DNA from: Aureispira anguillae
GTDB lineage: Bacteria > Bacteroidota > Bacteroidia > Chitinophagales > Saprospiraceae
Assembly (NCBI RefSeq): GCF_026000115.1
Contig: NZ_AP026867.1
Span: 4,273,716-4,337,715 of the forward strand
Direction: 5' to 3'
DNA length: 64,000 nt
Position numbers and translations under genes: made by a program. Position 1 is the first letter of the stretch, and each line of letters begins with the position of its first letter. This document shows positions 1-64,000 of the stretch, piece by piece. The notes under the pieces were generated by a model. The model searched no databases, had not been told where the DNA came from, and worked only from the letters and a program-made list of their open reading frames with translations.

Positions 1-2732
1 AAAAAGAAGCCAATATTCGGCGTAGAACTCAGCAAAAGCAAAAATTAGCAGAAGTATATTTTAACATCGCCAGTCTATATCGCACCACTGCGTTTTATCA
101 GAAAGCACTCAATTGGGGACAAAAATCATTGTCGATTTATAAATCTATATTGGGTTCTAATCACAGTGAAAGTCTCAGTATTTATCGATTTTTAGCACAA
201 ACGCATTATCTTCTAGAAGACTATACAACCGCTATTTTATTAGCAAAAAGGGCAATAACTGGCTACAAAAAAATACAACCAAGACAACCTAAAGCCGAAA
301 TTAATTTGCAAATTTTATTGGGAAGCATACAAATTCAAAAAGCGACCTATTCCGCAGCTCAACAAACCTATGAATACGCCCAGAATCTTTATCGACAATT
401 TGCTACAGAAGTTTCAGAAGAATTATTGGCCCGAATTTATACCAATCTAGCCTCCTTAAAAATTCAGCAAAAAGCAATACTTGAAGCCCTCGCCTATTAT
501 CAAAAAGTGGTTGATATTCGCAAAAAACTGCGCCACGAAAATCATTTTACGATACAAACTACTTATACCAATATTGGTTTATGTTATTATCAACTGGGGG
601 AGTTTAATAAAGCACTTACGTACCATCAAAAAAGCCTTGCTATCTTACACCAAACCTATGGACAACAGCATGACCTCATCGCCTTCTCTCACAATCACAT
701 AGGAGCAACTTTCTTACAATTAACACAAAAAGATGCTGCCCATTATCATCTTAACCAAGCGATTAAAATTTACCAAAATTTATTTGGTTCCAATAGCACA
801 CAAAGTATTGCTCCCCTATGGCAACTCGCCAAATTATTTCGCCAAAACAGCGCTTACAAACAAGCGGAACAATATTTCAAAAAAATCATCCACATTCATA
901 AAACACATCACAATCACCGTCATCCCGATTTGGCAAAAATGTATCTTGATATGGCTTATTTGCACCAAGCGCAGCAACAATATGCTCTTGCTTATCACTA
1001 TACAAATCTAGCCTATCAAAGCAACCAATTGCAGCAACACCCACTCGATAAAATATTGATGCTAAAAATCATTGAACTAAAACTAAAAATCAGCTTGCAC
1101 TTGCCCCCCAAAGAACAGGAAGCCACCTTTTTGCTATTGGATCAAATCCAACCAATACTTGCCTTATTACAAACCAATTTGAATTACATCACAGATCAAC
1201 AAAATTTGATTCAAGAGCTTCGAAAAATTTGCGAACAGGGCTTAGAACTCTCTTACCAGTTGTACCAAAAACACCCCAAACTTACCTACCTATGCAAAGC
1301 ATTTCAACTCATGGAGTACAACAAAGCGGTGCTATTGTCCACTCAAATCAAACAAAGTTATTGGAACAATAAATTAGCACATTACAATGTTCATAAGCAG
1401 GAAAAGCAATTAGCCCAGCTTCGTTTTTTAGAACAAAAATGGAAAAAAGCAGAACACCAACAAAATAATGACCAAGCCCTTAAATTACGGCAAGAAATAT
1501 TCAAACAATATGAACTTTATCAAGAGCAGATGCATCGTACCAATCAACAACTACCTTATCACAGCCCCATAAAACTGACGAGTCTACAAAAACAACTCTC
1601 TGCTCAACAAATGCTCGTTAATTATTTTTATGGTCAACATACCATTTATATACTTGGCATCCAACAAGAACAATTATATTTTCAAAAAGCTAGTTTGGCA
1701 ATAAAAAAAGACATGGATCAATTTTCTAATGCGCTATTGTCACTTGAACATAGCAAAATAAAACTAAGCAATTCTTGCCAACAGTTTGATCTCGTAGCAG
1801 CTAAACTCTATGACATATTGTTACCCATTAATCCTCCCCATGAAGTCCTTATTATTCCAGATGGTCGGCTTTGTTACCTCCCCTTCGAATGCCTAACCAC
1901 CCAAATAAAACCCCAAGCCAAAGGGTATCATCAACTAAATTATGCCCTCCACAAACATACCATTAGCTATGCTTATTCTGCCACTTCTTATTATTACCAA
2001 CAGTACAAACACCTTAACCACCAAAATATAAAAATACTAGGATTTGCTCCCAGCTATGAACAGCAAAGACAATTGCCTTCGCTCCATGCTAATCTTACAG
2101 AAGTTCAGTTTCTAGAACAACAATTTCAGGGGGCTTTTTATTACAAACACACAGCTAAAAAGAAAACATTCCAAGCCCAGAGTAGTGATTTTGGAGTTTT
2201 ACACCTAGCTTCACACGCCCTTGCCGATAACCACCAACTACAACAGCCAAAGTTATTTTTTGCCAAAGATTCCCCAGATAGCCTAAATGCTATCTTGCAA
2301 CCTCACGAAATCGCACAACTGCAATTACAAGCAGATTTCGTAGTTTTATCGGCCTGTCAAACCGCAATTGGTTATTGGCAAAAGGGAGAAGGCATTATGA
2401 GTTTGGCTAGAGATTTTATGTATGCAGGTGTCCCTAGTATATTAACTACTCTATGGCAAATTAATGATGAATCGAGCAGTTCTATTATTCAGGACTTTTA
2501 TCAACAAGTTGACCAAGTACCTAAACACATGGCGCTCAAGCTTGCCAAACAACGCTATTTAGAAAAGGCTTCCTCTTTTAGCGCTCACCCCTATTTCTGG
2601 TCTGGATATATTTTAATTGGAAATACAAATAGGTTGGATATAGATAGAGTACCTTCCACAAAAATATGGTACCTTGCTGCTTTATTATTGTTTTTTTTGG
2701 TTATAATCATATATTGTATAAAAATTACCTAA
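1..2732 (+). CDS. CHAT-domain protease with N-terminal TPRs (5' partial)
   Basis: The reading frame is open from base 3 and codes for TPR-like sequence before the first possible start (TTG at 129), so the true start lies left of the window. TPR helices fill the N-terminal half. The C-terminal part is a CHAT domain (caspase-like, HetF-associated): the His sits in LASHA (codon 2214-2216) and the Cys in LSACQT (codon 2355-2357), followed by GEGIMSLARDFMYAGVPS. A membrane helix ends the protein, so the bulk is probably anchored at the membrane. CHAT proteins are predicted cysteine proteases, often in conflict or signalling systems; the target is not visible here. It is a paralogue of the gene at 6015-9221. 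Confidence 0.85.
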   Translation, partial: KEANIRRRTQQKQKLAEVYFNIASLYRTTAFYQKALNWGQKSLSIYKSILGSNHSESLSIYRFLAQTHYLLEDYTTAILLAKRAITGYKKIQPRQPKAEINLQILLGSIQIQKATYSAAQQTYEYAQNLYRQFATEVSEELLARIYTNLASLKIQQKAILEALAYYQKVVDIRKKLRHENHFTIQTTYTNIGLCYYQLGEFNKALTYHQKSLAILHQTYGQQHDLIAFSHNHIGATFLQLTQKDAAHYHLNQAIKIYQNLFGSNSTQSIAPLWQLAKLFRQNSAYKQAEQYFKKIIHIHKTHHNHRHPDLAKMYLDMAYLHQAQQQYALAYHYTNLAYQSNQLQQHPLDKILMLKIIELKLKISLHLPPKEQEATFLLLDQIQPILALLQTNLNYITDQQNLIQELRKICEQGLELSYQLYQKHPKLTYLCKAFQLMEYNKAVLLSTQIKQSYWNNKLAHYNVHKQEKQLAQLRFLEQKWKKAEHQQNNDQALKLRQEIFKQYELYQEQMHRTNQQLPYHSPIKLTSLQKQLSAQQMLVNYFYGQHTIYILGIQQEQLYFQKASLAIKKDMDQFSNALLSLEHSKIKLSNSCQQFDLVAAKLYDILLPINPPHEVLIIPDGRLCYLPFECLTTQIKPQAKGYHQLNYALHKHTISYAYSATSYYYQQYKHLNHQNIKILGFAPSYEQQRQLPSLHANLTEVQFLEQQFQGAFYYKHTAKKKTFQAQSSDFGVLHLASHALADNHQLQQPKLFFAKDSPDSLNAILQPHEIAQLQLQADFVVLSACQTAIGYWQKGEGIMSLARDFMYAGVPSILTTLWQINDESSSSIIQDFYQQVDQVPKHMALKLAKQRYLEKASSFSAHPYFWSGYILIGNTNRLDIDRVPSTKIWYLAALLLFFLVIIIYCIKIT

Positions 2733-2962
2733 ATACAGGACAAATTAGAATGAAGTAAACAATAAATGAAATGCTCATGAGGAATGAGTAACTAAAATTA
2801 TTGATCTACTCCAACCTAGAATCAGTTTAAAACGCTATTAGACATTCGATCGCTGCACCTTTGGGTAAATTTATAATTTTAGTGGTTCATTATTAGTTGC
2901 TTTGCTCGTGAGCCAACAAGCTGGGTTTGCCCTGTACTTAAAAGAAGAATAAATCATCAACT

Positions 2963-3760
2963 ATGAATTTTAATCTAGATAGAGATCTCGTTTTTTTTGA
3001 TATAGAATCTACTGGTCCTGATGTAGTCAGAGATCGAATCATGCAAATTGCAATGATTAAATACCCAAAAGACGGAGGAACTCCTATTGAGAAAAATATT
3101 TTAATGAATCCTCAATATCCAATCAAACCTGATGCGCTTAAAGTGCATGGGATTACGATTGATATGGTGCGCAACAAGCCAACATTCAAAGAATATGCTG
3201 TGGAGTTAATGGACTTTTTGGACGAAGCAGATTTGGCAGGATACAACTCCAAACGCTTTGATATTCCTATGCTAATCGAAGAGTTTGGTCGTGTTGGGAT
3301 GGAATTTTCGATGAAAGGGCGTCGCTTGATTGATGCGATGCAGATTTTCTATAAAATGGAACCTAGAACCCTTAAAGCAGCACTTAAGTTTTACTGCGGA
3401 AAAGATCTTGAAGATGCCCATGATGCCATGGCTGATACCAAAGCTACAGCTGACGTTTTCTGGGGACAAATCCAACGTTACGAAGGAGTAGATCATATTG
3501 ACAATGATGATAAAATAACCGTTGCTCCTATCAAAAATGATATGCAAGCCATTCACGATTTTATTTCTGATAATAATAACGTAGATTTTACAGGGCGTTT
3601 TAGTAGAAATTCCGAAGGTGTTATTACCTTTAATTTTGGAACCAACAAAGGGCAAGAAGCGTATAAAAACCCACAAACGCTTAAATGGATTATAAGCAAG
3701 GATTTCCCTGCTCAAGTAAAAAATATTGCCAAAGCCATCCTTAATGGAAAAATGAAATAA
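2963..3760 (+). CDS. DnaQ-like 3'-5' exonuclease (DEDDh)
   Basis: A 265-residue protein with the RNase T/DnaQ exonuclease fold over residues 8-170. Exo I is FFDIEST (D13, E15), exo II ends in D100, and exo III is HDAMAD (H153, D158), so all DEDDh metal ligands are present. A C-terminal extension of about 70 residues has no motif I recognise. These enzymes trim 3' ends of DNA or RNA as proofreading subunits or free exonucleases; with no polymerase neighbour I would not call it the replicative epsilon subunit. It stands alone, 230 bp after the CHAT gene and 105 bp before the ASCH gene. Confidence 0.85.
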   Translation: MNFNLDRDLVFFDIESTGPDVVRDRIMQIAMIKYPKDGGTPIEKNILMNPQYPIKPDALKVHGITIDMVRNKPTFKEYAVELMDFLDEADLAGYNSKRFDIPMLIEEFGRVGMEFSMKGRRLIDAMQIFYKMEPRTLKAALKFYCGKDLEDAHDAMADTKATADVFWGQIQRYEGVDHIDNDDKITVAPIKNDMQAIHDFISDNNNVDFTGRFSRNSEGVITFNFGTNKGQEAYKNPQTLKWIISKDFPAQVKNIAKAILNGKMK

Positions 3761-3865
3761 TTTAAAATACTTCTGGTAATTTGATCGTTTTGTGCCATTG
3801 CCCTAGGGCAAACTAAAGGTTGTACAAAACCTAACAAACGATTAAAACCATATATTCTAGCAGAC

Positions 3866-4339
3866 ATGACAGATCAAATTCACAAATCCGTACCAGCAAT
3901 GTGGTTTTCTTTTGTTGCGGAAAATATTGAACACAGCCACACTTCTATGCCCGACTCTTTTTATTTGGGAACCAACAAAGAACATGCGGATACCTGTGCC
4001 ATGCTAATTAAAGCAGGTCTAAAAACAGCCTCTTCGGGCGCACTAGCTTCTTATTTACATTATCAAGCACCCGTTCCAGCAGAAGGAGACCTTGCTATTA
4101 TTACCAATTGGGAAGGGGAAGCTCAATGTATTATTCAAACAACGGAAGTAGAAATTATTCCCTTTAATGAAGTAAATGAAGATTATGCTCTAAAAGAAGG
4201 CGAAGGAGACCAGACGTTAACGTATTGGAAAAAGGTGCATTGGGATTTTTTCTCTAAAGATTTGGCTTCTTTTGGTGAATTGCCTGAAGAAGATATGATG
4301 GTTATTTGCGAACAATTTGAAGTCATTTACCAACTTTAA
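3866..4339 (+). CDS. ASCH-domain protein
   Basis: A 157-residue soluble protein with the ASCH fold (related to PUA-like RNA-binding domains). The hallmark G-x-K-T-A-S segment is near residue 50 (GLKTASSGAL), followed by a GD-x-A-I-I strand (EGDLAIITN), an I-x-T-T-EVEI-PF strand and the acidic EGEGD turn preceding a WKKVHWDFF helix. ASCH proteins are thought to bind RNA or act on modified nucleosides (some are amidohydrolases for N4-acetylcytidine); the substrate cannot be told from sequence. It is followed by a strong hairpin shared with the convergent helicase gene. Confidence 0.8.
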   Translation: MTDQIHKSVPAMWFSFVAENIEHSHTSMPDSFYLGTNKEHADTCAMLIKAGLKTASSGALASYLHYQAPVPAEGDLAIITNWEGEAQCIIQTTEVEIIPFNEVNEDYALKEGEGDQTLTYWKKVHWDFFSKDLASFGELPEEDMMVICEQFEVIYQL

Positions 4340-4357
4340 TCATAGTAGCTCCTCAGG

Positions 4358-4400
4358 TAGAAAGTCGTCAGTATCTATAGATGCTGACGACTTTCTATTT
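4358..4400. terminator. Bidirectional hairpin terminator
   Basis: A long near-perfect inverted repeat (TAGAAAGTCGTCAG at 4358-4371 against CTGACGACTTTCTA at 4384-4397) lies between the convergent ASCH and DEAD-box genes, with A/T-rich flanks on both sides. It probably ends transcription from both directions. Confidence 0.8.
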
Positions 4401-4425
4401 ATAAATAGGGCACAGGAACGTTGGC

Positions 4426-5763
4426 TTATTTTTTGCCTCGTTTTCTAGAATTCAACTTTTCTTGTTTTCGAGCTAAACGTTTCTCTTGCGCTCGGTTTGT
4501 TTTGGTGTTTTTTAATTTTTTTTCGTGAAACGCACCTTGAGAATTTGCTAAAAGATCAAAGTCTTTCATTGCATTTTTCTGCTTGTATTTTAATTGTTCC
4601 TCCTCCATTAATTCTGTAGAGATTTCCAGCCCCTCTGGCAACGGTAAAATTGGAATTTTTTGCCCCATTAATCGTTCTATAGCCGTCAAATACTCCAATT
4701 CTTGGCTTACCGCTACTTCACTGACAAATGTAATTGCCATCCCTTCTGCTTTTCCTCGTGCTGTTCGCCCTACCCTATGGATATAATTTTCGGCCTCATC
4801 TGGTGTGTCAAAATTAATTACATGTGTAATTTCTTGGAAATCCAAACCACGGGCAATCAAGTCCGTTGCCATTAAAATTCGATGCGCACCACTGTCAAAT
4901 TTTTCTACCGTACGAAGTCGATAATTTTGTGATTTATTGGAATGAATGACCCCTATTTGTTCTGGAAAATCAACATCTAATAAATCAAATAAACGATCTG
5001 CAACTTTTTTGGTTGGAGCAAAAATTAAGACCTTAGCCCAACTTTTTTCGGTAGCGAGCAACTGTTTAAGTAAGTTTATTTTGGTATTAAAATTAGGCAC
5101 TCGATATAATTTTTGGACAATGCCATCTGCTGAAGTACCCGAAGCAGCAATTTCTATTTTTTTAGGATTCTGAAACGCAGCAGCTATTAGCCCTTCTACC
5201 TCCTTGGTTAAGGTAGCAGAAAATAGAATATTTTGACGACGCTCTGGCAACAACTCCAAAATATCACTTAACTGTTTTCTAAATCCTAAATTAAGCATTT
5301 CATCCACCTCATCAATCACCAATTGCTTAATGGTTTTTAGTTTAATGGCTCTACTCAAAGCTAGATCAACTAAGCGCCCAGGCGTTGCGACCAAAATATC
5401 CATGCCTACTGCCAATTCATCTTTTTGAGTATTCATATTAACGCCACCATACGCTCCCTTCGTTCGAATGGACATATAGGCGGTTAGCTTTTCGATTTCG
5501 CCAACTACTTGCACCACTAATTCCCTTGTTGGGACAACAATTAAAACTCTAGGGTGCTTTTGTTTAGAAAATTTCAACTGCCTTAAAATGGGCAATAAAT
5601 AAGCAAATGTTTTTCCTGTTCCCGTCTGAGCAATTCCTACAACATCACGCCCCGACATAATAACAGGCAAAGATTCTACCTGAATAGGAGTCGGTTCGCT
5701 AAGTGCTAAATCCTCCAAAGCATTGCGCAAAGGAGTATTTATATTTAAGTCATTAAATGTCAT
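4426..5763 (-). CDS. DEAD-box RNA helicase
   Basis: From the ATG at 5763 the protein has 445 residues and a complete DEAD-box core: Q motif PTPIQ (Q28), motif I AQTGTGKT (K51), Ia PTREL, Ib TPGR, motif II DEVD, motif III SAT, and motif VI HRVGRTAR. The C-terminal tail is Lys/Arg-rich, as in RhlE-type helicases that remodel ribosomal RNA or mRNA. A TTG six codons upstream is open but lies inside a consensus -7 promoter box, so the ATG is preferred. Motif II reads DEVD rather than DEAD, which is common in this family. The exact cellular target is not determinable. Confidence 0.9.
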   Translation of the reverse strand: MTFNDLNINTPLRNALEDLALSEPTPIQVESLPVIMSGRDVVGIAQTGTGKTFAYLLPILRQLKFSKQKHPRVLIVVPTRELVVQVVGEIEKLTAYMSIRTKGAYGGVNMNTQKDELAVGMDILVATPGRLVDLALSRAIKLKTIKQLVIDEVDEMLNLGFRKQLSDILELLPERRQNILFSATLTKEVEGLIAAAFQNPKKIEIAASGTSADGIVQKLYRVPNFNTKINLLKQLLATEKSWAKVLIFAPTKKVADRLFDLLDVDFPEQIGVIHSNKSQNYRLRTVEKFDSGAHRILMATDLIARGLDFQEITHVINFDTPDEAENYIHRVGRTARGKAEGMAITFVSEVAVSQELEYLTAIERLMGQKIPILPLPEGLEISTELMEEEQLKYKQKNAMKDFDLLANSQGAFHEKKLKNTKTNRAQEKRLARKQEKLNSRKRGKK

Positions 5764-5778
5764 TTTGTTTCTTTTAAA

Positions 5779-5810
5779 CAAAGATACAGCGAAGTAATTT
5801 TTTTAACAAC
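5779..5810 (-). promoter_or_regulatory. Bacteroidota-type promoter of the DEAD-box gene
   Basis: Read on the minus strand, TATCTTTG (5779-5786) matches the TAnnTTTG -7 consensus, with GTTG 20 nt further upstream (5807-5810). It overlaps the possible TTG start at 5781 and therefore decides the ATG start at 5763. Confidence 0.6.
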
Positions 5811-6014
5811 CTCTTGACACAAAAAATTTACAGCACACTGAGCAAAAACTTATTCTTTACCACAATTCTCAAAACCATCACATATTTATTTCAACTTATG
5901 TATTAAACAAATATTCAAAACTCTATAGGGAATTTTTTTTCTGATTCGACTATTATTGTATATAAGCACTTGTCTTATTGCACTTTACTCTATTCACACT
6001 TTATTATTATTACT

Positions 6015-9000
6015 ATGTCCCTACGTCTACTTTTTATTGCATACTCCTCCCTTATTTTTTCCCAACAATTACTGGCAATTGATTTTCCTGACAACCTAGA
6101 CAGCCTCATTTCAACCTATAGAGATGTTGGAGAGCTAGAATCGGCATTGGCATTAACAGAGGCGTTGGCTGACCATGCAAAAAAAGAATATGGTGCTCAG
6201 GATACCCTCTATGCTTTTTACTTAGAATATCATGCTGGTATAAATTCTGAATTGGGAAACTTCGAAATAGCCCAAGAACTTTTTCAAGATGCCTTGACCA
6301 TTTATGAAAAAAACCATGGTAAAAAATCGCCAGAACTAAGCAGCACACTTAATGAATTAGGTAAGGTACTGCTTTATCTTGGAGACTACGAGATCGCTGA
6401 AAAACAGTTTCTTCGAGCATTAAAAATTTGCCAAGCAGCTGTAATTCCCGACCTAGAATATACGTTTTATACCTACAATAATCTTGTAATGCTTTATGAA
6501 CGGATGGGCACCTATGCCAAAGGGTTGGAAATGGGCAAAAAAGCACTGGCACTTCAGCAAAATCTAGCAGAAGTCTACCCTGCTGAACTCATAGATAGTT
6601 ATTCGGGAACGGCTTTGCTCTATCAACGATTGGGACAATATGAAGATGCCGAACCGCTCTTTAAAAAAGCACTGGCACTACAACAGCAACATTTTTCTCC
6701 CACTGATCCCAACTTGTCCAATACCTTGAATAATTTAGCAGCACTGTATGACAAGATGAACAGAAGGCAAGAAGCACTTCCCTTTTACGAAAAAGCATTG
6801 GAGCTCGAAAAAAAACTAAATGGTCCCAACAACCCCAATACGGCTATTTATATCAACAACTTGGCGGGCTGTCATCGAGATTTAGGAAACTTTAAGCTTG
6901 CTGAAAAATTATCTAAACAAGCCTTAAATCTCTTTCGAGAAGCCTTGGGAGAAGAACACCCCAATACGATTGTTTTTACCAATAACTTGGGGGGCTTGTA
7001 TGAAGAAATGAAGGATTTTGAAAAAGCTAAAACCTACTATATTAGAGCAACTGACCTCGGAGAAAAAGTGTTGGGCAAGGAACACCCTTATGTGATTTTA
7101 TTCAAAGGAAATTTAGCCTCCATTTATAGCGATTTAAAACAGTACAATCTAGCTCTAACCATCCACCAAGAAGTACTAGAGTTGCGTAAAAAGGTGTATG
7201 GAGAGGGACATCCTAAACTGGTATCTTCACTCAACAGCATTGCTCAAATCCATCTTTTTAAAGGAGCAGCATCTTATAAAACAGGTCTAGCGTTGGCTCA
7301 AAAGGCAATTATTCTCAATTGCACAAAAAAAATATCCCATCAGCAACTCGATAAGGACTTATCTATTTTGAAGCAACAAGAATTTAAATTGCAGGGGCAG
7401 TTTCAGCGATCTATCCGAATTTTGTCTCAATTACAACAAGCAATCTATGAACAAACCCATGACAAAAAATGGTTATTGGACAGCTATAACAGTCAAAAAA
7501 TACAAGCCTCGTTCATCCAAAAACGACAACGTCAAGTTTATACTCAAAAAGATAAATTAGCAATTTTAAAACGCTCTGCCCAATCATCAAGTAGAGCACT
7601 CGAACTGATTTTGGAAATGGCACGCATTTCTGGTGACAAGGCAATCCTTTCCGAAACAATCTTATTTGCAGAACACAACAAATCTGCTATTCTATCCAAT
7701 GCATTGCAAGGCACACAAGCCGTTGCTTTTGGCGAAATTCCTGATTCGTTAAAAATCCAAGAAAAAAGCTTAAAAAAAGAATTGGCACTCATTAAGAAAA
7801 AGGTTATACAGGCCGATCAACAAAAGGATAAAACTGCCTTAATTGCTGCTAAAGATGAACTCATTAAAGTGCAGTTAGCTCAGGACGATTTTTTATCTTT
7901 TTTAGAAGAAAAATATCCTAAATATAGTGCCTTAAAACAGAAAGAAAATACCATAAACCTTAGTTCCCTTCAAGATGATTTATTGGATGCACAAACTGCT
8001 CTATTAGAATATTGTATTTACGATACAACAGCCTATGTAATTCTCATTACTCAAAGCGATATTCAAGTCCAAAAGCTATCCATATCGCCTAAGGAGCTAA
8101 AGAAACACATCAAAAAACTTAGAAAAGGGCTAAGTGACTATCAATTTATTCTAAAAAACGCCAACCGAGCATTTATTACTTATACTGAAGCGGCACATTC
8201 TCTTTATCAGCATCTAATTGGTGTTATTGCCGCAGATTTAGAAGGCATTGATCATTTAATTATTGTTCCTGATAGCGACTTAGGACACATTCCTTTTGAG
8301 GCACTCTTAGCAAGTATAACACAACAACAGAAGGAAGATTATCGCAAACTAGATTATTTGCTGAATCATTACACCATCCGTTATTCTTATGCTGCCAGCT
8401 TATTGTTGGAAAACCAAAAACAGAACCATCGCCCCAACAATGGTAAGTTGCTTGCTTTTGCAGCACATTATGACCCCAAAACGCCAAGTAACAACGAACG
8501 CTCTCCTTCCAATCAACAAATTAGAACAACACTAGGTCCCTTGCCTGCTGCGGAAAAAGAAGTCTTAGCCCTTCAAGAGTTATTTAATACAGGAGATTTT
8601 TTCTTTAAGGAAGCTGCGAATGAACATAATTTTAAACAATTTGCTTCCAACTATGCTGTCGTTCATCTGGCGATGCATGGAGTGCTAAACCATCAACATC
8701 CCTTGCTTTCTTCGTTAGCATTTACAGAAGATCATAATAAAACAGAAAATAATTTTTTGGAAGCACATGAAATTTCCAATATGCAACTCAACAATGAACT
8801 GGTTGTTTTATCTGCCTGCGAAACGGGTTATGGTGCCTTTAAACAAGGAGAAGGCATTATCTCTTTGGCTCGCTCTTTTATGTATGCGGGGACACCTTCT
8901 TTAGTGGTTTCGCTTTGGTCGGTTAATGATTTCTCTACGGCTACCATCATGCAATATTTTTATCAAAACCTAAATAAAGGCATCCCAAAGGATGAAGCAC

Positions 9001-9221
9001 TGCGTCAAGCCAAACTAGATTTCATCAACAATTCAACAGATATTTTGACACACCCTGCTTTTTGGTCTCCTTTTATTTTATTGGGCAACAACCAAGTCGT
9101 TTCGTTATACTCCCCAACAACACCTTGGTTTATAGCTAGTTTTGGCATTGGTTTAATTGGTATCTTTGGTATCTTGATTTATCGGCGCAAAAAGAATCTT
9201 CTTCTTGATGCTAAAAAATAG
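6015..9221 (+). CDS. CHAT-domain protease with kinesin-light-chain-type TPRs
   Basis: Starting at the ATG at 6015, the protein has 1068 residues and opens with a signal-peptide-like hydrophobic stretch. A TTG 15 codons upstream would bury it and is not preferred. Roughly ten TPRs with the recurrent HPN/HPY-x-NNLA pattern fill residues 40-420, then a helical linker, then the CHAT domain with H888 (LAMHG) and C935 (LSACETG). A C-terminal membrane helix is followed by RRKK. Predicted topology is a periplasmic/exported TPR-protease with a short cytoplasmic tail. It is a paralogue of the truncated protein at the left edge; substrate and trigger are unknown. Confidence 0.87.
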   Translation: MSLRLLFIAYSSLIFSQQLLAIDFPDNLDSLISTYRDVGELESALALTEALADHAKKEYGAQDTLYAFYLEYHAGINSELGNFEIAQELFQDALTIYEKNHGKKSPELSSTLNELGKVLLYLGDYEIAEKQFLRALKICQAAVIPDLEYTFYTYNNLVMLYERMGTYAKGLEMGKKALALQQNLAEVYPAELIDSYSGTALLYQRLGQYEDAEPLFKKALALQQQHFSPTDPNLSNTLNNLAALYDKMNRRQEALPFYEKALELEKKLNGPNNPNTAIYINNLAGCHRDLGNFKLAEKLSKQALNLFREALGEEHPNTIVFTNNLGGLYEEMKDFEKAKTYYIRATDLGEKVLGKEHPYVILFKGNLASIYSDLKQYNLALTIHQEVLELRKKVYGEGHPKLVSSLNSIAQIHLFKGAASYKTGLALAQKAIILNCTKKISHQQLDKDLSILKQQEFKLQGQFQRSIRILSQLQQAIYEQTHDKKWLLDSYNSQKIQASFIQKRQRQVYTQKDKLAILKRSAQSSSRALELILEMARISGDKAILSETILFAEHNKSAILSNALQGTQAVAFGEIPDSLKIQEKSLKKELALIKKKVIQADQQKDKTALIAAKDELIKVQLAQDDFLSFLEEKYPKYSALKQKENTINLSSLQDDLLDAQTALLEYCIYDTTAYVILITQSDIQVQKLSISPKELKKHIKKLRKGLSDYQFILKNANRAFITYTEAAHSLYQHLIGVIAADLEGIDHLIIVPDSDLGHIPFEALLASITQQQKEDYRKLDYLLNHYTIRYSYAASLLLENQKQNHRPNNGKLLAFAAHYDPKTPSNNERSPSNQQIRTTLGPLPAAEKEVLALQELFNTGDFFFKEAANEHNFKQFASNYAVVHLAMHGVLNHQHPLLSSLAFTEDHNKTENNFLEAHEISNMQLNNELVVLSACETGYGAFKQGEGIISLARSFMYAGTPSLVVSLWSVNDFSTATIMQYFYQNLNKGIPKDEALRQAKLDFINNSTDILTHPAFWSPFILLGNNQVVSLYSPTTPWFIASFGIGLIGIFGILIYRRKKNLLLDAKK

Positions 9222-9300
9222 CTCTGTTGGATGAACATTTAAGGACTCAAAACTATTGTATAGGTTACAAGGAATAAAGAATTAGCGTTTTTTTATTATT

Positions 9301-9347
9301 AGTTCGGTAAAACCTTATTACATTGACTTATAAGCAATTACCGAACT
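9301..9347. terminator. Hairpin terminator after the CHAT gene
   Basis: AGTTCGGTAA (9301-9310) and TTACCGAACT (9338-9347) form a perfect 10-bp stem followed by ATTATTTTTTG, about 80 bp after the CHAT stop codon. Together with the element at 9378-9454 it occupies the 419-bp space before the methyltransferase; no other feature was seen there. Confidence 0.55.
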
Positions 9348-9377
9348 ATTATTTTTTGTTACTTATTTATTATTAAT

Positions 9378-9454
9378 ACTCCGCTAATTTTTTGCTTTTT
9401 TTAGTTCGCTATGCTCATGAGAATAGTTGTAAAAAAGCAAAAAATTAGCGGAGT
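9378..9454. repeat. Dispersed ACTCCG/CGGAGT palindromic element, copy 1
   Basis: A perfect 24-bp inverted repeat (9378-9401 with 9431-9454) beginning ACTCCGCTAA and ending TTAGCGGAGT encloses a 29-nt loop. Bases 9399-9428 are identical over 30 nt to 40101-40130. The flanks TAAT and AATG recur at the other copies (28124 and 40016). Confidence 0.75.
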
Positions 9455-9640
9455 AATGTACTATAATAGGGCTTTTCTATAAAAATGTTTACACAAAATT
9501 GTTTTTTGATTATCAAGTATTATCAAATTATAAAATCGGTAAATTTTCAAATTAACACCAAAAGTGAATCATTAAAACACTGATTTTGAGCAGTTGTATT
9601 TTTTATAGGAAACCTCTTTTTTACTATAATCCATCACACA

Positions 9641-10225
9641 ATGTTGACAAAAGAATACTGGAAAGATCGTTACCAAACTCAACAAATGGGTTGGGATGCA
9701 GGTCAAATCACTAGACCTATCAAAACGTATTTTGATGCTGTTGAAGACAAAAGTGTCAAAATTTTGATCCCTGGCTGTGGTAATGCCCATGAGGCTGCTT
9801 ATCTGTTTAATCAAGGATTTACCAATCTCTATTTATGCGATTGGGCACAGGAACCATTGGATAATTTTGCCCAACAACATCCCTCCTTTCCCAAAGAACA
9901 GTTAATTTGTGCTAATTTCTTTGAGCTGGAAGAAAAGGATTTTGATTATATTGTAGAACAAACTTTCTTTTGTGCACTTACGCCCAGTCTTCGCCCTCAA
10001 TATGCCTTAAAAATGGCTCAAATTCTGAAAGAAGGTGGACTACTGGTTGGTTTATTATTTAGTGCAGCCTTAGATTTGGGTCGAGAAGGTCCACCATTTG
10101 GAGGCAACAAAGCGGAATATATTGGTTATTTTGAGCCCTATTTTTCAAACCTTAGCATAGAACCCTGCCTAAACTCAATTCCTCCCCGTGCAGGCGTTGA
10201 ATTGTTTATAGAATTAACCAAATAA
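9641..10225 (+). CDS. TPMT-like SAM-dependent methyltransferase
   Basis: A 194-residue class I methyltransferase of the thiopurine S-methyltransferase family. The N-terminal W-x-x-RY and GWD segment is typical, the SAM motif is LIPGCGNAHEA near residues 43-53, and an acidic strand (YLCDWA) ends at the expected ribose-binding Asp. Family members methylate thiols, halides or metalloids; the substrate here is unknown. It ends 2 bp before a Crp/Fnr regulator, so the two are probably cotranscribed and may share an inducing signal. Confidence 0.82.
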   Translation: MLTKEYWKDRYQTQQMGWDAGQITRPIKTYFDAVEDKSVKILIPGCGNAHEAAYLFNQGFTNLYLCDWAQEPLDNFAQQHPSFPKEQLICANFFELEEKDFDYIVEQTFFCALTPSLRPQYALKMAQILKEGGLLVGLLFSAALDLGREGPPFGGNKAEYIGYFEPYFSNLSIEPCLNSIPPRAGVELFIELTK

Positions 10226-10227
10226 CA

Positions 10228-10809
10228 ATGGCAACGTATGAGGAAATATTAAAAGCATTTTGGCGGTCTATCCATCCATTGACGAAGGAAGAAGAAGAAG
10301 ATTTTTTAGCAGCTTGGCAAGTCGTGCATTTCAAACGCAAGCAAATCATTACGCAAGCAGGTGATACAGAACGTTATGTTTATTTTGTATTAGAGGGGAT
10401 TCAACATGCTTATTATATCAAAGACGGTAAAACGCATACCACAGCTTTCACCTACCCCCCTTCCTTTTCGGGCATTGTAGATTCTTTTATTTCTCAACGC
10501 CCTGCTGCGGTTTGTTTAGAATGCATTACAGCCAGTAAGCTGCTTCGTATTCCTTATTATCAATTGCAAGAACTCGTTGAAAAACATCGAGGAATAGAAA
10601 CTTTTTTTAGAAAGGGAACAGAACAACTCTTAGTGGGGTTGATGCAACGCCATTATGAATTATTAACCTTAGACATAGAGGAAAGGTTCAAAGTTTTTGT
10701 CCAGCGTAGTGCGCATCTACTGAATATGGTTCCTCAAAAACATTTGGCTTCTTATCTAGGAATTCATCCCACTAATTTTAGTAAGCTGATGGGAAGGATT
10801 AAGATATAA
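10228..10809 (+). CDS. Crp/Fnr-family transcriptional regulator
   Basis: A 193-residue protein with a cyclic-nucleotide-binding-type beta-roll (residues 25-115) and a C-terminal helix-turn-helix (HLASYLGIHPTNFSKLMGRI). The conserved Arg/Glu pair that binds cAMP in CRP is not evident, so the ligand is uncertain. It lies 2 bp after the methyltransferase and its 3' end overlaps the convergent SNF2 gene by 11 bp. Bacteroidota encode many such small regulators beside single enzymes. The first gene of the pair is a plausible target (inference). Confidence 0.82.
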   Translation: MATYEEILKAFWRSIHPLTKEEEEDFLAAWQVVHFKRKQIITQAGDTERYVYFVLEGIQHAYYIKDGKTHTTAFTYPPSFSGIVDSFISQRPAAVCLECITASKLLRIPYYQLQELVEKHRGIETFFRKGTEQLLVGLMQRHYELLTLDIEERFKVFVQRSAHLLNMVPQKHLASYLGIHPTNFSKLMGRIKI

Positions 10810-13800
10810 CCAGCAACGCTTCTAACGCTTCATCGGGCAAGTCGCCCAGCCATTGTTCCCCCAACGCTACGGTCATATTGGCCAAGGCTTTTTTGCTTTG
10901 AATCATGGCATCAATTTTTTCTTCTAAAGTTCCCTTAGTTATAAATCGGTAGACCTGTACGTTTTTTTTCTGTCCGATTCGATACGCTCGATCCGTAGCC
11001 TGCGCCTCCACCGCAGGGTTCCACCACAAATCATAATGAATAACGTGATTCGCAGCCGTTAGATTTAAGCCTGTTCCTGCCGCTTTGAGCGATAAAATAA
11101 AAATGCGTTGCTGCCGATCGTTCTGAAAGGCATCTACCATAGCATCTCGCTGAGTTCTGGAACAGCCCCCATGCAAATACATGGGTTCAAAACCAAATCG
11201 CTCTTTAATCCACCTTAACATCAAATTTCCCATTTTTCGATATTGCGTAAAGATGAGCGTTTTCTCTTGGTGTACCTGAATACGAGCTAATAAATCCATC
11301 AAACGTTGCCCTTTTCCAGACTGCTCAGGTCCTTGCCCTCCTGTATTTAAATACTGATAAGGATGGTTACAAACCTGCTTCAATCCCCCCATCAATTTTA
11401 GAATCAACCCTTGACGCTTTTTTTTGTCGTCCTTAAATTGGCTTAAATCTCGCAAGGTATCATGAACAATTTTTTGGTAAATTTCAGTCTGTATGGGTTG
11501 TAAATTGGCTTCATAATTTTGCTCTATTTTATCGGGTAAATCTTGAATAATAGAACGGTCAGATTTTAGACGACGCAAAATAAAAGGTGCAGTGGCTTTG
11601 CGAAACGCTTCTAGCCGCTCTTGATTGTAATCTTTTTCAATCGGATCGCTATATTTTGTTGTAAACTCAAGCATAGACCCCAAATAATTAGAATTTACAT
11701 AATCCATAATCGACCAATACTCCTTTAGGCGATTTTCGACAGGGGTTCCACTCATGGCAATATTTATCGTTGCTTGAATAGATTTAACAGCATCTGTTTG
11801 AGCAGTGTTGGCATTTTTGATATGCTGCGCCTCATCAATAACCGTACAATACCAATCCAACTGATTCAATAAATTCAGATCAATCCGAGCAATGCCATAG
11901 GTAGTAATGATGACATTTGCCCGAGTAGACAATTTACGATTGGCTCCATGATAAGTCATTGCTGTTAACAGAGGAGCAAACTTTTTAATTTCGTTCATCC
12001 AGTTGGTTAATAAAGAAGTTGGAACAATTACCAAAGCTTGCTGTTGGTCAAAATAACCTTCTTCTTTAAATTTTAGCAACAAACTAATTACCTGTAAGGT
12101 TTTTCCCAAGCCCATATCGTCTGCAATTAAGGAGCCCAAATTGAGTTGAGCATTCTTATACATCCAAGAATAACCAACTTGCTGGTAAGGACGCAACGTA
12201 GCTTTTAGTGTTTGAGGAGGAGCAATAATTGGGCTGCCTCTAAGTGCTTTAAAGAGTGCTTGTATTTCTTGGTCAACTGCTACCTTATAACCATCAAAAG
12301 AAGTGGATAAAACGGCTTGTATAATTTGGTTAACGGTAGCAATGGGAGGCGTTTCCAATTGAGCCAAAATCTTATCCAAATCTGCCTTGTCTAAATGGAT
12401 GTAACGCTCTTTGTGCTTTATTAAGCCCTCCTTTCCTTTTAGTAGTTTAAGAAATTCCATCGCTTCCATCATCTCATCCCCCACAACCACCTTCCATTTG
12501 ACGGTCAACAAGCTCTTTATGTTCATAAAAGACTTTCCCTTTGCCGACTGGTCTTTCTTTTTCCCAATACTGACTCCCAACCTTGGTCGAGTCAACTGCT
12601 GTAAGGACTTGGGCAATACAATAGAAATATTGAGCATCCTCAAAATGGGTAGAATCTCAAAAAAAATCCGTTCAAATTCAACGGGGCTATACTGCTGGGT
12701 TGTATCCTTTTGCCCCTTCCATATAGCTTCTAAATCTGGATAATAGTCCACCAAGTGATTTAACTCTTGTAAGACCGTATAATGGTGAGCTTGGTAGGTA
12801 TTATTTTTTAAGAAAGTATTTAAGTCTATTATGGTTGCATTTTGACTCCTTTTGTCTTCTACTTGTATTGTAATAAAGAAACCTCTTTTCTCTTCCTCTT
12901 CTACTTCTTTTATTTTTAGAATAGGAGCATATTGTTTTTGTCCCAAATAAAAGGGCTGCAACCAACTTTGGATTTGCTTGGCTATGCCATTACTCAAATC
13001 AGTTGGTTTTCCACTCAAAAAACAGTACTCAACGTTCTTGTCTAAGGTAGCAAATTCAGGGCTAAGCTCTGTTGCAGCTTGAATAAAATAACTAAGCCAT
13101 AAATGACAGAGATTAAAAATCTGTTCCTGCGGTTCTAAACGTTTTAAGACTGGGCTTTCCAGCAGTAACAAATCAGAAGGACAGAGAAGGCTTAGTTCTT
13201 CAACTTGTTTTTTAATCAATGGATTAATAGCAGCAGCAGGAATCCATTGTATAAGATAGGCCGAAGCAGTAGCCACCAATCGAGGTAAAAAATTTTGAGT
13301 TTGCAACAGTTTAATGCAAAAACGATATACGGTATACAAAGCGATAAAAGCATCTGAATATTGTGGCAAATCTCCCGCTTCTATTGTTTCAAAAAGAATA
13401 ACACAATTGGACAGTACTCGATCTGAAGCAAACAAGGGAATGTGTTTATCCTCATCTAATGCAAATAGATTGATTACTTGATTATTCGCATCAATAATTA
13501 ATGCCAGATCTTTGGTTTGTTTTAACTGCTGATGCAAGGCACGAAACTGGTCTTTGTCGTAGTTTTGTTTTTGGTAAAAACGATACGCTTTTTTTGTTTT
13601 TTGTGCTAATACTCGCTTTAAATTTCCCTCATAAAATAGCGTTTGATGGGGCAACAATTGAAAATGCCTTTTCAATTGGTTCTCAAAATTAGAAAAATCA
13701 AGACCAGCAGCCCGTTTCATGTCATAGGGTTTAGCGCTAGAATGCTCCACGCCAAAACTAGCCAACGTATGTATATTTTGCCCCTCTACCGATTCTTTTT

Positions 13801-14320
13801 GCGGCTTATTTTCTATCCTTTGAAGAAGATTTAACCCCCGCAATTGAAATAAGCACAAAGGATCTCGATCCATGCGTTGTCCCAAGATCAGCAAAACAGC
13901 CACTAAATGTTTACAAGGTGTTTTTTTAGTAGAACAAGAGCAAGCCATCCCCCAATCTGCCCACTGATAAGACAGTATGTTCGTATCCATTTGTTCATCT
14001 ACTGCTGCTAATTCTTCTTGCAATTTTTGTTGGAACAAAGCACTCATCCAATTGGGCTTATCTTTTAGAACCTTTAGCCATTTTTCTTGATCCTTGGAAG
14101 ATAATGGGCGGAGTTTTAGCTGTTGTTGATACTGCTGTTTACCAAAGTCCAAAACGGTAGCTTCTACGACATACTGTTCATTAATTGTTAATTGGACGAC
14201 CGCTCCGTTTTGAGCATATTTTTCCCCCTTTGCCAAACATTGTTTGTCATCCCACTCCAATAAAGGCTGCAACCATCGCCTTCCCCACCAAGTTTTCCCA
14301 TAAACAGTTTCTATCATCAT
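10799..14320 (-). CDS. SWIM zinc-finger SNF2-family helicase
   Basis: About 1173 residues from the ATG at 14320. A SWIM zinc finger (CSC...CKH, starting near residue 127) precedes a long spacer and a C-terminal SNF2 ATPase: MGLGKT (K740), DEAQHIKN, SGTPVENRL, and the helicase-C motifs GTGLNLTAA and QATDRAYRIGQ. Such proteins are dsDNA translocases that remodel protein-DNA complexes. An ATG at 14401 is also open and adds 27 residues, but it leaves only 28 bp to the divergent hydrolase; the later ATG fits the family start ETVYGKTWWG and a -7 box just upstream. Confidence 0.88.
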   Translation of the reverse strand: MMIETVYGKTWWGRRWLQPLLEWDDKQCLAKGEKYAQNGAVVQLTINEQYVVEATVLDFGKQQYQQQLKLRPLSSKDQEKWLKVLKDKPNWMSALFQQKLQEELAAVDEQMDTNILSYQWADWGMACSCSTKKTPCKHLVAVLLILGQRMDRDPLCLFQLRGLNLLQRIENKPQKESVEGQNIHTLASFGVEHSSAKPYDMKRAAGLDFSNFENQLKRHFQLLPHQTLFYEGNLKRVLAQKTKKAYRFYQKQNYDKDQFRALHQQLKQTKDLALIIDANNQVINLFALDEDKHIPLFASDRVLSNCVILFETIEAGDLPQYSDAFIALYTVYRFCIKLLQTQNFLPRLVATASAYLIQWIPAAAINPLIKKQVEELSLLCPSDLLLLESPVLKRLEPQEQIFNLCHLWLSYFIQAATELSPEFATLDKNVEYCFLSGKPTDLSNGIAKQIQSWLQPFYLGQKQYAPILKIKEVEEEEKRGFFITIQVEDKRSQNATIIDLNTFLKNNTYQAHHYTVLQELNHLVDYYPDLEAIWKGQKDTTQQYSPVEFERIFFEILPILRMLNISIVLPKSLQQLTRPRLGVSIGKKKDQSAKGKSFMNIKSLLTVKWKVVVGDEMMEAMEFLKLLKGKEGLIKHKERYIHLDKADLDKILAQLETPPIATVNQIIQAVLSTSFDGYKVAVDQEIQALFKALRGSPIIAPPQTLKATLRPYQQVGYSWMYKNAQLNLGSLIADDMGLGKTLQVISLLLKFKEEGYFDQQQALVIVPTSLLTNWMNEIKKFAPLLTAMTYHGANRKLSTRANVIITTYGIARIDLNLLNQLDWYCTVIDEAQHIKNANTAQTDAVKSIQATINIAMSGTPVENRLKEYWSIMDYVNSNYLGSMLEFTTKYSDPIEKDYNQERLEAFRKATAPFILRRLKSDRSIIQDLPDKIEQNYEANLQPIQTEIYQKIVHDTLRDLSQFKDDKKKRQGLILKLMGGLKQVCNHPYQYLNTGGQGPEQSGKGQRLMDLLARIQVHQEKTLIFTQYRKMGNLMLRWIKERFGFEPMYLHGGCSRTQRDAMVDAFQNDRQQRIFILSLKAAGTGLNLTAANHVIHYDLWWNPAVEAQATDRAYRIGQKKNVQVYRFITKGTLEEKIDAMIQSKKALANMTVALGEQWLGDLPDEALEALLVIS

Positions 14321-14324
14321 AGTG

Positions 14325-14332
14325 CAAATATA
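14325..14332 (-). promoter_or_regulatory. Possible -7 box of the SNF2 gene
   Basis: TATATTTG on the minus strand ends only 4 nt before the ATG at 14320. If used, the mRNA would be nearly leaderless. No clear -33 TTTG is visible, so this is tentative. Confidence 0.35.
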
Positions 14333-14429
14333 AGACATTTTTAAATCTTGGTTTAGACCAACATTTATCATTTTTAAATCGACGACCTTTGACGTATTCA
14401 TTTATTCATTTTCATTAAAACATTGTTCT

Positions 14430-15317
14430 ATGTCACTTGCTGATACACTTAAACAACAGCCTTGGTTTGATACTAAAGAATACCCTTTCAAAAGTAATTA
14501 TATAACCATCAATGGGAAAATGATGCATTATATTGATGAAGGAGAAGGGGACATCATACTTATGGTACATGGTACACCTGCTTGGTCATTTTTATATCGA
14601 AATCTAGTCAAAGAACTTTCCAAAACACATCGCTGTATTGTTCCTGATCATTTAGGGTTTGGATTGTCAGAAAAATCAAAAGAGATCAACTCTAGTGCTC
14701 CTCAATTGGCTGCCAACTTAGAAGTATTCATTAACCAATTGGGCTTAAAAAATATTCAATTAATGGTACACGATTTTGGTGGTCCAATTGGATTAGCCTA
14801 TGCTATTAAACAGCCTCAAAATGTCCAAAAGATTGTGCTAATGAACACTTGGTTGTGGAAAACTAAAGATCAAACCGCTGCACAAAAAATTGATAAAATA
14901 TTGCACAGTAGCTTTGGTAAATTTCTCTACCTTAGGCTAAATTTTTCTCCCAAATTTCTTATTCCTAAGTCCTTTTACAACAAAAAGAAACTACCCAAAA
15001 ACATTCACAAACATTATACGCAAGTATTTCGCAATAAAAGTGAACGGCATGGGTTATTACAAATTGGACAGTCTATTGTGGGGGCTTCTGACTGGTACGA
15101 AATGCAATGGAAGCAAATTGATGCCATTCAAAACAAGCCATTTTTAGTGTTGTGGGGGACAAAAGATGATTTTATCCCTCCCTCCCATCTAGAAACTTGG
15201 AAAAAAACACTAAATAATGCTCAATTTATACCTTATGATTGTGGGCATTTTATACAAGAAGAAAAAGCCCAAGAAATATTGCCTCCGATAAAAGCTTTTT
15301 TTAGTATTTTTTCATAA
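14430..15317 (+). CDS. Haloalkane-dehalogenase-like alpha/beta hydrolase
   Basis: A 295-residue alpha/beta hydrolase. The oxyanion segment is HGTPAWSFLYR, the nucleophile elbow is VHDFGG with Asp as nucleophile, the acid sits in GTKDDFIP, and the catalytic His in CGHFIQEE. An Asp nucleophile together with HG-x-P-x-WS-x-LYR is the pattern of haloalkane dehalogenases, but a halide-binding Trp beside the nucleophile (HDWG in classical enzymes) is Phe here, so substrate range may differ. It is a single gene divergent from the SNF2 helicase. CGCCAACAA (15337) and TTGTTGGCG (15404) form a distant inverted repeat behind it. Confidence 0.8.
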   Translation: MSLADTLKQQPWFDTKEYPFKSNYITINGKMMHYIDEGEGDIILMVHGTPAWSFLYRNLVKELSKTHRCIVPDHLGFGLSEKSKEINSSAPQLAANLEVFINQLGLKNIQLMVHDFGGPIGLAYAIKQPQNVQKIVLMNTWLWKTKDQTAAQKIDKILHSSFGKFLYLRLNFSPKFLIPKSFYNKKKLPKNIHKHYTQVFRNKSERHGLLQIGQSIVGASDWYEMQWKQIDAIQNKPFLVLWGTKDDFIPPSHLETWKKTLNNAQFIPYDCGHFIQEEKAQEILPPIKAFFSIFS

Positions 15318-15572
15318 AAAACAAAGCCCTCTACTACGCCAACAAGTATCAAATTCAAGGTTTAATACATTAAATTCATCAGAATAGAACAAAAAGATTT
15401 TATTTGTTGGCGTTTTCCTATACAATAACCTTAACTTACTAGCAATTACAAGTTTACTGATAGAATAATTGGGCCAATACTTCTACCTAATTTTCTAGTT
15501 CTTAGTAAAGTTCTCCTCCGCTTATTATGATTACAGTTACATAAATTGCTTCAAATTAAGGAATTAAACATC

Positions 15573-18500
15573 ATGAAACAAAAAAAACTATTACCTCTAC
15601 TATTTACAGCGTTAATGCTCTGCTTATTTAGCGATGCCAATGCACAAGTACAAGAGGACACAACCATTGTTCAAACCTTAACCTTTGACTCCATTACGAC
15701 CAGAAGAAGCGAATGGGTTTTTCCTTCAGCATCAGAAGAATATCGAAAAATATTGATGCTGTACACGCTCAAATGTGATCCTGCAACCACACAGGACAAT
15801 TACGATTGTGGAGAATGGGATTATCTTACCTACACCTATCTTTATGATGATACAGGAATTTATGATTCTACCAAAGTAGAAACGGGGCATTATTACGTCA
15901 ACAATGCTTACAAAGACACGATTGATTACTTGAACAGTATGACCTATTATCAGCAACAATGGTGGGATTATTTTATTACTTATAACACAACAGTTAGTGA
16001 AACAGCCTATACTGTAGGTACAGGAACCAATAATGCAGCTCAACCATTGGGCAACAATAAAAAAGCCAACAAAGCTCAAATTTTATGGTTGGCGAGTGAA
16101 CTAACAGCGGCAGGTATGTCTGCGGGTAACATTGACAAATTGCAATTGGATGTACAACAGGTTGGAACAACGTTAAAGCACCTTAACATTCGTGCAAAAC
16201 ACAGCAGCAACACCGCCACTTCAAGCTTTGAAGATAGTGGCTTTAGCAACTTGTACCATCGCAATACGACCTTCCCAACAACAGGGCTAAACACCATTAA
16301 TTTGACCACACCATTTAACTGGGATGGCACATCTAATATTTTGATTGAAATCAGCTTTGACAATTACGATTTAGTAGCGGCTACTACCATTTTAAAAGCG
16401 ACTACAACCCCAGCTAACTCTGTTATTTATCAGACTGAAAACGATAACTATTTGGACGTTCAACAAGGAAATTATGTAGAAACAGGTCTAAATGATTATG
16501 CATTTGGAAATGAAATTACGGTTTCTTTTTGGTCTTATGGCGATCCGAATGTTTTGCCCGCTAATACGACAATTTTGGAAGGCAGTGATAGCCTTGGCAA
16601 TCGAATTGTTAACCTACATCACCCTTGGTCCAATGGTCGTATTTATTGGGATCAAGGAACAGGCTCAGGGACAGATAGAATTGACAAAGCTGCAAATGCC
16701 AGTGATTACGCAGGACAATGGGTGCATTGGGCATTTACCAAAAATGCAACCTCTGGTGTTATGAATATCTATAAAGATGGGGTATTGTGGCATACTGGAG
16801 TCAACAAAACAAGAGCGCTTGGTATTATCAATGCTCTAAGAATCGGCATTTCAAGAAAAGGGGCTGGTCCTTTCGCTTGGGCTGGAAAAGTAGACGAATT
16901 GCGAATCTGGAATCAAGAGATTTCTCAGGCTAATATTCAGGGATGGATGAATAAAAACTTGGATGGAACACATCCTGACTATGCCAACTTAGTTTTGTAT
17001 TATAATTTTGATGGCAGCACCAACATCATCGATCAATCTCCTAATGGTTATGATGGGATGCCTAGCAGTTCGGATATGGTTTTACCACACGAAACGATTT
17101 TTAAAAATACAGCAACTTCAACAGAACGCTTTAACCTCAACTTTATTCAAGGAAATTATACCAGTCAAATAGATTCTACATTGGTTACGGACACCATTTC
17201 TAATAACGCTATCACGATAGCAGAATATAAGGTGGCAGGTCGCAAATTTGTTATTGACAATTTCACACAGGCTTGGGCAGCAGGTTATACCTATACCTAC
17301 GACCCCATGGGGAATGTGATTGACTCTTTGATGAATACGGCAAATAATCAAATTCTAAATGATTCCCTCCATTATTACGAAAAGCCATTTGAAATAGTTG
17401 ATCGCTATGAGATTGGTCGCTATATTACCCCTTATGGAATTGGTCTTTCGCTAGGTCCAAACGGGTTTACGTGGGTGTTTGATGTAACAGATTATGCCCA
17501 TCTATTCCACGATAGTGTAGAAATTTCAGCAGGAAATCAACAAGAATTGATTGACTTGAAGTTTATGATGATTAAAGGAACTCCTCCTAGAGATGTTATC
17601 CAAGTAGATCGAATCTGGGGACAAAGCAGGTCTTATGCTTATAAGAACCTAGACAACAACAGTTCTTTGCCCAATAAAACAATCAACTTACACCCCAATT
17701 CATCAACATACAAAGTAAAAACTCGTATTACAGGGCATGGGCACAATAGTACCAATGGTAACTACCCTCACTGTTGTGAATGGAAAGACAATACGCATTA
17801 TTTTCATGTCAACAACAATCAAGTTGACAGTTGGCACATTTGGCAAACCAACGATTGTGCTTTAAATCCTGTTTATCCACAAGGAGGAACTTGGCCTGGC
17901 TCTAGAGAAGGTTGGTGCCCTGGGGATATTGTAAAAGAGCATGAAATTGAAATTACGCCTTATGTTTCTGGAAATACTGTTGATTTAGACTACTCGATTA
18001 CTCCTGTTCCAGCTAATAACCTTGGTATGGGAAATGGAAATTATGTGATGGGAATGCACCTAGTACAATATGGTCCCATCAATCATAGTTTGGATGCTGA
18101 AATTTATGAGGTACTCTCTCCTACAGATTATGAATATCGTTCTAGAACAAATCCACTGTGTAGAGATTTACAAATTGTTATTCGCAACAACGGTTCTACT
18201 CCGCTAACTAGTTTGACCATTACTTATAATGTGGTTGGAGGTCAAGCGGAGACGTTTAACTGGACGGGAAATCTTGATTTTGGTGAAATGGAAACCGTTA
18301 CGTTACCTGTTCCCAGCCTAAGTTTTTGGGTGGGCAATGGCTCGCAACACTTTACAGCAACGGTTAGTAATCCGAATGGTGGAACGGATGAGTATCCTGC
18401 CAATGATTACATCAAATCTCATTTTGAAGTGCCTACTAACTATTTGTCAGGCATTAAATTAGAATTTAAGACCAACAATAGAGCTTCAGAAAACTCTTAT

Positions 18501-19040
18501 ACAATTACCAATGAATCAGGAACGGTAATGCTTTCTCGTAGCAATATGACGAATAATACTACCTATAGAGATACCTTAAACTATCCTCCTGGTTGTTATA
18601 CCTTAGAGGTATTGGATAGCGGTAATGATGGTTTGTCTTATTGGGCGAATACTGCTGCGGGTGGTGGCTTCTGCCGCTTCTTGGGCTCTTTCTTGCCTTT
18701 CCCTGTAAAAACTTTCGAGCCTGAGTTTGGTCGCCGCCTAACCTATAGCTTTAGTATTGATATGGGCGTTTCAACAGAGGATATTCCTCAAGAGACTGCT
18801 TATAGCAAGGTGTTCCCAAATCCTAATGATGGTACCTTTACGATAGAATTGATGGGCTATCAAACAGAAGTAAGCTTATCGCTTTATAATGTTGTTGGCA
18901 AATTGGTTGAACAACGAATTGTAAGCAATCCATTTAATACCGTAGAACAGTTTAACATCAAAAAAATGCCTGCTGGTGTTTATCTGATGAAGGTGGTTAG
19001 CGACGAAAAAGAAACAACACATAAAATTATTGTAGAATAA
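15573..19040 (+). CDS. T9SS-secreted PNGase F-like protein with LamG insert
   Basis: From the ATG at 15573 (a TTG nine codons upstream is not preferred) the protein has 1155 residues and a clear signal peptide ending ANA. The first domain and the region around residues 700-850 match the two halves of peptide-N-glycosidase F-type jelly rolls (CGEWDYLTYTY; GHGHN...HCCEWKDNTHYF). Between them lies a LamG/concanavalin-like domain near residues 290-470. The last 80 residues are a T9SS type A sorting domain (VFPNPNDGTF...PAGVYLMKV). It is predicted to be exported and displayed or released, possibly deglycosylating or binding glycoproteins; catalytic acids were not verified. Confidence 0.8.
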   Translation: MKQKKLLPLLFTALMLCLFSDANAQVQEDTTIVQTLTFDSITTRRSEWVFPSASEEYRKILMLYTLKCDPATTQDNYDCGEWDYLTYTYLYDDTGIYDSTKVETGHYYVNNAYKDTIDYLNSMTYYQQQWWDYFITYNTTVSETAYTVGTGTNNAAQPLGNNKKANKAQILWLASELTAAGMSAGNIDKLQLDVQQVGTTLKHLNIRAKHSSNTATSSFEDSGFSNLYHRNTTFPTTGLNTINLTTPFNWDGTSNILIEISFDNYDLVAATTILKATTTPANSVIYQTENDNYLDVQQGNYVETGLNDYAFGNEITVSFWSYGDPNVLPANTTILEGSDSLGNRIVNLHHPWSNGRIYWDQGTGSGTDRIDKAANASDYAGQWVHWAFTKNATSGVMNIYKDGVLWHTGVNKTRALGIINALRIGISRKGAGPFAWAGKVDELRIWNQEISQANIQGWMNKNLDGTHPDYANLVLYYNFDGSTNIIDQSPNGYDGMPSSSDMVLPHETIFKNTATSTERFNLNFIQGNYTSQIDSTLVTDTISNNAITIAEYKVAGRKFVIDNFTQAWAAGYTYTYDPMGNVIDSLMNTANNQILNDSLHYYEKPFEIVDRYEIGRYITPYGIGLSLGPNGFTWVFDVTDYAHLFHDSVEISAGNQQELIDLKFMMIKGTPPRDVIQVDRIWGQSRSYAYKNLDNNSSLPNKTINLHPNSSTYKVKTRITGHGHNSTNGNYPHCCEWKDNTHYFHVNNNQVDSWHIWQTNDCALNPVYPQGGTWPGSREGWCPGDIVKEHEIEITPYVSGNTVDLDYSITPVPANNLGMGNGNYVMGMHLVQYGPINHSLDAEIYEVLSPTDYEYRSRTNPLCRDLQIVIRNNGSTPLTSLTITYNVVGGQAETFNWTGNLDFGEMETVTLPVPSLSFWVGNGSQHFTATVSNPNGGTDEYPANDYIKSHFEVPTNYLSGIKLEFKTNNRASENSYTITNESGTVMLSRSNMTNNTTYRDTLNYPPGCYTLEVLDSGNDGLSYWANTAAGGGFCRFLGSFLPFPVKTFEPEFGRRLTYSFSIDMGVSTEDIPQETAYSKVFPNPNDGTFTIELMGYQTEVSLSLYNVVGKLVEQRIVSNPFNTVEQFNIKKMPAGVYLMKVVSDEKETTHKIIVE

Positions 19041-19069
19041 AGCACTGCTTTATCAACAAACCAAAACAT

Positions 19070-19104
19070 AGAGGCTGTCCTAAAAAGGCAGTCTCTTTTT
19101 TTGA
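19070..19104 (+). terminator. Terminator of the PNGase F-like gene
   Basis: AGAGGCTGTCCT and AGGCAGTCTCT form a stem with two G-T pairs 29 bp after the stop codon, followed by TTTTTTTG. Confidence 0.65.
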
Positions 19105-19189
19105 ATAAAATACTGAAAAAAATAAACAATTTGAATCCATAATTGGTTATGGATGGTAATAATAACTCCTGTATACAAAAAAGCAAATC

Positions 19190-19744
19190 ATGAAGACTTT
19201 ATTGTTAACTGTATTAACTAGTCTGCTATTTATCAGTAGCGCCCCAAAACCTCAAACTGTTTACGATATAAAAGTGCAAGACATTATTGGCAACAAGGTT
19301 TCTTTATCTAAATATAAGGGTAAAGTGCTATTGATTGTAAATGTGGCTTCTAAATGTGGCTATACCAATCAATACGAAGATTTACAAGCCTTGTACGAAG
19401 AGTATCAAGATGACGATTTTGTAGTGCTAGGCTTTCCTGCCAATAACTTTAGAAACCAAGAACCTGGTACCAACGAAGAAATTAATCGCTTTTGTACGGG
19501 CAAATTTGGGGTGACCTTTCCCATGTTTTCCAAAATTTCGGTCAAAGGGGAGGATATGCATCCCTTATATCGATACTTGACTTCAAAAAAAGAAAATGGC
19601 AAACTCAATGCTCCTATTCAATGGAATTTCCAAAAGTTTTTAGTAGGAAAAAATGGCAAGGTAATCCGCTATTTTAAACCTGAAGAACGAGTAAAAGATG
19701 CGCTTATCAAAAAAGCAATCCGTAAACACGTTAAGGGAGAATAA
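19190..19744 (+). CDS. Glutathione peroxidase family protein, copy 1
   Basis: A 184-residue thioredoxin-fold peroxidase with an N-terminal signal-like segment. The peroxidatic Cys is C56 in ASKCGYT; GFPANNF and WNFQKFLV supply the Asn and Trp of the family tetrad. In bacteria such Cys-type GPx usually accept thioredoxin rather than glutathione and reduce organic or hydrogen peroxide. A second Cys in NRFC could be the resolving one (inference). The signal segment suggests export to the periplasm. It is followed 423 bp later by a near-identical copy. Confidence 0.88.
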   Translation: MKTLLLTVLTSLLFISSAPKPQTVYDIKVQDIIGNKVSLSKYKGKVLLIVNVASKCGYTNQYEDLQALYEEYQDDDFVVLGFPANNFRNQEPGTNEEINRFCTGKFGVTFPMFSKISVKGEDMHPLYRYLTSKKENGKLNAPIQWNFQKFLVGKNGKVIRYFKPEERVKDALIKKAIRKHVKGE

Positions 19745-19791
19745 GCCTTTTTAGGCTTTACGCTCTTGTCCAATTCCTTAATCATAAAAAG

Positions 19792-19830
19792 AAACTCTTC
19801 CCTAATCATTTTAGAGAAGAGTTTTTTTTA
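19792..19830 (+). terminator. Terminator of glutathione peroxidase copy 1
   Basis: AAACTCTTC (19792-19800) and GAAGAGTTT (19816-19824) pair and are followed by a T run. The rest of the 423-bp gap before copy 2 holds a small AAACA-loop hairpin near 19972-19996 and no recognisable gene. Confidence 0.7.
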
Positions 19831-20167
19831 TTTTAATATATAACTGAATAAAATTTCCTTACACAACCTTTTGGATTAATTTTTGTTCGAAAGAGAACGC
19901 TTAAGTGTTTTGAGGTCTAATCCCCCTAGATGTCAATTCAGCTTATTAAGCTGCTGCCCTCCTTTTGCCGTAAGTGTGTTTTTAAACAAAAACACATCTT
20001 ATACTATTCTGAATATCATCTTTTTATTACTTTAGACTAAAAATATTATACCAATAAGCTAGCTTTGCTAGCTCCTGTAATAATCACCACGCAGTAGTAT
20101 GGTAGGTAACATGGTGCAATTCCCTTTATCTGTGTTAACGCTATTACTGTATTCCAAACAACAAACC

Positions 20168-20722
20168 ATGAAAATTTTATTATTAACTGTATTAACTAGT
20201 CTGCTCTTTATCAGCAGCGCTCCTAAACCTCAAACCATTTACGATATAAAAGTGCAAGATATTATTGGCAACAAGGTTTCTTTATCTCGATACAAGGGTA
20301 AAGTGCTATTGATTGTGAATGTGGCCTCTAAATGTGCCTTCACCAATCAATACAAAGATTTACAAGCCTTGTACGAAGAATATCAAGACGATGATTTTGT
20401 GGTATTGGGCTTCCCTGCCAATAATTTTCTGAATCAAGAGCCTCACAGCAATGAGGAAATCAATCGCTTTTGTACCAGCAAATTTGGAGTGACTTTTCCC
20501 ATGTTTTCCAAAATTTCGGTCAAAGGAAAGAAAATACATCCGCTGTATCAATACTTGACTTCCAAAAAAGAAAATGGACGATTAAATGCTCCTGTTCAAT
20601 GGAACTTTCAAAAATTCTTGGTGGGCAAAAATGGCAAGGTCATTCGCTATTTTAAACCTACAGAACGGGTAAAAAATACCCTCATCAAAAAGGCTATTCG
20701 TAGGCATATTAAGGGGGAGTAA
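20168..20722 (+). CDS. Glutathione peroxidase family protein, copy 2
   Basis: A 184-residue tandem duplicate of the gene at 19190, differing at scattered positions. The peroxidatic Cys is kept (SKCAFT, with Ala where copy 1 has Gly), as are GFPANNF and WNFQKFLV. An upstream ATG at 20099 is in frame and would add 23 residues, but the start at 20168 aligns exactly with copy 1 and with its signal segment. Tandem copies with diverged promoter regions suggest differential expression (inference). Confidence 0.88.
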   Translation: MKILLLTVLTSLLFISSAPKPQTIYDIKVQDIIGNKVSLSRYKGKVLLIVNVASKCAFTNQYKDLQALYEEYQDDDFVVLGFPANNFLNQEPHSNEEINRFCTSKFGVTFPMFSKISVKGKKIHPLYQYLTSKKENGRLNAPVQWNFQKFLVGKNGKVIRYFKPTERVKNTLIKKAIRRHIKGE

Positions 20723-20771
20723 GGGGCGTTTCTATTATAATCTTGGAAGGAAGAGCCGAGCAGTTATTATT

Positions 20772-20798
20772 ATTGGGGAGAAAATTAATCTCCCCAAT
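20772..20798. terminator. Bidirectional hairpin between convergent genes
   Basis: ATTGGGGAG (20772-20780) and CTCCCCAAT (20790-20798) form a perfect stem between glutathione peroxidase copy 2 and the convergent unknown gene. Confidence 0.65.
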
Positions 20799-20829
20799 AA
20801 AGCACGCTCATTGATCTTAAAAAGCTTTA

Positions 20830-21513
20830 TTAAGCTCCTTTTAATAGAGCTTGATAATGCTCTTCATTGCAGTTGGCTCTAAATGTAATGGAAGAGATAG
20901 GAAGTTCTTCATCCATCTTATTTGGAAATGGAAGAATTCTACTACCATCTCTTTGAATATTAAATGGACCAAAAGTATAGAAACTTCCATCCTGCGTCAT
21001 CACATCAATAGTAACATTAGTATAATCGTGACTTAATGCTTGTATGTTGAAATGATTTTCGCGTTGATTAATAATCATATTTAAATCTCTTCCTCCTAAA
21101 CTTAGAGGACCTGATGCCCAATTATTTAAACTAGTAATTAGCCCTCCAGAATCAAAACTATTTTCAGAACTAAATTGTCCTTGATCATCAAATATTCTCC
21201 AAGATACAGTCCCCGCTAAGTTTTTACGAAGTGGCTCCGTTAAATCTATTTCCTCAGCAGGTTTAAAAAAAACATCCTTTGCCTCTTGAGCACGTCCCAC
21301 ATTATTTACCGAGGTACAACTTAAAGCAACTGAAGATGCCGAAGTATTATTTCCATAGGTTTTTCCATCTTTGTATATTAGTTCTATTGGACCTATTCTA
21401 TTAGAAGGTTCTGAAGTAAGATCACTATTAGTACTAAATTCACGAACAACTGCGCCTATAGCTCTTCTTCCATATTTCCAAAGACTACTCCAAAAATTTA
21501 TATTCTCATTCAT
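20830..21513 (-). CDS. Unknown protein, 227 residues
   Basis: I do not recognise this protein. It lacks a signal peptide and membrane helix, is rich in Asn, Ser and Thr, and looks like a mostly beta protein with several extended strands and a possible immunoglobulin-like or lectin-like fold (weak inference). On the minus strand a TATATTTG -7 box lies about 65 nt upstream of its ATG, which supports a real, separately transcribed gene. Its neighbours are glutathione peroxidase and a two-component system, neither of which suggests a role. Confidence 0.6.
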   Translation of the reverse strand: MNENINFWSSLWKYGRRAIGAVVREFSTNSDLTSEPSNRIGPIELIYKDGKTYGNNTSASSVALSCTSVNNVGRAQEAKDVFFKPAEEIDLTEPLRKNLAGTVSWRIFDDQGQFSSENSFDSGGLITSLNNWASGPLSLGGRDLNMIINQRENHFNIQALSHDYTNVTIDVMTQDGSFYTFGPFNIQRDGSRILPFPNKMDEELPISSITFRANCNEEHYQALLKGA

Positions 21514-21677
21514 AATTTTCTAATTTTAATTGTGTGTGAATAATTTTAATAATTGATGCATCATTAATACAACACAAATATAGATTCAAAACATATATCA
21601 ATCTTACCCCATAAATAGTAAATCGCCAACTCCCCCGAAACAGGTAGAAAACTAAAACAGTCAACAATAAAGCTCCT

Positions 21678-21724
21678 GAAAAAACAAAAAAAGCCCCTAC
21701 AGACCAGATAAAGTCCATAGAGGC
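21678..21724 (-). terminator. Terminator of the two-component operon
   Basis: On the minus strand a 12-bp stem with three G-T pairs (GCCTCTATGGAC with GTCTGTAGGGGC, 21693-21724) is followed by a long T run (TTTTTTTGTTTTTTC). Confidence 0.75.
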
Positions 21725-21750
21725 AATTCCCTTATGTAAGGGGTGTATTT

Positions 21751-22380
21751 TTATTCGACCAATCCTTCTTCGATGGCATAACGCACTAAAGCAGCTACCT
21801 TATTAATACCCAGTTTTGAAAAAATATTTTTGCGATGGGTATCTACTGTTAGAGGACTAACAAAAAGTCGTCTGGCTATTTCATTGGTACTCATCCCCTC
21901 CGCAATAAGTCTAGTAACTTCTTTTTCTCGGCGAGTCAATTCTACGGAATAAGTCGTTTTTTGGGGTTGATAGCTACTCATAATAATATCAGTAACCCGA
22001 CGATCATAGTAAGCATTCCCATCCATAATGCTATAAATTGCTTCTAACAAGTTGTCTTTTCCTGTATCTTTTAATAGGTAACCATCTATATTTGCTTTGA
22101 GCATTTTTTTGATCTTATGCGGCTCGCTATAAGTGGTCAATACTAAGATTTTAACGGTAGGATGTAATTCTTTTATTTTAAGGGCAGCCTCTAGCCCATC
22201 CATAACAGGCATTCCCAAATCCAAAAGCACCAAATCAGGCTGTAATGTGGGAATTCGGTTAAGCAGTGTTACACCATTCAGTGCTTCTCCTACAATTTGG
22301 ATTCGCTCTTCATCTGCTAATAAAAGTTTTAGACCATCGATAACTATTTGGTGGTCGTCTGCAATAATAATATTAATCAT
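21751..22380 (-). CDS. NarL/LuxR-type response regulator
   Basis: A 209-residue regulator with a receiver domain (D8, D9, phosphoacceptor D54 in LLDLGMP, T in LTTYS, K in LLKD) and a C-terminal LuxR helix-turn-helix (LTRREKEVTRLIAEGMSTNEIA...VDTHRKNI). It lies 24 bp after the histidine kinase gene and is almost certainly its partner. The regulated genes are not identifiable here. Confidence 0.93.
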   Translation of the reverse strand: MINIIIADDHQIVIDGLKLLLADEERIQIVGEALNGVTLLNRIPTLQPDLVLLDLGMPVMDGLEAALKIKELHPTVKILVLTTYSEPHKIKKMLKANIDGYLLKDTGKDNLLEAIYSIMDGNAYYDRRVTDIIMSSYQPQKTTYSVELTRREKEVTRLIAEGMSTNEIARRLFVSPLTVDTHRKNIFSKLGINKVAALVRYAIEEGLVE

Positions 22381-22404
22381 TGGTTGTATTTTTTATTGAA
22401 TTGT

Positions 22405-24774
22405 TTATGGATTGGAAATCATAGATGGCAAGCTTATAACAACCGTAGTTCCACGGCCTTTGTGAGAGTCTACCTGTACTGCTCCCTTCAATTTTTGGAC
22501 TCGTTCTGAAATGCTATTCAAGCCAAGCCCTCCTGAGGCAACATGCTGCACATCAAAGCCCTGCCCATCGTCTTCCATCATTAGTGTTATCTCGCTTTCA
22601 CTTTGATTGATTTGAAGAATTGCGTGAGAAGCTTGTGCATGTTTGAGTATATTCGAAAATAATTCTTGCACAATTCTATATAATGTTAGTTCAGTCTCGT
22701 TAGGCAAACTAAAGTGTTCCCCAAAGTAATTAAAATCTACTTTAAATTGCTGTGTATTTCGGATGCGCTGTACTAGGTTTTCAATAGCTTTTTTTAAATC
22801 AAAATTAAATCGCTCCCCTGTTGCCATTTGATGCGAAATCGAACGAACTTCTGTGCAGGCCTGTCCAATTAATTGCTCCATTATTTGATATTGATTTTGC
22901 ACTGCTTTTTCTTCTGTTTGGGGTCTACCTGCCTCATGCTGGTATTTTAAGGTTGCCAAAAAGCTCCCCAAAGTATCGTGAATATCTTTTGCCAAACTTT
23001 TCCGTTCCTTTTGTTGAGCAGCAAAGACCACATCAAGCGTTTCTATTTCCTGCTCCTGAATAAGCTGATTGATCTGTTTATTATGCAATTCAGTAGCATG
23101 TTTTAATACAATTTTCTGTTGCTGCTGTCTATAATACAAAAACAAACTCAGCAAGCCCATAATCACTAAGATCAAAAGACTACCTAACAGTAATAAATTA
23201 AACTGTTTGGTTTTGAGTTGATTCTCTAATTCAATGTTATCATTAACAATATTCAACTGTGCAATTTCTTGCTCTTTTTGCTTGGTGTGATACTGTTCTT
23301 GGAGGCTTACCAACTGATGATTGTTTCGATTATTTACCAAGCTGTCTTTTATAATTGTATACTGCTCAAACCATTTTAGGGAGGCTTCAAAATCTCCCAT
23401 ATATTGCTTGGTTTCATACAAGCCAAAAAGTGCGGTTCGTTGCTCTACCAATAGCTCTAAATCTTGCCCTATTTTTAGCCCCTCTTGATAATATTGTATG
23501 GCTTTAGGATAATTTTTTAGATAAAAATAATTTGCTCCATAAGCATTTGCAATACTAACCATCGAATGTAAATCCTCTTTTTCCTTCGCTACCTTTTCGG
23601 CGAATTGAAGATAGTCCAATGCCAATTGATACTCCCCTACTTCGCTATAAGCAAAAGCCAAATTGAGTTGTGCAATCGCAATTGCCGCCTGTTCATTTCT
23701 TTGTTCAAGAACGTTTAAAGCCTTATTTAAAAGTACAATAGCCATTTGTGGCTCTTTTTGAAGCACCTTTATAATTGCAATATTTATCCATGTTTCAGCA
23801 AGTCCTACCGAATCTTGTATATCGTTATAATGAACCCGACTTTTTTCATAATATTCGAGGCTTTCAGTATAGCGTTTTTGTTCCTTATAAATTGCTGCAA
23901 TATTATTATGGATGGCTGCTGCACCAGCTCTATCCTCCAATTGTTCTTTCAAGGCAGCACTTTGCATGTAATATTCAATCGCTAGGGTCCAATGCTCTTT
24001 CAACAAATGAATATTCCCCATATTCAAATAAACCCTACTTTGCCCTTTATAATCTTGGTGTTGTTCGCACAATTCCAAACTACCTTTATAGAGCAACAAA
24101 GCCTCATCATAACGTTCCTGTCGAGCATAAAAATTTCCTAAGTCATTATACGCTTTTATTTTATCCTCCCAATTATGAGTTGTTTTAGCAACTTCTAATC
24201 CTTTTTTTAAATATTCTTCCGCTTTTTCATAAGCACCTTGTTTCTGATAAGCATAACCCAGCCCCATACAAAAAGAAAATTGCAGTTTGGGATTGTGCTC
24301 AAAACTTAAAGTATAGCCTTTTTGAAACTGCTCAATAGCCTTTTCTAAATTGCGATTGCTCAAAGCAAGATAAGCACTAAACAACCTATAACGAGTTTGT
24401 TGTTCGGGGAATGCTCCCTCTTGAAGTAATAACTGGGCTTGCTCCAAATGCTGGGCAGCTAGATCTAGTTGTTTTTTCTTTCTATAAATATTAGCCATTT
24501 GTAGCGTTGCGACAATCAATGGCTCTTGCAATTGATGTTGTTTGGAAAAGGCTAACGCTTCCTCGGCATAAAATACAACGGAATCCTTTTTTTCGAGCAG
24601 TGCCGCCCACGCTATTTCATTGTATAAAACAGCCTTCTCTGAAGGCTTAGTTTTCAGAGAAAGCTGGTGTTTTAGACTGTCTAATTGCTGTGCTACCATA
24701 CCATTAGACAGCCCAATAAACAGTAATAAAATTGATAGGGATTTAGCCCTAATCCATTGGTTAAGATTCTCCAT
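22405..24774 (-). CDS. TPR-sensor histidine kinase (HisKA_3 type)
   Basis: From the ATG at 24774 the protein has 789 residues: a signal/anchor segment, about ten TPRs in the periplasmic sensor part, a membrane helix near residues 530-550, a coiled coil, a HisKA_3 dimerisation domain with H599 in AKDIHDTLG, and an HATPase with N box NILKHA, DDGQGFD and GGLGLNSI. Upstream in-frame ATGs add 2-9 residues inside the end of the preceding gene. TPR-sensor kinases of this form pair with NarL regulators in Bacteroidota; the stimulus is unknown. Operon order is unknown gene, kinase, regulator. Confidence 0.9.
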   Translation of the reverse strand: MENLNQWIRAKSLSILLLFIGLSNGMVAQQLDSLKHQLSLKTKPSEKAVLYNEIAWAALLEKKDSVVFYAEEALAFSKQHQLQEPLIVATLQMANIYRKKKQLDLAAQHLEQAQLLLQEGAFPEQQTRYRLFSAYLALSNRNLEKAIEQFQKGYTLSFEHNPKLQFSFCMGLGYAYQKQGAYEKAEEYLKKGLEVAKTTHNWEDKIKAYNDLGNFYARQERYDEALLLYKGSLELCEQHQDYKGQSRVYLNMGNIHLLKEHWTLAIEYYMQSAALKEQLEDRAGAAAIHNNIAAIYKEQKRYTESLEYYEKSRVHYNDIQDSVGLAETWINIAIIKVLQKEPQMAIVLLNKALNVLEQRNEQAAIAIAQLNLAFAYSEVGEYQLALDYLQFAEKVAKEKEDLHSMVSIANAYGANYFYLKNYPKAIQYYQEGLKIGQDLELLVEQRTALFGLYETKQYMGDFEASLKWFEQYTIIKDSLVNNRNNHQLVSLQEQYHTKQKEQEIAQLNIVNDNIELENQLKTKQFNLLLLGSLLILVIMGLLSLFLYYRQQQQKIVLKHATELHNKQINQLIQEQEIETLDVVFAAQQKERKSLAKDIHDTLGSFLATLKYQHEAGRPQTEEKAVQNQYQIMEQLIGQACTEVRSISHQMATGERFNFDLKKAIENLVQRIRNTQQFKVDFNYFGEHFSLPNETELTLYRIVQELFSNILKHAQASHAILQINQSESEITLMMEDDGQGFDVQHVASGGLGLNSISERVQKLKGAVQVDSHKGRGTTVVISLPSMISNP

Positions 24775-25105
24775 TGTCATCATAATCCATTGCATCTTCA
24801 AATCGAATAATAACTCTACCTTTTAACTCTGGAGATACACCTTCCTCATGTCTCACCTGAACTTTTTTTATTTCTGCTATATCAACTTCACCTAGTGCTA
24901 TTTCTTGGTGATAATATTTGTTAGAGCTAGGCGTCAGATTTGAAAAATTAACCAAAACAGTTTTCAAATTATCATCATCTTTTATTTCATATTTAAATTC
25001 ATCTTCTACAATTATATCTATATAGACTATCATCAAATAATACTCGCCGTTTTTTTTGATTAAGGAGGCACATGGATTAAAATCTTGAACTGGAATTACG
25101 CTCAT
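24761..25105 (-). CDS. Unknown small protein of the FNPC/IIRFEDA pair, copy A
   Basis: A 114-residue soluble protein that I do not recognise. It shares with the next upstream gene an N-terminal FNPC-x-SLI motif and a C-terminal P-x-LKG-x-x-IIRFEDA motif, so the two are divergent duplicates. It is acidic and probably beta-rich. Its end overlaps the kinase start by 14 bp, suggesting translational coupling with the two-component system. Function unknown; a sensory accessory or a polymorphic immunity-like protein are both possible (inference). Confidence 0.6.
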   Translation of the reverse strand: MSVIPVQDFNPCASLIKKNGEYYLMIVYIDIIVEDEFKYEIKDDDNLKTVLVNFSNLTPSSNKYYHQEIALGEVDIAEIKKVQVRHEEGVSPELKGRVIIRFEDAMDYDDNGES

Positions 25106-25283
25106 AACTACTTTATTTTTTTAGGTGTTAAATCAATAATTATGCATATAAACTATAATAATATATTTTCATATTCCCTAGCCATTACCTACATGCTACT
25201 ATAACTTTTCATCTTTGAACTAAAATTATAGATAATGTTGCTTTTCTTCTTACTTAGTAAATCTAAGCTACTCTCTTTCAGAT

Positions 25284-25691
25284 CTAATAAATAATTGCAT
25301 CTTCAAACCGAATAATGGTTTTACCTTTTAGATCAGGTCCATAATTTAAATTCTCCAAACGACCATTTTCAAAGTGAGTATAAATCGTAATTATTCCAAA
25401 AACCTCTGTATAAGACTTTCCTAAACAAACTACTTTATAGTTGTCAAGCCCTAAACCGCTATGAAATTCACTTATTATTACATTAATTTCAATATCACAA
25501 GGAGAAGGTAAATCATTATTTTTAGGTTCGATATCTACAATTAAATAATCCTTGCATACTACCCCTAGATAATAACCATAGATATCCTTTTCTCCGTCTT
25601 TTTCTAAACTTCTAATCAGCGATATGCAAGGGTTGAATATCTGTGTTTCAATTTTTGATGGTATAGGCACTATTTCTTTTATATCTTCCAT
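25284..25691 (-). CDS. Unknown small protein of the FNPC/IIRFEDA pair, copy B
   Basis: A 135-residue paralogue of the gene at 24761-25105. It has the same FNPC-x-SLI motif near residue 20 and the C-terminal LKG-x-x-IIRFEDA. The middle is a series of predicted beta strands. No signal peptide or membrane helix is present. A 178-bp space with no visible signal separates the two copies. Function unknown. Confidence 0.6.
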   Translation of the reverse strand: MEDIKEIVPIPSKIETQIFNPCISLIRSLEKDGEKDIYGYYLGVVCKDYLIVDIEPKNNDLPSPCDIEINVIISEFHSGLGLDNYKVVCLGKSYTEVFGIITIYTHFENGRLENLNYGPDLKGKTIIRFEDAIIY

Positions 25692-25947
25692 AATAACAAA
25701 ACTAGAATTAGATTAATAAATAATATTTCATATACAATAATATCTTTTACAAATATTCTTTTAAATTTCGATAAAAACAAGAAAACAAAGTGGACAAAAA
25801 GTGGACAGCTTACTATTTATACGAATATTTCTTAATTAAATTTCAAGCCATCATTCCTTGCATTTTCACTCCACTCATACAAAGACAAGCCCTGAAATCC
25901 CTATCTTTACCCCTTCTTTTAATCAACCCTTCTAAAACCACTTACCA

Positions 25948-26511
25948 ATGATGCTATTAGAACAATTTAAAGACCTAGATCCTTTTATTCTTTCCTCCAT
26001 AATGGGAGATTTTCAAGCCATTGTACAGCAAAAATCTTTTCCCAAGCATCATATTCTGCATCGAGAAGGAACCATTTGCAATCATTTGTATATCATAGAA
26101 AAAGGAATTGCCAGAGCCTATTATTATAAAGATGGAAAGGATATCACGGCTCATTTTGCGGTAGAAAATGGTAGTATTACGGCAATTGACAGTTTTATTC
26201 AACGCAAAAGAAGCCGATACAACATCGAGCTGCTTGAAGATTCGGAGGTTCATTTAGTAGCCTATCAAGATATACAACTACTCCTAGAGCAAAAACCAAC
26301 TTATGAAAAGTACATCCGCTTGTTTTTGGAACAAATCTATGTGGATCTTGCCGAACGAATAGAAGATTTATTATTTCATACGGCCAAAGAGCGTTATCAA
26401 CAACTGCTTCAAAAAAATCCTAGCCTTATACAACGGGTCAATCTAGGACACATCGCTTCTTTTATTGGGATTAGCCAAGAAACATTGAGTAGAATACGAA
26501 CACAAGTCTAA
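25948..26511 (+). CDS. Crp/Fnr-family regulator
   Basis: A 187-residue protein with an N-terminal beta-roll effector domain (residues 15-110) and a short C-terminal helix-turn-helix (IASFIGISQETLSRIRTQ). It resembles the regulator at 10228 in layout. Fourteen bases beyond its stop codon lies a perfect TTGAC-N4-GTCAA palindrome, in front of the amidase gene, so it may control that gene. The 256-bp space upstream holds two copies of GTGGACA around 25790 and no gene. Confidence 0.83.
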   Translation: MMLLEQFKDLDPFILSSIMGDFQAIVQQKSFPKHHILHREGTICNHLYIIEKGIARAYYYKDGKDITAHFAVENGSITAIDSFIQRKRSRYNIELLEDSEVHLVAYQDIQLLLEQKPTYEKYIRLFLEQIYVDLAERIEDLLFHTAKERYQQLLQKNPSLIQRVNLGHIASFIGISQETLSRIRTQV

Positions 26512-26523
26512 ATGGTTTGCTTT

Positions 26524-26539
26524 TTTGACAATTGTCAAA
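26524..26539. promoter_or_regulatory. Crp/Fnr-type operator
   Basis: TTTGACAATTGTCAAA is a perfect 16-bp palindrome containing TTGAC-N4-GTCAA, close to the classical FNR/CRP half-site geometry. It sits between a Crp/Fnr gene and the amidase gene, 72 bp before the amidase start. Confidence 0.55.
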
Positions 26540-26610
26540 GGAAACCTTTGCGCTAAGCTTTTTCTTTGTAGAAAATCATTTTCTAATAGAAAAAAGCAAA
26601 TTATATCCTA

Positions 26611-28056
26611 ATGAATCAAACGATTATACAATTGTCGGCTACTGCCCTTGCCTCCAAAATAAAAAACAAAGAACTATCAGTCCTCCAAGTACTTACCGCT
26701 TTTTTAGAACAAATTGAGAAACAGAACCCAAGCATTAATGCCATCAGTGATTTAAGAAGCAAAAGTGAATTATTAGAAGAAGCACGAGCCAAAGATGCCC
26801 TTCTTCAGACAGGGCAAGCAGTTGGTCCTTTATTTGGCGTTCCAATTGCTATCAAAGAAAGTTTTTTAGTCAAGGGACTCCAATGTAGTAATGGCAACCC
26901 TTCTCTTAGAAATTACAAAGCCAAAGAAGACGCAGAATTGGTAAAAAGAATAAAAGATGCAGGTGGGATTATAGTGGGCATGACCAATGTTCCGCTGTTT
27001 TGTATTGATTGGCAAAGCACCAACTTTTGGAACGGGCAGACCAATAATCCTCACGATTTATCAAGGGTAGCAGGTGGAAGTTCAGGAGGGTCAGCCGCAG
27101 CAGTAGCTGCCAATTTTACTCCTATCTCCATTGGTTCTGATGTGGGGGGATCTATTCGGGTACCCGCCCATTTTTGTGGCATTGTTGGGCTTAAACCAAC
27201 AGAAAATTTGCTCCCTGAGAGAGGACATCTCAAAAACCCTAACCGACCGCAAGGAAGGAGACACGTTGTCGCTTCTGGTCCCTTTGCCAAAACTATTGAT
27301 GATTTAATCCTAATGATGAGGGTATTAGCCAATCACAAAAAATACCCTTTGGCAGAAATTCCTGCGGTAGATTTTGAGCAGAGCAAATGGGAAGGCACTA
27401 ACTTAAAAATAGCCATTTCTGAGACCATTAACCAAACAGAAGTTGACGACGAATACTTGGCTATTTTCAGGCGCTTTATCACCAAGTTAAAACAACAGGG
27501 GCATACTATGGCAAACGACCATCCCGTTTACGATGAAAAGGCAGCTTATGTAGCTTGTAGTGAAATTGTTGGTTTTGAAATGAGTGTTAATGGTCCTAAA
27601 ATCGCAGGAATGAGCCTATTGATGTATGCATTTATTTTCTTAAAATACAGAGACCACTGGTGGGCAAAAGGGATGGCAAATGGACAGCGTTTGTCGAGTA
27701 AAAAATATGCCAAAGCATTGGACTTTAAAGACCAGTTAACAGATCTTTATCATTCTTTTTTGACCCAATATGACATCTGGATTACTCCAGTTTGTGCCCT
27801 AGAAGCTTATCCGCACCAAAAAGCAGGAAAACCATTTGTCATCAATCGCAAAAAGATTCCCTATACCAAAGCCATTGCTTCTTTTACCTTTACGACTGCA
27901 TTTTCGGGGCATCCTATTGTTGTAATTCCCATTGGAAAAAAGAAAAATGGCATGCCTGTTGGTATTCAAATTCATGCACAAAAATGGCAAGACAAAAAGT
28001 TATTAGAAATTGCCAAATACTTAGGGCAATTTGCAGATAATGTTGTTAATGCTTAA
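26611..28056 (+). CDS. Amidase-signature family hydrolase
   Basis: A 481-residue amidase with the Ser-cisSer-Lys triad: K82 in AIKESF, S157 in GGSSGGSA and S181 in DVGGSIRVPA. Spacing between the two Ser (24 residues) equals that of fatty acid amide hydrolase, and overall length and the late YHSFLTQYDIWITP segment fit FAAH-like members. It likely hydrolyses a fatty or aryl amide in the cytoplasm; no GatB or GatC neighbour exists, so it is unlikely to be GatA. It may be regulated by the adjacent Crp/Fnr protein. Confidence 0.85.
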   Translation: MNQTIIQLSATALASKIKNKELSVLQVLTAFLEQIEKQNPSINAISDLRSKSELLEEARAKDALLQTGQAVGPLFGVPIAIKESFLVKGLQCSNGNPSLRNYKAKEDAELVKRIKDAGGIIVGMTNVPLFCIDWQSTNFWNGQTNNPHDLSRVAGGSSGGSAAAVAANFTPISIGSDVGGSIRVPAHFCGIVGLKPTENLLPERGHLKNPNRPQGRRHVVASGPFAKTIDDLILMMRVLANHKKYPLAEIPAVDFEQSKWEGTNLKIAISETINQTEVDDEYLAIFRRFITKLKQQGHTMANDHPVYDEKAAYVACSEIVGFEMSVNGPKIAGMSLLMYAFIFLKYRDHWWAKGMANGQRLSSKKYAKALDFKDQLTDLYHSFLTQYDIWITPVCALEAYPHQKAGKPFVINRKKIPYTKAIASFTFTTAFSGHPIVVIPIGKKKNGMPVGIQIHAQKWQDKKLLEIAKYLGQFADNVVNA

Positions 28057-28123
28057 TTGAATTTTGAAAGCACACCAAATGATTCTAAACCTTCTTTCTC
28101 TTTTTAGGTTGTCAATGGTAGTA

Positions 28124-28166
28124 ATACTCCGTGAATTTTTTGTTTTTTTACAAAAATTCACGGAAT
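28124..28166. repeat. Dispersed ACTCCG/CGGAAT palindromic element, short copy
   Basis: TACTCCGTGAATTTTTTG and CAAAAATTCACGGAATA form an inverted repeat around a T-rich loop. It has the same TAATACTCCG left flank as the copies at 9378 and 40016. Confidence 0.55.
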
Positions 28167-28227
28167 AAATAATAGACAAGAAGTTTATGAACTTCATTGT
28201 GCATTCCTTTAAGTAAAACTAAATTAT

Positions 28228-28776
28228 ATGAAAATGTTATTGATTAGTTTCCTTGCTAGTCTTCTTTGGGTATCGGTTCCCCCTCCTACTTCTGTTTACG
28301 ATTTTACAATGAACGACATTGATGACAGTCCTGTCCAATTGTCCAAATACAAGGGAAAAGTACTCTTAATTGTAAATACAGCGAGTAAATGTGGTCTAAC
28401 GCCACAATATGAGAGTTTGCAAGCCACTTATGAAAAATATCAAGACCAAGGCTTGGTTATTTTGGGCTTTCCTGCCAATAATTTCATGGGGCAAGAACCC
28501 GCAAAAAATAGCAAAATTAAAGAGTTTTGTACTCGCAAGTTTAAGGTAACCTTCCCAATGTTTTCTAAAATTTCCGTTAAGGGAAAAAACATGCATCCTT
28601 TTTATCAATACCTGACAAGTAAAAAACAAAATGGCAAAGTAGAAGCTCCTGTTACTTGGAATTTTCAGAAATTTTTGGTCGATAAAAATGGGAAAGTAAT
28701 TCAATCGTTTGCCCCCAATCAAAAGGTCACGGATGCCAATGTGATCAGAGCAATTGAGAAACAACTAAAAAAATAA
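28228..28776 (+). CDS. Glutathione peroxidase family protein, copy 3
   Basis: A 182-residue protein, more divergent from the tandem copies at 19190 and 20168 but with the same features: signal-like N-terminus, peroxidatic Cys in ASKCGLT, GFPANNF and WNFQKFLV. The lower identity suggests an older duplication. It is followed by a perfect 16-bp hairpin. Expected role is reduction of peroxides outside the cytoplasm. Confidence 0.87.
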   Translation: MKMLLISFLASLLWVSVPPPTSVYDFTMNDIDDSPVQLSKYKGKVLLIVNTASKCGLTPQYESLQATYEKYQDQGLVILGFPANNFMGQEPAKNSKIKEFCTRKFKVTFPMFSKISVKGKNMHPFYQYLTSKKQNGKVEAPVTWNFQKFLVDKNGKVIQSFAPNQKVTDANVIRAIEKQLKK

Positions 28777-28788
28777 GCGGTTGAATTG

Positions 28789-28832
28789 AATTTGGAAATT
28801 TGATCATTATGATAACATCAAATTTCCAAATT
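28789..28832. terminator. Hairpin between convergent genes
   Basis: AATTTGGAAATTTGAT (28789-28804) and ATCAAATTTCCAAATT (28817-28832) form a perfect 16-bp stem between glutathione peroxidase copy 3 and the convergent outer-membrane protein. There is no T run, so its strength as terminator is uncertain. Confidence 0.55.
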
Positions 28833-28845
28833 AAACGACCGATTC

Positions 28846-29487
28846 CTAAAAAGCATAATAAATGCCTATCCTATACTGCCATGGTGAATTATAAACGGTT
28901 GGTCGTCCTGAGCTGTATTGACCAAACCACAAGGCATTAACTAAAAACTCTGCCGTAAAAGAAAACCCTTTATCAAAAGACGTATTATATCCCAAACCAA
29001 GATTTACAGCAGGTACAAATCGTCGCACCAATTGCCCTTTTGAATATTCTGTATGGTTCAAATATTCTCCTTCTACATGAGCGTACACCCCTCGAAGGCC
29101 TCGAATTTCAGGAAATGGTCGAAGGTTCGTAAAAATTCGTCCACCATAAACATGATCTCCGACATACTGCCTTCCATTAAAGTAAGCACTATAAATATAA
29201 GTTGCCCCTACTCCTATGCCTACATATTTTCCCAATAAATATCCTGCATAAGGCGAAATATCTACAAATATAAAATTGCCAAAAGATAAGCTAAAGGTTG
29301 TCCCTACAAATAAATTATCAATCTTTACTTTGTCTTTTTTTTCCTTTATTTCTTTTCTTTTTTGGGGATCATTTTTGATTACGGTATTGTCTATCACTTC
29401 ATCATCTGGAAGTTCTTCGTCAACTTGCGCCCAAGACAGTTGAGTACTCAATAAAATAAATAGCAAAAATAATAGTCGTTGTTGCAT
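28846..29487 (-). CDS. Probable outer-membrane beta-barrel protein
   Basis: A 213-residue protein with a signal peptide ending in AQ, a charged Lys/Asp-rich linker at residues 25-55, and then alternating hydrophobic strands ending in the C-terminal aromatic YYAF, as expected of a small 8-strand outer-membrane barrel. Function is unknown. The 620-bp space upstream (29488-30107) has an 11-bp inverted repeat at 29759-29801 (GTTGGTAAATT/AATTTACCAAC) and nothing else I can support. Confidence 0.65.
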   Translation of the reverse strand: MQQRLLFLLFILLSTQLSWAQVDEELPDDEVIDNTVIKNDPQKRKEIKEKKDKVKIDNLFVGTTFSLSFGNFIFVDISPYAGYLLGKYVGIGVGATYIYSAYFNGRQYVGDHVYGGRIFTNLRPFPEIRGLRGVYAHVEGEYLNHTEYSKGQLVRRFVPAVNLGLGYNTSFDKGFSFTAEFLVNALWFGQYSSGRPTVYNSPWQYRIGIYYAF

Positions 29488-30107
29488 TTTAATTCTTTCT
29501 TATTTTTGTAATACGATGCTACTACATGGTTTATAGCAGAGTAATGATCCATAAAAAGGGGTTCTATTGACCACCTTTAATACTGCTTCCGTTTTAATCA
29601 AAAGCCTAGAATCATTGATGTCAAAGTAAATTTATAGCGGTTATTAAGAATTTGTTTTTGTCTTAGAAAAGAAGGACTTCTTCGATAAATCATTGAGTCC
29701 TCATTTCTAACAGGTTCTCTCTCTTCTATTTATTAATACGTTTCAAAAACTCATTGTAGTTGGTAAATTATTTTTTTTAACAAAAAAGAAAATTTACCAA
29801 CGCTTTTATTTTGGCTTTCGTTCTATAGAATAGAATTGAGTTTTAATCACCACAATTCATACCAAAAGTAAGCTTATCAACGTTAAATAATTAATACAGG
29901 CAAGCTTATTTTCTAAATAGAATTGTAGAATTTAAATAAGTTATTGGCTTATAGGTTATAATTAAACAAGAATTTAGGTATAATTTTAGTGGTAAATTGA
30001 AAGACATTATTTATAAAATTATACCAATCTAAACTAACAGAATAGATACTTACTCCTTAATAATTTTATCAAGGACGCTCTATTGAGAAGATGTACAATT
30101 TGGTTGA

Positions 30108-30677
30108 ATGAAATATTCTACAAAAAATACTGACAAAGAACTGGTTGCAGGTTGCCGAAAAGGGCATCGACTAGCCCAAAAAGTCTTATACGAAAGATAT
30201 TTTGGAAAGATGCTAGGCATTGCTATGCGGTATACCAAGCAACAAGAGGAAGCCATTGAAATTCTAAATGCAGCGTTTCTAAAGGTTTTTACGGCATTGG
30301 ACAAATACCAAGACAACAACAATCTAGCTGGCTGGATTGCCAAAATTGTGTTCAATTGTTCGATCGACCATGTTCGTAGGCATACGAAGTATCGCAAAGT
30401 AATGAACTTTGAGATAGAACGTGATGCTCCTGTTCTTAATGAAAGTATCAATAACCTACATGCCGAAGATTTATTCAAACTCATTCAAAAATTACCCACT
30501 GCTTCTCGTACAGTTTTTTGTATGTATGTCATTGATGGCTACAAACATAAGGAAGTTGCTGAAATGCTAAATATAACGGTAGGGACGTCTAAATGGCATT
30601 TAGCAAACGCTCGAAAAGAACTGCAACGCCTCATTCGCCAACAAGATCAAGAAGAACTCTTGGTTAGAGGCTATTAG
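30108..30677 (+). CDS. ECF-type RNA polymerase sigma factor
   Basis: A 189-residue sigma-70 family protein with region 2 (LYERYFGKMLGIAMRYT through FNCSIDHVRR) and region 4 (LPTASRTVFCMYVIDGYKHKEVAEML). It is 51 bp upstream of a membrane-anchored envelope protein whose N-terminus looks cytoplasmic, the usual position of an anti-sigma partner in Bacteroidota. It probably activates an envelope or surface-related regulon; none is identified. Confidence 0.9.
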   Translation: MKYSTKNTDKELVAGCRKGHRLAQKVLYERYFGKMLGIAMRYTKQQEEAIEILNAAFLKVFTALDKYQDNNNLAGWIAKIVFNCSIDHVRRHTKYRKVMNFEIERDAPVLNESINNLHAEDLFKLIQKLPTASRTVFCMYVIDGYKHKEVAEMLNITVGTSKWHLANARKELQRLIRQQDQEELLVRGY

Positions 30678-30728
30678 TAGCTGTGTGACAAAAAAATAAT
30701 GTTCTAACTAGAAGAAAGACCAAATGAA

Positions 30729-32198
30729 ATGACCGATTTTTACAAAAATAATGACGACTTGCTTCGTGACAAACTTACACAACATGAGTTTGCACCGATC
30801 CCTAACGCTTGGGAGAATATGTCTGCACTATTGGATCAACAACAAGTAGTTCCTAAACGTGCCGCAGGGTATTGGTGGTCTATACCTTTTGTTACAGCAG
30901 CAGCATTAGCAGGTGTGATTGGCTTAGGAGTTTACCTTCATTCTACCCCAACAACCGCCTCTCCTGCCGCTCCTATTTTGGCAAAACAAAACGCTAAAAC
31001 AACAACTACAGTTGATGCTAAACCTGTTATTGCGAGTGCTCCACAGGAGCACCAACAAGCGCTTATTATTAAAAATGTTGGCGCAATTAATAACACCAAT
31101 AGTGACAATACAAATCCGTTAGGTTCTACGACTGTAAAATCAGCGAAAAAGAATCCTGTTACTCGTTCCAAAAGTGCGTCTAGCAAACAACCTGTTCAAA
31201 CGGTTTCAAGAACAAAAAAATCAGCCACTAAAAAGAAGGCTGTTGTTAATGAACCTATTATTAATAAAACAACCATTAACAGCAATAGTCATAACAATAA
31301 TGTAGCATTAGAAAATGCGATTAAAGAGGTTACGACAAAAGAAAACAAGCGTTCTAAACCTAGGGTAAAAACAACTCGTACAGAAGTTATTTATCAATAT
31401 TCTTTAACCCCACTGCGTGCATTACAAAGCAAAAGAAAAGCAATGGAGCAACAGAATACAATCGGTAACTTTGGTATTGGTGATGAGCTTAATACTAAAA
31501 AATCTCCACTAAAAGTGGGTGTATTTGGCGGAGCAAGTGCAAAAGTTTATCGCAATAGTCAGAAACTATCTGTTATGCCTTATGCTGGTGTTAATGCCTC
31601 TTATCGAGTAGCTAAACACCACGGAGTTCAAGTTGGTTTACAGTACAAAAGTATGGGACGCTTGCCCAATCCTAAAAATAACAGTGAGAATAATGCAATA
31701 ACATACACTGTTGGCACCAAAACTAGTCAATCACATGTTTTAAATAGAATTGATATGTTGGAAATGCCTTTGGTCTATCAATTTCATCCACATCCTCGCT
31801 ATAATGTTCAGGCAGGGGTTAAAGCAGCTTGGTTATTCAATACAGAAAGCACAAGCCCAGAATTGAATCCTCTATCGAATAAAGAAATGGGATTGGCTGA
31901 TTTTGATTTTAGTATTTTATTGGGCATGGAGTACTGTTTTAATAAGCATTGGTCTGTTGGTCTGCAATATAGCATTGGTCTGGTTAATTTGACCCAACAA
32001 GCAAAAGCAAAACACGACGAATCGATCCAAGCGGACCTTAGTAGTGGAGTAGATCCTCAAGGTAAAATACAAGCACTTTCTGATGTTGGTGAATTGTTGG
32101 TTCCTGTTGCAGAGGGTGTTGATCATCAACAAATGATTAGATTACCCAATCAGCTCCATAATAATGATGTTCAACTTCTTTTAAAATATACGTTCTAA
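30729..32198 (+). CDS. Sigma-linked membrane-anchored beta-barrel-like protein
   Basis: A 489-residue protein. A short cytoplasmic N-terminus (residues 1-46) is followed by one membrane helix, a long Lys/Thr/Ser/Asn-rich periplasmic linker (about residues 70-235), and a C-terminal porin-like domain with repeated beta strands ending in KYTF. This fusion architecture is frequent beside ECF sigma factors in Bacteroidota and may combine an anti-sigma-like anchor with an envelope sensor (inference). No known anti-sigma motif is present. Confidence 0.7.
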   Translation: MTDFYKNNDDLLRDKLTQHEFAPIPNAWENMSALLDQQQVVPKRAAGYWWSIPFVTAAALAGVIGLGVYLHSTPTTASPAAPILAKQNAKTTTTVDAKPVIASAPQEHQQALIIKNVGAINNTNSDNTNPLGSTTVKSAKKNPVTRSKSASSKQPVQTVSRTKKSATKKKAVVNEPIINKTTINSNSHNNNVALENAIKEVTTKENKRSKPRVKTTRTEVIYQYSLTPLRALQSKRKAMEQQNTIGNFGIGDELNTKKSPLKVGVFGGASAKVYRNSQKLSVMPYAGVNASYRVAKHHGVQVGLQYKSMGRLPNPKNNSENNAITYTVGTKTSQSHVLNRIDMLEMPLVYQFHPHPRYNVQAGVKAAWLFNTESTSPELNPLSNKEMGLADFDFSILLGMEYCFNKHWSVGLQYSIGLVNLTQQAKAKHDESIQADLSSGVDPQGKIQALSDVGELLVPVAEGVDHQQMIRLPNQLHNNDVQLLLKYTF

Positions 32199-32223
32199 CG
32201 TAGAACGACAATCATAATGATAA

Positions 32224-32262
32224 AGGGCAGCTCTCCTATTTTGGTGAAGCTGCCTTTTTTTT
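32224..32262 (+). terminator. Terminator after the sigma-linked gene
   Basis: GGCAGCT (32226-32232) and AGCTGCC (32248-32254) pair and are followed by a T run, 26 bp after the stop codon. Confidence 0.75.
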
Positions 32263-32269
32263 ATCTTTG
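32240..32269 (+). promoter_or_regulatory. Promoter upstream of tsaE
   Basis: TTTG (32240-32243), an 18-nt spacer and TATCTTTG (32262-32269) match the Bacteroidota promoter pattern and overlap the preceding terminator. The 325-bp gap 32199-32523 otherwise holds only a weak open frame with one or two hydrophobic stretches whose only start lies inside this -7 box. Confidence 0.5.
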
Positions 32270-32523
32270 TACGAATACCTAAGCATTCCAATTCTTGGGT
32301 GTTTAATTTTTAATACTTGGTTAATCCATTACTCTGCTAGAAATCTAAAGGCTCACATAGTCGCAACGCAGTTAATCGCATCGATTTGCTTTTTTATGTT
32401 TTTTGTTAACGAACAAACAATGAGCATGAACGCAGTAAACGAGCAGCTTACACTAACAAGGTTGCAAGTAATCCGTAGAGCATTATTTTATTAACCATTA
32501 CTATAACCTTATTATTTATTCTG

Positions 32524-32946
32524 ATGAGACAACAGTTTTTAGTTGCTACAATTGATGATTTAACTCCAGTCGTTACCACCTTATTGCCTACTCTTAAAGA
32601 GCGAAAAAAGGTTGCTTTTTTAGGCGAAATTGGGGCTGGGAAAACAACATTCATTAAACTACTTTGCCAAGCCTTAGGAGTGCAAGATGTCACTTCTAGC
32701 CCTACTTTTTCTATTATCAATCAATATCAATCCCAAACGGAATTAGTTCACCATATTGACTTATATCGATTAAAATCGGAAGAAGAAGCATTTTCTATTG
32801 GTTTGATGGAACTTTTGGAGGATGAAAGTTATTGTTTTATTGAATGGCCTAATATCATAGAAAGCTATTTTCCAGAAAAAGCTGTTTGGATTCAAATTAC
32901 AGCAAAAGAAACAGGAGTTCGAATATTTGATATTTTTTTCGAATAA
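32524..32946 (+). CDS. tsaE: tRNA threonylcarbamoyladenosine biosynthesis ATPase TsaE
   Basis: A 140-residue P-loop protein with Walker A GEIGAGKTT (K40), the family segment SSPTFSIINQY, HHIDLYRL, and FIEWP. TsaE drives the TsaB-TsaD complex that makes t6A37 on ANN-decoding tRNAs. Length and motifs are standard. It is followed by a spacer containing the promoter of two tRNA-Gln genes, so its placement beside tRNA genes may be coincidental. Confidence 0.92.
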   Translation: MRQQFLVATIDDLTPVVTTLLPTLKERKKVAFLGEIGAGKTTFIKLLCQALGVQDVTSSPTFSIINQYQSQTELVHHIDLYRLKSEEEAFSIGLMELLEDESYCFIEWPNIIESYFPEKAVWIQITAKETGVRIFDIFFE

Positions 32947-33035
32947 ACCGCTCATTGTAACAAAATGATTTTCAACAAAAAACAGAAAAAGCTGTTTTTT
33001 TTTATCAAAAAAAACAAAAAATATTGCGCTAAAAT

Positions 33036-33066
33036 TTTGTTTTTAGTTTAGTGTCGATTATATTTG
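33036..33066 (+). promoter_or_regulatory. Promoter of the tRNA-Gln genes
   Basis: TTTG (33036-33039), a 19-nt spacer and TATATTTG (33059-33066) match the Bacteroidota consensus exactly, ending 20 nt before the first tRNA. Confidence 0.7.
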
Positions 33067-33086
33067 CATTCGCTTAAGGGAAGTAA

Positions 33087-33157
33087 TGGCCTATGGTGTA
33101 ATGGTAACACAGCAGATTTTGATTCTGTCATTCTAGGTTCGAGTCCTAGTAGGCCAA
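33087..33157 (+). tRNA. tRNA-Gln (anticodon TTG), copy 1
   Basis: A full cloverleaf of 71 nt: acceptor TGGCCTA/TAGGCCA, D stem GTGT/ACAC, anticodon stem GCAGA/TCTGT with loop TTTTGAT, T arm CTAGG-TTCGAGT-CCTAG. The 3' CCA is not encoded. Confidence 0.95.
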
Positions 33158-33221
33158 CTAACTTTCTTCTATAAGCGGCATCATCTTGAATGTTTTTTTT
33201 CAAATCAAGAATCATTCAAAA

Positions 33222-33292
33222 TGGCCTATGGTGTAATGGTAACACAGCAGATTTTGATTCTGTCATTCTAGGTTCGAGTCCTAGTAGGCCAA
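33222..33292 (+). tRNA. tRNA-Gln (anticodon TTG), copy 2
   Basis: Identical in sequence to copy 1, 64 nt downstream, so the pair is a recent tandem duplication and probably one transcript. Confidence 0.95.
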
Positions 33293-33295
33293 CTT

Positions 33296-33334
33296 AAAAG
33301 CTTTTAATGATTAGATCATTAAAAGCTTTTTTTT
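33296..33334 (+). terminator. Terminator of the tRNA-Gln operon
   Basis: AAAAGCTTTTAATGA (33296-33310) and TCATTAAAAGCTTTT (33316-33330) form a perfect 15-bp stem followed by T residues. Confidence 0.85.
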
Positions 33335-33424
33335 ATTTATACGATAGATAATTTCGGACTTTCTAAGCAAAAAACACCGAAAGTACCCCAAACAAAAGGC
33401 TTATAGCGTTTTTTTAGGGTAAAA

Positions 33425-33456
33425 ATTGTAAAATACGCTAAAAGAATATAAATTTG
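33425..33456 (+). promoter_or_regulatory. Promoter of the HU gene
   Basis: ATTG (33425-33428), a 20-nt spacer and TAAATTTG (33449-33456) match the Bacteroidota pattern and predict a leader of about 75 nt. Confidence 0.5.
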
Positions 33457-33536
33457 TAAGTACTTAATTTTTAAGCATTAGTTAAAAATACTTTAACTTT
33501 TTTGCTTGTAATAAAAACTATAAATAATTAATCATT

Positions 33537-33845
33537 ATGAACAAAGGAGATTTGATCGACAAAATCGCAGAAAAAGCAGGTCTAAAAAAAGCAGATGCTG
33601 CCGCTGCACTAGATGCTACTCTAGAGTCCATTAAAGATGCGCTAAAAGATGGCGACAAAGTAACTTTGGTGGGTTTTTGTACGCTAAACACTTCTTACCG
33701 AGCGGCAAGAAAGGGCGTAAACCCTAGCACGAACAAGCCTGTTCAAATTCCAGAAAAAGTGACTGTTAAGTTCAAGGCAGGTAAGCTTCTTTCTGACTCA
33801 GTGAACACCTCTGCATTAAAGAAAGCATTGAAACCTAAAAAATAG
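33537..33845 (+). CDS. HU-family DNA-binding protein
   Basis: A 102-residue HU/IHF protein: MNKGDLIDKIAEKAGLKKADA start, GDKVTLVGFCTL, the DNA-binding arm around RAARKGVNPST, and VKFKAGKLL. A Lys-rich 12-residue C-terminal tail extends the usual 90-residue length. It is a single-gene transcript with its own promoter and terminator. HU bends and compacts DNA and supports replication and recombination. Confidence 0.93.
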   Translation: MNKGDLIDKIAEKAGLKKADAAAALDATLESIKDALKDGDKVTLVGFCTLNTSYRAARKGVNPSTNKPVQIPEKVTVKFKAGKLLSDSVNTSALKKALKPKK

Positions 33846-33875
33846 GTTCATTACACCCTGATGGATAAGATATAA

Positions 33876-33910
33876 AAAGCACATACTATAATAAAAATTG
33901 TATGTGCTTT
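33876..33910. terminator. Bidirectional terminator between HU and GGGP synthase
   Basis: AAAGCACATAC and GTATGTGCTTT form a perfect 11-bp stem between the convergent genes, with an A run on one side and TTTG TTTTT on the other. Confidence 0.75.
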
Positions 33911-33914
33911 GTTT

Positions 33915-34655
33915 TTATCCTTCATGAACAGCCGCTGCTAATTCTAAAATCAAATTGGGATCTTTTTCAATGGCATTGCCAACAACAATAATATCAGCTC
34001 CTGCCTTGATATTTGCTTTTGCTTGCTCAGGTGTTCGAATCCCCCCTCCTACAATCAAAGGAATGTCTATGGCTGTGCTCACTGCCTCTATCATAGAGGT
34101 ATTAATTGGTCTCTGTGCACCACTCCCTGCATCCATATAAATCAATTTTAGACCTAACATCTCTCCCGCAATGGCTGTACAAACAGCTATGCTATCTTTA
34201 TCAGCAGGGATCGGTAATGTATTAGACATGTAAGACACAGATGTTGGTACTCCTCCATCGATCAACATGTACCCTGTTGAGATAATCTCTAGCGGGCTAA
34301 TTTTTAGAAAGGGAGCCGTTTCTACATGTTTCCCAATCAACAACTCTGGGTTTCGCCCAGAAATCAATGATAAAAACAATAGCGCATCCGCTTTATAGCT
34401 CAGTTGTCTAGAACTTCCTGGAAATAAAACAACGGGAATGTCACAATGCTTCTTGATCGTTAAAATAATTTCGTCCAAAGCATCATTGACCACCAAACTC
34501 CCTCCTATAAAAAAACTATCTACTGCAGCCTCTTTTCCCAATTTAATGATGTAATCTACATCTTTTAAATGGAGCTTATCAGGGTCTATCAAAACAGCAA
34601 ATTTTTTACGTTGCTCTTTTTTTGCGCTCAATAGATTATTATAAATACGCTTCAT
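33915..34655 (-). CDS. Geranylgeranylglyceryl-phosphate synthase-like prenyltransferase
   Basis: A 246-residue TIM-barrel of the PcrB/GGGPS family. Visible motifs are FAVLIDPDK, DSFFIGGS, FPGSSRQLS, LLFLSLISGRNPELLIG, GYMLIDGG, YMDAGSGA, and the phosphate-binding VGGGIRTPEQA...VGNAIEK. The long N-terminal part matches the group II enzymes known from some Bacteroidota and archaea, which attach a C20 prenyl chain to glycerol 1-phosphate. This suggests ether-type lipids or a related prenylated product. No obvious partner enzyme is adjacent. Confidence 0.85.
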   Translation of the reverse strand: MKRIYNNLLSAKKEQRKKFAVLIDPDKLHLKDVDYIIKLGKEAAVDSFFIGGSLVVNDALDEIILTIKKHCDIPVVLFPGSSRQLSYKADALLFLSLISGRNPELLIGKHVETAPFLKISPLEIISTGYMLIDGGVPTSVSYMSNTLPIPADKDSIAVCTAIAGEMLGLKLIYMDAGSGAQRPINTSMIEAVSTAIDIPLIVGGGIRTPEQAKANIKAGADIIVVGNAIEKDPNLILELAAAVHEG

Positions 34656-35167
34656 ATTCTGTTTCCTATCAAATAATAATGTTGAATAACCAAGCCATCA
34701 TAATACAGTAAATTTAGTAACATTCAAAACATAAGCTATACAAAGTATTTTTTTGAATGCGTTTGGGCATAAACATTGTGCTCTAACAACTGTTAATTTT
34801 ATGATACTGAACTTGTAAAAAATAGAGTCGTATTCTTTCTGCCTTTTAAACAAAAAGAAAAACAATGTCATTTTTTTCCCAGAATGCTAGACAATTGATT
34901 TCAGGTTATTCTTAAACAACTTCTTTGTGTATATTTATGTTTAGGTAAACTAGAAAAATAACGCTATTATCTAAAATTATTTGTGCAGTAGCTAGGTAAC
35001 AGTTAGACAACACAACTCGTTATTAATTTGATTCCTGAGTTAGCATTTGTTTAGTTATGCTGTTTTCACTACGCTTAGCTACACGGCTACTTACTATTTG
35101 CTCTGTTTATGAACTCGTTTAACAACACGAGTCTATCTATTCATTTTTTCATTTAAATTATTTTATT
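34656..35167. other. 512-bp intergenic stretch
   Basis: AT-rich, no gene supported. A small hairpin ACTCG/CGAGT lies at 35113-35132, and the text around 35040-35110 has weak similarity in style to the dispersed repeats (short words such as TTCACTACGCTTAGC). It must contain the promoter of the MbnP-like gene, but no clear TAnnTTTG box is evident. Confidence 0.4.
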
Positions 35168-35938
35168 ATGCGTATTATCCTCCTCCTTTTAGTCGCAGTT
35201 TCTATGTGGTCAGGCTCTTGCGAAACATCTCCTCCCAATGACCCTACGGGAACCCTAGAAATTATTTTTAAAGCTCGATATGGTTCACAACCACTGGTTT
35301 TATTCGAAAAAATAGCAACAGGTCAAACAGATCCAACGGATATTTTATTCAAAAAATTAGATTTTTTTATTGCTGACATTAAGGGTTCTACTCGACAAGG
35401 ACCAACCGATTTTGCGGATGTAGGTTATATTTCTATGGCGAATAGCATTTCTCAAGCAGCAGCAGAAGAAGGAACTACTTTTACGATTAACAATGTTCCT
35501 GTGGGCGATTACACCCAATTAGATTTTGGTGTTGGTTTATCTGATGCTACCAATGGCACAACACCTAGTGATTATGAGTCTTCTTCTCCGCTAGGATTAA
35601 ATGGCAATTATTGGGCAAGTTGGAATAGCTATATTCTCTGCAAGATGGAAGGCGATATTACACAATCCAATGGAACAATATCTGGTTTTTTGTACCATTC
35701 AGGGGTTGATGGAATGTATCAGCCTAAATCTTTTACTCAAAATTTTGAGATCGCAGCCGAAAAAACAACTCAGTTAGTCTTCTATCTTGATGCCAAAGAT
35801 ATTTTCTTCAAAGCAGGAACGGAGATTGACATGGTTGGTGAAGCTCAAACGCATTCTGGCCCAGCAGGTTCGTCAGAATATAACCTTGCAAAAAAAGCCA
35901 TTGAAAATCTAGCCAATGCTATAACACTTCAGTCTTAA
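35168..35938 (+). CDS. MbnP-like lipoprotein
   Basis: A 256-residue protein with a lipoprotein signal (Cys18 after MWSGS). The beta-sandwich pattern, FKKLDFFIADIK, VPVGDYTQLDFGVG, the Trp-containing NYWASWNSYILCKMEG (W149, W152) and FLYHSGVDGMY fit the MbnP family. In the characterised pair, the di-heme enzyme MbnH converts a Trp of MbnP to kynurenine to make a copper site; here the partner gene follows 151 bp downstream. A role in periplasmic copper handling is therefore plausible. It is not next to a methanobactin precursor, as expected for Bacteroidota homologues. Confidence 0.75.
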   Translation: MRIILLLLVAVSMWSGSCETSPPNDPTGTLEIIFKARYGSQPLVLFEKIATGQTDPTDILFKKLDFFIADIKGSTRQGPTDFADVGYISMANSISQAAAEEGTTFTINNVPVGDYTQLDFGVGLSDATNGTTPSDYESSSPLGLNGNYWASWNSYILCKMEGDITQSNGTISGFLYHSGVDGMYQPKSFTQNFEIAAEKTTQLVFYLDAKDIFFKAGTEIDMVGEAQTHSGPAGSSEYNLAKKAIENLANAITLQS

Positions 35939-35994
35939 TCGACTTAGCAACTAAACAGGATTGATTCTGCTTAGTTACTTATTTAGTCTATAAG

Positions 35995-36027
35995 GCTCCC
36001 TTATGATTTTTAAGATTATAAGGGAGC
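35995..36027 (+). promoter_or_regulatory. Intercistronic hairpin between mbnP- and mbnH-like genes
   Basis: GCTCCCTTAT (35995-36004) and ATAAGGGAGC (36018-36027) form a perfect 10-bp stem. There is no strong T run after it, so it may be a partial terminator or an mRNA-stabilising structure. Confidence 0.45.
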
Positions 36028-36089
36028 TGAAGAGTTATACGAATCAACTCAACTGAAAACAACCGTTAGGTATAAAATAAAAAATAACA

Positions 36090-37244
36090 ATGCGCAGTAA
36101 ATTTTTCTTTGTTTTTATTAGTCTTATTGTTGGAGTTATAGCCTGCAAAGAGACCGAATACATTGGTCCTTTAAGCCCTTGTGATTTAAGTACAATCCCT
36201 TACACCCCAACTAGCTACACTGTTGTTTCCCCTCAAGGTTTTCCACCTATGGAACATCCCGATGACAACCCTATTACTGTTCAAGGGATCGAGTTAGGGC
36301 GACATTTGTTTTATGATCCTATCTTATCTAGGGACTCTAGCACCTCTTGTAGTTCCTGTCATGAGCTCAACAAAGCATTCACAGACGGTTTGCCCAAAGC
36401 TAAAGGGATTGACAACAGGATTGGTCGCCGTGGCTCAATGTCCTTGATTAATATTGGCTATAGCTGGGTCAAAAACCGAGACTACAACTTTATGTGGGAT
36501 GGTCGTTTTGCGACGTTAGAAGAGCAAATTTTAAAAGGTCCTATAGAAGATCCTTTGGAAATGGATAATACTTGGGAAAAAGTAGAAGCAGATTTGCGCC
36601 AGCATCCTACTTATCCTAAAATGTTTCGAGAAGCATTTGGTGTAGAATGCTATGACGAAATTGATCGAAATTTAGTCGCTAAGGCAATTGCTCAATTTGA
36701 ACGCACCCTTAATTCTGCCAACTCAAGGTATGATGAGGACGTTTGGAAGCCTTTTGTTTATTTGAACAGTCAAGAACTCAGGGGAATGACCTTATTTATT
36801 GGAGATGCTGCGGGTGCTCCCAGCCTAAAAGATGCAGAGTGCGCACATTGTCATAGTTTTTCGAAAAACAAAGCGTTATTTGCTCGAAACGAATTTTCTA
36901 ACAATGGAATCGACTCGGCTCAATCGCTACTTGATTTTGCAGATTATGGCTATGGAGAAGCAACAGGAAATGCGCCTGAAAATGGTCAATTTAGAGAGGT
37001 TACACTTCGCAATATTGCACTAACAGCGCCCTATATGCACGATGGTCGTTTTCAAACCCTAGAAGAAGTAGTTGATCATTATGCTACAGGGGGGCATTAT
37101 TCTCCCAACTTAGCTTCTGAGCTGTCTACAGCTCCAACCATTAATCAATTAACAGCGGGAGACAAAGAGGATTTGGTTGCCTTTTTGCATGCTTTAACCG
37201 ATAGTTCTTACTTTGACAAACCTGAATGGAGTAGCCCCTTCTAA
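36090..37244 (+). CDS. MbnH/MauG-like di-heme cytochrome c peroxidase
   Basis: A 384-residue lipoprotein candidate (VIAC signal at residue 19) with two c-type heme motifs, CSSCH (87-91) and CAHCH (251-255). The layout matches di-heme peroxidases of the CcpA/MauG/MbnH group: GRHLFYDPILS before heme 1 and RNIALTAPYMHDGRF...LEEVVDHY after heme 2. Its position directly after an MbnP-like gene favours MbnH, which uses a bis-Fe(IV) state to oxidise Trp on its partner. A conventional peroxide-scavenging role cannot be excluded. Confidence 0.82.
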   Translation: MRSKFFFVFISLIVGVIACKETEYIGPLSPCDLSTIPYTPTSYTVVSPQGFPPMEHPDDNPITVQGIELGRHLFYDPILSRDSSTSCSSCHELNKAFTDGLPKAKGIDNRIGRRGSMSLINIGYSWVKNRDYNFMWDGRFATLEEQILKGPIEDPLEMDNTWEKVEADLRQHPTYPKMFREAFGVECYDEIDRNLVAKAIAQFERTLNSANSRYDEDVWKPFVYLNSQELRGMTLFIGDAAGAPSLKDAECAHCHSFSKNKALFARNEFSNNGIDSAQSLLDFADYGYGEATGNAPENGQFREVTLRNIALTAPYMHDGRFQTLEEVVDHYATGGHYSPNLASELSTAPTINQLTAGDKEDLVAFLHALTDSSYFDKPEWSSPF

Positions 37245-37292
37245 TGCCTTCCCAAAAATTTCTACAAATTTTTGTAATAGCATGCTGAGCTA

Positions 37293-37325
37293 ATTGCATA
37301 GATTTAAGTGGATTCCTTATATTTG
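37293..37325 (+). promoter_or_regulatory. Promoter of the cyclophilin gene
   Basis: TATATTTG (37318-37325) with ATTG 21 nt upstream (37293-37296). It overlaps the upstream in-frame GTG start candidate at 37308 and so favours the ATG at 37341. Confidence 0.55.
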
Positions 37326-37340
37326 CCAAAGACCAAAGCA

Positions 37341-38219
37341 ATGAGTACGAACGCTAAAACTAGTAGCTGCTATTTTAGCGTTCGCACTTGCCTTTTCATA
37401 TTTAAATTATCTAGTGTGTCAAAAAACAACCTTCTTTCTCTTTCTAGCATCTTTTTCATATTGCTTTTAACAGCAGCATGTGTGACCAGTTCAAAAACAA
37501 CCTCATCCAACAATTCGAACAACAACTCCAATACTTCTACTTCAGATGGTCGAGAAGTTGTCGTTCGAAAAGCAGGGAACTTACAGGTCGTAGAACCAGA
37601 TACCATTCGCCTAGATCCCGATCCTTATTCTGCTTTAATCGAAATGGAAACAAAATTTGGTACGATGAAAATAGAGTTGTTCTTTGATGCCGAAGGACAT
37701 CGTGCCAATTTCTTAAAATTGGCAAAACAGAACTACTACGACAGTCTTATGTTCCACCGTGTGATTAAGAACTTTATGGCACAAGGGGGCGACCCGACTT
37801 CTAGAACCGCTAAAAAAGGGCAACGCTTAGGCAGTGGGGGGCCCAATTACAAACAAGACGCAGAAATTGGACAACACTATTATCACATCAAAGGTGCATT
37901 AGCTGCGGCTCGACAACCAGATCAGTTAAACCCAGACAAACAATCTTCTGGTTCTCAATTTTATATTGTTCATGGCAGTTCTGTCTCTCCTGGGCAATTG
38001 GATAAAAATGAGCGAGAATACGATATAATTTATACCGAAGAGCAACGTAAACTCTACTATAAACTAGGGGGTGCCCCTCAGTTGGATATGGAGTACACTG
38101 TTTTTGGACGAGTTTATGAAGGTTTTGAGGTGATTGATAGCATTTGTTACAAAGAGACCGATGCCTATGCTCGCCCTAAAGAAGATATTCGAGTAAAAGT
38201 GCGGGTGATTAGAGAATAA
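37341..38219 (+). CDS. Cyclophilin-type peptidylprolyl isomerase lipoprotein
   Basis: From the ATG at 37341 the protein has 292 residues. A hydrophobic segment ending LLTAAC is a lipoprotein signal, followed by an Asn/Ser/Thr-rich linker. The cyclophilin domain begins with MKIELFFDAEGHRANFLKLA, with catalytic FHRVIKNFMAQGGD, GSQFYI and VFGRVYEGFEVID. An insertion around residues 155-185 and another near 225-245 lengthen it relative to E. coli PpiA. It should act as an envelope-anchored prolyl isomerase helping exported proteins fold. Confidence 0.88.
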   Translation: MSTNAKTSSCYFSVRTCLFIFKLSSVSKNNLLSLSSIFFILLLTAACVTSSKTTSSNNSNNNSNTSTSDGREVVVRKAGNLQVVEPDTIRLDPDPYSALIEMETKFGTMKIELFFDAEGHRANFLKLAKQNYYDSLMFHRVIKNFMAQGGDPTSRTAKKGQRLGSGGPNYKQDAEIGQHYYHIKGALAAARQPDQLNPDKQSSGSQFYIVHGSSVSPGQLDKNEREYDIIYTEEQRKLYYKLGGAPQLDMEYTVFGRVYEGFEVIDSICYKETDAYARPKEDIRVKVRVIRE

Positions 38220-38224
38220 GTAAC

Positions 38225-38287
38225 ATGGATGATAAATGGTCTACCTGCTGTTTGATCAAGCAACCACTTATCATCCATTATTTTTTT
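38225..38287. terminator. Hairpin between cyclophilin gene and lysA
   Basis: ATGGATGATAA (38225-38235) and TTATCATCCAT (38268-38278) form a perfect stem followed by TATTTTTTT, placed between the convergent genes. Confidence 0.65.
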
Positions 38288-38295
38288 GCTAAATT

Positions 38296-39576
38296 TTAAG
38301 CTTCTACGTCCTTTACTACTTTTTCTGTTGCGTTAAAATCAAGCGCAGGATCTACCTGATTCCTCAACAAATCTTCAAACGTTTCTCGCTTGCGTATTAA
38401 ATGCGCTTTCCCATCGTGCACCAACACTTCAGCAGGACGATAACGACTGTTGTAATTAGAAGCCATAGAGAAACAATAGGCGCCTGCATTTTTAAAACAA
38501 AGCACATCCCCTTCCTTTATCTCATTAATTTTTCGATTCCAACCAAAGGTATCTGTTTCACAAATATATCCCACCACAGTATAAATTTTAGGTTTTCCAG
38601 CAGGGTTTGACACATTCATAATTTCGTGATGAGAACCATAAAACATAGGGCGAATCAAATGATTAAATCCTGTGTCAATTCCAGCAAAAACAGTAGAAGT
38701 AGTTTGCTTTACCACATTTGTCTTGGCTAAAAAATAGCCCGACTCACTCACCAAAAACTTGCCTGGCTCAAATGCCAAGGTTAGATCTTTGCCCGTCTCT
38801 TCACAAAAGGCATTAAATCGTTTCGCCATCATTTCACCAAACTGCTCCATGTCTGTTTCGATGTCGTTAGGTTTATATTTCACCTTAAATCCTGAGCCAA
38901 AATCAATATATTCCAAATCCTTAAACTTACGAGCCACATCAAAAAGCAAGGTGGCCGCATGCGAAAATACATCTACATCCAAAATATCTGATCCCGTATG
39001 CATGTGCACTCCCTCTACTTTTATATTTAGCGTTTCAACCAAACGCTCCACCAAGGGCATTTGGTGAATAGAAATTCCAAATTTAGAATCAATATGCCCC
39101 ACTGAAATTTTGGCATTCCCTCCTGCCATAATATGTGGATTTACTCGAATGCAAAAGGCCTTATTCGGATGATTCATCCCCATATATTCCAAGGTCTCAA
39201 TATTATCAATATTTACCTTAACCCCTAATTTCATGGCTGCTTCCAACTCCTCTATAGAAACAGAATTGGGCGTATAGATAATATCCTGCGCTTCAAAACC
39301 TGCCTCTAAACCCAATAAAATTTCTTGGTAAGAAACCGCATCCAACCCTGCACCTAAGTTTTTTAACAGGCGCAAAATACTGATATTGGTCAACGCCTTG
39401 CAAGCATAATTAATCTTGAGTTTTTTAACTTGACGCAGAGCGTTTTTCATTTTGTTGTATTGGTTTATAATTTGTTTGGAATCATAAACAAATAAAGGCG
39501 TTTCGTAAGTTTGAGCAATTTCTAGTACTTCTACGCCACCTAATTCAAATTGATTGGTCTCTTCGTTTAAGAACAT
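38296..39576 (-). CDS. lysA: Diaminopimelate decarboxylase
   Basis: A 426-residue fold-type III PLP enzyme. The PLP Lys is K60 (NYACKALTN); HTGSDI, the glycine-rich DFGSGFKV, EPGKFLV and YSNR-like YNSRYRPAEVLV segments follow. It catalyses the last step of lysine synthesis, meso-diaminopimelate to L-lysine. It is monocistronic. On the same strand upstream lies a putative promoter, a Lys-rich 43-codon reading frame and a terminator-like hairpin, which could form a leader attenuator (see separate entries). Confidence 0.92.
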   Translation of the reverse strand: MFLNEETNQFELGGVEVLEIAQTYETPLFVYDSKQIINQYNKMKNALRQVKKLKINYACKALTNISILRLLKNLGAGLDAVSYQEILLGLEAGFEAQDIIYTPNSVSIEELEAAMKLGVKVNIDNIETLEYMGMNHPNKAFCIRVNPHIMAGGNAKISVGHIDSKFGISIHQMPLVERLVETLNIKVEGVHMHTGSDILDVDVFSHAATLLFDVARKFKDLEYIDFGSGFKVKYKPNDIETDMEQFGEMMAKRFNAFCEETGKDLTLAFEPGKFLVSESGYFLAKTNVVKQTTSTVFAGIDTGFNHLIRPMFYGSHHEIMNVSNPAGKPKIYTVVGYICETDTFGWNRKINEIKEGDVLCFKNAGAYCFSMASNYNSRYRPAEVLVHDGKAHLIRKRETFEDLLRNQVDPALDFNATEKVVKDVEA

Positions 39577-39635
39577 GATGTTTAAAATTTATTAAATAAA
39601 TTATGCAAATGAATAAGAGAGATCTTTAGTCCCTA

Positions 39636-39676
39636 CAATAAAAAAAGCGATTAGTGCATTTTGACTAATCGCTTTT
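39636..39676 (-). terminator. Terminator-like hairpin upstream of lysA
   Basis: On the minus strand AAAAGCGATTAGT and ACTAATCGCTTTT (39664-39676 and 39643-39655) form a perfect 13-bp stem followed by a T run (TTTTTTTATT). It lies 28 nt after the small reading frame and 67 nt before lysA. Confidence 0.7.
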
Positions 39677-39703
39677 CTAAAATATATTCTTCTATCTTTA
39701 GGC

Positions 39704-39835
39704 TCAATTGTCAAAAATGCACTTGGGTGGAATCTGTTTCTTTCCTTCCTTCAACTGTTTACATACCAATGCCTTTTTGCCCTTGTTTAAACAAGTCAAT
39801 TCGATTGTTGATGATATATAGATTGTTGATTGCAT
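39704..39835 (-). CDS. Putative Lys-rich leader peptide of lysA (43 residues)
   Basis: An ATG-initiated frame of 43 codons, 8 of them Lys, in the second half of the peptide (CLNKGKKALVCKQLK, then EGKKQIPPK). It is preceded by a promoter-like TTTG-N19-TATCTTCG whose -7 box ends 4 nt before the ATG, and followed by the hairpin at 39643-39676, then lysA. Lys codons before a terminator ahead of a lysine-synthesis gene are what leader-peptide attenuation would require. No run of consecutive Lys codons longer than two exists, and no antiterminator was drawn, so an independent small protein or an sRNA are alternatives. Confidence 0.35.
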   Translation of the reverse strand: MQSTIYISSTIELTCLNKGKKALVCKQLKEGKKQIPPKCIFDN

Positions 39836-39839
39836 AATG

Positions 39840-39870
39840 CGAAGATAGAATTTTTGTAGAGAGAAACAAA
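39840..39870 (-). promoter_or_regulatory. Promoter of the lysA leader
   Basis: Minus strand: TTTG (39867-39870), a 19-nt spacer, TATCTTCG (39840-39847), one mismatch from TAnnTTTG. Confidence 0.5.
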
Positions 39871-40015
39871 TTTTTGCCTTCCTAAGCCCCTATTTTTTAA
39901 TCTTTTTGTAATTTATTCTCAATCCTAAATTCGATCCATCCACCTTATTTCTAAAGCATGGATCAGTAGATTAAATCGTTTTTTTTTCATTATTAGTATT
40001 CATTTTGTTATTTTA

Positions 40016-40316
40016 TTAATACTCCGTTGATCAGTTAGTGCGCTTTGCTTATGATCGCTTCTCTCATTATTCCCTGCGGTCATGAGATAGTTCTTTAGTT
40101 TTTTAGTTCGCTATGCTCATGAGAATAGTTAATAAAAAGCATAAAAAAGCCGTGCCTTCGCTTTTACCTACGGTACTAGGCATTCCAGTTGGTACACAGT
40201 ACCAAGCTGCTCGTGCACTACATTTATGTGATTTAGCTTTGGCTGCAAGCATACCCAGTTAGTACGCTATCGCTTATGAGCCAACATAGCTGGGTTCGTT
40301 TTTTTAACGGAGTAAT
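40016..40316. repeat. Dispersed ACTCCG/CGGAGT element, long composite copy
   Basis: About 300 bp bounded by ATTAATACTCCGTT and AACGGAGTAATG. Inside are several short words like GCTTATGATCGC and CTATGCTCATGAG; bases 40101-40130 equal 9399-9428 over 30 nt, and 40278-40297 resemble 2909-2928 (GAGCCAACA-AGCTGGGTT). It fills most of the space between lysA and the carboxypeptidase; no coding frame is evident in it. Confidence 0.6.
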
Positions 40317-40386
40317 GTTTATAACACGGTGCAATTAACAAACCATTCTATCAATATTTAACCTTTTTTACCAAATCAATTATAAC

Positions 40387-41838
40387 ATGATCAAAACCCT
40401 ATCTATTAGTTTACTAGTTTTATTTTGCTATGTATTAAATGGTCAAACCAAAATAGAACTAGCCTTGCAGAGCTTTGAGAAAGATACCGATTTAAAATTT
40501 GCCTCAATTGGTTTCTGTGCTATTGATATTAATTCGAATAAAATATACGCTCAACGATCCCCTACTAAAGCTCTGGTTCCTGCTTCGTCCATGAAAGTTA
40601 TCACCACAGGATCAGCTTTAGCCCTATTGGGAAGCGATTATAAGTTTAAGACTTTTTTAGAATATAGTGGCAGCATATCCAATGGTACTCTCAATGGCAA
40701 CCTCTATATACGAGGTACGGGAGATCCGAGTTTGGCCTCTCCTATTATGGAAGGTATTTTGACCAAAGAAATGCTTATGGCAGAATTTGTAGCAGCTATA
40801 AAAAAAGCAGGCATCCAAAAAATAAATGGAGCCATTGTTGGCGATGGCAGTTATTTTGATGATCAGGTAATGATTCCAACTTGGCAATGGGGAGATATTG
40901 GCAACCATTATGGAGCAGGAACTTCTGGGCTAAATTATCACGATAATCTTTATTATATCCATTTCAAGAAACATAAAGACTATGGCGCCACTCCTACCAT
41001 AGACCATACGGTTCCTGACATTCCCCAACTTAAATTTGATAATCGAGTAACAAGCGCAGGGAGCAAATCAGGAGATAATGCCTATGTTTATGCAGCACCC
41101 TATGGCACAGAAGTTACCCTTAGAGGCACCATTCCCAAAGGAAGTGGATTATTTAATATAAAAGGAGCTACTCCCGATCCTGCCCTTTTGTGTGCTCATG
41201 ACCTACAAAAATCCTTAGCACTTTCAGGAGTTACTGTTTCTAAAAAAGCAACAACACAACGACTCCTAAAAAAACAAGAACCAAGAACTAAAATCCATAC
41301 CCATTACTCCCCTTCCTTAGCTGCTATTTGCAAACACACCAATGAAGATAGCCGAAATATGTATTGCGAGGCGCTGTTAAAAACAATTGGAGCAAAAATC
41401 AAAGGACAAGGATCAACCAACAATGGAATCGCAGCTATTGCTGATTTTTGGCGAGGTAGAGGCATCAATATGGAAGGTTTCTTTATGAAAGACGGTTGTG
41501 GTTTATCGGCAAGAAATGGGGTTTCTCCCAAAACATTCGCTGAAATCATGCGCAAAATGTACATTGATAAAAAAACATTCGGCGATTTCTACAATCAAAT
41601 GGCAATTGCTGGGCGTTCGGGGACACTTCGCAATATGTGCCGTAATTCTTCCGCCGAAAATAATGTCCGTGCCAAAAGTGGTTCTATGAATAGAATCCGA
41701 AGCTATACGGGATTCGTAACCACTAAAGGGGGAAAAAAACTAGCCTTTAGCATGATTGTTAACAACTATTCTTGTTCTGGTTATATGATGAAAAAGAAAC
41801 TAGAAACCTTAATGATTGCACTAGCAGAATCCCATTGA
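40387..41838 (+). CDS. dacB: D-alanyl-D-alanine carboxypeptidase/endopeptidase (PBP4 type)
   Basis: A 483-residue peptidase S13 family member with a signal peptide ending near NGQ. The serine penicillin-binding motifs are SSMK (S67, K70), SRN in EDSRNMYCEAL, and KSG in RAKSGSMNRI. It should trim or cleave D-Ala-containing peptidoglycan cross-links in the periplasm. Length matches E. coli DacB. It is a single gene, closed by a strong bidirectional hairpin. Confidence 0.9.
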   Translation: MIKTLSISLLVLFCYVLNGQTKIELALQSFEKDTDLKFASIGFCAIDINSNKIYAQRSPTKALVPASSMKVITTGSALALLGSDYKFKTFLEYSGSISNGTLNGNLYIRGTGDPSLASPIMEGILTKEMLMAEFVAAIKKAGIQKINGAIVGDGSYFDDQVMIPTWQWGDIGNHYGAGTSGLNYHDNLYYIHFKKHKDYGATPTIDHTVPDIPQLKFDNRVTSAGSKSGDNAYVYAAPYGTEVTLRGTIPKGSGLFNIKGATPDPALLCAHDLQKSLALSGVTVSKKATTQRLLKKQEPRTKIHTHYSPSLAAICKHTNEDSRNMYCEALLKTIGAKIKGQGSTNNGIAAIADFWRGRGINMEGFFMKDGCGLSARNGVSPKTFAEIMRKMYIDKKTFGDFYNQMAIAGRSGTLRNMCRNSSAENNVRAKSGSMNRIRSYTGFVTTKGGKKLAFSMIVNNYSCSGYMMKKKLETLMIALAESH

Positions 41839-41872
41839 GTTATCTAAATCGTTAACACAATTCTATTCTAAA

Positions 41873-41909
41873 AAATGTAACAATATTCGATATAAATATT
41901 GTTACATTT
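41873..41909. terminator. Bidirectional terminator
   Basis: AAATGTAACAATATT and AATATTGTTACATTT (41873-41887, 41895-41909) form a perfect 15-bp stem flanked by A and T runs between convergent genes. Confidence 0.85.
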
Positions 41910-41927
41910 TTTTATTTATAACTTCGG

Positions 41928-43136
41928 CTATTTGCCATTTACATAATCCGTTAAATATTCAAAGTGTGGTCCTAATTTTCCTGCTTTTGCAATGGTTGCT
42001 CGCTCTAACATTCCAGTATCTTTTAAGGCGAGTAACTCTTCGATTACATTGGTTGTAAATTGTTCTCCAAAAGACTTAGAAGCATCCTTGGGTAATTCGT
42101 TAGGCAAGTTATCAATTGTCATCATGTCAATTGTATGCGCTTGGTAGGGCTCAACAGCAGATTCACTCTGAGGATCATACCCAAAAACAGGGTCTGCTAT
42201 AGTCGTTGCAAATAAGGTAGACGGAATAGATGCCACAGGTGCAATATCACAAGTTACATCAGCAATAACTTTGATTCCAAAATCAGGCTGTTTCATATCT
42301 TCCTTGGTAAAAAAAGCAGGCGCTTCATTAGCCCAATAAATGCCATTAATCATTAAATCTGCAACTTTAGTATAAGGGGCAAAAATAGATTGGTAGTTCT
42401 GAGGATTTGCAAAAAAATCAGCCGTTTCAAATTTTTCATTGGCTGCTTTAGGTTTTACATAATCTTCACACCCCAATTGTGTATAAACGGCCTCCTCATA
42501 ATCTTGCGTCAAAAAATCCTGTGGGGAAACCTTGGGAATTCCCATATGATCCAGAACCTCTGCTGCTCCATTCGCAACACGCCCTGTTCCCGTAATAACA
42601 ATTTTCATTTTAGGAAATGAAAGGGTCTTGTAATAAGCAATTGCCGCTGCATAATCATCGTATTTATGCATTTGCTTCAACTCAAATGTTTTTGTTTTAT
42701 TTGCATAGGTCATCATGCCATTGTGCGCTCCTACTATCCCAGCAAATCGCCCAAATGCAATCACTCGTTGTTTTTTTTCATTGGTCAATACCTCATAATC
42801 CAATAACGTGATATTTTCTTTGATGATTTTCTGCAACAACGCCCTATTATAAGGCTGTGCCTTAATCGTATGCGAAAAGAAAAAGTAGGTTTTATTAGCA
42901 ATCAATTGATCTTTTGGAACTTCTTTTATTCCCATTAATACAGGACATTCTGAAACATCCTCCTGTAGTTTTATTCCTGCTGCTTCATATAATTCATCGG
43001 ATAAACAACGCCCCTTAGAGGGTTGCACAATAAATTCAACATTGTATTTCTCTTGAAGCGCAACACATTGTGTAGGAGTAAATAAAACCCTCGAATCTGG
43101 TGGTACTTTTCCTTCTCTAATAATTCCTATTTTCAT
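41928..43136 (-). CDS. Saccharopine/alanine-dehydrogenase-like NAD-dependent oxidoreductase
   Basis: A 402-residue protein with the AlaDH/PNT N-terminal fold (MKIGIIREGKVPPDSRVLFTP) and an NAD-binding Rossmann motif ITGTGRVANGAAEV near residue 180. The N-terminal pattern and late ADVTCDIAPVASIPST fit lysine-forming saccharopine dehydrogenase relatives better than classical alanine dehydrogenase. It may interconvert an amino acid and its keto acid; its placement near lysA (about 2.4 kb) hints at lysine metabolism but is not strong evidence. Confidence 0.75.
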   Translation of the reverse strand: MKIGIIREGKVPPDSRVLFTPTQCVALQEKYNVEFIVQPSKGRCLSDELYEAAGIKLQEDVSECPVLMGIKEVPKDQLIANKTYFFFSHTIKAQPYNRALLQKIIKENITLLDYEVLTNEKKQRVIAFGRFAGIVGAHNGMMTYANKTKTFELKQMHKYDDYAAAIAYYKTLSFPKMKIVITGTGRVANGAAEVLDHMGIPKVSPQDFLTQDYEEAVYTQLGCEDYVKPKAANEKFETADFFANPQNYQSIFAPYTKVADLMINGIYWANEAPAFFTKEDMKQPDFGIKVIADVTCDIAPVASIPSTLFATTIADPVFGYDPQSESAVEPYQAHTIDMMTIDNLPNELPKDASKSFGEQFTTNVIEELLALKDTGMLERATIAKAGKLGPHFEYLTDYVNGK

Positions 43137-43239
43137 AAGCCGTCATTTTTTAGTTAGATAGTTATATGCGATTACTCGCCCCGACAGTTTTTAAAAATTT
43201 AACACCATTGGCTTTTATACTGAATTCTATATTTTAGAT

Positions 43240-43314
43240 CGTTTCACTCTTAGATTTTAGACTCTAACTAAGTTATAATGGGAGTCCCAAATCTAATATC
43301 TAGAAGTGAAACGG
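43240..43314. repeat. Large imperfect inverted repeat
   Basis: CGTTTCACTCTTAGA... at 43240 pairs with ...TCTAGAAGTGAAACG ending at 43314. It sits between two divergently placed transcripts (the dehydrogenase and ssrA), where no terminator is expected. The remainder of the 450-bp gap holds a TAACTTTG box at 43501-43508, the best candidate for the ssrA promoter. Confidence 0.5.
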
Positions 43315-43586
43315 TTTAAAAGCAGCTAAAAGTTAGCCCAATTTTTATGCTTATAAAAACCATCGAGTAGAGTGATATGCTATTAAAGTGCTACGATATT
43401 AAGAATAATTTAGTACAAAATATAAGCTTCCTAAAAAGATGTTTTTTTATTTTTTGTAAAAATAATATTCAATGGAACTTTCAGAGCTGAAAATTAGTTA
43501 TAACTTTGCAACCTCTATTACTAAACTCTAATCTGTTTAGAATAGTATGACAAAGGAAATAACAAGTATTTCCAATTAAAAAAAAT

Positions 43587-43964
43587 GGGGCTGACTGGAA
43601 TTGACAGCATTGAACGTTCTTTAAGTAAGCATGTCGAGACAGGTGTGATTATCTCGTTAAATATAGCACATAACAACTTTTAAATGGCAATAATAACTAT
43701 GCCATGGCTGCCTAATCACAAAGTGATTTAGACACCATTGCGACCTACGCTTGACGCCTAATACACAGCGTACCTCGCATCAACCAACCTCTTAGGCTAG
43801 TTTAGAATGCGTGTCTCCGTAATTCAAAATGAATCAAGAAGAGACTGGAGTGGTAACTCGTTTGTCCTTAGACCTATTACTGCTTGAGATTCGACTAATG
43901 ACTAAACATGTAGAAAGCTTATTGATGCTTTGACTGGACGAGGGTTCGACTCCCTCCAGCTCCA
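43587..43964 (+). ncRNA. ssrA: tmRNA
   Basis: The tRNA-like ends pair as GGGGCTG (43587-43593) with CAGCTCC (43957-43963), with T arm GGGTTCGACTCCC. The tag frame is at 43686-43715 and reads GNNNYAMAA then TAA, close to the YALAA/YAMAA tags of other Bacteroidota. The gene is about 378 nt and does not encode the 3' CCA. It rescues stalled ribosomes and tags the nascent chain for proteolysis. Its 3' end is used as an integration site; a hairpin AAAACTCT/AGAGTTTT at 43976-43998, brought by the island, may now end its transcript. Confidence 0.95.
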
Positions 43965-43966
43965 CT
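43951..43966 (+). other. Attachment site, left (in ssrA 3' end)
   Basis: TCCCTCCAGCTCCACT, the last part of the tmRNA gene, is repeated exactly at 58175-58190 in the same orientation, defining the ends of the integrated island. Confidence 0.8.
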
Positions 43967-44009
43967 AGTATATATAAAACTCTAATTTCCAGAGTTTTAC
44001 ATATTACAT

Positions 44010-44039
44010 TGAGACATAATATAAATATCTTCTGTCTCA
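44010..44039. promoter_or_regulatory. TGAGACA sites at the left island end
   Basis: TGAGACA at 44010-44016 and its complement TGTCTCA at 44033-44039, matching three copies near the right end. Candidate arm-type recombinase or excisionase sites. Confidence 0.45.
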
Positions 44040-44086
44040 TTGTTTTTTTGCTTTATATGCTATGGCGTAAAAAAGTTAAAAGAACA

Positions 44087-45136
44087 ATGATAAAAAAAAG
44101 TACGCCTAAGATATATACAGGCAAAAATTCTCTCTCTATCCGCTGGTTTGTTTACTACTTAGATGAAAAGGGCAAACGAATCAAAAAATACGGTGACATC
44201 AACAAATATTCTACCCTAAAAGGGCGAAAAGCAGCTGCGCAGCGCCTAATTGATGAAATTCTACAAGTACACCTTAAAAAGTCTAATAAGAGCCTTTCAC
44301 AAAAGATTTATGAAGAGTTAGAAAACAGGAAACCTACTTGGCGACCTAAAACCTACCAATGTAAAAAATCCAAGATTGATATTTTTCTAAAATGGATGCA
44401 GCGCAAAAAATGGACGGAAGACAATGTTTATCAATTTTTCTTTGAATACCTTACCAAAGAAAAGAGAGTAGCTCCAACGACTTATAATGATTATATCCGT
44501 TGCATTACTCAAGCACTTGGCTGGTGCGATCAACAGCAGCTCATGGAAGCCATTGAAAAACGAAAAGCTTCACCGACTCCAGCGGCATACTTTACCCAGA
44601 GCCAAAGAACATTTCTTAGCAATGCCATAAAAAATAGTAATCCTAATTTGTGGTTTTTTGTGCAGTTTGTGTATTACTGCTTTCTTCGACCTCGTGCGGA
44701 GCTGCGTTTGCTCAAGGTCGGGGACGTGATTTTGGAAGAACAAAAGATCTTAGTTCCTGCCAATATTGCCAAGAATAAAAAACAACAGTATGTGGCCATT
44801 CCAAACGCTTTCTTTCCTACAGTTGAGAAAAAGATAAGGAATCGCAACCCAAACGAATATTTGTTTCCTGGTAATCATTATTTGTCTCCTACTGGTATGA
44901 ATACTTTTGGACGACAACACAGAGAGTTGTTAAAAGAATTGGGTTTTGATACTAGCCGTTATAAGTTGTACTCCTGGAAACATACGGGAGCTGTTGCTGC
45001 GGTTAAGGCTGGTATTCATATTAAGCAGCTGCAAATTCAATTGCGCCATCATTCATTGGATCAGGTGGACGAATACTTGAGGCAATTGGGCGTTTCTGAT
45101 TTGGGGGATCTACGAGATAATTTTCCTTGTATTTAG
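44087..45136 (+). CDS. Tyrosine recombinase (island integrase 1)
   Basis: From the ATG at 44087 the protein has 349 residues; an ATG at 44057 and a TTG at 44009 are also in frame. An N-terminal SAM-like core-binding domain (about residues 60-160) precedes the catalytic domain with Arg in FLRPRAEL, Lys in KNKKQQYV, a box II reading YSWKHTG, the LRHHS His and Tyr in VDEYL. Box II lacks the usual H-x-x-R (K replaces R). It starts 120 bp after the att site in ssrA, the classic position of an island integrase. Confidence 0.88.
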   Translation: MIKKSTPKIYTGKNSLSIRWFVYYLDEKGKRIKKYGDINKYSTLKGRKAAAQRLIDEILQVHLKKSNKSLSQKIYEELENRKPTWRPKTYQCKKSKIDIFLKWMQRKKWTEDNVYQFFFEYLTKEKRVAPTTYNDYIRCITQALGWCDQQQLMEAIEKRKASPTPAAYFTQSQRTFLSNAIKNSNPNLWFFVQFVYYCFLRPRAELRLLKVGDVILEEQKILVPANIAKNKKQQYVAIPNAFFPTVEKKIRNRNPNEYLFPGNHYLSPTGMNTFGRQHRELLKELGFDTSRYKLYSWKHTGAVAAVKAGIHIKQLQIQLRHHSLDQVDEYLRQLGVSDLGDLRDNFPCI

Positions 45137-45140
45137 AATG

Positions 45141-45179
45141 TAACAAGCTCCAAAGGGTAATTCCCTTTGGAGCTTGTTA
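45141..45179 (+). terminator. Terminator of integrase 1
   Basis: TAACAAGCTCCAAAGGG and CCCTTTGGAGCTTGTTA form a perfect 17-bp stem just after the stop codon, followed by TATTTTAGTTTT. Confidence 0.85.
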
Positions 45180-45255
45180 TATTTTAGTTTTAATAAAGTA
45201 ATGATCTAGAACTTATATTGTATATTTAATTATTATAAATTATCAAACAACACTT

Positions 45256-48200
45256 ATGGAAGACTTTATCCCTCTTTGGGAAATTAGAAAGTACTTAGCT
45301 TACTATACATATCATGTAATTATGGAGTCTAAATCAGGAAATACAGATATGAGTAAACGTGGTGAAATTTTATTAATTCCAATTGTGAATAAGATTTTTA
45401 AAAAAAAATTTATTCATCTTGAGGAAATACAAAAGAATTATCCTGCAATAGACCTAGGCTCTGAAAATAAAGAAATTGGCATTCAAGTAACTTGTGAAAC
45501 TGGCTACTCCAAAATAAAAAAAACGTTAAAAACACATCTTAACAATAGAGTATTTGAAGATTACCCTATTCTATATCATATTATAATTGACCCTAAGTCA
45601 AAAATTAATAAAACTAATGATGATATTAATTTTTTCATCGAAGAAGAAGCTTCTAGATTAGGTATAGTGCCATCTCCTAATATAAGTTTCAAAAAAGAAC
45701 ATATATGGAATATCACTGATCTTAGTAAAAAGATTGACGAAAGATGTAATAAACAGGAAATAAAAGCAATTCGGGACTACTTAAAAGATCAATATGGTTC
45801 AGTAACAAAATTACCTACTTTTGATGATATAATAATACCATATCAAGTAGCATTTGAAGATCAACTAAAGCAATCAAAGGATTTTCCTAATCAATTTAAC
45901 AGTACATTTTATGGAAGAGAACAAGAAATAGAAAGTATAAAAAAGTTTATTAACTCTAATAAAAAAGTTTTATCTATTGTTGGGGATGGAGGTTATGGAA
46001 AAACTAGGCTTTGTATCCAATTCTTCAAAGTAATAGTAGATAAAATGGAAAATCAAGAAGCATTCATTCTTAATGATGGTGCATTTGCATGTTTAGATTT
46101 TTCAGAACAAATAAAATCTAAAAATAATATTATTATCCTATTAGACGATGCACACAAAAAACTTCACATTTTAAATGATGTAATAGCTACTGTTAATAGG
46201 CTTGAAAATGTAAAAATCATCCTTACTATTAGAAAAGCTACTTATAGCAAAACAATACATTCCATATCTTCTCACTATCGAGATATAGAAAAAATACCTA
46301 TAGAAAGGCTCAACTATGATAACACCCTAAATTTATTCAAATCTCAAATTCCAAATATCAGAAAAATAGATCTTTCTAGGTTAGCTGAAAAATCGAAAGG
46401 AGTACCAATTGTAATCTTAGGCTTATGTCAATTAGCACTAAAAGGTAAACATTCATTTGAATTATCTGAAGAAGATAATTTTATTGAATTCGTCAAGGAG
46501 TCAAAAAGACAAGTCATAGAAGACGTTTATGACTCTACTTACATTGATAAAATAAAAATAAATAAAACAATTCAATTATTAAGTTTGGTTTCTCCTATCA
46601 AAATTGAAGAACTAAAACTGATAGCTAAGATAAATGAAATTTCACTTGAAGATTGCGAAATTATTATTGATGAATTATCAAAATTTGACTTTATATCTAA
46701 AGATACACATATAACAATTAAGCCAGATCCTTATAGTGATATAATACTTTTAGATGCAATATCTAGGATTAAATACATCCTAAAAAGAAATGATATAGAT
46801 TCCTTTAGAGAAAGAATTATTACAAATCTAATAGAAGTAGAACACTCTGAAAAGCTAGATATTAACGTAGACAGTATAGCACTTGAATTTGTCAACTCAA
46901 TTAATAGTATTAATTTAAACTCTATTGATGAATTAAAATTACTCAAGAACAATTTAGATACATTATCGTTTTTTGCTTATAAAAAGACACAAATTACCAC
47001 TAAGGCTTTACGTTGTATATTTGATATAAGTCATAAACAAACAACCTTTTGGAGCAAAAGTCAATCAATTTGGCAAGAATATATTTTGACAGATATTCAT
47101 AACAAAATTGATTTACTTTTTTCTATTATATTTTTGAATATAGTAGACAATAGTAGCCTTAATTCTACCTTTCAGTTATTATGTGACTATTCTTTTTGTA
47201 GGAAAAACGTTGATTTAATTGAAAAAGTATTCAGATATAGAGAATATGATTTTAAAAATTGGGGATACTCTCCTTTAGTTGTTTGTCAAAGACAGCAATT
47301 TCTTGTAAAAAAATTAACCTTAATTTTAAAAAGAGAAGACACACAAAACACACATAAAGAACTCATACTAAAAGGCATAGAAACATTATTAAAATTAGAT
47401 TTTTCATTAGAAGAGAGTTTTGATAAATACACAATGAAGTTTAGTTTTGGTAGAGGAAAAGTTCCTTTTACCCCAGTTACAAAAAAACTACGAGTTGATA
47501 CAATTACCCTGCTAATTTCATTACACAAAACTTATAGAGAAAAAGATAGAAAATTTGGATTATTAGTCTATAAAAAAATACTTCACACTCTACGCTATTA
47601 TAGAGTCCCTCATCAGGAAAATTCAGAATTTGACAGAAGTAACGAGGTAAAATTAGTAAATGCATTTTTACTTGAAACCTTAGAAAAGGCCCCTTCTCCA
47701 GAAGAAAAAAATCTATTAATTCAGCATTTAAACATGTTTACTAATAAGGATCTAAAGCCAGAGTATAGTAGTATTCATTCTCTACTCCTAACAAAAGCAA
47801 AGATTACTACTTCAATTAAAGGTGAATTAGAACTGATTCTATTAAATGATTATTCCCATAATAAAAAAAATGCTTTTCAAAAACTTACTGAACTATCAAA
47901 AAAATATAAAAACTGGTCGCTTTTTTATAAAGATATAATTTCAATAGTTTTAGACTTTGATATTAACCAATTTAAAATTAATCAAATTATTGATTTTTTA
48001 AACTCCTATCACCCTGATGTATCTCGAAAATTCTTTAGTTTCATTTTTAACAATCATCAGAATTTAATGAGCACATTTGCTCATCTTATCCAAGCTAATT
48101 ATCAGGATAAAAAATACTTTTATAGCTTAATCGAATCTATTTGGAAGATAAATACAGAAGATTCAAAAACATTAGTTATTTTCTTACTAGTTTATGGTAG

Positions 48201-49167
48201 AAATCAAGATTATTCTTTCTATGAGTTAAGGGATTTTAAATACATAGAATACGTAATTCAAAATCAAAATACCAACTCAATTAAAAATTTAGCACACACA
48301 CTACATCAATATATTTATATTGATGTCAATAAAACACTTAGCCTAATAAGCATTTTATTAAAAAATCTGCCTGACATAGATAGTGTTAGTTTTTTATTAA
48401 AGTCATTATTTAAAGACTCAAATATCATATCCCAATATGCCAATGAACTTAGAGAATTTATATTCAAAGAAACACTCCACATTTCTCTTGATACACAATA
48501 TTCTAATTACATTTTAGTCTTCCTTGAAAATCAATTTAGTTTCAACTCTTTATTAAAATATTTAATTCAAAAAATTAATCTATTCCAAAAGGAAAATACA
48601 GTAATTGGTTTGAACTTTTATAGTAAATATCAAAATAGATTATTAACTGACAAGCAAAAAGAATCTAATTTTTTAACTGTATTAAATTGGTATGGGAATT
48701 TAAAAAACCCTTCTAACTTTTTACATAAACAACTAGTTGATTTTTTTAAACCTTCATCCCTATTTTCAGAATCATTAAAAAAAGAAGCAACAACTGTTAT
48801 TAATTCTAAAAAAAATAATTACAATTTTTTAGTAACTTATTGCCATGGGCTAACTGTTTTTGAACATAAAAATAAAGAAATACTTTTATTTCTAATTGAA
48901 GCAGGAAACCTCCTTATACAACACCCGAACTACAAACCTCATGACATTGAAAAAATATTTGGATATTCATTTATACACAATCTAAGTGGTAAATCAAAAA
49001 CTAATAGAGGAGCTTTTCCTCATGATATTACTAAGTCTAAATTATTAACAGATCTAATCAGTAATATAGAAATGGAATTTGATATTCAATCGATATTTAA
49101 TCAAGCTTTAGATGCAGTTAATAAAAACATAAATGAAGATATAAATGAAGATAAAATTGATTGGTAA
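45256..49167 (+). CDS. SMEK-domain STAND NTPase, probable anti-phage protein
   Basis: A 1303-residue protein, much more AT-rich than the backbone genes. Residues 1-165 match the SMEK domain, a putative restriction-endonuclease-like fold (E37, PAIDLG with D66, IGIQVT with Q77). A STAND-type P-loop NTPase follows: Walker A GDGGYGKT (243-250), Walker B IIILLDD (292-298), then winged-helix-like and long alpha-helical repeat regions to the C-terminus. Proteins with a nuclease-like head, STAND ATPase and helical sensor are typical of Avs-like defence. The helical part would sense a phage protein and the head would act on nucleic acid (inference). It is monocistronic cargo of the island. Confidence 0.75.
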   Translation: MEDFIPLWEIRKYLAYYTYHVIMESKSGNTDMSKRGEILLIPIVNKIFKKKFIHLEEIQKNYPAIDLGSENKEIGIQVTCETGYSKIKKTLKTHLNNRVFEDYPILYHIIIDPKSKINKTNDDINFFIEEEASRLGIVPSPNISFKKEHIWNITDLSKKIDERCNKQEIKAIRDYLKDQYGSVTKLPTFDDIIIPYQVAFEDQLKQSKDFPNQFNSTFYGREQEIESIKKFINSNKKVLSIVGDGGYGKTRLCIQFFKVIVDKMENQEAFILNDGAFACLDFSEQIKSKNNIIILLDDAHKKLHILNDVIATVNRLENVKIILTIRKATYSKTIHSISSHYRDIEKIPIERLNYDNTLNLFKSQIPNIRKIDLSRLAEKSKGVPIVILGLCQLALKGKHSFELSEEDNFIEFVKESKRQVIEDVYDSTYIDKIKINKTIQLLSLVSPIKIEELKLIAKINEISLEDCEIIIDELSKFDFISKDTHITIKPDPYSDIILLDAISRIKYILKRNDIDSFRERIITNLIEVEHSEKLDINVDSIALEFVNSINSINLNSIDELKLLKNNLDTLSFFAYKKTQITTKALRCIFDISHKQTTFWSKSQSIWQEYILTDIHNKIDLLFSIIFLNIVDNSSLNSTFQLLCDYSFCRKNVDLIEKVFRYREYDFKNWGYSPLVVCQRQQFLVKKLTLILKREDTQNTHKELILKGIETLLKLDFSLEESFDKYTMKFSFGRGKVPFTPVTKKLRVDTITLLISLHKTYREKDRKFGLLVYKKILHTLRYYRVPHQENSEFDRSNEVKLVNAFLLETLEKAPSPEEKNLLIQHLNMFTNKDLKPEYSSIHSLLLTKAKITTSIKGELELILLNDYSHNKKNAFQKLTELSKKYKNWSLFYKDIISIVLDFDINQFKINQIIDFLNSYHPDVSRKFFSFIFNNHQNLMSTFAHLIQANYQDKKYFYSLIESIWKINTEDSKTLVIFLLVYGRNQDYSFYELRDFKYIEYVIQNQNTNSIKNLAHTLHQYIYIDVNKTLSLISILLKNLPDIDSVSFLLKSLFKDSNIISQYANELREFIFKETLHISLDTQYSNYILVFLENQFSFNSLLKYLIQKINLFQKENTVIGLNFYSKYQNRLLTDKQKESNFLTVLNWYGNLKNPSNFLHKQLVDFFKPSSLFSESLKKEATTVINSKKNNYNFLVTYCHGLTVFEHKNKEILLFLIEAGNLLIQHPNYKPHDIEKIFGYSFIHNLSGKSKTNRGAFPHDITKSKLLTDLISNIEMEFDIQSIFNQALDAVNKNINEDINEDKIDW

Positions 49168-49175
49168 GTACAAAA

Positions 49176-49203
49176 AAGCCACCTCAAATGAGATGGCTTA
49201 AAA
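49176..49203. terminator. Terminator between SMEK-STAND gene and the minus-strand operon
   Basis: AAGCCACCTC and GAGATGGCTT pair (one mismatch) with A runs on both sides, between convergent genes. Confidence 0.6.
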
Positions 49204-49231
49204 AAAAATACAAATCCAATAAAACTATACA

Positions 49232-49663
49232 CTAACTATCGCTTTTATGTTCTCCTACTTTATCAAATACAGATTGTTCCTGGTACGCATTTAAAATTCG
49301 CTTACGCTGCTTTTTTTCAACCTTCGATAGTTTCCTTGGTTTGTAATTGGTATTTAGTTGAGGTTGAAAGAAATTTCTTAAATAGATGTATGTCATTGTT
49401 GACATATAGATATGAGAGCTGGTCAATATTTCAAAACTAAAATCTTTATTAGACTCCTGTACTAGCTTGCCTTGGCTCTGAAATAAGCGCATTATCGTAC
49501 AATATAAGTTGATACTTCTACCAATGTACAAAACCTCCTTTTCCCCTTTTTTACGAATTAAAAAAATACCTGCTATGGCTCTAAATCTGCCGAGCTGTTC
49601 TTGTTCAATTGGTTCATGAACGGTTATTGTATTTGTCTCTATTATTCTAAGTGGCTCATTCAT
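49232..49663 (-). CDS. GIY-YIG-like protein
   Basis: A 143-residue protein. GIFLIRKKG...VLYIGRSINLY (about residues 32-55) matches the GIY-YIG nuclease core with its Arg, and FFQPQLNTNY resembles the closing F-x-P-x-L-N. The catalytic Glu expected roughly nine residues before that Pro appears to be missing (the helix reads MTYIYLRNFF). It may be an inactive DNA-binding version or a diverged nuclease. The tail is basic and charged. It is the last gene of the island's minus-strand operon, 4 bp after its neighbour. Confidence 0.65.
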   Translation of the reverse strand: MNEPLRIIETNTITVHEPIEQEQLGRFRAIAGIFLIRKKGEKEVLYIGRSINLYCTIMRLFQSQGKLVQESNKDFSFEILTSSHIYMSTMTYIYLRNFFQPQLNTNYKPRKLSKVEKKQRKRILNAYQEQSVFDKVGEHKSDS

Positions 49664-49667
49664 TTTA

Positions 49668-50120
49668 TTACAATTTTACGGTTTTTATAAAATCTTGGAG
49701 GTTCACTAGTTCGCTATTCGTTGACGTTATTTTGTGCAACTCTAATTTTTGCTTTCGATTATAGCGAATCAACATATAATCTTTTTGAAGCATAGAAATA
49801 AACAGCGCTTCCATTTTAGACCCTCCCAACTGTGCTAAAATTTGCTTCTTTAATAAATCAGGTGCTTGCTCCAGTCGTGTTGTTAGCATCTCACTAAAAA
49901 ACGCTCCAGCATCTAAGCAATAAACCTCTTTGGCTTGCGCTGTAATTACCTGACCAATTAGTTTGCCTTCTGCTACTTTAAACAATAAACTCAGTCCATA
50001 AGCAGAAATATTTTGCTCTTTTGAAACATAAGCTAACAACTCCCCTGCCTTGCTCATTAAGTCTTGTTCTATGACTGGCGCTTGTGTCTTCAGATGATTT
50101 TCTAAAATTGTTCTTACCAT
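49668..50120 (-). CDS. Unknown island protein, 150 residues
   Basis: I do not recognise it. It is a soluble alpha/beta protein without signal peptide, with a central EAK-rich helix and a C-terminal beta stretch around MLIRYNRKQKLELHKI. It lies between the Glu-rich membrane protein (49 bp upstream) and the GIY-YIG-like gene (4 bp downstream), so it is part of the same operon. A structural or regulatory role in the element is possible. Confidence 0.6.
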   Translation of the reverse strand: MVRTILENHLKTQAPVIEQDLMSKAGELLAYVSKEQNISAYGLSLLFKVAEGKLIGQVITAQAKEVYCLDAGAFFSEMLTTRLEQAPDLLKKQILAQLGGSKMEALFISMLQKDYMLIRYNRKQKLELHKITSTNSELVNLQDFIKTVKL

Positions 50121-50169
50121 ACTATTTTTGTGATGTGTGATTTATAAATGATTGGCGGTTCTAACTCAG

Positions 50170-51192
50170 TTATTCACCATATATAATTTCTCTAATTTCT
50201 GCATTACTGTACCCTTTTTCCAGTAGGGCTAATAGTTCAGCACTGGGATATTCATCTGCCAAATCAACATTGGCATACTCCCCATCACTCAAGCGGCGAT
50301 AAGTACCATTTGCATGGCGACCAAATAACCGTCTGCCTGATTGATATTCTTTTGTTGTGGTATAATCTACCGCTGGGGCTGGCTGTTCTTCCTCGCTTTG
50401 CTCTCCTATTGATTCCTGGTCCATTAAGTTTTCTGCTGTATTGGGGGTGATGCTTGGTTTATTTTTTCCTTCTCGTATTAATTTGAAGCGTTGAAAACCT
50501 GCCAAACTTAAAGAAGGGAGTAACCACATACCTACTGCTATCAAAAAAGTTTGTGTGGGACTAGGCGGCTTAATTCCGATTTCTTGTATATAGTTTTTAG
50601 TCGCATTGATGAGCGCCTTTTTTGCTTTTGTATCTGAAGCATAAAACGCCGCTTCTTTGCCACCAATTGCAGCACACAATTGGGCTTTAGAATTATCTAA
50701 ATAATCCATGACCGCTACCCCCAATGAAGCCAATGTATCTAAGTTTTTTTGGCTCTCGCCTGTACTCTCTTCGATCTGCTCTTCTACTGTTCTATCTTCT
50801 GGCCCTTCTATACTATTTAACAAAGGGTCTTCCTCTTCTTCTTCTTCCTCCTCCTCTGCTCTTTTGTCTTCATTCATCATATAATCCCACAAAGGGTCTT
50901 CCTCCTCTTCTATCGTTTTTTCTTCCGTTTTTTCTGAATTGTCTGAAACATTGTTTGAAGTTTTTTTTTCGATTGTTTCTGCATTGTTTGAAGCTTGTGT
51001 GGAATCCTGTTTTTCTGCTGTTTTTATTTGTTTTTGGGCTGTATTCGCTGTTTCTACCTCTGTTTGAGGTATTGTTTGAGATTCTGTTTGAGGTTCTGTT
51101 TGAAACGTTGTTTCAACTCTTGTTTCTTGTGGTTTTTCTTCCCTTATTTCTGACTGTAATTGTTTCACTAATGAATCCATTTTAAAGCGCAT
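50170..51192 (-). CDS. Unknown low-complexity island protein with a membrane segment
   Basis: A 340-residue protein. The first 140 residues are Gln/Thr/Glu-rich with short repeats (TEPQTESQTIPQTEVE) and acidic runs of Glu; a helical region follows, then one hydrophobic segment (TFLIAVGMWLLPSLSLA, near residues 210-226), and a C-terminal part with YQSGRRLFGRHANGTYRRL. No family recognised. Its start overlaps the end of the 86-residue gene by 11 bp, indicating coupling. Confidence 0.6.
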   Translation of the reverse strand: MRFKMDSLVKQLQSEIREEKPQETRVETTFQTEPQTESQTIPQTEVETANTAQKQIKTAEKQDSTQASNNAETIEKKTSNNVSDNSEKTEEKTIEEEEDPLWDYMMNEDKRAEEEEEEEEEDPLLNSIEGPEDRTVEEQIEESTGESQKNLDTLASLGVAVMDYLDNSKAQLCAAIGGKEAAFYASDTKAKKALINATKNYIQEIGIKPPSPTQTFLIAVGMWLLPSLSLAGFQRFKLIREGKNKPSITPNTAENLMDQESIGEQSEEEQPAPAVDYTTTKEYQSGRRLFGRHANGTYRRLSDGEYANVDLADEYPSAELLALLEKGYSNAEIREIIYGE

Positions 51193-51442
51193 TTATTTGA
51201 TGGTACAATGATTTTAATTCCGTTAAGCTACTGCTTAGAGAGGCATGTGTAATGATTTGCTGAACCCCTTGATCAGGATCAGCACTCAACGAATCTGTAT
51301 CAACTATTAATTCTCTGCTTAATAGTTCTTGAGCCTGTTCTTGTAGCCCGTTCATTTGGGCTTTAATCAGTCTTAGTACAATACTTTTATCAATTAATGG
51401 TGGTTGGTCGCTCTTTCCTTGAGCGGTATTCTTTGAAGGCAT
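51182..51442 (-). CDS. Unknown small island protein, 86 residues
   Basis: A small, mostly helical protein with no recognised domain. It overlaps the next gene by 11 bp. It is separated from the primase-helicase gene by 301 bp, in which GCAAACAGGA (51547-51556) and TCCTGTTTGC (51608-51617) form an inverted repeat that could be an operator for this downstream set of genes; no clear promoter box is visible. Confidence 0.55.
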   Translation of the reverse strand: MPSKNTAQGKSDQPPLIDKSIVLRLIKAQMNGLQEQAQELLSRELIVDTDSLSADPDQGVQQIITHASLSSSLTELKSLYHQINAL

Positions 51443-51743
51443 AAAAAAAACATTGATTGGTGTATGATTTAGATTAGATCAATGTCTTTTATCGTGAAGT
51501 GGAATTGTGGATAGGTGGGCTATCTGGGTACTTAAAAAAAAGAGTAGCAAACAGGAAGTAGAAAAACCACTTTTTAGGGTGCAATTGGATTAGCTTAGAT
51601 TTTCATATCCTGTTTGCCCGCTCAACTTAGTTCCCTACAACAAATATATTAGGCACTCTTCAGATATAAAAGAATTTTTGTCCTAGGGCTTGTATTTTAT
51701 AGCGTAATCGTAAACAAACATTAATTATACGATCATTTCTTAT

Positions 51744-54700
51744 TTACTTTTTGTTCTTTTTTTCTTTTCCTTTCTTCAGTAGTGCTGCTTTTTGGGGCTG
51801 AATTCCTTTATATTTTAGCGCCTTATTATAATACTCCAGCTCTTTTTTAGCATTTTCTTGCTGCTCTAAAAGCTTTTTTTGATCTAGTTTCTTTTCGTGA
51901 GTTTCTTGCTGTTCCCAAATTTCATTTTCAGTTGCATGATCTGTTGAAGCTTGCGGCTCATCATGCATACTTAGTCCTAATGCATCATAATCAAATACAA
52001 AGGCAGATGTATTTTTTTTGCCCATTCGAGTACTTTTTAGATAATCTACAAAACTAGGATGTGTTTTTATATAATGGGACAAAGATGATTTGGTCAATCC
52101 ATCCTTGCTAAATTGCCGTTTGTGATGCTCTCTATATAAAGGAAAGGATTTGGAAAAAGACAAATACAATAGACGCTTAGGCTCATCAAATTGTTTATTT
52201 TTCCAACTAAAACGCTCTTCTATTTTATAATCATATTCCTCCACCAACAAGCCAGCACTTGCCAAATATTCGATAATATCCCAGAAGGTGGCCGTTTCTG
52301 TTTCGCTGTGAATTTGGTCGTTTTGGTATAGAATATTTGTGATGCAATTTTTATAAACTTCTTCCATACTGAAGGGAAAAGATACCTTTTCCTTGAGCAA
52401 ATCAAATACCGTTAAAATAGAAGCATAATTTTCTATCAATCGAGTGTCTGCCTTGACCGCTTTTTTTAATTTAGAAAAGGTAAGATTGTATTGTTGCCCA
52501 TAGTTATCTTGGATATGTGGTCTTAATACGCTTAATTTTGCCGTTATATTTATCAATTCCCCATTCTTGCGCATTGCCTTCAATTCATCCGCTAAATTAG
52601 ATTCCTTCTGTGTATACTCTGTTTGTGAAAATGCCAAATTAATAACACGAGTAAACAAAGCATTATCTGAAGTGGGCAACTCTTGCCCCACAAACATACA
52701 AGCAGAATAAACCTCACTAACCAAACTCTTTGTTCCTGTCTTTTGTCCTTTCTCTCGCCCTATTCCATCATAAATGGATTTTAGCCCCTGGATGAATCTC
52801 GAATCTATCGAGTTAAAATATTCCTCACAAAACACCAGGGCATTTCTAGCCAATACCAAACGATTGTAAAAACCAACCTGTGTACCACTATTTAAATTAA
52901 AACCATCCTTGGCAATGCCGAACATATAAGACAGATTTTTTCCCATAAAAGACTTGCCTGTTCCTGGTTGACCAAATAAATTGAGTAAAGGAAAATTTAC
53001 ATAATCATGGATCACATCTCTAAACAAAGCAGCCACATAAAAACAAAGGGCTATTTGTCCTTTGCTTCCATGCACTTTGCAAAAAAGTGTTGACCAATCT
53101 TTGAATGTGATTTTTGAATCTTGATAAGCAAAGTTTTTTTCATCTTTAAACAGTTGACTGGAATCTTTGTAAATTTCGCTAAAGGCTGGCAAAAAATAAC
53201 GCTTATCTTGATAGCTTAAAATACCATAGTTATTGGCAGGAATAAAGCCTTTATCTATCGTATAAATACCATTTCCAAAGGTGTAAAAATTATCTCTATG
53301 ATAACCTAGCACGTCTATTTCATAACAAGTCTTCATTTCATCATAAATCTTGCCTTTGATGCGGTTGTACTGCGCTATATTGCCTGTAAAAAAATAATTA
53401 CCTTCTGCCTCTACCGCTAATCTAAACTTATCTAAACTCACCAAAACAGCTGCCTCTACATCTAAAACAACCTTTTGATTGTATTTATTTAACAACTCAA
53501 ATAGGCGCTTAGGATTGTCTTTTGATTTTAAATGAAATAAAGGCTTAACCACAAAGTTAGATACACAAGTATAACCACCTTTTGCATTAGAGCACCAGTA
53601 TTGATTCCCATCTTCATACATGCCATATTTAAACAAGTCCGCCCGTTGTTTTGAACTTAGACTTTTTTGTTCGCTCTCAAAGTTCAAAGCCCCCATTTTA
53701 TCCCGTAACTGGATGCTTAACACACTTTGTTTTATATCCAATAGTTTCGATACATCACGAATGTAACAATCTCTTACTAGTTCATTTTTTATCTTAGCAA
53801 TCAATTCAATCGCTAATTCACTAATCCGCTGAATGGCAAAATTATCACGGTCTGAGTTTTGAAGCTCATGCTCCAAATACCAATTGATTGCATCTGTTTT
53901 ATTTGTCTTGCAATAAATGGTGAAGCCCTCCGCTCCTATCTCTCTAATGTAACTATCAGGATCTTGTTTTTCAGGTAAAGAGATTATATCTACATGAAGC
54001 CCTAACTCAATCAATATCGGTAAATTTCTTATAGCTGCCTCTATTCCTGCTTTGTCCCCATCGTACAATAAAACAACACGCTCAGCATAGCGATTGATTA
54101 ATTTAGCCTGTTGCTTGCTCAATGATGTTCCTCCAGTGGCTACTGCTCCTAAGAACCCACCATCATACAAACTTAGCACGTCCCAATAGCCCTCCACCAA
54201 ATACATGTTTTTTGTTTTCTTGATCGCTGAAAGTTGTTGAGCCAAGCCATACAAAAGCTGCTCTTTGTGGTAAACTTCGCTTTCGGGGCTGTTTAAATAC
54301 TTGATTTGGTCATCATTCATCGCTCGACCTGCAAAGCCTACTATTGCTTTGCTTGGGTTGTGTATCGGGAACAACACTCTATTTCTATAGGCATCAAAAA
54401 ACCCTTTTTTTCCTTGCTTAATAATGCCTAGTTCCTTTAATATACTGTTGTCTAATTTCAAACTTTTTGTAAAATGCCAGGCTTCAGGCGTTTGACAAAT
54501 TCCAAATGTTTTGACGGTTGATCCCTGTAAACTTCTTTTATCAAATTGAATCTCCCCTTTTAGCTCCTCAGCTCCATGATGGTGGTTATAATAAGCAGAT
54601 GCCAACAAACGATTGTACAATAAATATTGCTCTTTTTTCTGTTGGCGTTTCTTCAGCTGCTCCAGCTGCTCCTCGCTTACATTCTCGGCATATTCAACCG

Positions 54701-54974
54701 CTAAATGATGTACTTTTGCTGCGTATTCTACTGCCTCTAAAAAATCAACTTGTTTGTATTCCATTACAAAACTAATCGGTGTATACGTTTTGCCACAGCT
54801 CCCAAAACAAGTTGCTATATTTTTTGATTTTGAGATTGAAAAAGAAGGCGTTTTTTCTTGGTGGAATGGGCAGCAAAGTTTTGCTTTGCTGCCTTCTTTC
54901 CAATCTGTAAGAGATGAAACAATGGTTTCAATCTCAAACTTTGATTTTAGTTCTTCAATATTTGTAATATACAT
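51744..54974 (-). CDS. Primase-helicase (CHC2 zinc finger, TOPRIM, C-terminal ATPase)
   Basis: A 1076-residue replication protein. N-terminal CHC2-type zinc finger: C35, H38, C56, C60. The DnaG core follows with TOPRIM acids E261 (VEGYWD) and DGDKAG (D305, D307). A long linker leads to a P-loop ATPase with GQPGTGKS (668-675), hydrophobic Walker B ending in EE (ALVFCEEYF) and a TRVINLAF arginine segment, then a basic coiled-coil tail. It is much longer than chromosomal DnaG and resembles primase-helicase fusions of plasmids, phages and satellites. It probably initiates and drives replication of the island. Confidence 0.85.
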   Translation of the reverse strand: MYITNIEELKSKFEIETIVSSLTDWKEGSKAKLCCPFHQEKTPSFSISKSKNIATCFGSCGKTYTPISFVMEYKQVDFLEAVEYAAKVHHLAVEYAENVSEEQLEQLKKRQQKKEQYLLYNRLLASAYYNHHHGAEELKGEIQFDKRSLQGSTVKTFGICQTPEAWHFTKSLKLDNSILKELGIIKQGKKGFFDAYRNRVLFPIHNPSKAIVGFAGRAMNDDQIKYLNSPESEVYHKEQLLYGLAQQLSAIKKTKNMYLVEGYWDVLSLYDGGFLGAVATGGTSLSKQQAKLINRYAERVVLLYDGDKAGIEAAIRNLPILIELGLHVDIISLPEKQDPDSYIREIGAEGFTIYCKTNKTDAINWYLEHELQNSDRDNFAIQRISELAIELIAKIKNELVRDCYIRDVSKLLDIKQSVLSIQLRDKMGALNFESEQKSLSSKQRADLFKYGMYEDGNQYWCSNAKGGYTCVSNFVVKPLFHLKSKDNPKRLFELLNKYNQKVVLDVEAAVLVSLDKFRLAVEAEGNYFFTGNIAQYNRIKGKIYDEMKTCYEIDVLGYHRDNFYTFGNGIYTIDKGFIPANNYGILSYQDKRYFLPAFSEIYKDSSQLFKDEKNFAYQDSKITFKDWSTLFCKVHGSKGQIALCFYVAALFRDVIHDYVNFPLLNLFGQPGTGKSFMGKNLSYMFGIAKDGFNLNSGTQVGFYNRLVLARNALVFCEEYFNSIDSRFIQGLKSIYDGIGREKGQKTGTKSLVSEVYSACMFVGQELPTSDNALFTRVINLAFSQTEYTQKESNLADELKAMRKNGELINITAKLSVLRPHIQDNYGQQYNLTFSKLKKAVKADTRLIENYASILTVFDLLKEKVSFPFSMEEVYKNCITNILYQNDQIHSETETATFWDIIEYLASAGLLVEEYDYKIEERFSWKNKQFDEPKRLLYLSFSKSFPLYREHHKRQFSKDGLTKSSLSHYIKTHPSFVDYLKSTRMGKKNTSAFVFDYDALGLSMHDEPQASTDHATENEIWEQQETHEKKLDQKKLLEQQENAKKELEYYNKALKYKGIQPQKAALLKKGKEKKNKK

Positions 54975-54996
54975 CTTGTGTTTTTATAGGGTTGGT

Positions 54997-56178
54997 TTAT
55001 GCTTTTTTACTCGTGCGTCCTGTGTATTTTTTTCCGTTCCGTTCTTCCCAAGCTGTAATTTTACATTGCTCGGTACAATACGTATGATTCCATGAATTAT
55101 GGATAAACCCCTTTTTACATACAGGACATTTTCTTGTATATTTCACTTCCTTTTCTACTGTCGTACGGCTGCCGTTTTTTTCGGTTGTTGGCTGCTCCTG
55201 GTAATCTATAAATCCAATCTTTTTTTGGTTGAGTACGGGTGCCACTCCTCCCCCTCTAACGGCTGCCGTTACGGCTGGCGTTACTACTGCCGTTGTTGCC
55301 GTTGGTTCCTCATTTTCAACGGCTGCCGTTTCTTCCAAACCTAAGCGCTCTTTTCGGCAATTATCATAGTACCACCAACTAAAACACAAGCACAATAAGA
55401 GCAAGGTTTCAAAGCCTAAAACCGTATATTCTAACTGCTGCCGTAACGTCTGACGTTCTTTCATAACGGCTGCAATTAGCCCAGCTGTGGCGGTGTCTGC
55501 CTCCGCAGTCAATCCCTCATTGGCTGCTGCTAAATTGCGCAACTCTTCTCGTTGCTGAGCAATCAAATCATTGATGCTTTTGTTGTGTTCATCAATCGAG
55601 CGTTGGTCTTCGTGCCTAAGCTTTCCATAATAAAGCCGTGTGGCTCTCAACGTATCTCGTTCCTGTTCTATCGCTGCAATCTGCTGTTGATAATCTGCTT
55701 TAATACTCGCATCACTTTTTAAAATTGGCTCAACCTCTGTTGGCTCTGGTAGCATTAAGTCCGCTACAAAAGAAGCCCCACCATAAGAGATTCCAATACT
55801 AATGCCGACAAAAACGACCGATACCGCAAAAGAAAAGTGCTCAAATTCTCGATATTGAAAAGCAGATTTTAGCACATCATCTAAGGCAATACGTTTAATA
55901 ATTTCAATAACTAGGACAACTACTAATAACAAAGGGATTCTTAACAGCATCGGAACATTGCCAAAGTAATGGTACAACATCAACCCAGCTGTTATTAAAC
56001 TGGCAATTTGAACCGCAAACGCTAAAGCCATCAACGACAAATTGACCAACCAAAAGCGTTTAGAAAAGGTCGTATGCTTGAACTTTTTATCTAACGTAGC
56101 CTCCATACTTTCGGAGGCTATCAAAGAACTTATTCCTTTACGAGCTAAGGAATAAGGATTTTTTATAAAATTTTTCAT
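54997..56178 (-). CDS. Unknown membrane protein with coiled coil and C-terminal zinc ribbon
   Basis: A 393-residue protein with at least four membrane helices (two near residues 48-100, one near 118-140, one near 250-270), a coiled-coil loop of about 90 residues between the third and fourth, an Ala/Thr/Val-rich linker, and a C-terminal CPVCKKGF...YCTEQC zinc ribbon. It precedes the primase-helicase by 22 bp and is presumably cotranscribed. Its coding DNA holds several copies of AACGGCTG (see findings). The role is unknown; tethering of replication to the membrane is speculation. Confidence 0.65.
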   Translation of the reverse strand: MKNFIKNPYSLARKGISSLIASESMEATLDKKFKHTTFSKRFWLVNLSLMALAFAVQIASLITAGLMLYHYFGNVPMLLRIPLLLVVVLVIEIIKRIALDDVLKSAFQYREFEHFSFAVSVVFVGISIGISYGGASFVADLMLPEPTEVEPILKSDASIKADYQQQIAAIEQERDTLRATRLYYGKLRHEDQRSIDEHNKSINDLIAQQREELRNLAAANEGLTAEADTATAGLIAAVMKERQTLRQQLEYTVLGFETLLLLCLCFSWWYYDNCRKERLGLEETAAVENEEPTATTAVVTPAVTAAVRGGGVAPVLNQKKIGFIDYQEQPTTEKNGSRTTVEKEVKYTRKCPVCKKGFIHNSWNHTYCTEQCKITAWEERNGKKYTGRTSKKA

Positions 56179-56222
56179 AATTTTGTATTCTGTTTACTTG
56201 CCTGTCTAGGCATTTATTTTTT

Positions 56223-56248
56223 AGCTCCTAAGTTCCAGCTTAGGAGCT
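56223..56248 (+). terminator. Hairpin with T run on the plus strand
   Basis: AGCTCCTAAG and CTTAGGAGCT form a perfect 10-bp stem followed by TTTTTTATTTT on the plus strand, although both neighbours are on the minus strand. It may block antisense transcription or be a structural element. Confidence 0.5.
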
Positions 56249-56252
56249 TTTT

Positions 56253-56516
56253 TTATTTTAATTCTTTATATTCTTCAACTGTTATTTTTGAAGCGCCTAA
56301 GCCATAGTTATCAATCAATTCCGCTGCATCCATTTCCAAGGCTTTGGCAAACTTTAACGTCAATTCATAAGTAGCATTATTGGGCGCATTGCGAATGTGT
56401 GTGAGCATCTTTTTTGTGATTCCTATTCGTTCGTGCAAATTGCGGTATACACTAACTGCTAATTCATCCAAAAACTGGCAAAAAAGTTGCTGCTTCGTTA
56501 ATTGCTTTTTTTTCAT
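56253..56516 (-). CDS. Small helix-turn-helix protein (XRE-like)
   Basis: From the ATG at 56516 the protein has 87 residues (a GTG at 56552 is also in frame). The middle matches an XRE-type DNA-binding fold: GITKKMLTHIRNAPNNATYELTLKFAKAL. It is divergent from the CI-like repressor at 56934 with 417 bp between them, so the two may form the element's regulatory switch. It may act as the activator or excisionase of the minus-strand operon (inference). Confidence 0.65.
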   Translation of the reverse strand: MKKKQLTKQQLFCQFLDELAVSVYRNLHERIGITKKMLTHIRNAPNNATYELTLKFAKALEMDAAELIDNYGLGASKITVEEYKELK

Positions 56517-56933
56517 ATTTGTTTGGTTATGGGCAAAGCTTCGCCAAGCCACCCTATAGAAAAAGTAGCTTGTTGAAGACTTGCAATTAAATAATTATGG
56601 AATTTTTGTTGAACGTAAGGAATCGAACCTTATACTAACTATATCAACCCCTTGTTATAGTATTGTAGCTACAGCCTTGCAGCCGTTCAGCCGTTGTAAT
56701 TCTTCCCACAGAATCACTTCACGATAAATAAGACATTGTATATTTTAGCCTAAAGCAAAAAGTTAGTACCTTGCTTAGCTAAAACCAAGAACTTTTTCTA
56801 TCAACATTCTCAACTTATTCCATAAAGCTCCAATGTTGATACCACAAATTAAAGCATTTCAGGACTAAAAAACAACTAAAACAGTTTTAAAGTTTTGAAT
56901 ATCTTTTAAAGTCCTAAAGTAAAACTTAGCTAA
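56517..56933. promoter_or_regulatory. Divergent regulatory region with tRNA-like half and operators
   Basis: 417 bp without a gene. On the minus strand at about 56608-56690 there is an acceptor-like pair TGAACG/CGTTCA and a perfect T arm TAAGG-TTCGATT-CCTTA, but the middle does not fold into a normal tRNA. Two tandem AACGGCTG words lie within it (56680-56697, minus strand). Nearer the repressor, inverted repeats ATCAACATT/AATGTTGAT (56800-56840) and AGGACT/AGTCCT (56861-56915) are possible operators. Confidence 0.45.
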
Positions 56934-57425
56934 ATGTCTATATCTGAACGTTTTAAATTAATATTGTTTTTAGAAGAAAAAAATGTAAAGCAACTAGCTT
57001 CAGAAATTAATGTTACTCAATCTGCCTTAAATAAAGTAGTTAGAGGAGAAGCAATGCCTAGTTCAAAAATATTAATTCCTCTAGCTCAAAGAGGTATCAA
57101 TGTTAATTGGCTATTGATAGGAAAGGGCGACACTAAACAAGAATCTAAGGAAAACAGGAATCTAAGTCTAAATAAAGATACATTAAGAAAAAGGCTAACA
57201 CCTGAAGAACTTGAGCTAATAGTTAAAAAGCTTCCTAAGAATCAAGAGGTAATTTTTCACACAGAAACAAGTGCTATCGAAAAACTCGAAGCCCAAAATA
57301 AGGCTCTAGAAAAAGAACTTGAAACCAGTTATAAAATGAACAAAATACTGGCTGAAGCTAAAAAAGTTTTAGAAAACCAGATAAAAGACAAAGATAGGAT
57401 CATATCCTTGCTCGAAAAAAAATAA
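56934..57425 (+). CDS. CI-like repressor with coiled-coil tail
   Basis: A 163-residue protein. Residues 1-70 form an XRE/CI-type helix-turn-helix (QLASEINVTQSALNKVVRGE, then NVNWLLIGKG typical of phage repressors). Instead of a LexA-like peptidase, the C-terminus is a coiled coil of about 60 residues, suited to oligomerisation. With no autocleavage domain, induction must come from another signal, for example an anti-repressor of a helper phage (inference). It is the only plus-strand gene of this end of the island. Confidence 0.78.
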   Translation: MSISERFKLILFLEEKNVKQLASEINVTQSALNKVVRGEAMPSSKILIPLAQRGINVNWLLIGKGDTKQESKENRNLSLNKDTLRKRLTPEELELIVKKLPKNQEVIFHTETSAIEKLEAQNKALEKELETSYKMNKILAEAKKVLENQIKDKDRIISLLEKK

Positions 57426-57523
57426 AAACTATTACAATTAAATAATTTTGTGACTTTTTACTTTTTGAAACTTTTACCTTTTTATTTCTTTTCTAATCCT
57501 TATATTTTTTATTTGCGCCTTTT

Positions 57524-57869
57524 TTTTCCAACAAGCACCATTTTTACACATAAAACCCTACAAACCAATTAATTAATTTTTCCAACAAGAAAAAAATGGT
57601 TGGAAAAGAGGCTATTTTGTTGGAAAAAGGGGCTTTTTTGTTGGAAAACCGCTCACTTTGTAGGAATCTGCAAAAAATTTCTCAAGTATAATCTGTTGGA
57701 AAAATATTTGAGTTTCCAACAAAATACATGTTTTTCCAACAAGCTCCAACAGCTTTCAATAGGTATTTTATATTTATTATTATCTATTATACACTATATA
57801 TAAACAACTTAATTAAATTTTACCTGTATTAGTAAGTTTGCTTTTTGTCATTTGTTGGAAGTTGGAAAC
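57524..57869. repeat. Iteron-like TTGTTGGAAAA array
   Basis: At least ten copies of TTGTTGGAAAA or close variants in both orientations: reverse copies (TTCCAACAAG) at 57526, 57580, 57713 and 57733; forward copies at 57599, 57617, 57638, 57695, 57852 and 57861. The DNA is AT-rich throughout. Placement near a repressor and in an island with its own primase suggests a replication origin or a repressor/partition site. The 740 bp between the repressor and the right att site hold nothing else but the TGAGACA sites. Confidence 0.6.
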
Positions 57870-58091
57870 TGAAAGTAGTATTTTTGGTAAATGTTTTTTT
57901 TGAAGACACTTTCTTATTTTTTTGTTTATTTATTCATCATTTGTGACAAGGTTTATATTCTATTTTAAATTCTTAACAAATAACAATTACAAGTTCCTCC
58001 CTTGTTTTGGTTTTATAGAGATAGAACCATGGCAGTATAATTGTGTAACTTATAAATCTATTATTATGATGTCATAGTCATGCTGAAACGC

Positions 58092-58122
58092 TGAGACAAA
58101 AAGTGAGACAAATTATGTCTCA
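58092..58122. promoter_or_regulatory. TGAGACA sites at the right island end
   Basis: TGAGACA at 58092 and 58104 and TGTCTCA at 58116, mirroring the pair at the left end. The longer word ATTATGTCTCAAT here is the complement of ATTGAGACATAAT at 44008. Confidence 0.5.
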
Positions 58123-58174
58123 ATCGTATATATATTATACTCTTAATCAAAAAATTGAGTTGCTGTTCGACTAT

Positions 58175-58190
58175 TCCCTCCAGCTCCACT
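58175..58190 (+). other. Attachment site, right
   Basis: Exact copy of the 16-bp ssrA end (TCCCTCCAGCTCCACT), preceded by GTTCGACTAT, where ssrA has GTTCGAC. The sequence upstream cannot form the tmRNA T stem, so it is a fragment rather than a second functional end. Confidence 0.8.
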
Positions 58191-58199
58191 GCATTTTTT

Positions 58200-58245
58200 A
58201 AAGCGCAAATTACTGATTATCAGTAATTTGCGCTTTTGTTTTTTC
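58200..58245 (+). terminator. Probable original ssrA terminator
   Basis: A perfect 18-bp inverted repeat (58200-58217 with 58219-58236, AAAGCGCAAATT...) followed by TTGTTTTTTC starts 10 bp after the right att site. Before island insertion it would have directly followed ssrA. Confidence 0.75.
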
Positions 58246-58371
58246 AGATGGCGTGCTTTTTGTTTGGCGTTTTTTTTATCTTAAAAATGCCATTTTTCAT
58301 TTCGTGATTTTTGGATAAAAAAAAGTAAAAAATATTTTTTTTCAAAAACCAAACTGAATACGTGTGTTTCT

Positions 58372-58480
58372 GTGACGATTCAACACAACTCACTAATATA
58401 CAAAGCTTTGACACGACACATTTGATTTAAAAAAAAACTGTGATTTGTGTGTTTTTATTCGCTTCCTGTGATGATTCAAG
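58372..58480. repeat. Imperfect direct repeat before integrase 2
   Basis: CTGTGACGATTCAACACAA (near 58372) and CTGTGATGATTCAAGCAAA (near 58467) repeat within the 333-bp gap 58191-58523. They could be binding sites for integrase 2. The terminator at 58200 is the only other feature in this gap. Confidence 0.4.
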
Positions 58481-58523
58481 CAAATCAACCAAATTCTATG
58501 ACCAAAACTAAATTCCAAGCAAT

Positions 58524-59429
58524 ATGAAATTATTAGAAGCCTTATATTTTGCCTATGAGATCAAAAGCAGAGAATGTCGAGAGAAAACAGTACTTGACTA
58601 TGGAAGCTATCTTAATCGTTTTGCTAAGTACTGGGTCGGATTGGGTAAGGATAATAGCCTACTCAAAGACTTCAGCAAACAAGATGCGATTACTTACCTA
58701 GATTATGTCTTCACGGTCAAGAAAATATCGGCAGTAACAAGAAACAACCACTTTAGGAAGCTAAGAGCCTTGTTCTATGTCTTGGTAGAGCGTGACTTTA
58801 TCACAAAAAATCCATTTACAGGGGTCAAAAAATTGCGAACAGAAAAGAAAAAACGCCGTACCTTTTCTCCTGTTGAGCGCTCTATTATCTGCAACTATCT
58901 AAAAGAAGCTAATGAGGGGCTGTTATTAGCTGTTTCTTTGTGTTATTACTGCGCCTTGAGGAATGCAGAGCTAAGACGACTAAAGATTGAAGATATTAGC
59001 TTAGAAAAAGGAATTATTACCTTGGATGGGGCTAGGACTAAAAATAAGAATCTAGCCAATATTACCATTCCTAATCACTTGATTGAGTTTTTGCGCAAAA
59101 TACGCATCAATCGCTATCCAGCAAACTATTTTGTCTTTGGGCCTAAATTAACACCTAGCATCAAACAGACGGGCAAAAATTGCATCACTAGTACGCATAG
59201 AAAGGTAATGGACACTTTAACTCAATGCAATATTTTGACAGACTCCGAAAATAAGACGTTCTATAGTTGGAAGGACACGGCTGCTCGTGATATGATTGAA
59301 GAGGGCATCTCTGCTCCTGCTCTAATGAAACATTTTAGACATTCTAGCTTGGAAACTACTCAACGTTATTTGGAGAGCTTCGGAGTAAAAAATGAGCGTA
59401 TCAAAGAGATTCGGACTAATTTGTTTTAA
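58524..59429 (+). CDS. Tyrosine recombinase (integrase 2)
   Basis: A 301-residue protein with an N-terminal core-binding domain (residues 1-95) and a catalytic domain: Arg in CALRNAELRRL, Lys in RTKNKNLA, box II YSWKDTAARDM, His in FRHSS and Tyr in TQRYL. As in integrase 1, the box II Arg is replaced by Lys, and the following His of integrase 1 is Asp. XerC-like length but without the canonical motif, so it is more likely an element integrase than the chromosomal dimer-resolution enzyme. Confidence 0.85.
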   Translation: MKLLEALYFAYEIKSRECREKTVLDYGSYLNRFAKYWVGLGKDNSLLKDFSKQDAITYLDYVFTVKKISAVTRNNHFRKLRALFYVLVERDFITKNPFTGVKKLRTEKKKRRTFSPVERSIICNYLKEANEGLLLAVSLCYYCALRNAELRRLKIEDISLEKGIITLDGARTKNKNLANITIPNHLIEFLRKIRINRYPANYFVFGPKLTPSIKQTGKNCITSTHRKVMDTLTQCNILTDSENKTFYSWKDTAARDMIEEGISAPALMKHFRHSSLETTQRYLESFGVKNERIKEIRTNLF

Positions 59430-59507
59430 TAATCTTAGTATTTAGATTTAGTGATTTACGCCACTAGATTTGTTTTTTTCGTTTTTATGATCTATAATTG
59501 TAAACAT

Positions 59508-59674
59508 ATCCGCCACGATAACAATACATACATGCTATCCAATAATAGAAATATATTAGATAGAATATAAAAATAACGAAGGAGACTCCCTTCCTACCTT
59601 GCTTGCATGTGTGGGTTATCTTGGCGGATAATTGGGAGTTTCCTTTTGATCTTTTATGTAAAATTATCCGCCAA
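59508..59674 (+). promoter_or_regulatory. Leader with alternative ATCCGCCA pairings
   Basis: GTTATCTTGGCGGAT (59615-59629) can pair upstream with ATCCGCCACGATAAC (59508-59522, one mismatch), while TTGGCGGATAATT (59621-59633) can pair downstream with AATTATCCGCCAA (59662-59674), which ends 1 nt before the ATG at 59676. GGAGACTCCC (59581) and GGGAGTTTCC (59634) add a further stem. The two main folds exclude each other. Confidence 0.5.
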
Positions 59675-59675
59675 T

Positions 59676-59927
59676 ATGAAAAACGACAAAAACACGAGCG
59701 ATCCTGCTCTTGAGATAAGCAGCACTCCTGAAGCTTTTTTTTCTAAAGATTTTCTTTCCCAAGCTACAGAAATACACAATGATAAATTAGAGTTCTTAGC
59801 CTTGTTTGCTGATATGCAACGTATCTTTTTATGTGATATAGCTAAACATCATAACTATCCCGATATTTACTTGAATCAGTTGGAAAACAATATAAGCAAG
59901 TTGCAGCAGATGATTGTTTTGGCTTAA
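59676..59927 (+). CDS. Unknown small protein, 83 residues
   Basis: From the ATG at 59676 (an earlier in-frame ATG at 59607 lies inside the structured leader). The protein is acidic, with an Asp/Ser/Thr-rich start and two predicted helices (DKLEFLALFADMQRIFLCDIA and a C-terminal LNQLENNISKLQQMI). No family recognised. It resembles small tail-located proteins or antitoxin-like helical proteins in size only. It is followed by a strong terminator and is a separate transcript from the ART-like gene. Confidence 0.5.
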   Translation: MKNDKNTSDPALEISSTPEAFFSKDFLSQATEIHNDKLEFLALFADMQRIFLCDIAKHHNYPDIYLNQLENNISKLQQMIVLA

Positions 59928-59933
59928 GAGAAT

Positions 59934-59972
59934 GCCCCAATGATGTTTTATTGTTGGGGCTTTTTTTTACTA
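59934..59972 (+). terminator. Terminator of the 83-residue gene
   Basis: GCCCCAA and TTGGGGC pair across a short loop and are followed by eight T residues. Confidence 0.8.
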
Positions 59973-60011
59973 AAAAAGAACGAAAATTTTCTATTTCCTT
60001 TAAAACAAATG

Positions 60012-60019
60012 TATATTTG
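60012..60019 (+). promoter_or_regulatory. -7 box upstream of the ART-like gene
   Basis: TATATTTG matches the TAnnTTTG consensus, about 100 nt before the ATG at 60122. A -33 TTTG at the right distance is not clear. Confidence 0.4.
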
Positions 60020-60121
60020 CATTACAGGAATAGCAAAACTATCCTAAAAGAAAGTTTTACTATCAAAATAACCACTATTACTACTCTCAACCTAGTTACG
60101 TAGTAATTAAATTATCAAATC

Positions 60122-60793
60122 ATGTTTATATCAGAAAGTAATAGAATTTTGACATTAAATAAATGGGCTTTAAAATTGTTAGATTCAGAGTTGAGTGAGG
60201 TAATGAAAAGAAGACTGAACGCTAGCTCACCTACGATCCCTATCTCTTGTGTGGAAGAAGCTTTAATTCGTGCTTATTCAGGAATGGTAGCGTATACTTT
60301 AAATGATTTTTTGCGTGGCAAAGTCCCCGAATATATTGAGTACAAAGCAAGCTGTCTTTATAATCACAGTAACTTCCTTAGAACAATTCAAAAATTACCT
60401 CTATATAGTTCTGAAAAACCTCTATACAGAGGAACTAAAATACGCAAGGAAACCTTAACGAGAATGCAAAAAAATGGTTTTTATACTGACTTCGCATTTA
60501 TTTCAACGTCTACAGATAAAATTACTCCTAGCGGTCAAGGTGGAGCAATGTGGCATCTAAGAGCTGACTTAAATAATTATCCTGAAGAAGATTATGACTT
60601 AGTTCTATTGACTATATTAAAGCATACTTCAGGTCGGGATATAAGCTTATACAGTGCAGATTCAGATACTGATGGAACAGAAATTCTTTTTATGCCAAAT
60701 ACAAAATTTAGTATTAAGAATACTAAAATAAATAAACAACACGCTAGAGATATTCTTGAAATAGACGTTGAGGAAGTATCAAATATAGTGTAG
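60122..60793 (+). CDS. ADP-ribosyltransferase-like protein
   Basis: A 223-residue protein with the R-S-E pattern of arginine/asparagine-type ADP-ribosyltransferases: LYRGTK (R103), FISTSTD (STS at 128-130), and DGTEILFMPNTKFSI with E177. In active toxins the last motif is E/Q-x-E; here Gly occupies the first position, so activity or target may differ. An N-terminal helical part of about 90 residues precedes the fold, as in VIP2/C3-like and some phage ARTs. No signal peptide is seen, so it acts inside the cell or is delivered by another route. It is a single gene. Confidence 0.7.
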   Translation: MFISESNRILTLNKWALKLLDSELSEVMKRRLNASSPTIPISCVEEALIRAYSGMVAYTLNDFLRGKVPEYIEYKASCLYNHSNFLRTIQKLPLYSSEKPLYRGTKIRKETLTRMQKNGFYTDFAFISTSTDKITPSGQGGAMWHLRADLNNYPEEDYDLVLLTILKHTSGRDISLYSADSDTDGTEILFMPNTKFSIKNTKINKQHARDILEIDVEEVSNIV

Positions 60794-60917
60794 TCGTAAT
60801 TAATTAAGGAGGATTTCAGAAATGTTCATTTTTAAAACATTTCAATTACATTGTTTTTTAAATTTTTCTGATAGCCTCCTCTTTCTAGAAATTTTAAATA
60901 AATAAAAAATATTCCAA

Positions 60918-61874
60918 ATGGATTATATATGTACTTTTCTAAATAGTATACATGGACTAGAACTTAATTTTAATATTGATGATTTTTTATTCGAGGATTT
61001 AAATTTAAAAATTAAAAACGAATCTAAAATAATAGATCAATTTTATAAGTCTCCAATACTTAAAATTACTGGTTCAGCGCAATATCAAAAATCTATCCAA
61101 CTTAAATCTTATTTGTGGTCTGAGTTCCCTGCACCTAAAAAAGATTTTAATGAAAAAATCATACTTGCTCATTTACTAAAACTCAGCACAATTTTTAGTA
61201 ATGCAGCATGGATCGTAAAAGATAATTCAGTAAGGTTTGAACTTGGTCATTTTCAATATACTGATGGAAAATTCGTTACAATTCATTCTAATATTAGGCA
61301 CTCATTGTATACCAATTGCCTTGGAGATAAGGAGGTTACTAATTTTTCAGAACCAGAAATAACTGAGGCAATTAAGTATTTTAATTTTTTCTTCAATTTA
61401 AAGTCAAGCATTGACGACTCTGAGCCTGAAATGACTCATGCACAAGCTAATAGAATTAAAAGAGCTTATTATTTCATTGATTCAGCAAGAACAAGCTTTG
61501 ACATAGGTACCAAGGTATCATTATATTGCTCTGCTTTTGAGTGTTTATTTTCAATATCAAACAGTGAATTAACTCATAGGTTATCAGAGACTGTTGCTAA
61601 TTTTCTAGAAAATTCTTTTACAGAAAAAAAAGATATTTATAATAAAATGAAGAAAATATACAGCCTTAGATCATCCATTACGCATGGTTCAGGTATAAAA
61701 AGAGCATTACTTACAAATAATAGCTTAAAGTTAAAAAAAATAGGACGTGATTGTGATAATATTTTAAGAAGATGTTTAGAGAAAATTATTGCTGACGATA
61801 CTTTAACAAGTATGTATTCAGATAATAATAACGATATAATAACTACCTACTTAACAGACTTAAACTTTAAATAA
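60918..61874 (+). CDS. HEPN-like protein (Apea-HEPN type)
   Basis: A 318-residue protein, very AT-rich. The C-terminal half is helical and contains YSLRSSITHGSG: R251 and H256 form the RxxxxH motif of HEPN ribonucleases in the Apea-type context (R-N/S-x-I-x-H-G). The N-terminal half has no domain I recognise and may be a sensor. HEPN proteins of this kind occur in abortive-infection and other RNA-targeting systems. It lies 124 bp after the ART-like gene. Confidence 0.65.
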   Translation: MDYICTFLNSIHGLELNFNIDDFLFEDLNLKIKNESKIIDQFYKSPILKITGSAQYQKSIQLKSYLWSEFPAPKKDFNEKIILAHLLKLSTIFSNAAWIVKDNSVRFELGHFQYTDGKFVTIHSNIRHSLYTNCLGDKEVTNFSEPEITEAIKYFNFFFNLKSSIDDSEPEMTHAQANRIKRAYYFIDSARTSFDIGTKVSLYCSAFECLFSISNSELTHRLSETVANFLENSFTEKKDIYNKMKKIYSLRSSITHGSGIKRALLTNNSLKLKKIGRDCDNILRRCLEKIIADDTLTSMYSDNNNDIITTYLTDLNFK

Positions 61875-61938
61875 ACAAAAGTATCTTTTAACAAGATTAT
61901 CATAGTTACAACAGATGATTTTTATGGTTTAAAGTAAG

Positions 61939-61973
61939 GCCTCAATAACAATAATTTATTGAGGCTTTTTTTT
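61939..61973 (+). terminator. Terminator of the HEPN-like gene
   Basis: GCCTCAATAA (61939-61948) and TTATTGAGGC (61956-61965) form a perfect 10-bp stem followed by a T run. Confidence 0.8.
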
Positions 61974-62046
61974 TAAAAACTTGTTTTTCTATAAAAACAC
62001 ATTAAATTTATATATAAATTAACTAAAAAATTAAATTATAAAACAT

Positions 62047-62301
62047 ATGATTCAATCAAAACTACAACTACTAGTTGAAGAATTGCGAGATACACTTAAA
62101 CGCAAAGAAGAAGAAGTAGTAAACATTAACAACTCTTACATAAGTAGCTCAATTTCAAACATAAAACAAGAAATTGACACATTTGAAGCATTTACAAAAA
62201 AACAATCAAATGATCCGTTCTTAATGGATCAAATTTTAAAAAACTTTCAAAAAGAGGCTAACGTAATCATAGAAAGAATTAATGAGCTAAAAAACACGTA
62301 A
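62047..62301 (+). CDS. Unknown small coiled-coil protein, 84 residues
   Basis: An almost wholly helical, charged protein (VEELRDTLKRKEEEVV... and NFQKEANVIIERINELK), probably a coiled coil. No family recognised. It starts 82 bp after the preceding terminator and 25 bp before the secreted unknown protein, so those two may be cotranscribed. Confidence 0.5.
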   Translation: MIQSKLQLLVEELRDTLKRKEEEVVNINNSYISSSISNIKQEIDTFEAFTKKQSNDPFLMDQILKNFQKEANVIIERINELKNT

Positions 62302-62326
62302 AGATAATTTAATAAAACATCTTCTT

Positions 62327-62884
62327 ATGAAAAAACTATTCTTCATACTATCAATAGTATATTACAATTTTTCATTTTGCCAATGTAACCAGTATATAAT
62401 CAAGAATTATGACAAATTTGAAAAAAAAACTACTTACGAAACTATTAAATCACTTGATTTAGTGGGGAATGGGTATGGTTTTAGTGCAAAATTGACTCAA
62501 AATATTAATGGCTATAATGAAGTCCGTATAAAAGTAACAAATCTATCTACTAGAAAAGCCGCTGTAATTGGTAATAAATCGAAAATCATACTCTTATTCG
62601 ACAATAATGAAACTTTAGAAAGATATAATATTTGGGATGGTAGCTTCAATGGGGATAGCAATGAATTAGGGCTTATTGTCTTCATGTTTGGACATCAAAG
62701 TTTTCAATACAAAAAAGACTTAGCGGATCTAATAGATGACCACAAAAAACTTTTTAAGGAAAATGAACTTACTTCCATTAGGTTTACTAATATTGGTAGT
62801 ATTAATGCCTATAATAATATTGATATAGACTTAACGACAGAACAAAAAAAATACTTCATGAAAGTTTTTGAATGTTTCAATTAA
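62327..62884 (+). CDS. Unknown exported protein, 185 residues
   Basis: An N-terminal signal peptide (MKKLFFILSIVYYNFSFCQ) precedes a mixed alpha/beta domain with strands such as VRIKVTNLSTRKAAVIG and SKIILLFDNNE. No domain recognised. It probably acts in the periplasm or outside the cell. Confidence 0.6.
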   Translation: MKKLFFILSIVYYNFSFCQCNQYIIKNYDKFEKKTTYETIKSLDLVGNGYGFSAKLTQNINGYNEVRIKVTNLSTRKAAVIGNKSKIILLFDNNETLERYNIWDGSFNGDSNELGLIVFMFGHQSFQYKKDLADLIDDHKKLFKENELTSIRFTNIGSINAYNNIDIDLTTEQKKYFMKVFECFN

Positions 62885-63003
62885 GGGAAAAATACAAAAT
62901 ATCTATTATTGTTTCCTTATAAAAACAACAGCTGAGCCAGTAACACACTAGACAATTCTCCTAACTTAAAAATCAGTAACAGTATAAATAGTAGTTTCAC
63001 CAA

Positions 63004-63642
63004 CTACAATTTATCATTAACACTATTCGCATACCCAGCCACCCTACCAGCCCGATCCAAGCCATTAACGGTCTTACGAGCCTGATAAAAATCAACGATG
63101 GAGCCATTGATATACTGGCTCAATCGTTGACGAGTAAACAAGCCGTTTAGCATTCCATATACTAGAATTTTAGCAGCATTATTCGGATCAAGCGCCAACG
63201 ATGGATTTTTGACCAAATCAACGCCTAAAAAGTCCGACATTTTACGATAATTCTTTTGGTGGGTGAGTTGGACAAAACCCCGTCCCCAGTACCCCGTACC
63301 CCAATATCTATTTTGGCGGTTGTATACCTCTGTTTGGCTAGGAGCTGCCCTCCTTTCTTCTATCGGGCGAAAGTTGCTTTCATACCGAGCTGTTGCCAAG
63401 ATATACGCTAATTTATTCAAGTCTTTATCTCCATACTTATCAAACGCTCGCACAATTAATCGAATTGAATCTTTCTGCACTTCGTCTAGTGGACCAAACG
63501 CCAAAGAGCAAGATTTAATAATCCCATTTACCCGATAAGAGCGCATAAATACATCTATTAAGACGATGCAACCAAAAAGCAGCACTGTTCCCAGCAACAA
63601 CCTTTTATGCTCGCTTAATCCATCGTAGAATTTCAATTTCAT
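63004..63642 (-). CDS. Membrane-anchored GH19-like muramidase/chitinase
   Basis: A 212-residue protein with one N-terminal membrane helix (residues 14-33) and a GH19-like lysozyme/chitinase fold. Catalytic Glu E88 in ARYESNF, a second acidic pair at E95-E96, then GYWGRGFVQLTHQKNYRKMSD and PNNAAKILVYGM. The fold and size resemble phage endolysins. It starts in a 4-bp ATGA overlap with the amidase gene, so the two peptidoglycan-degrading enzymes are made together. Confidence 0.8.
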   Translation of the reverse strand: MKLKFYDGLSEHKRLLLGTVLLFGCIVLIDVFMRSYRVNGIIKSCSLAFGPLDEVQKDSIRLIVRAFDKYGDKDLNKLAYILATARYESNFRPIEERRAAPSQTEVYNRQNRYWGTGYWGRGFVQLTHQKNYRKMSDFLGVDLVKNPSLALDPNNAAKILVYGMLNGLFTRQRLSQYINGSIVDFYQARKTVNGLDRAGRVAGYANSVNDKL

Positions 63643-64000
63643 GCTAACTTAAATTTATAGAGGTGTTTGGCTAATTGATGGCCTGGGCATGAAGTCTGCC
63701 CAAAGTCTCTATGCCCGTATACTTCTAAGCTTTGGGGCAATTGCTTTCTTAAGTATTTGATTAATTGTGCTAGGCTTTTTAATTGCTGCGAGCTGGGCTG
63801 CTCTTTCGTAAAGTCACCACTTAAACAGATTCCTATACTTCGCCTATTCTCTCCTGCCACATTATTACTCACATTTCTTAGCGGATTTCCTTGAATAATG
63901 TCACCGTTTTTCTCAATGACAAAATGGTACCCAATGCCTGCCCATCCTTTCGATTGTACGTGATAACGGGCGTAATCGGCTGCATACTGTCCTATACTAG
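63639..64000 (-). CDS. N-acetylmuramoyl-L-alanine amidase (5' partial)
   Basis: The frame stays open to the right edge of the window, so the start is outside; an internal GTG at 63872 is not the start. Upstream codons encode GWAGIGYHFVIEKNGDIIQG, the core of Amidase_2/PGRP enzymes. Zinc ligands are visible as the His of GYHFV, the His of YGHRDFG and the Cys of TSCPG. It cleaves the bond between MurNAc and the stem peptide. It overlaps the GH19-like gene by 4 bp, forming a lysis-type cassette or a surface-attack pair. Confidence 0.87.
   Translation of the reverse strand, partial: SIGQYAADYARYHVQSKGWAGIGYHFVIEKNGDIIQGNPLRNVSNNVAGENRRSIGICLSGDFTKEQPSSQQLKSLAQLIKYLRKQLPQSLEVYGHRDFGQTSCPGHQLAKHLYKFKLA

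What the first reader, a model, noticed from the sequence alone, without database searches (positions are those of the whole stretch)
45256..49167. SMEK-STAND NTPase as sole obvious cargo, a candidate new defence protein
Seen: SMEK-like N-terminus (D66, Q77), Walker A and B, then some 900 residues of helical repeats; AT content far above neighbours; own terminator. Known: STAND ATPases with nuclease heads sense phage proteins (Avs). Inference: an Avs-like anti-phage sensor whose ligand is unknown.
Basis: partly seen in the sequence, partly recalled or inferred. Interest (0 to 1): 0.8.

Follow-up and report, generated by a model that had tools for sequence, protein, structure and literature searches.

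The report
Nuclease-headed immune sensor in satellite slot
A mobile DNA element in an unnamed bacterium carries one large gene that looks like a bacterial immune sensor with a DNA-cutting head, sitting in an exchangeable slot where sister elements carry other defence-like genes.

Summary
The 1303-aa ORF at 45256-49167(+) is real. Its head is a SMEK domain (88.5 bits) keeping all residues invariant in 25 aligned SMEK heads, including E37, D66, Q77 and K86. The AlphaFold head model (pLDDT 91.7) has the alpha-beta-beta-beta-alpha-beta order of PD-(D/E)xK nucleases, and the SMEK profile matches a solved 'Mrr domain' of a pAgo effector (E 2.8e-56); Foldseek found nothing significant. A STAND NTPase follows (GREQE, Walker A/B, GVP); a TIR-headed protein shares that core, and a Herpetosiphon plasmid protein annotated as TPR repeats has the same SMEK-STAND order. 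No Avs model matches: it works like Avs, membership is not shown. Context is the strongest new evidence. The gene fills a slot between two terminator-like hairpins in a 14.2-kb element integrated at ssrA. Three such elements there share long backbone blocks 92-99% identical but hold unrelated slot genes: this one, a PifA-like KAP NTPase, and an HNH/PIN set; three related elements elsewhere hold type I or type III-like restriction-modification genes. With two larger virus-like elements they form a 101-kb tandem array. Best reading: satellite-borne STAND nuclease acting by abortive infection, ligand unknown; activity untested. The 'own terminator' belongs to the backbone.

The parts
43587..43965 (+). 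tmRNA gene (ssrA), integration target
   Evidence: ARAGORN
43951..43966 (+). attL-like 16-bp repeat TCCCTCCAGCTCCACT at the tmRNA 3' end
   Evidence: six same-strand copies in the genome, none for the reversed control pattern
44009..45136 (+). tyrosine recombinase (integrase A), 375 aa
   Evidence: Pfam Phage_integrase 41.8 bits; phrog_1 integrase
45137..45183 (+). left slot edge: terminator-like hairpin behind the integrase; same hairpin in E3 and L049, a different one in E5
   Evidence: sister elements by eye
45256..49167 (+). SMEK-STAND gene, 1303 aa: the only slot gene of element E1
45280..45735 (+). SMEK head, residues 9-160; invariant E37 (45364-45366), D66 (45451-45453), Q77 (45484-45486), K86 (45511-45513)
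45829..46608 (+). STAND NTPase core, residues 192-451; GREQE 220-224, Walker A 243-250, Walker B 292-300, GVP 382-384
   Evidence: NB-ARC 25.2 bits (cut-off 23.5), nSTAND_NTPase5 28.7 (cut-off 34)
46609..49164 (+). C-terminal ~850 residues, presumed sensor; family unknown, helix-rich in a low-confidence model
   Evidence: weak
49176..49199 (-). right slot edge: terminator-like hairpin of the converging minus-strand genes, kept in E1, E3, E5 and L049
   Evidence: sister elements by eye
49232..49663 (-). 143-aa backbone gene, GIY-YIG-like by my reading of the sequence (no profile match)
   Evidence: identical protein in L049
49668..50120 (-). 150-aa backbone gene, unknown
50170..51192 (-). 340-aa backbone gene, unknown
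51182..51442 (-). 86-aa backbone gene, unknown
51744..54974 (-). DnaG-like primase with a further C-terminal part, 1076 aa
   Evidence: TIGR01391 328.6 bits; phrog_6444
54997..56178 (-). 393-aa backbone protein with hydrophobic stretches (by eye)
56934..57425 (+). XRE/HTH regulator, 163 aa
   Evidence: HTH_3 27.7 bits
58175..58190 (+). attR-like repeat of E1, start of the next tandem element E2

Best explanation
The gene is a stand-alone anti-phage (or anti-mobile-element) sensor carried as cargo by a satellite-like integrated element. Shown by sequence: a SMEK head with an intact E/D/Q/K set, a STAND NTPase core with its motifs, and a long C-terminal part. Inferred: the C-terminal part binds a component of an invader; nucleotide exchange lets the NTPase cores oligomerise; the clustered SMEK heads then cut DNA without sequence choice, killing or arresting the cell before the invader multiplies. 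Lys86 probably stands in for the missing lysine of the QxK motif. The gene is exchanged as a unit in a slot between two transcription terminators, so it can be swapped for other defence systems without disturbing the element's own operons.
For: Head: Pfam SMEK_N E 4.8e-25; PADLOC short-Argonaute effector model E 9e-23, residues 9-183; match to PDB 26bh, deposited as the Mrr domain of a Mrr-APAZ pAgo, E 1.7e-7 with the query alone and 2.8e-56 with the 25-head profile; E37, N61, P63, D66, L67, Q77, K86 invariant in 25 heads; model pLDDT 91.7, pTM 0.87, order H31-48, E52-54, E67-69, E74-79, H84-96, E105-110. The Kordia SMEK-APAZ/pAgo pair is reported to have weak collateral DNase activity (PMC12205087, passage). 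Motor: NB-ARC just over cut-off; residues 192-451 are 30% identical to a TIR-headed STAND protein, so one motor goes with two effectors. Architecture: a 1105-aa Herpetosiphon plasmid protein annotated as TPR repeats is colinear with residues 10-256 (24%, E 1e-16 pairwise) and has PAVDL, QVT, GREAE and GLGGIGKT. Context: slot exchange between near-identical backbone blocks; slots of the five other type A elements hold a PifA-like protein (PADLOC 8.6e-55), HNH with defence-model matches (1.2e-28) plus PIN, type I R-M, type III-like R-M, and HsdM with HsdS. A SMEK-NACHT relative in Prevotella lies near a SIR2 gene.
Against: No close full-length relative: apart from the own genome, 1 of 394 phylum genomes (residues 14-222 only) and 2 of 59 relatives (one NTPase-only, one head-only) matched; none in viral contigs or phages. 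The C-terminal 1138 residues matched none of 26 SMEK proteins. No Avs/AVAST model. Foldseek: best E 0.18 in PDB, 0.046 in BFVD. hhalign against 4 Mrr_cat and 2 DUF4365 sequences was not significant. The presumed sensor has no usable model and no family. PADLOC also matched 3 of 10 backbone proteins (primase, XRE, VapE-like) through general homology, so a PADLOC match alone is weak. The E2 slot genes have no PADLOC match.
Confidence: 0.72

Rival explanations
1. Element warfare rather than host defence: the protein mainly senses competing elements or the virus-like type B relatives that use the same ssrA site, and excludes superinfection. Same biochemistry, other target.
For: The slot lies in a mobile element; E1 is followed by a type B element at the same att repeat.
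Against: Type A and B elements coexist in alternation in one genome, so these B elements are not excluded; other slots hold restriction-modification systems.
Confidence: 0.14
2. A non-immune STAND regulator of the element, for instance a receptor that senses a helper virus and triggers excision or replication of the satellite.
For: STAND proteins also serve as regulators (recalled); no packaging ATPase of the type B kind in E1, E3 or E5 and no lysis gene recognised among the E1 proteins scanned, so a helper may be needed.
Against: Sister elements that share the long backbone blocks lack the gene, so the element's cycle does not seem to need it; nuclease-type head with intact residues.
Confidence: 0.07
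3. A degenerate or silent passenger gene.
For: Very AT-rich, no close relatives found.
Against: Open over 1303 codons with every invariant SMEK residue and the STAND motifs kept.
Confidence: 0.05

Closest known systems
Avs1-Avs4 (AVAST) antiviral STAND nucleases
   Same: Order of effector head, STAND NTPase, long C-terminal part; nuclease-type effector (definition from PMC12931631 passages)
   Different: No AVAST model matches at E up to 1; head is SMEK; motor nearest NB-ARC/nSTAND5; ligand unknown
Nuclease-headed STAND proteins in P4-like satellite hotspots (PMC9122126)
   Same: STAND with C-terminal repeats and Mrr_cat, BpuSI_N, TIR or SIR2 heads in an integrase-side hotspot of a satellite (passages)
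   Different: Other bacterial group, other backbone (DnaG-like primase, ssrA site), slot between two terminator-like hairpins, SMEK head
Haur_5149, pHAU01 of Herpetosiphon aurantiacus DSM 785 (ABX07777.1), function untested as far as I know
   Same: SMEK head, linker and STAND motifs colinear over residues 10-256; annotated TPR
   Different: 24% identical, shorter (1105 aa), motor more NB-ARC-like by eye, on a plasmid; no similarity found beyond residue 256
bNACHT25/bNACHT32
   Same: N-terminal PD-(D/E)xK DNase on a STAND motor, DNA degradation on activation (PMC12169576 passages)
   Different: Here no NACHT match is listed at E up to 1
SMEK-APAZ short pAgo systems (SPARDA kind, KjAgo)
   Same: Homologous SMEK head
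   Different: No APAZ-like part, no Argonaute gene recognised in E1; NTPase motor instead of guide-RNA sensing

Membership tests
SMEK domain (PF21941) | Score over curated cut-off | tested here: met
   88.5 bits against 27
SMEK domain (PF21941) | Residues invariant in the family | tested here: met
   E37, N61, P63, D66, L67, Q77, K86 in 25 of 25 heads, the query being one
PD-(D/E)xK nuclease superfamily | alpha-beta-beta-beta-alpha-beta core (recalled definition) | tested here: met
   Order of elements in the pLDDT 91.7 model; coordinates could not be inspected for geometry
PD-(D/E)xK nuclease superfamily | Significant structural or profile match to known members | tested here: inconclusive
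   Sequence match to 26bh, named Mrr domain; Foldseek none significant; hhalign not significant with tiny profiles
PD-(D/E)xK nuclease superfamily | Metal-dependent DNA cleavage | not testable with these tools
   Needs protein
STAND NTPases | hhGRExE, Walker A, Walker B, GxP motifs (list recalled) | tested here: met
   GREQE 220-224, Walker A 243-250, Walker B 292-300, GVP 382-384; NB-ARC 25.2 bits over 23.5
Avs1-5 (AVAST) | Match to AVAST profiles | tested here: not met
   PADLOC scan to E 1 gave only a pAgo-effector model; that PADLOC holds AVAST models is recalled, I did not list them
Avs1-5 (AVAST) | Activation by terminase, portal or another phage protein | not testable with these tools
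   Needs phage assays
Short pAgo/SPARDA | APAZ domain and adjacent short Argonaute | tested here: not met
   Residues 166-1303 matched none of 26 SMEK proteins, 12 of them APAZ-like; no Argonaute among the eight E1-region proteins scanned with Pfam
Phage satellite (P4/PICI kind) | Integrase, replication gene, att sites; no capsid or packaging genes of its own | tested here: inconclusive
   Integrase, primase, att repeats present; no type B ATPase in E1/E3/E5; capsid genes cannot be excluded among unknown ORFs
Phage satellite (P4/PICI kind) | Mobilised by a helper virus | not testable with these tools
   Needs induction experiments

The most novel reading that the evidence does not exclude
Type A elements are a new family of satellites that derive from, and are packaged by, a so far undescribed group of virus-like elements (type B). 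A and B stack alternately at one ssrA site into a 101-kb tandem battery, each unit with an insulated slot holding a different immune module; the SMEK-STAND protein is one interchangeable module, a nuclease-headed sensor whose motor also occurs with a TIR head.
Probability: 0.4. Interest if true: 0.75.

Novelty: new variant of a known kind. Interest (0 to 1): 0.52.

Why it matters
Backbones that are near-identical over long blocks but differ in the slot are a natural exchange experiment: the slot predicts immune function for genes that no profile recognises, and gives a list of further candidates (slots of E2, E4 and E5). If the head is an active nuclease, SMEK is an effector shared by guide-RNA (pAgo) and protein-sensing (STAND) immunity, so one could ask how the same nuclease is switched on by two unrelated sensors.

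Tried and rejected
Avs membership: no profile support. Housekeeping role: 12 of 26 SMEK loci have a pAgo-like gene next door; the other 14 are short, truncated or of unknown setting, two of them beside groEL- or dnaK-like genes by eye. Full-length relatives: none in viral contigs, phages or a single-sequence scan of genome contigs; plasmids gave two matches over residues 13-268 and 9-256 at 24-25% identity, of which I opened the Herpetosiphon one and not the Agrobacterium one. A profile of the NTPase core found only the query among 395 phylum genomes and, in PDB sequences, mostly Clp/Hsp100 and Ras P-loops, no use. The 946-aa SMEK protein of L023 aligns well only in the head and has no Walker A, so it is not a SMEK-STAND. 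Model of residues 171-1303: pLDDT 42, not used for a fold search. Relatives of the primase in viral contigs: none. Script stopped with an error after finding no E1-E2 DNA match; its protein print was repeated. Literature: SMEK with STAND and nuclease gave 2 papers, unrelated by title; 'SMEK domain' 3; SMEK with APAZ 3, one a dental paper. I found no description of such an array, but only two narrow searches aimed at it. Five papers were opened, and only the passages shown were read.
Full report
Observation. The ORF at 45256-49167(+) codes for 1303 aa. Residues 9-160 are a SMEK domain (88.5 bits, cut-off 27), the only one in this 7.79-Mb genome. Residues 192-451 carry GREQE, Walker A, Walker B and GVP motifs and score as NB-ARC (25.2 bits, cut-off 23.5), with nSTAND_NTPase5 below its cut-off. 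The last ~850 residues match no Pfam family. GC is 25.8%.

Head. Twenty-five SMEK heads were aligned: the query and 24 of the 26 loci (L068, cut short, and L076, same plasmid and same gene as L074, left out). All keep E37, N61, P63, D66, L67, Q77 and K86. The AlphaFold model on that alignment has pLDDT 91.7 and the order helix 31-48, strands 52-54, 67-69, 74-79, helix 84-96, strand 105-110. E37 lies in the first of these helices, D66 at the second strand, Q77 in the third strand, K86 in the second helix: the layout of a PD-(D/E)xK site with Q in the third place and a migrated lysine. That reading is inference. A non-significant hhalign comparison puts Q77 on the Q of a DUF4365 QxK (prob 1.2%). 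The profile matches PDB 26bh, named as the Mrr domain of a Kordia Mrr-APAZ pAgo (E 2.8e-56). Foldseek found no significant match in PDB (entries to April 2026; rank 3 is EcoT38I restriction endonuclease at E 0.45) or in BFVD; 26bh is not among the 50 rows shown of 412. hhalign against four Mrr_cat sequences gave nothing.

Partners of the head. Of 26 named-genome loci, 12 have, directly behind an APAZ-like SMEK gene, a gene 44-48% identical (or, in L069, identical) to one Argonaute-like reference. That reference matches Pfam Piwi only below cut-off (20.0 bits, cut-off 28.9, E 4.4e-4). The 26 are a biased sample: one peptide pattern from a four-row alignment was scanned, three loci (L056, L069, L078) re-find rows of that alignment, and L074/L076 are two copies on one plasmid. 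One locus, in Prevotella, is SMEK-NACHT (NACHT 36.1 bits, cut-off 26.7), with AAA_21, DUF4435 and SIR2_2 genes close by. A 1105-aa protein on the Herpetosiphon plasmid pHAU01, annotated as TPR repeats, aligns with residues 10-256 at 24% and has PAVDL, QVT, GREAE, GLGGIGKT and LLIFDN: a SMEK-STAND in another phylum, so the architecture is not unique to this window. In the phylum sample 10 of 395 genomes, own included, have SMEK.

Motor. Residues 192-451 are 30% identical to a 1355-aa TIR protein of a genome of the same family. One motor with two effectors is what a modular immune sensor predicts. The neighbours of that TIR gene, judged by eye only, do not look like defence genes.

Element. The 3' end of the tmRNA gene (43951-43966) recurs at 58175-58190. 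The genome has six copies of this 16-mer, all on one strand within 101 kb, and none of the reversed control. They bound five elements: E1 14.2, E2 28.4, E3 16.4, E4 27.2, E5 14.7 kb. E1, E3 and E5 (type A) share integrase, 143-, 150- and 340-aa genes, primase and a 393-aa protein; E2 and E4 (type B) share another integrase, amidases, a VapE-like protein and a 252-aa P-loop protein that I take, without a profile match to one, for a packaging ATPase. The order is A-B-A-B-A.

Slot. Between integrase and 143-aa gene no DNA match was found among E1, E3 and E5, while the long blocks on either side are 92-99% identical; the last 1-2 kb before attR is more diverged (77-79% or unaligned) except its very end. 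Edges in E1: 1188 (against E5) or 1236 (against E3), and 5216-5222, i.e. about window 45138-45186 and 49166-49172. Both edges are terminator-like hairpins. Contents: E1 SMEK-STAND; E3 a 1058-aa KAP NTPase matching PifA (8.6e-55); E5 an HNH protein matching defence-effector models (1.2e-28), a PIN_12 protein and a 224-aa unknown. Three further elements with primases at least 78% identical, one elsewhere in this genome (L049, at tRNA-Ala, with an identical 143-aa protein but another integrase) and two in a genome of the same genus, hold type I R-M (HsdR, HsdS, HsdM; L049), HsdM with HsdS but no HsdR (L052), and a type III-like methylase plus restriction protein with an unknown between (L051). 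L051 is partly decayed: one stop in the primase match, no 86-, 150- or 340-aa gene, an integrase fragment besides an integrase. So 5 of 5 other type A slots examined hold genes of families tied to defence; the R-M genes were typed with Pfam only. The slots of L053 and L054 (primase 43-47%) lay outside the fetched stretches. Type B slots: E4 NACHT (55.3 bits, cut-off 26.7) plus a pentapeptide protein; E2 an ART-like protein below cut-off and two proteins without a solid match, no PADLOC match. Seven other copies of the type B ATPase exist. In the seven stretches beside them lie Gabija (L084, GajA 5.8e-202, GajB 7.5e-155, between transposases), a PDC-S37-like protein (L085, 1.2e-141), NACHT- or AAA-like proteins below cut-off without PADLOC match (L083, L087), a weak DrmC match (L088), a cluster of which 3 of 7 ORFs were tested without a match (L082), and genes not tested (L086). 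Whether each lies inside its element was not shown. Control: 3 of 10 backbone proteins also had PADLOC matches through general homology.

Place. G429:C65 and the named record CALHDG010000065.1 (uncultured Chitinophagales) have the same length and the same 946-aa SMEK gene, and G429 is given as same order as the window's genome; so that genome is probably Chitinophagales. Its habitat is not known.

Mechanism. Shown: domain order, intact residues, slot exchange. Inferred: ligand binding by the C-terminal part, oligomerisation, indiscriminate DNA cutting, abortive infection, by analogy with Avs1-4 (PMC12931631, passages), bNACHT25 (PMC12169576, passages) and the weak collateral nuclease activity of the Kordia SMEK-APAZ/pAgo pair (PMC12205087, passage). 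Precedent for the setting: P4-like satellites hold defence systems between psu and int, among them STAND proteins with TIR, SIR2, Mrr_cat or BpuSI_N heads (PMC9122126, passages).

Verdict. A probable anti-phage STAND nuclease: a rare head-motor pair in a new kind of carrier, known in principle.

Noticed in passing
window 43951-64000 and G000:C1:4317666-4418569: Five tandem integrated elements at ssrA in A-B-A-B-A order, bounded by six identical 16-bp repeats; two different integrases at the same site.
   Followed up: partly
window 49668-51192 against L050:7080-9575, L053:10202-12673, L054:8186-10789: In L050/L053/L054 a P-loop gene (by eye in L053 and L054) lies between the homologues of the 340-aa and 150-aa genes; in E1 only 49 bp lie there, as if type A arose from such a virus-like element by loss.
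   Followed up: partly
L084:10509-14511: Gabija pair (GajA, GajB) flanked by transposase-like genes next to a type B-like element.
   Followed up: partly
L005:1353-4529: Slot of E3: 1058-aa PifA-like KAP NTPase with N-terminal hydrophobic stretches, on the minus strand.
   Followed up: partly
L008:1460-4398: Slot of E5: PIN_12, 224-aa unknown and HNH genes in a row, a possible undescribed system; a second PIN_12 gene is in E2 at L004:4407-5504.
   Followed up: partly
L006:2001-4365: Slot of E4: short NACHT protein (495 aa) beside a pentapeptide-repeat protein with hydrophobic N-terminal part.
   Followed up: partly
window 60122-62884: Slot of E2: ART-like 223-aa protein (21.2 bits, cut-off 23.4), 318-aa and 185-aa proteins without a solid match, all AT-rich.
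   Followed up: partly
G000:C1, nine places: Nine matches to the type B P-loop protein in one chromosome, two of them with in-frame stops: many related virus-like elements, some decayed.
   Followed up: partly
L098:5977-9294 (pHAU01, Haur_5149): SMEK-STAND protein annotated as TPR repeats in Herpetosiphon aurantiacus, with a gene annotated as RNA-directed DNA polymerase upstream on the other strand.
   Followed up: partly
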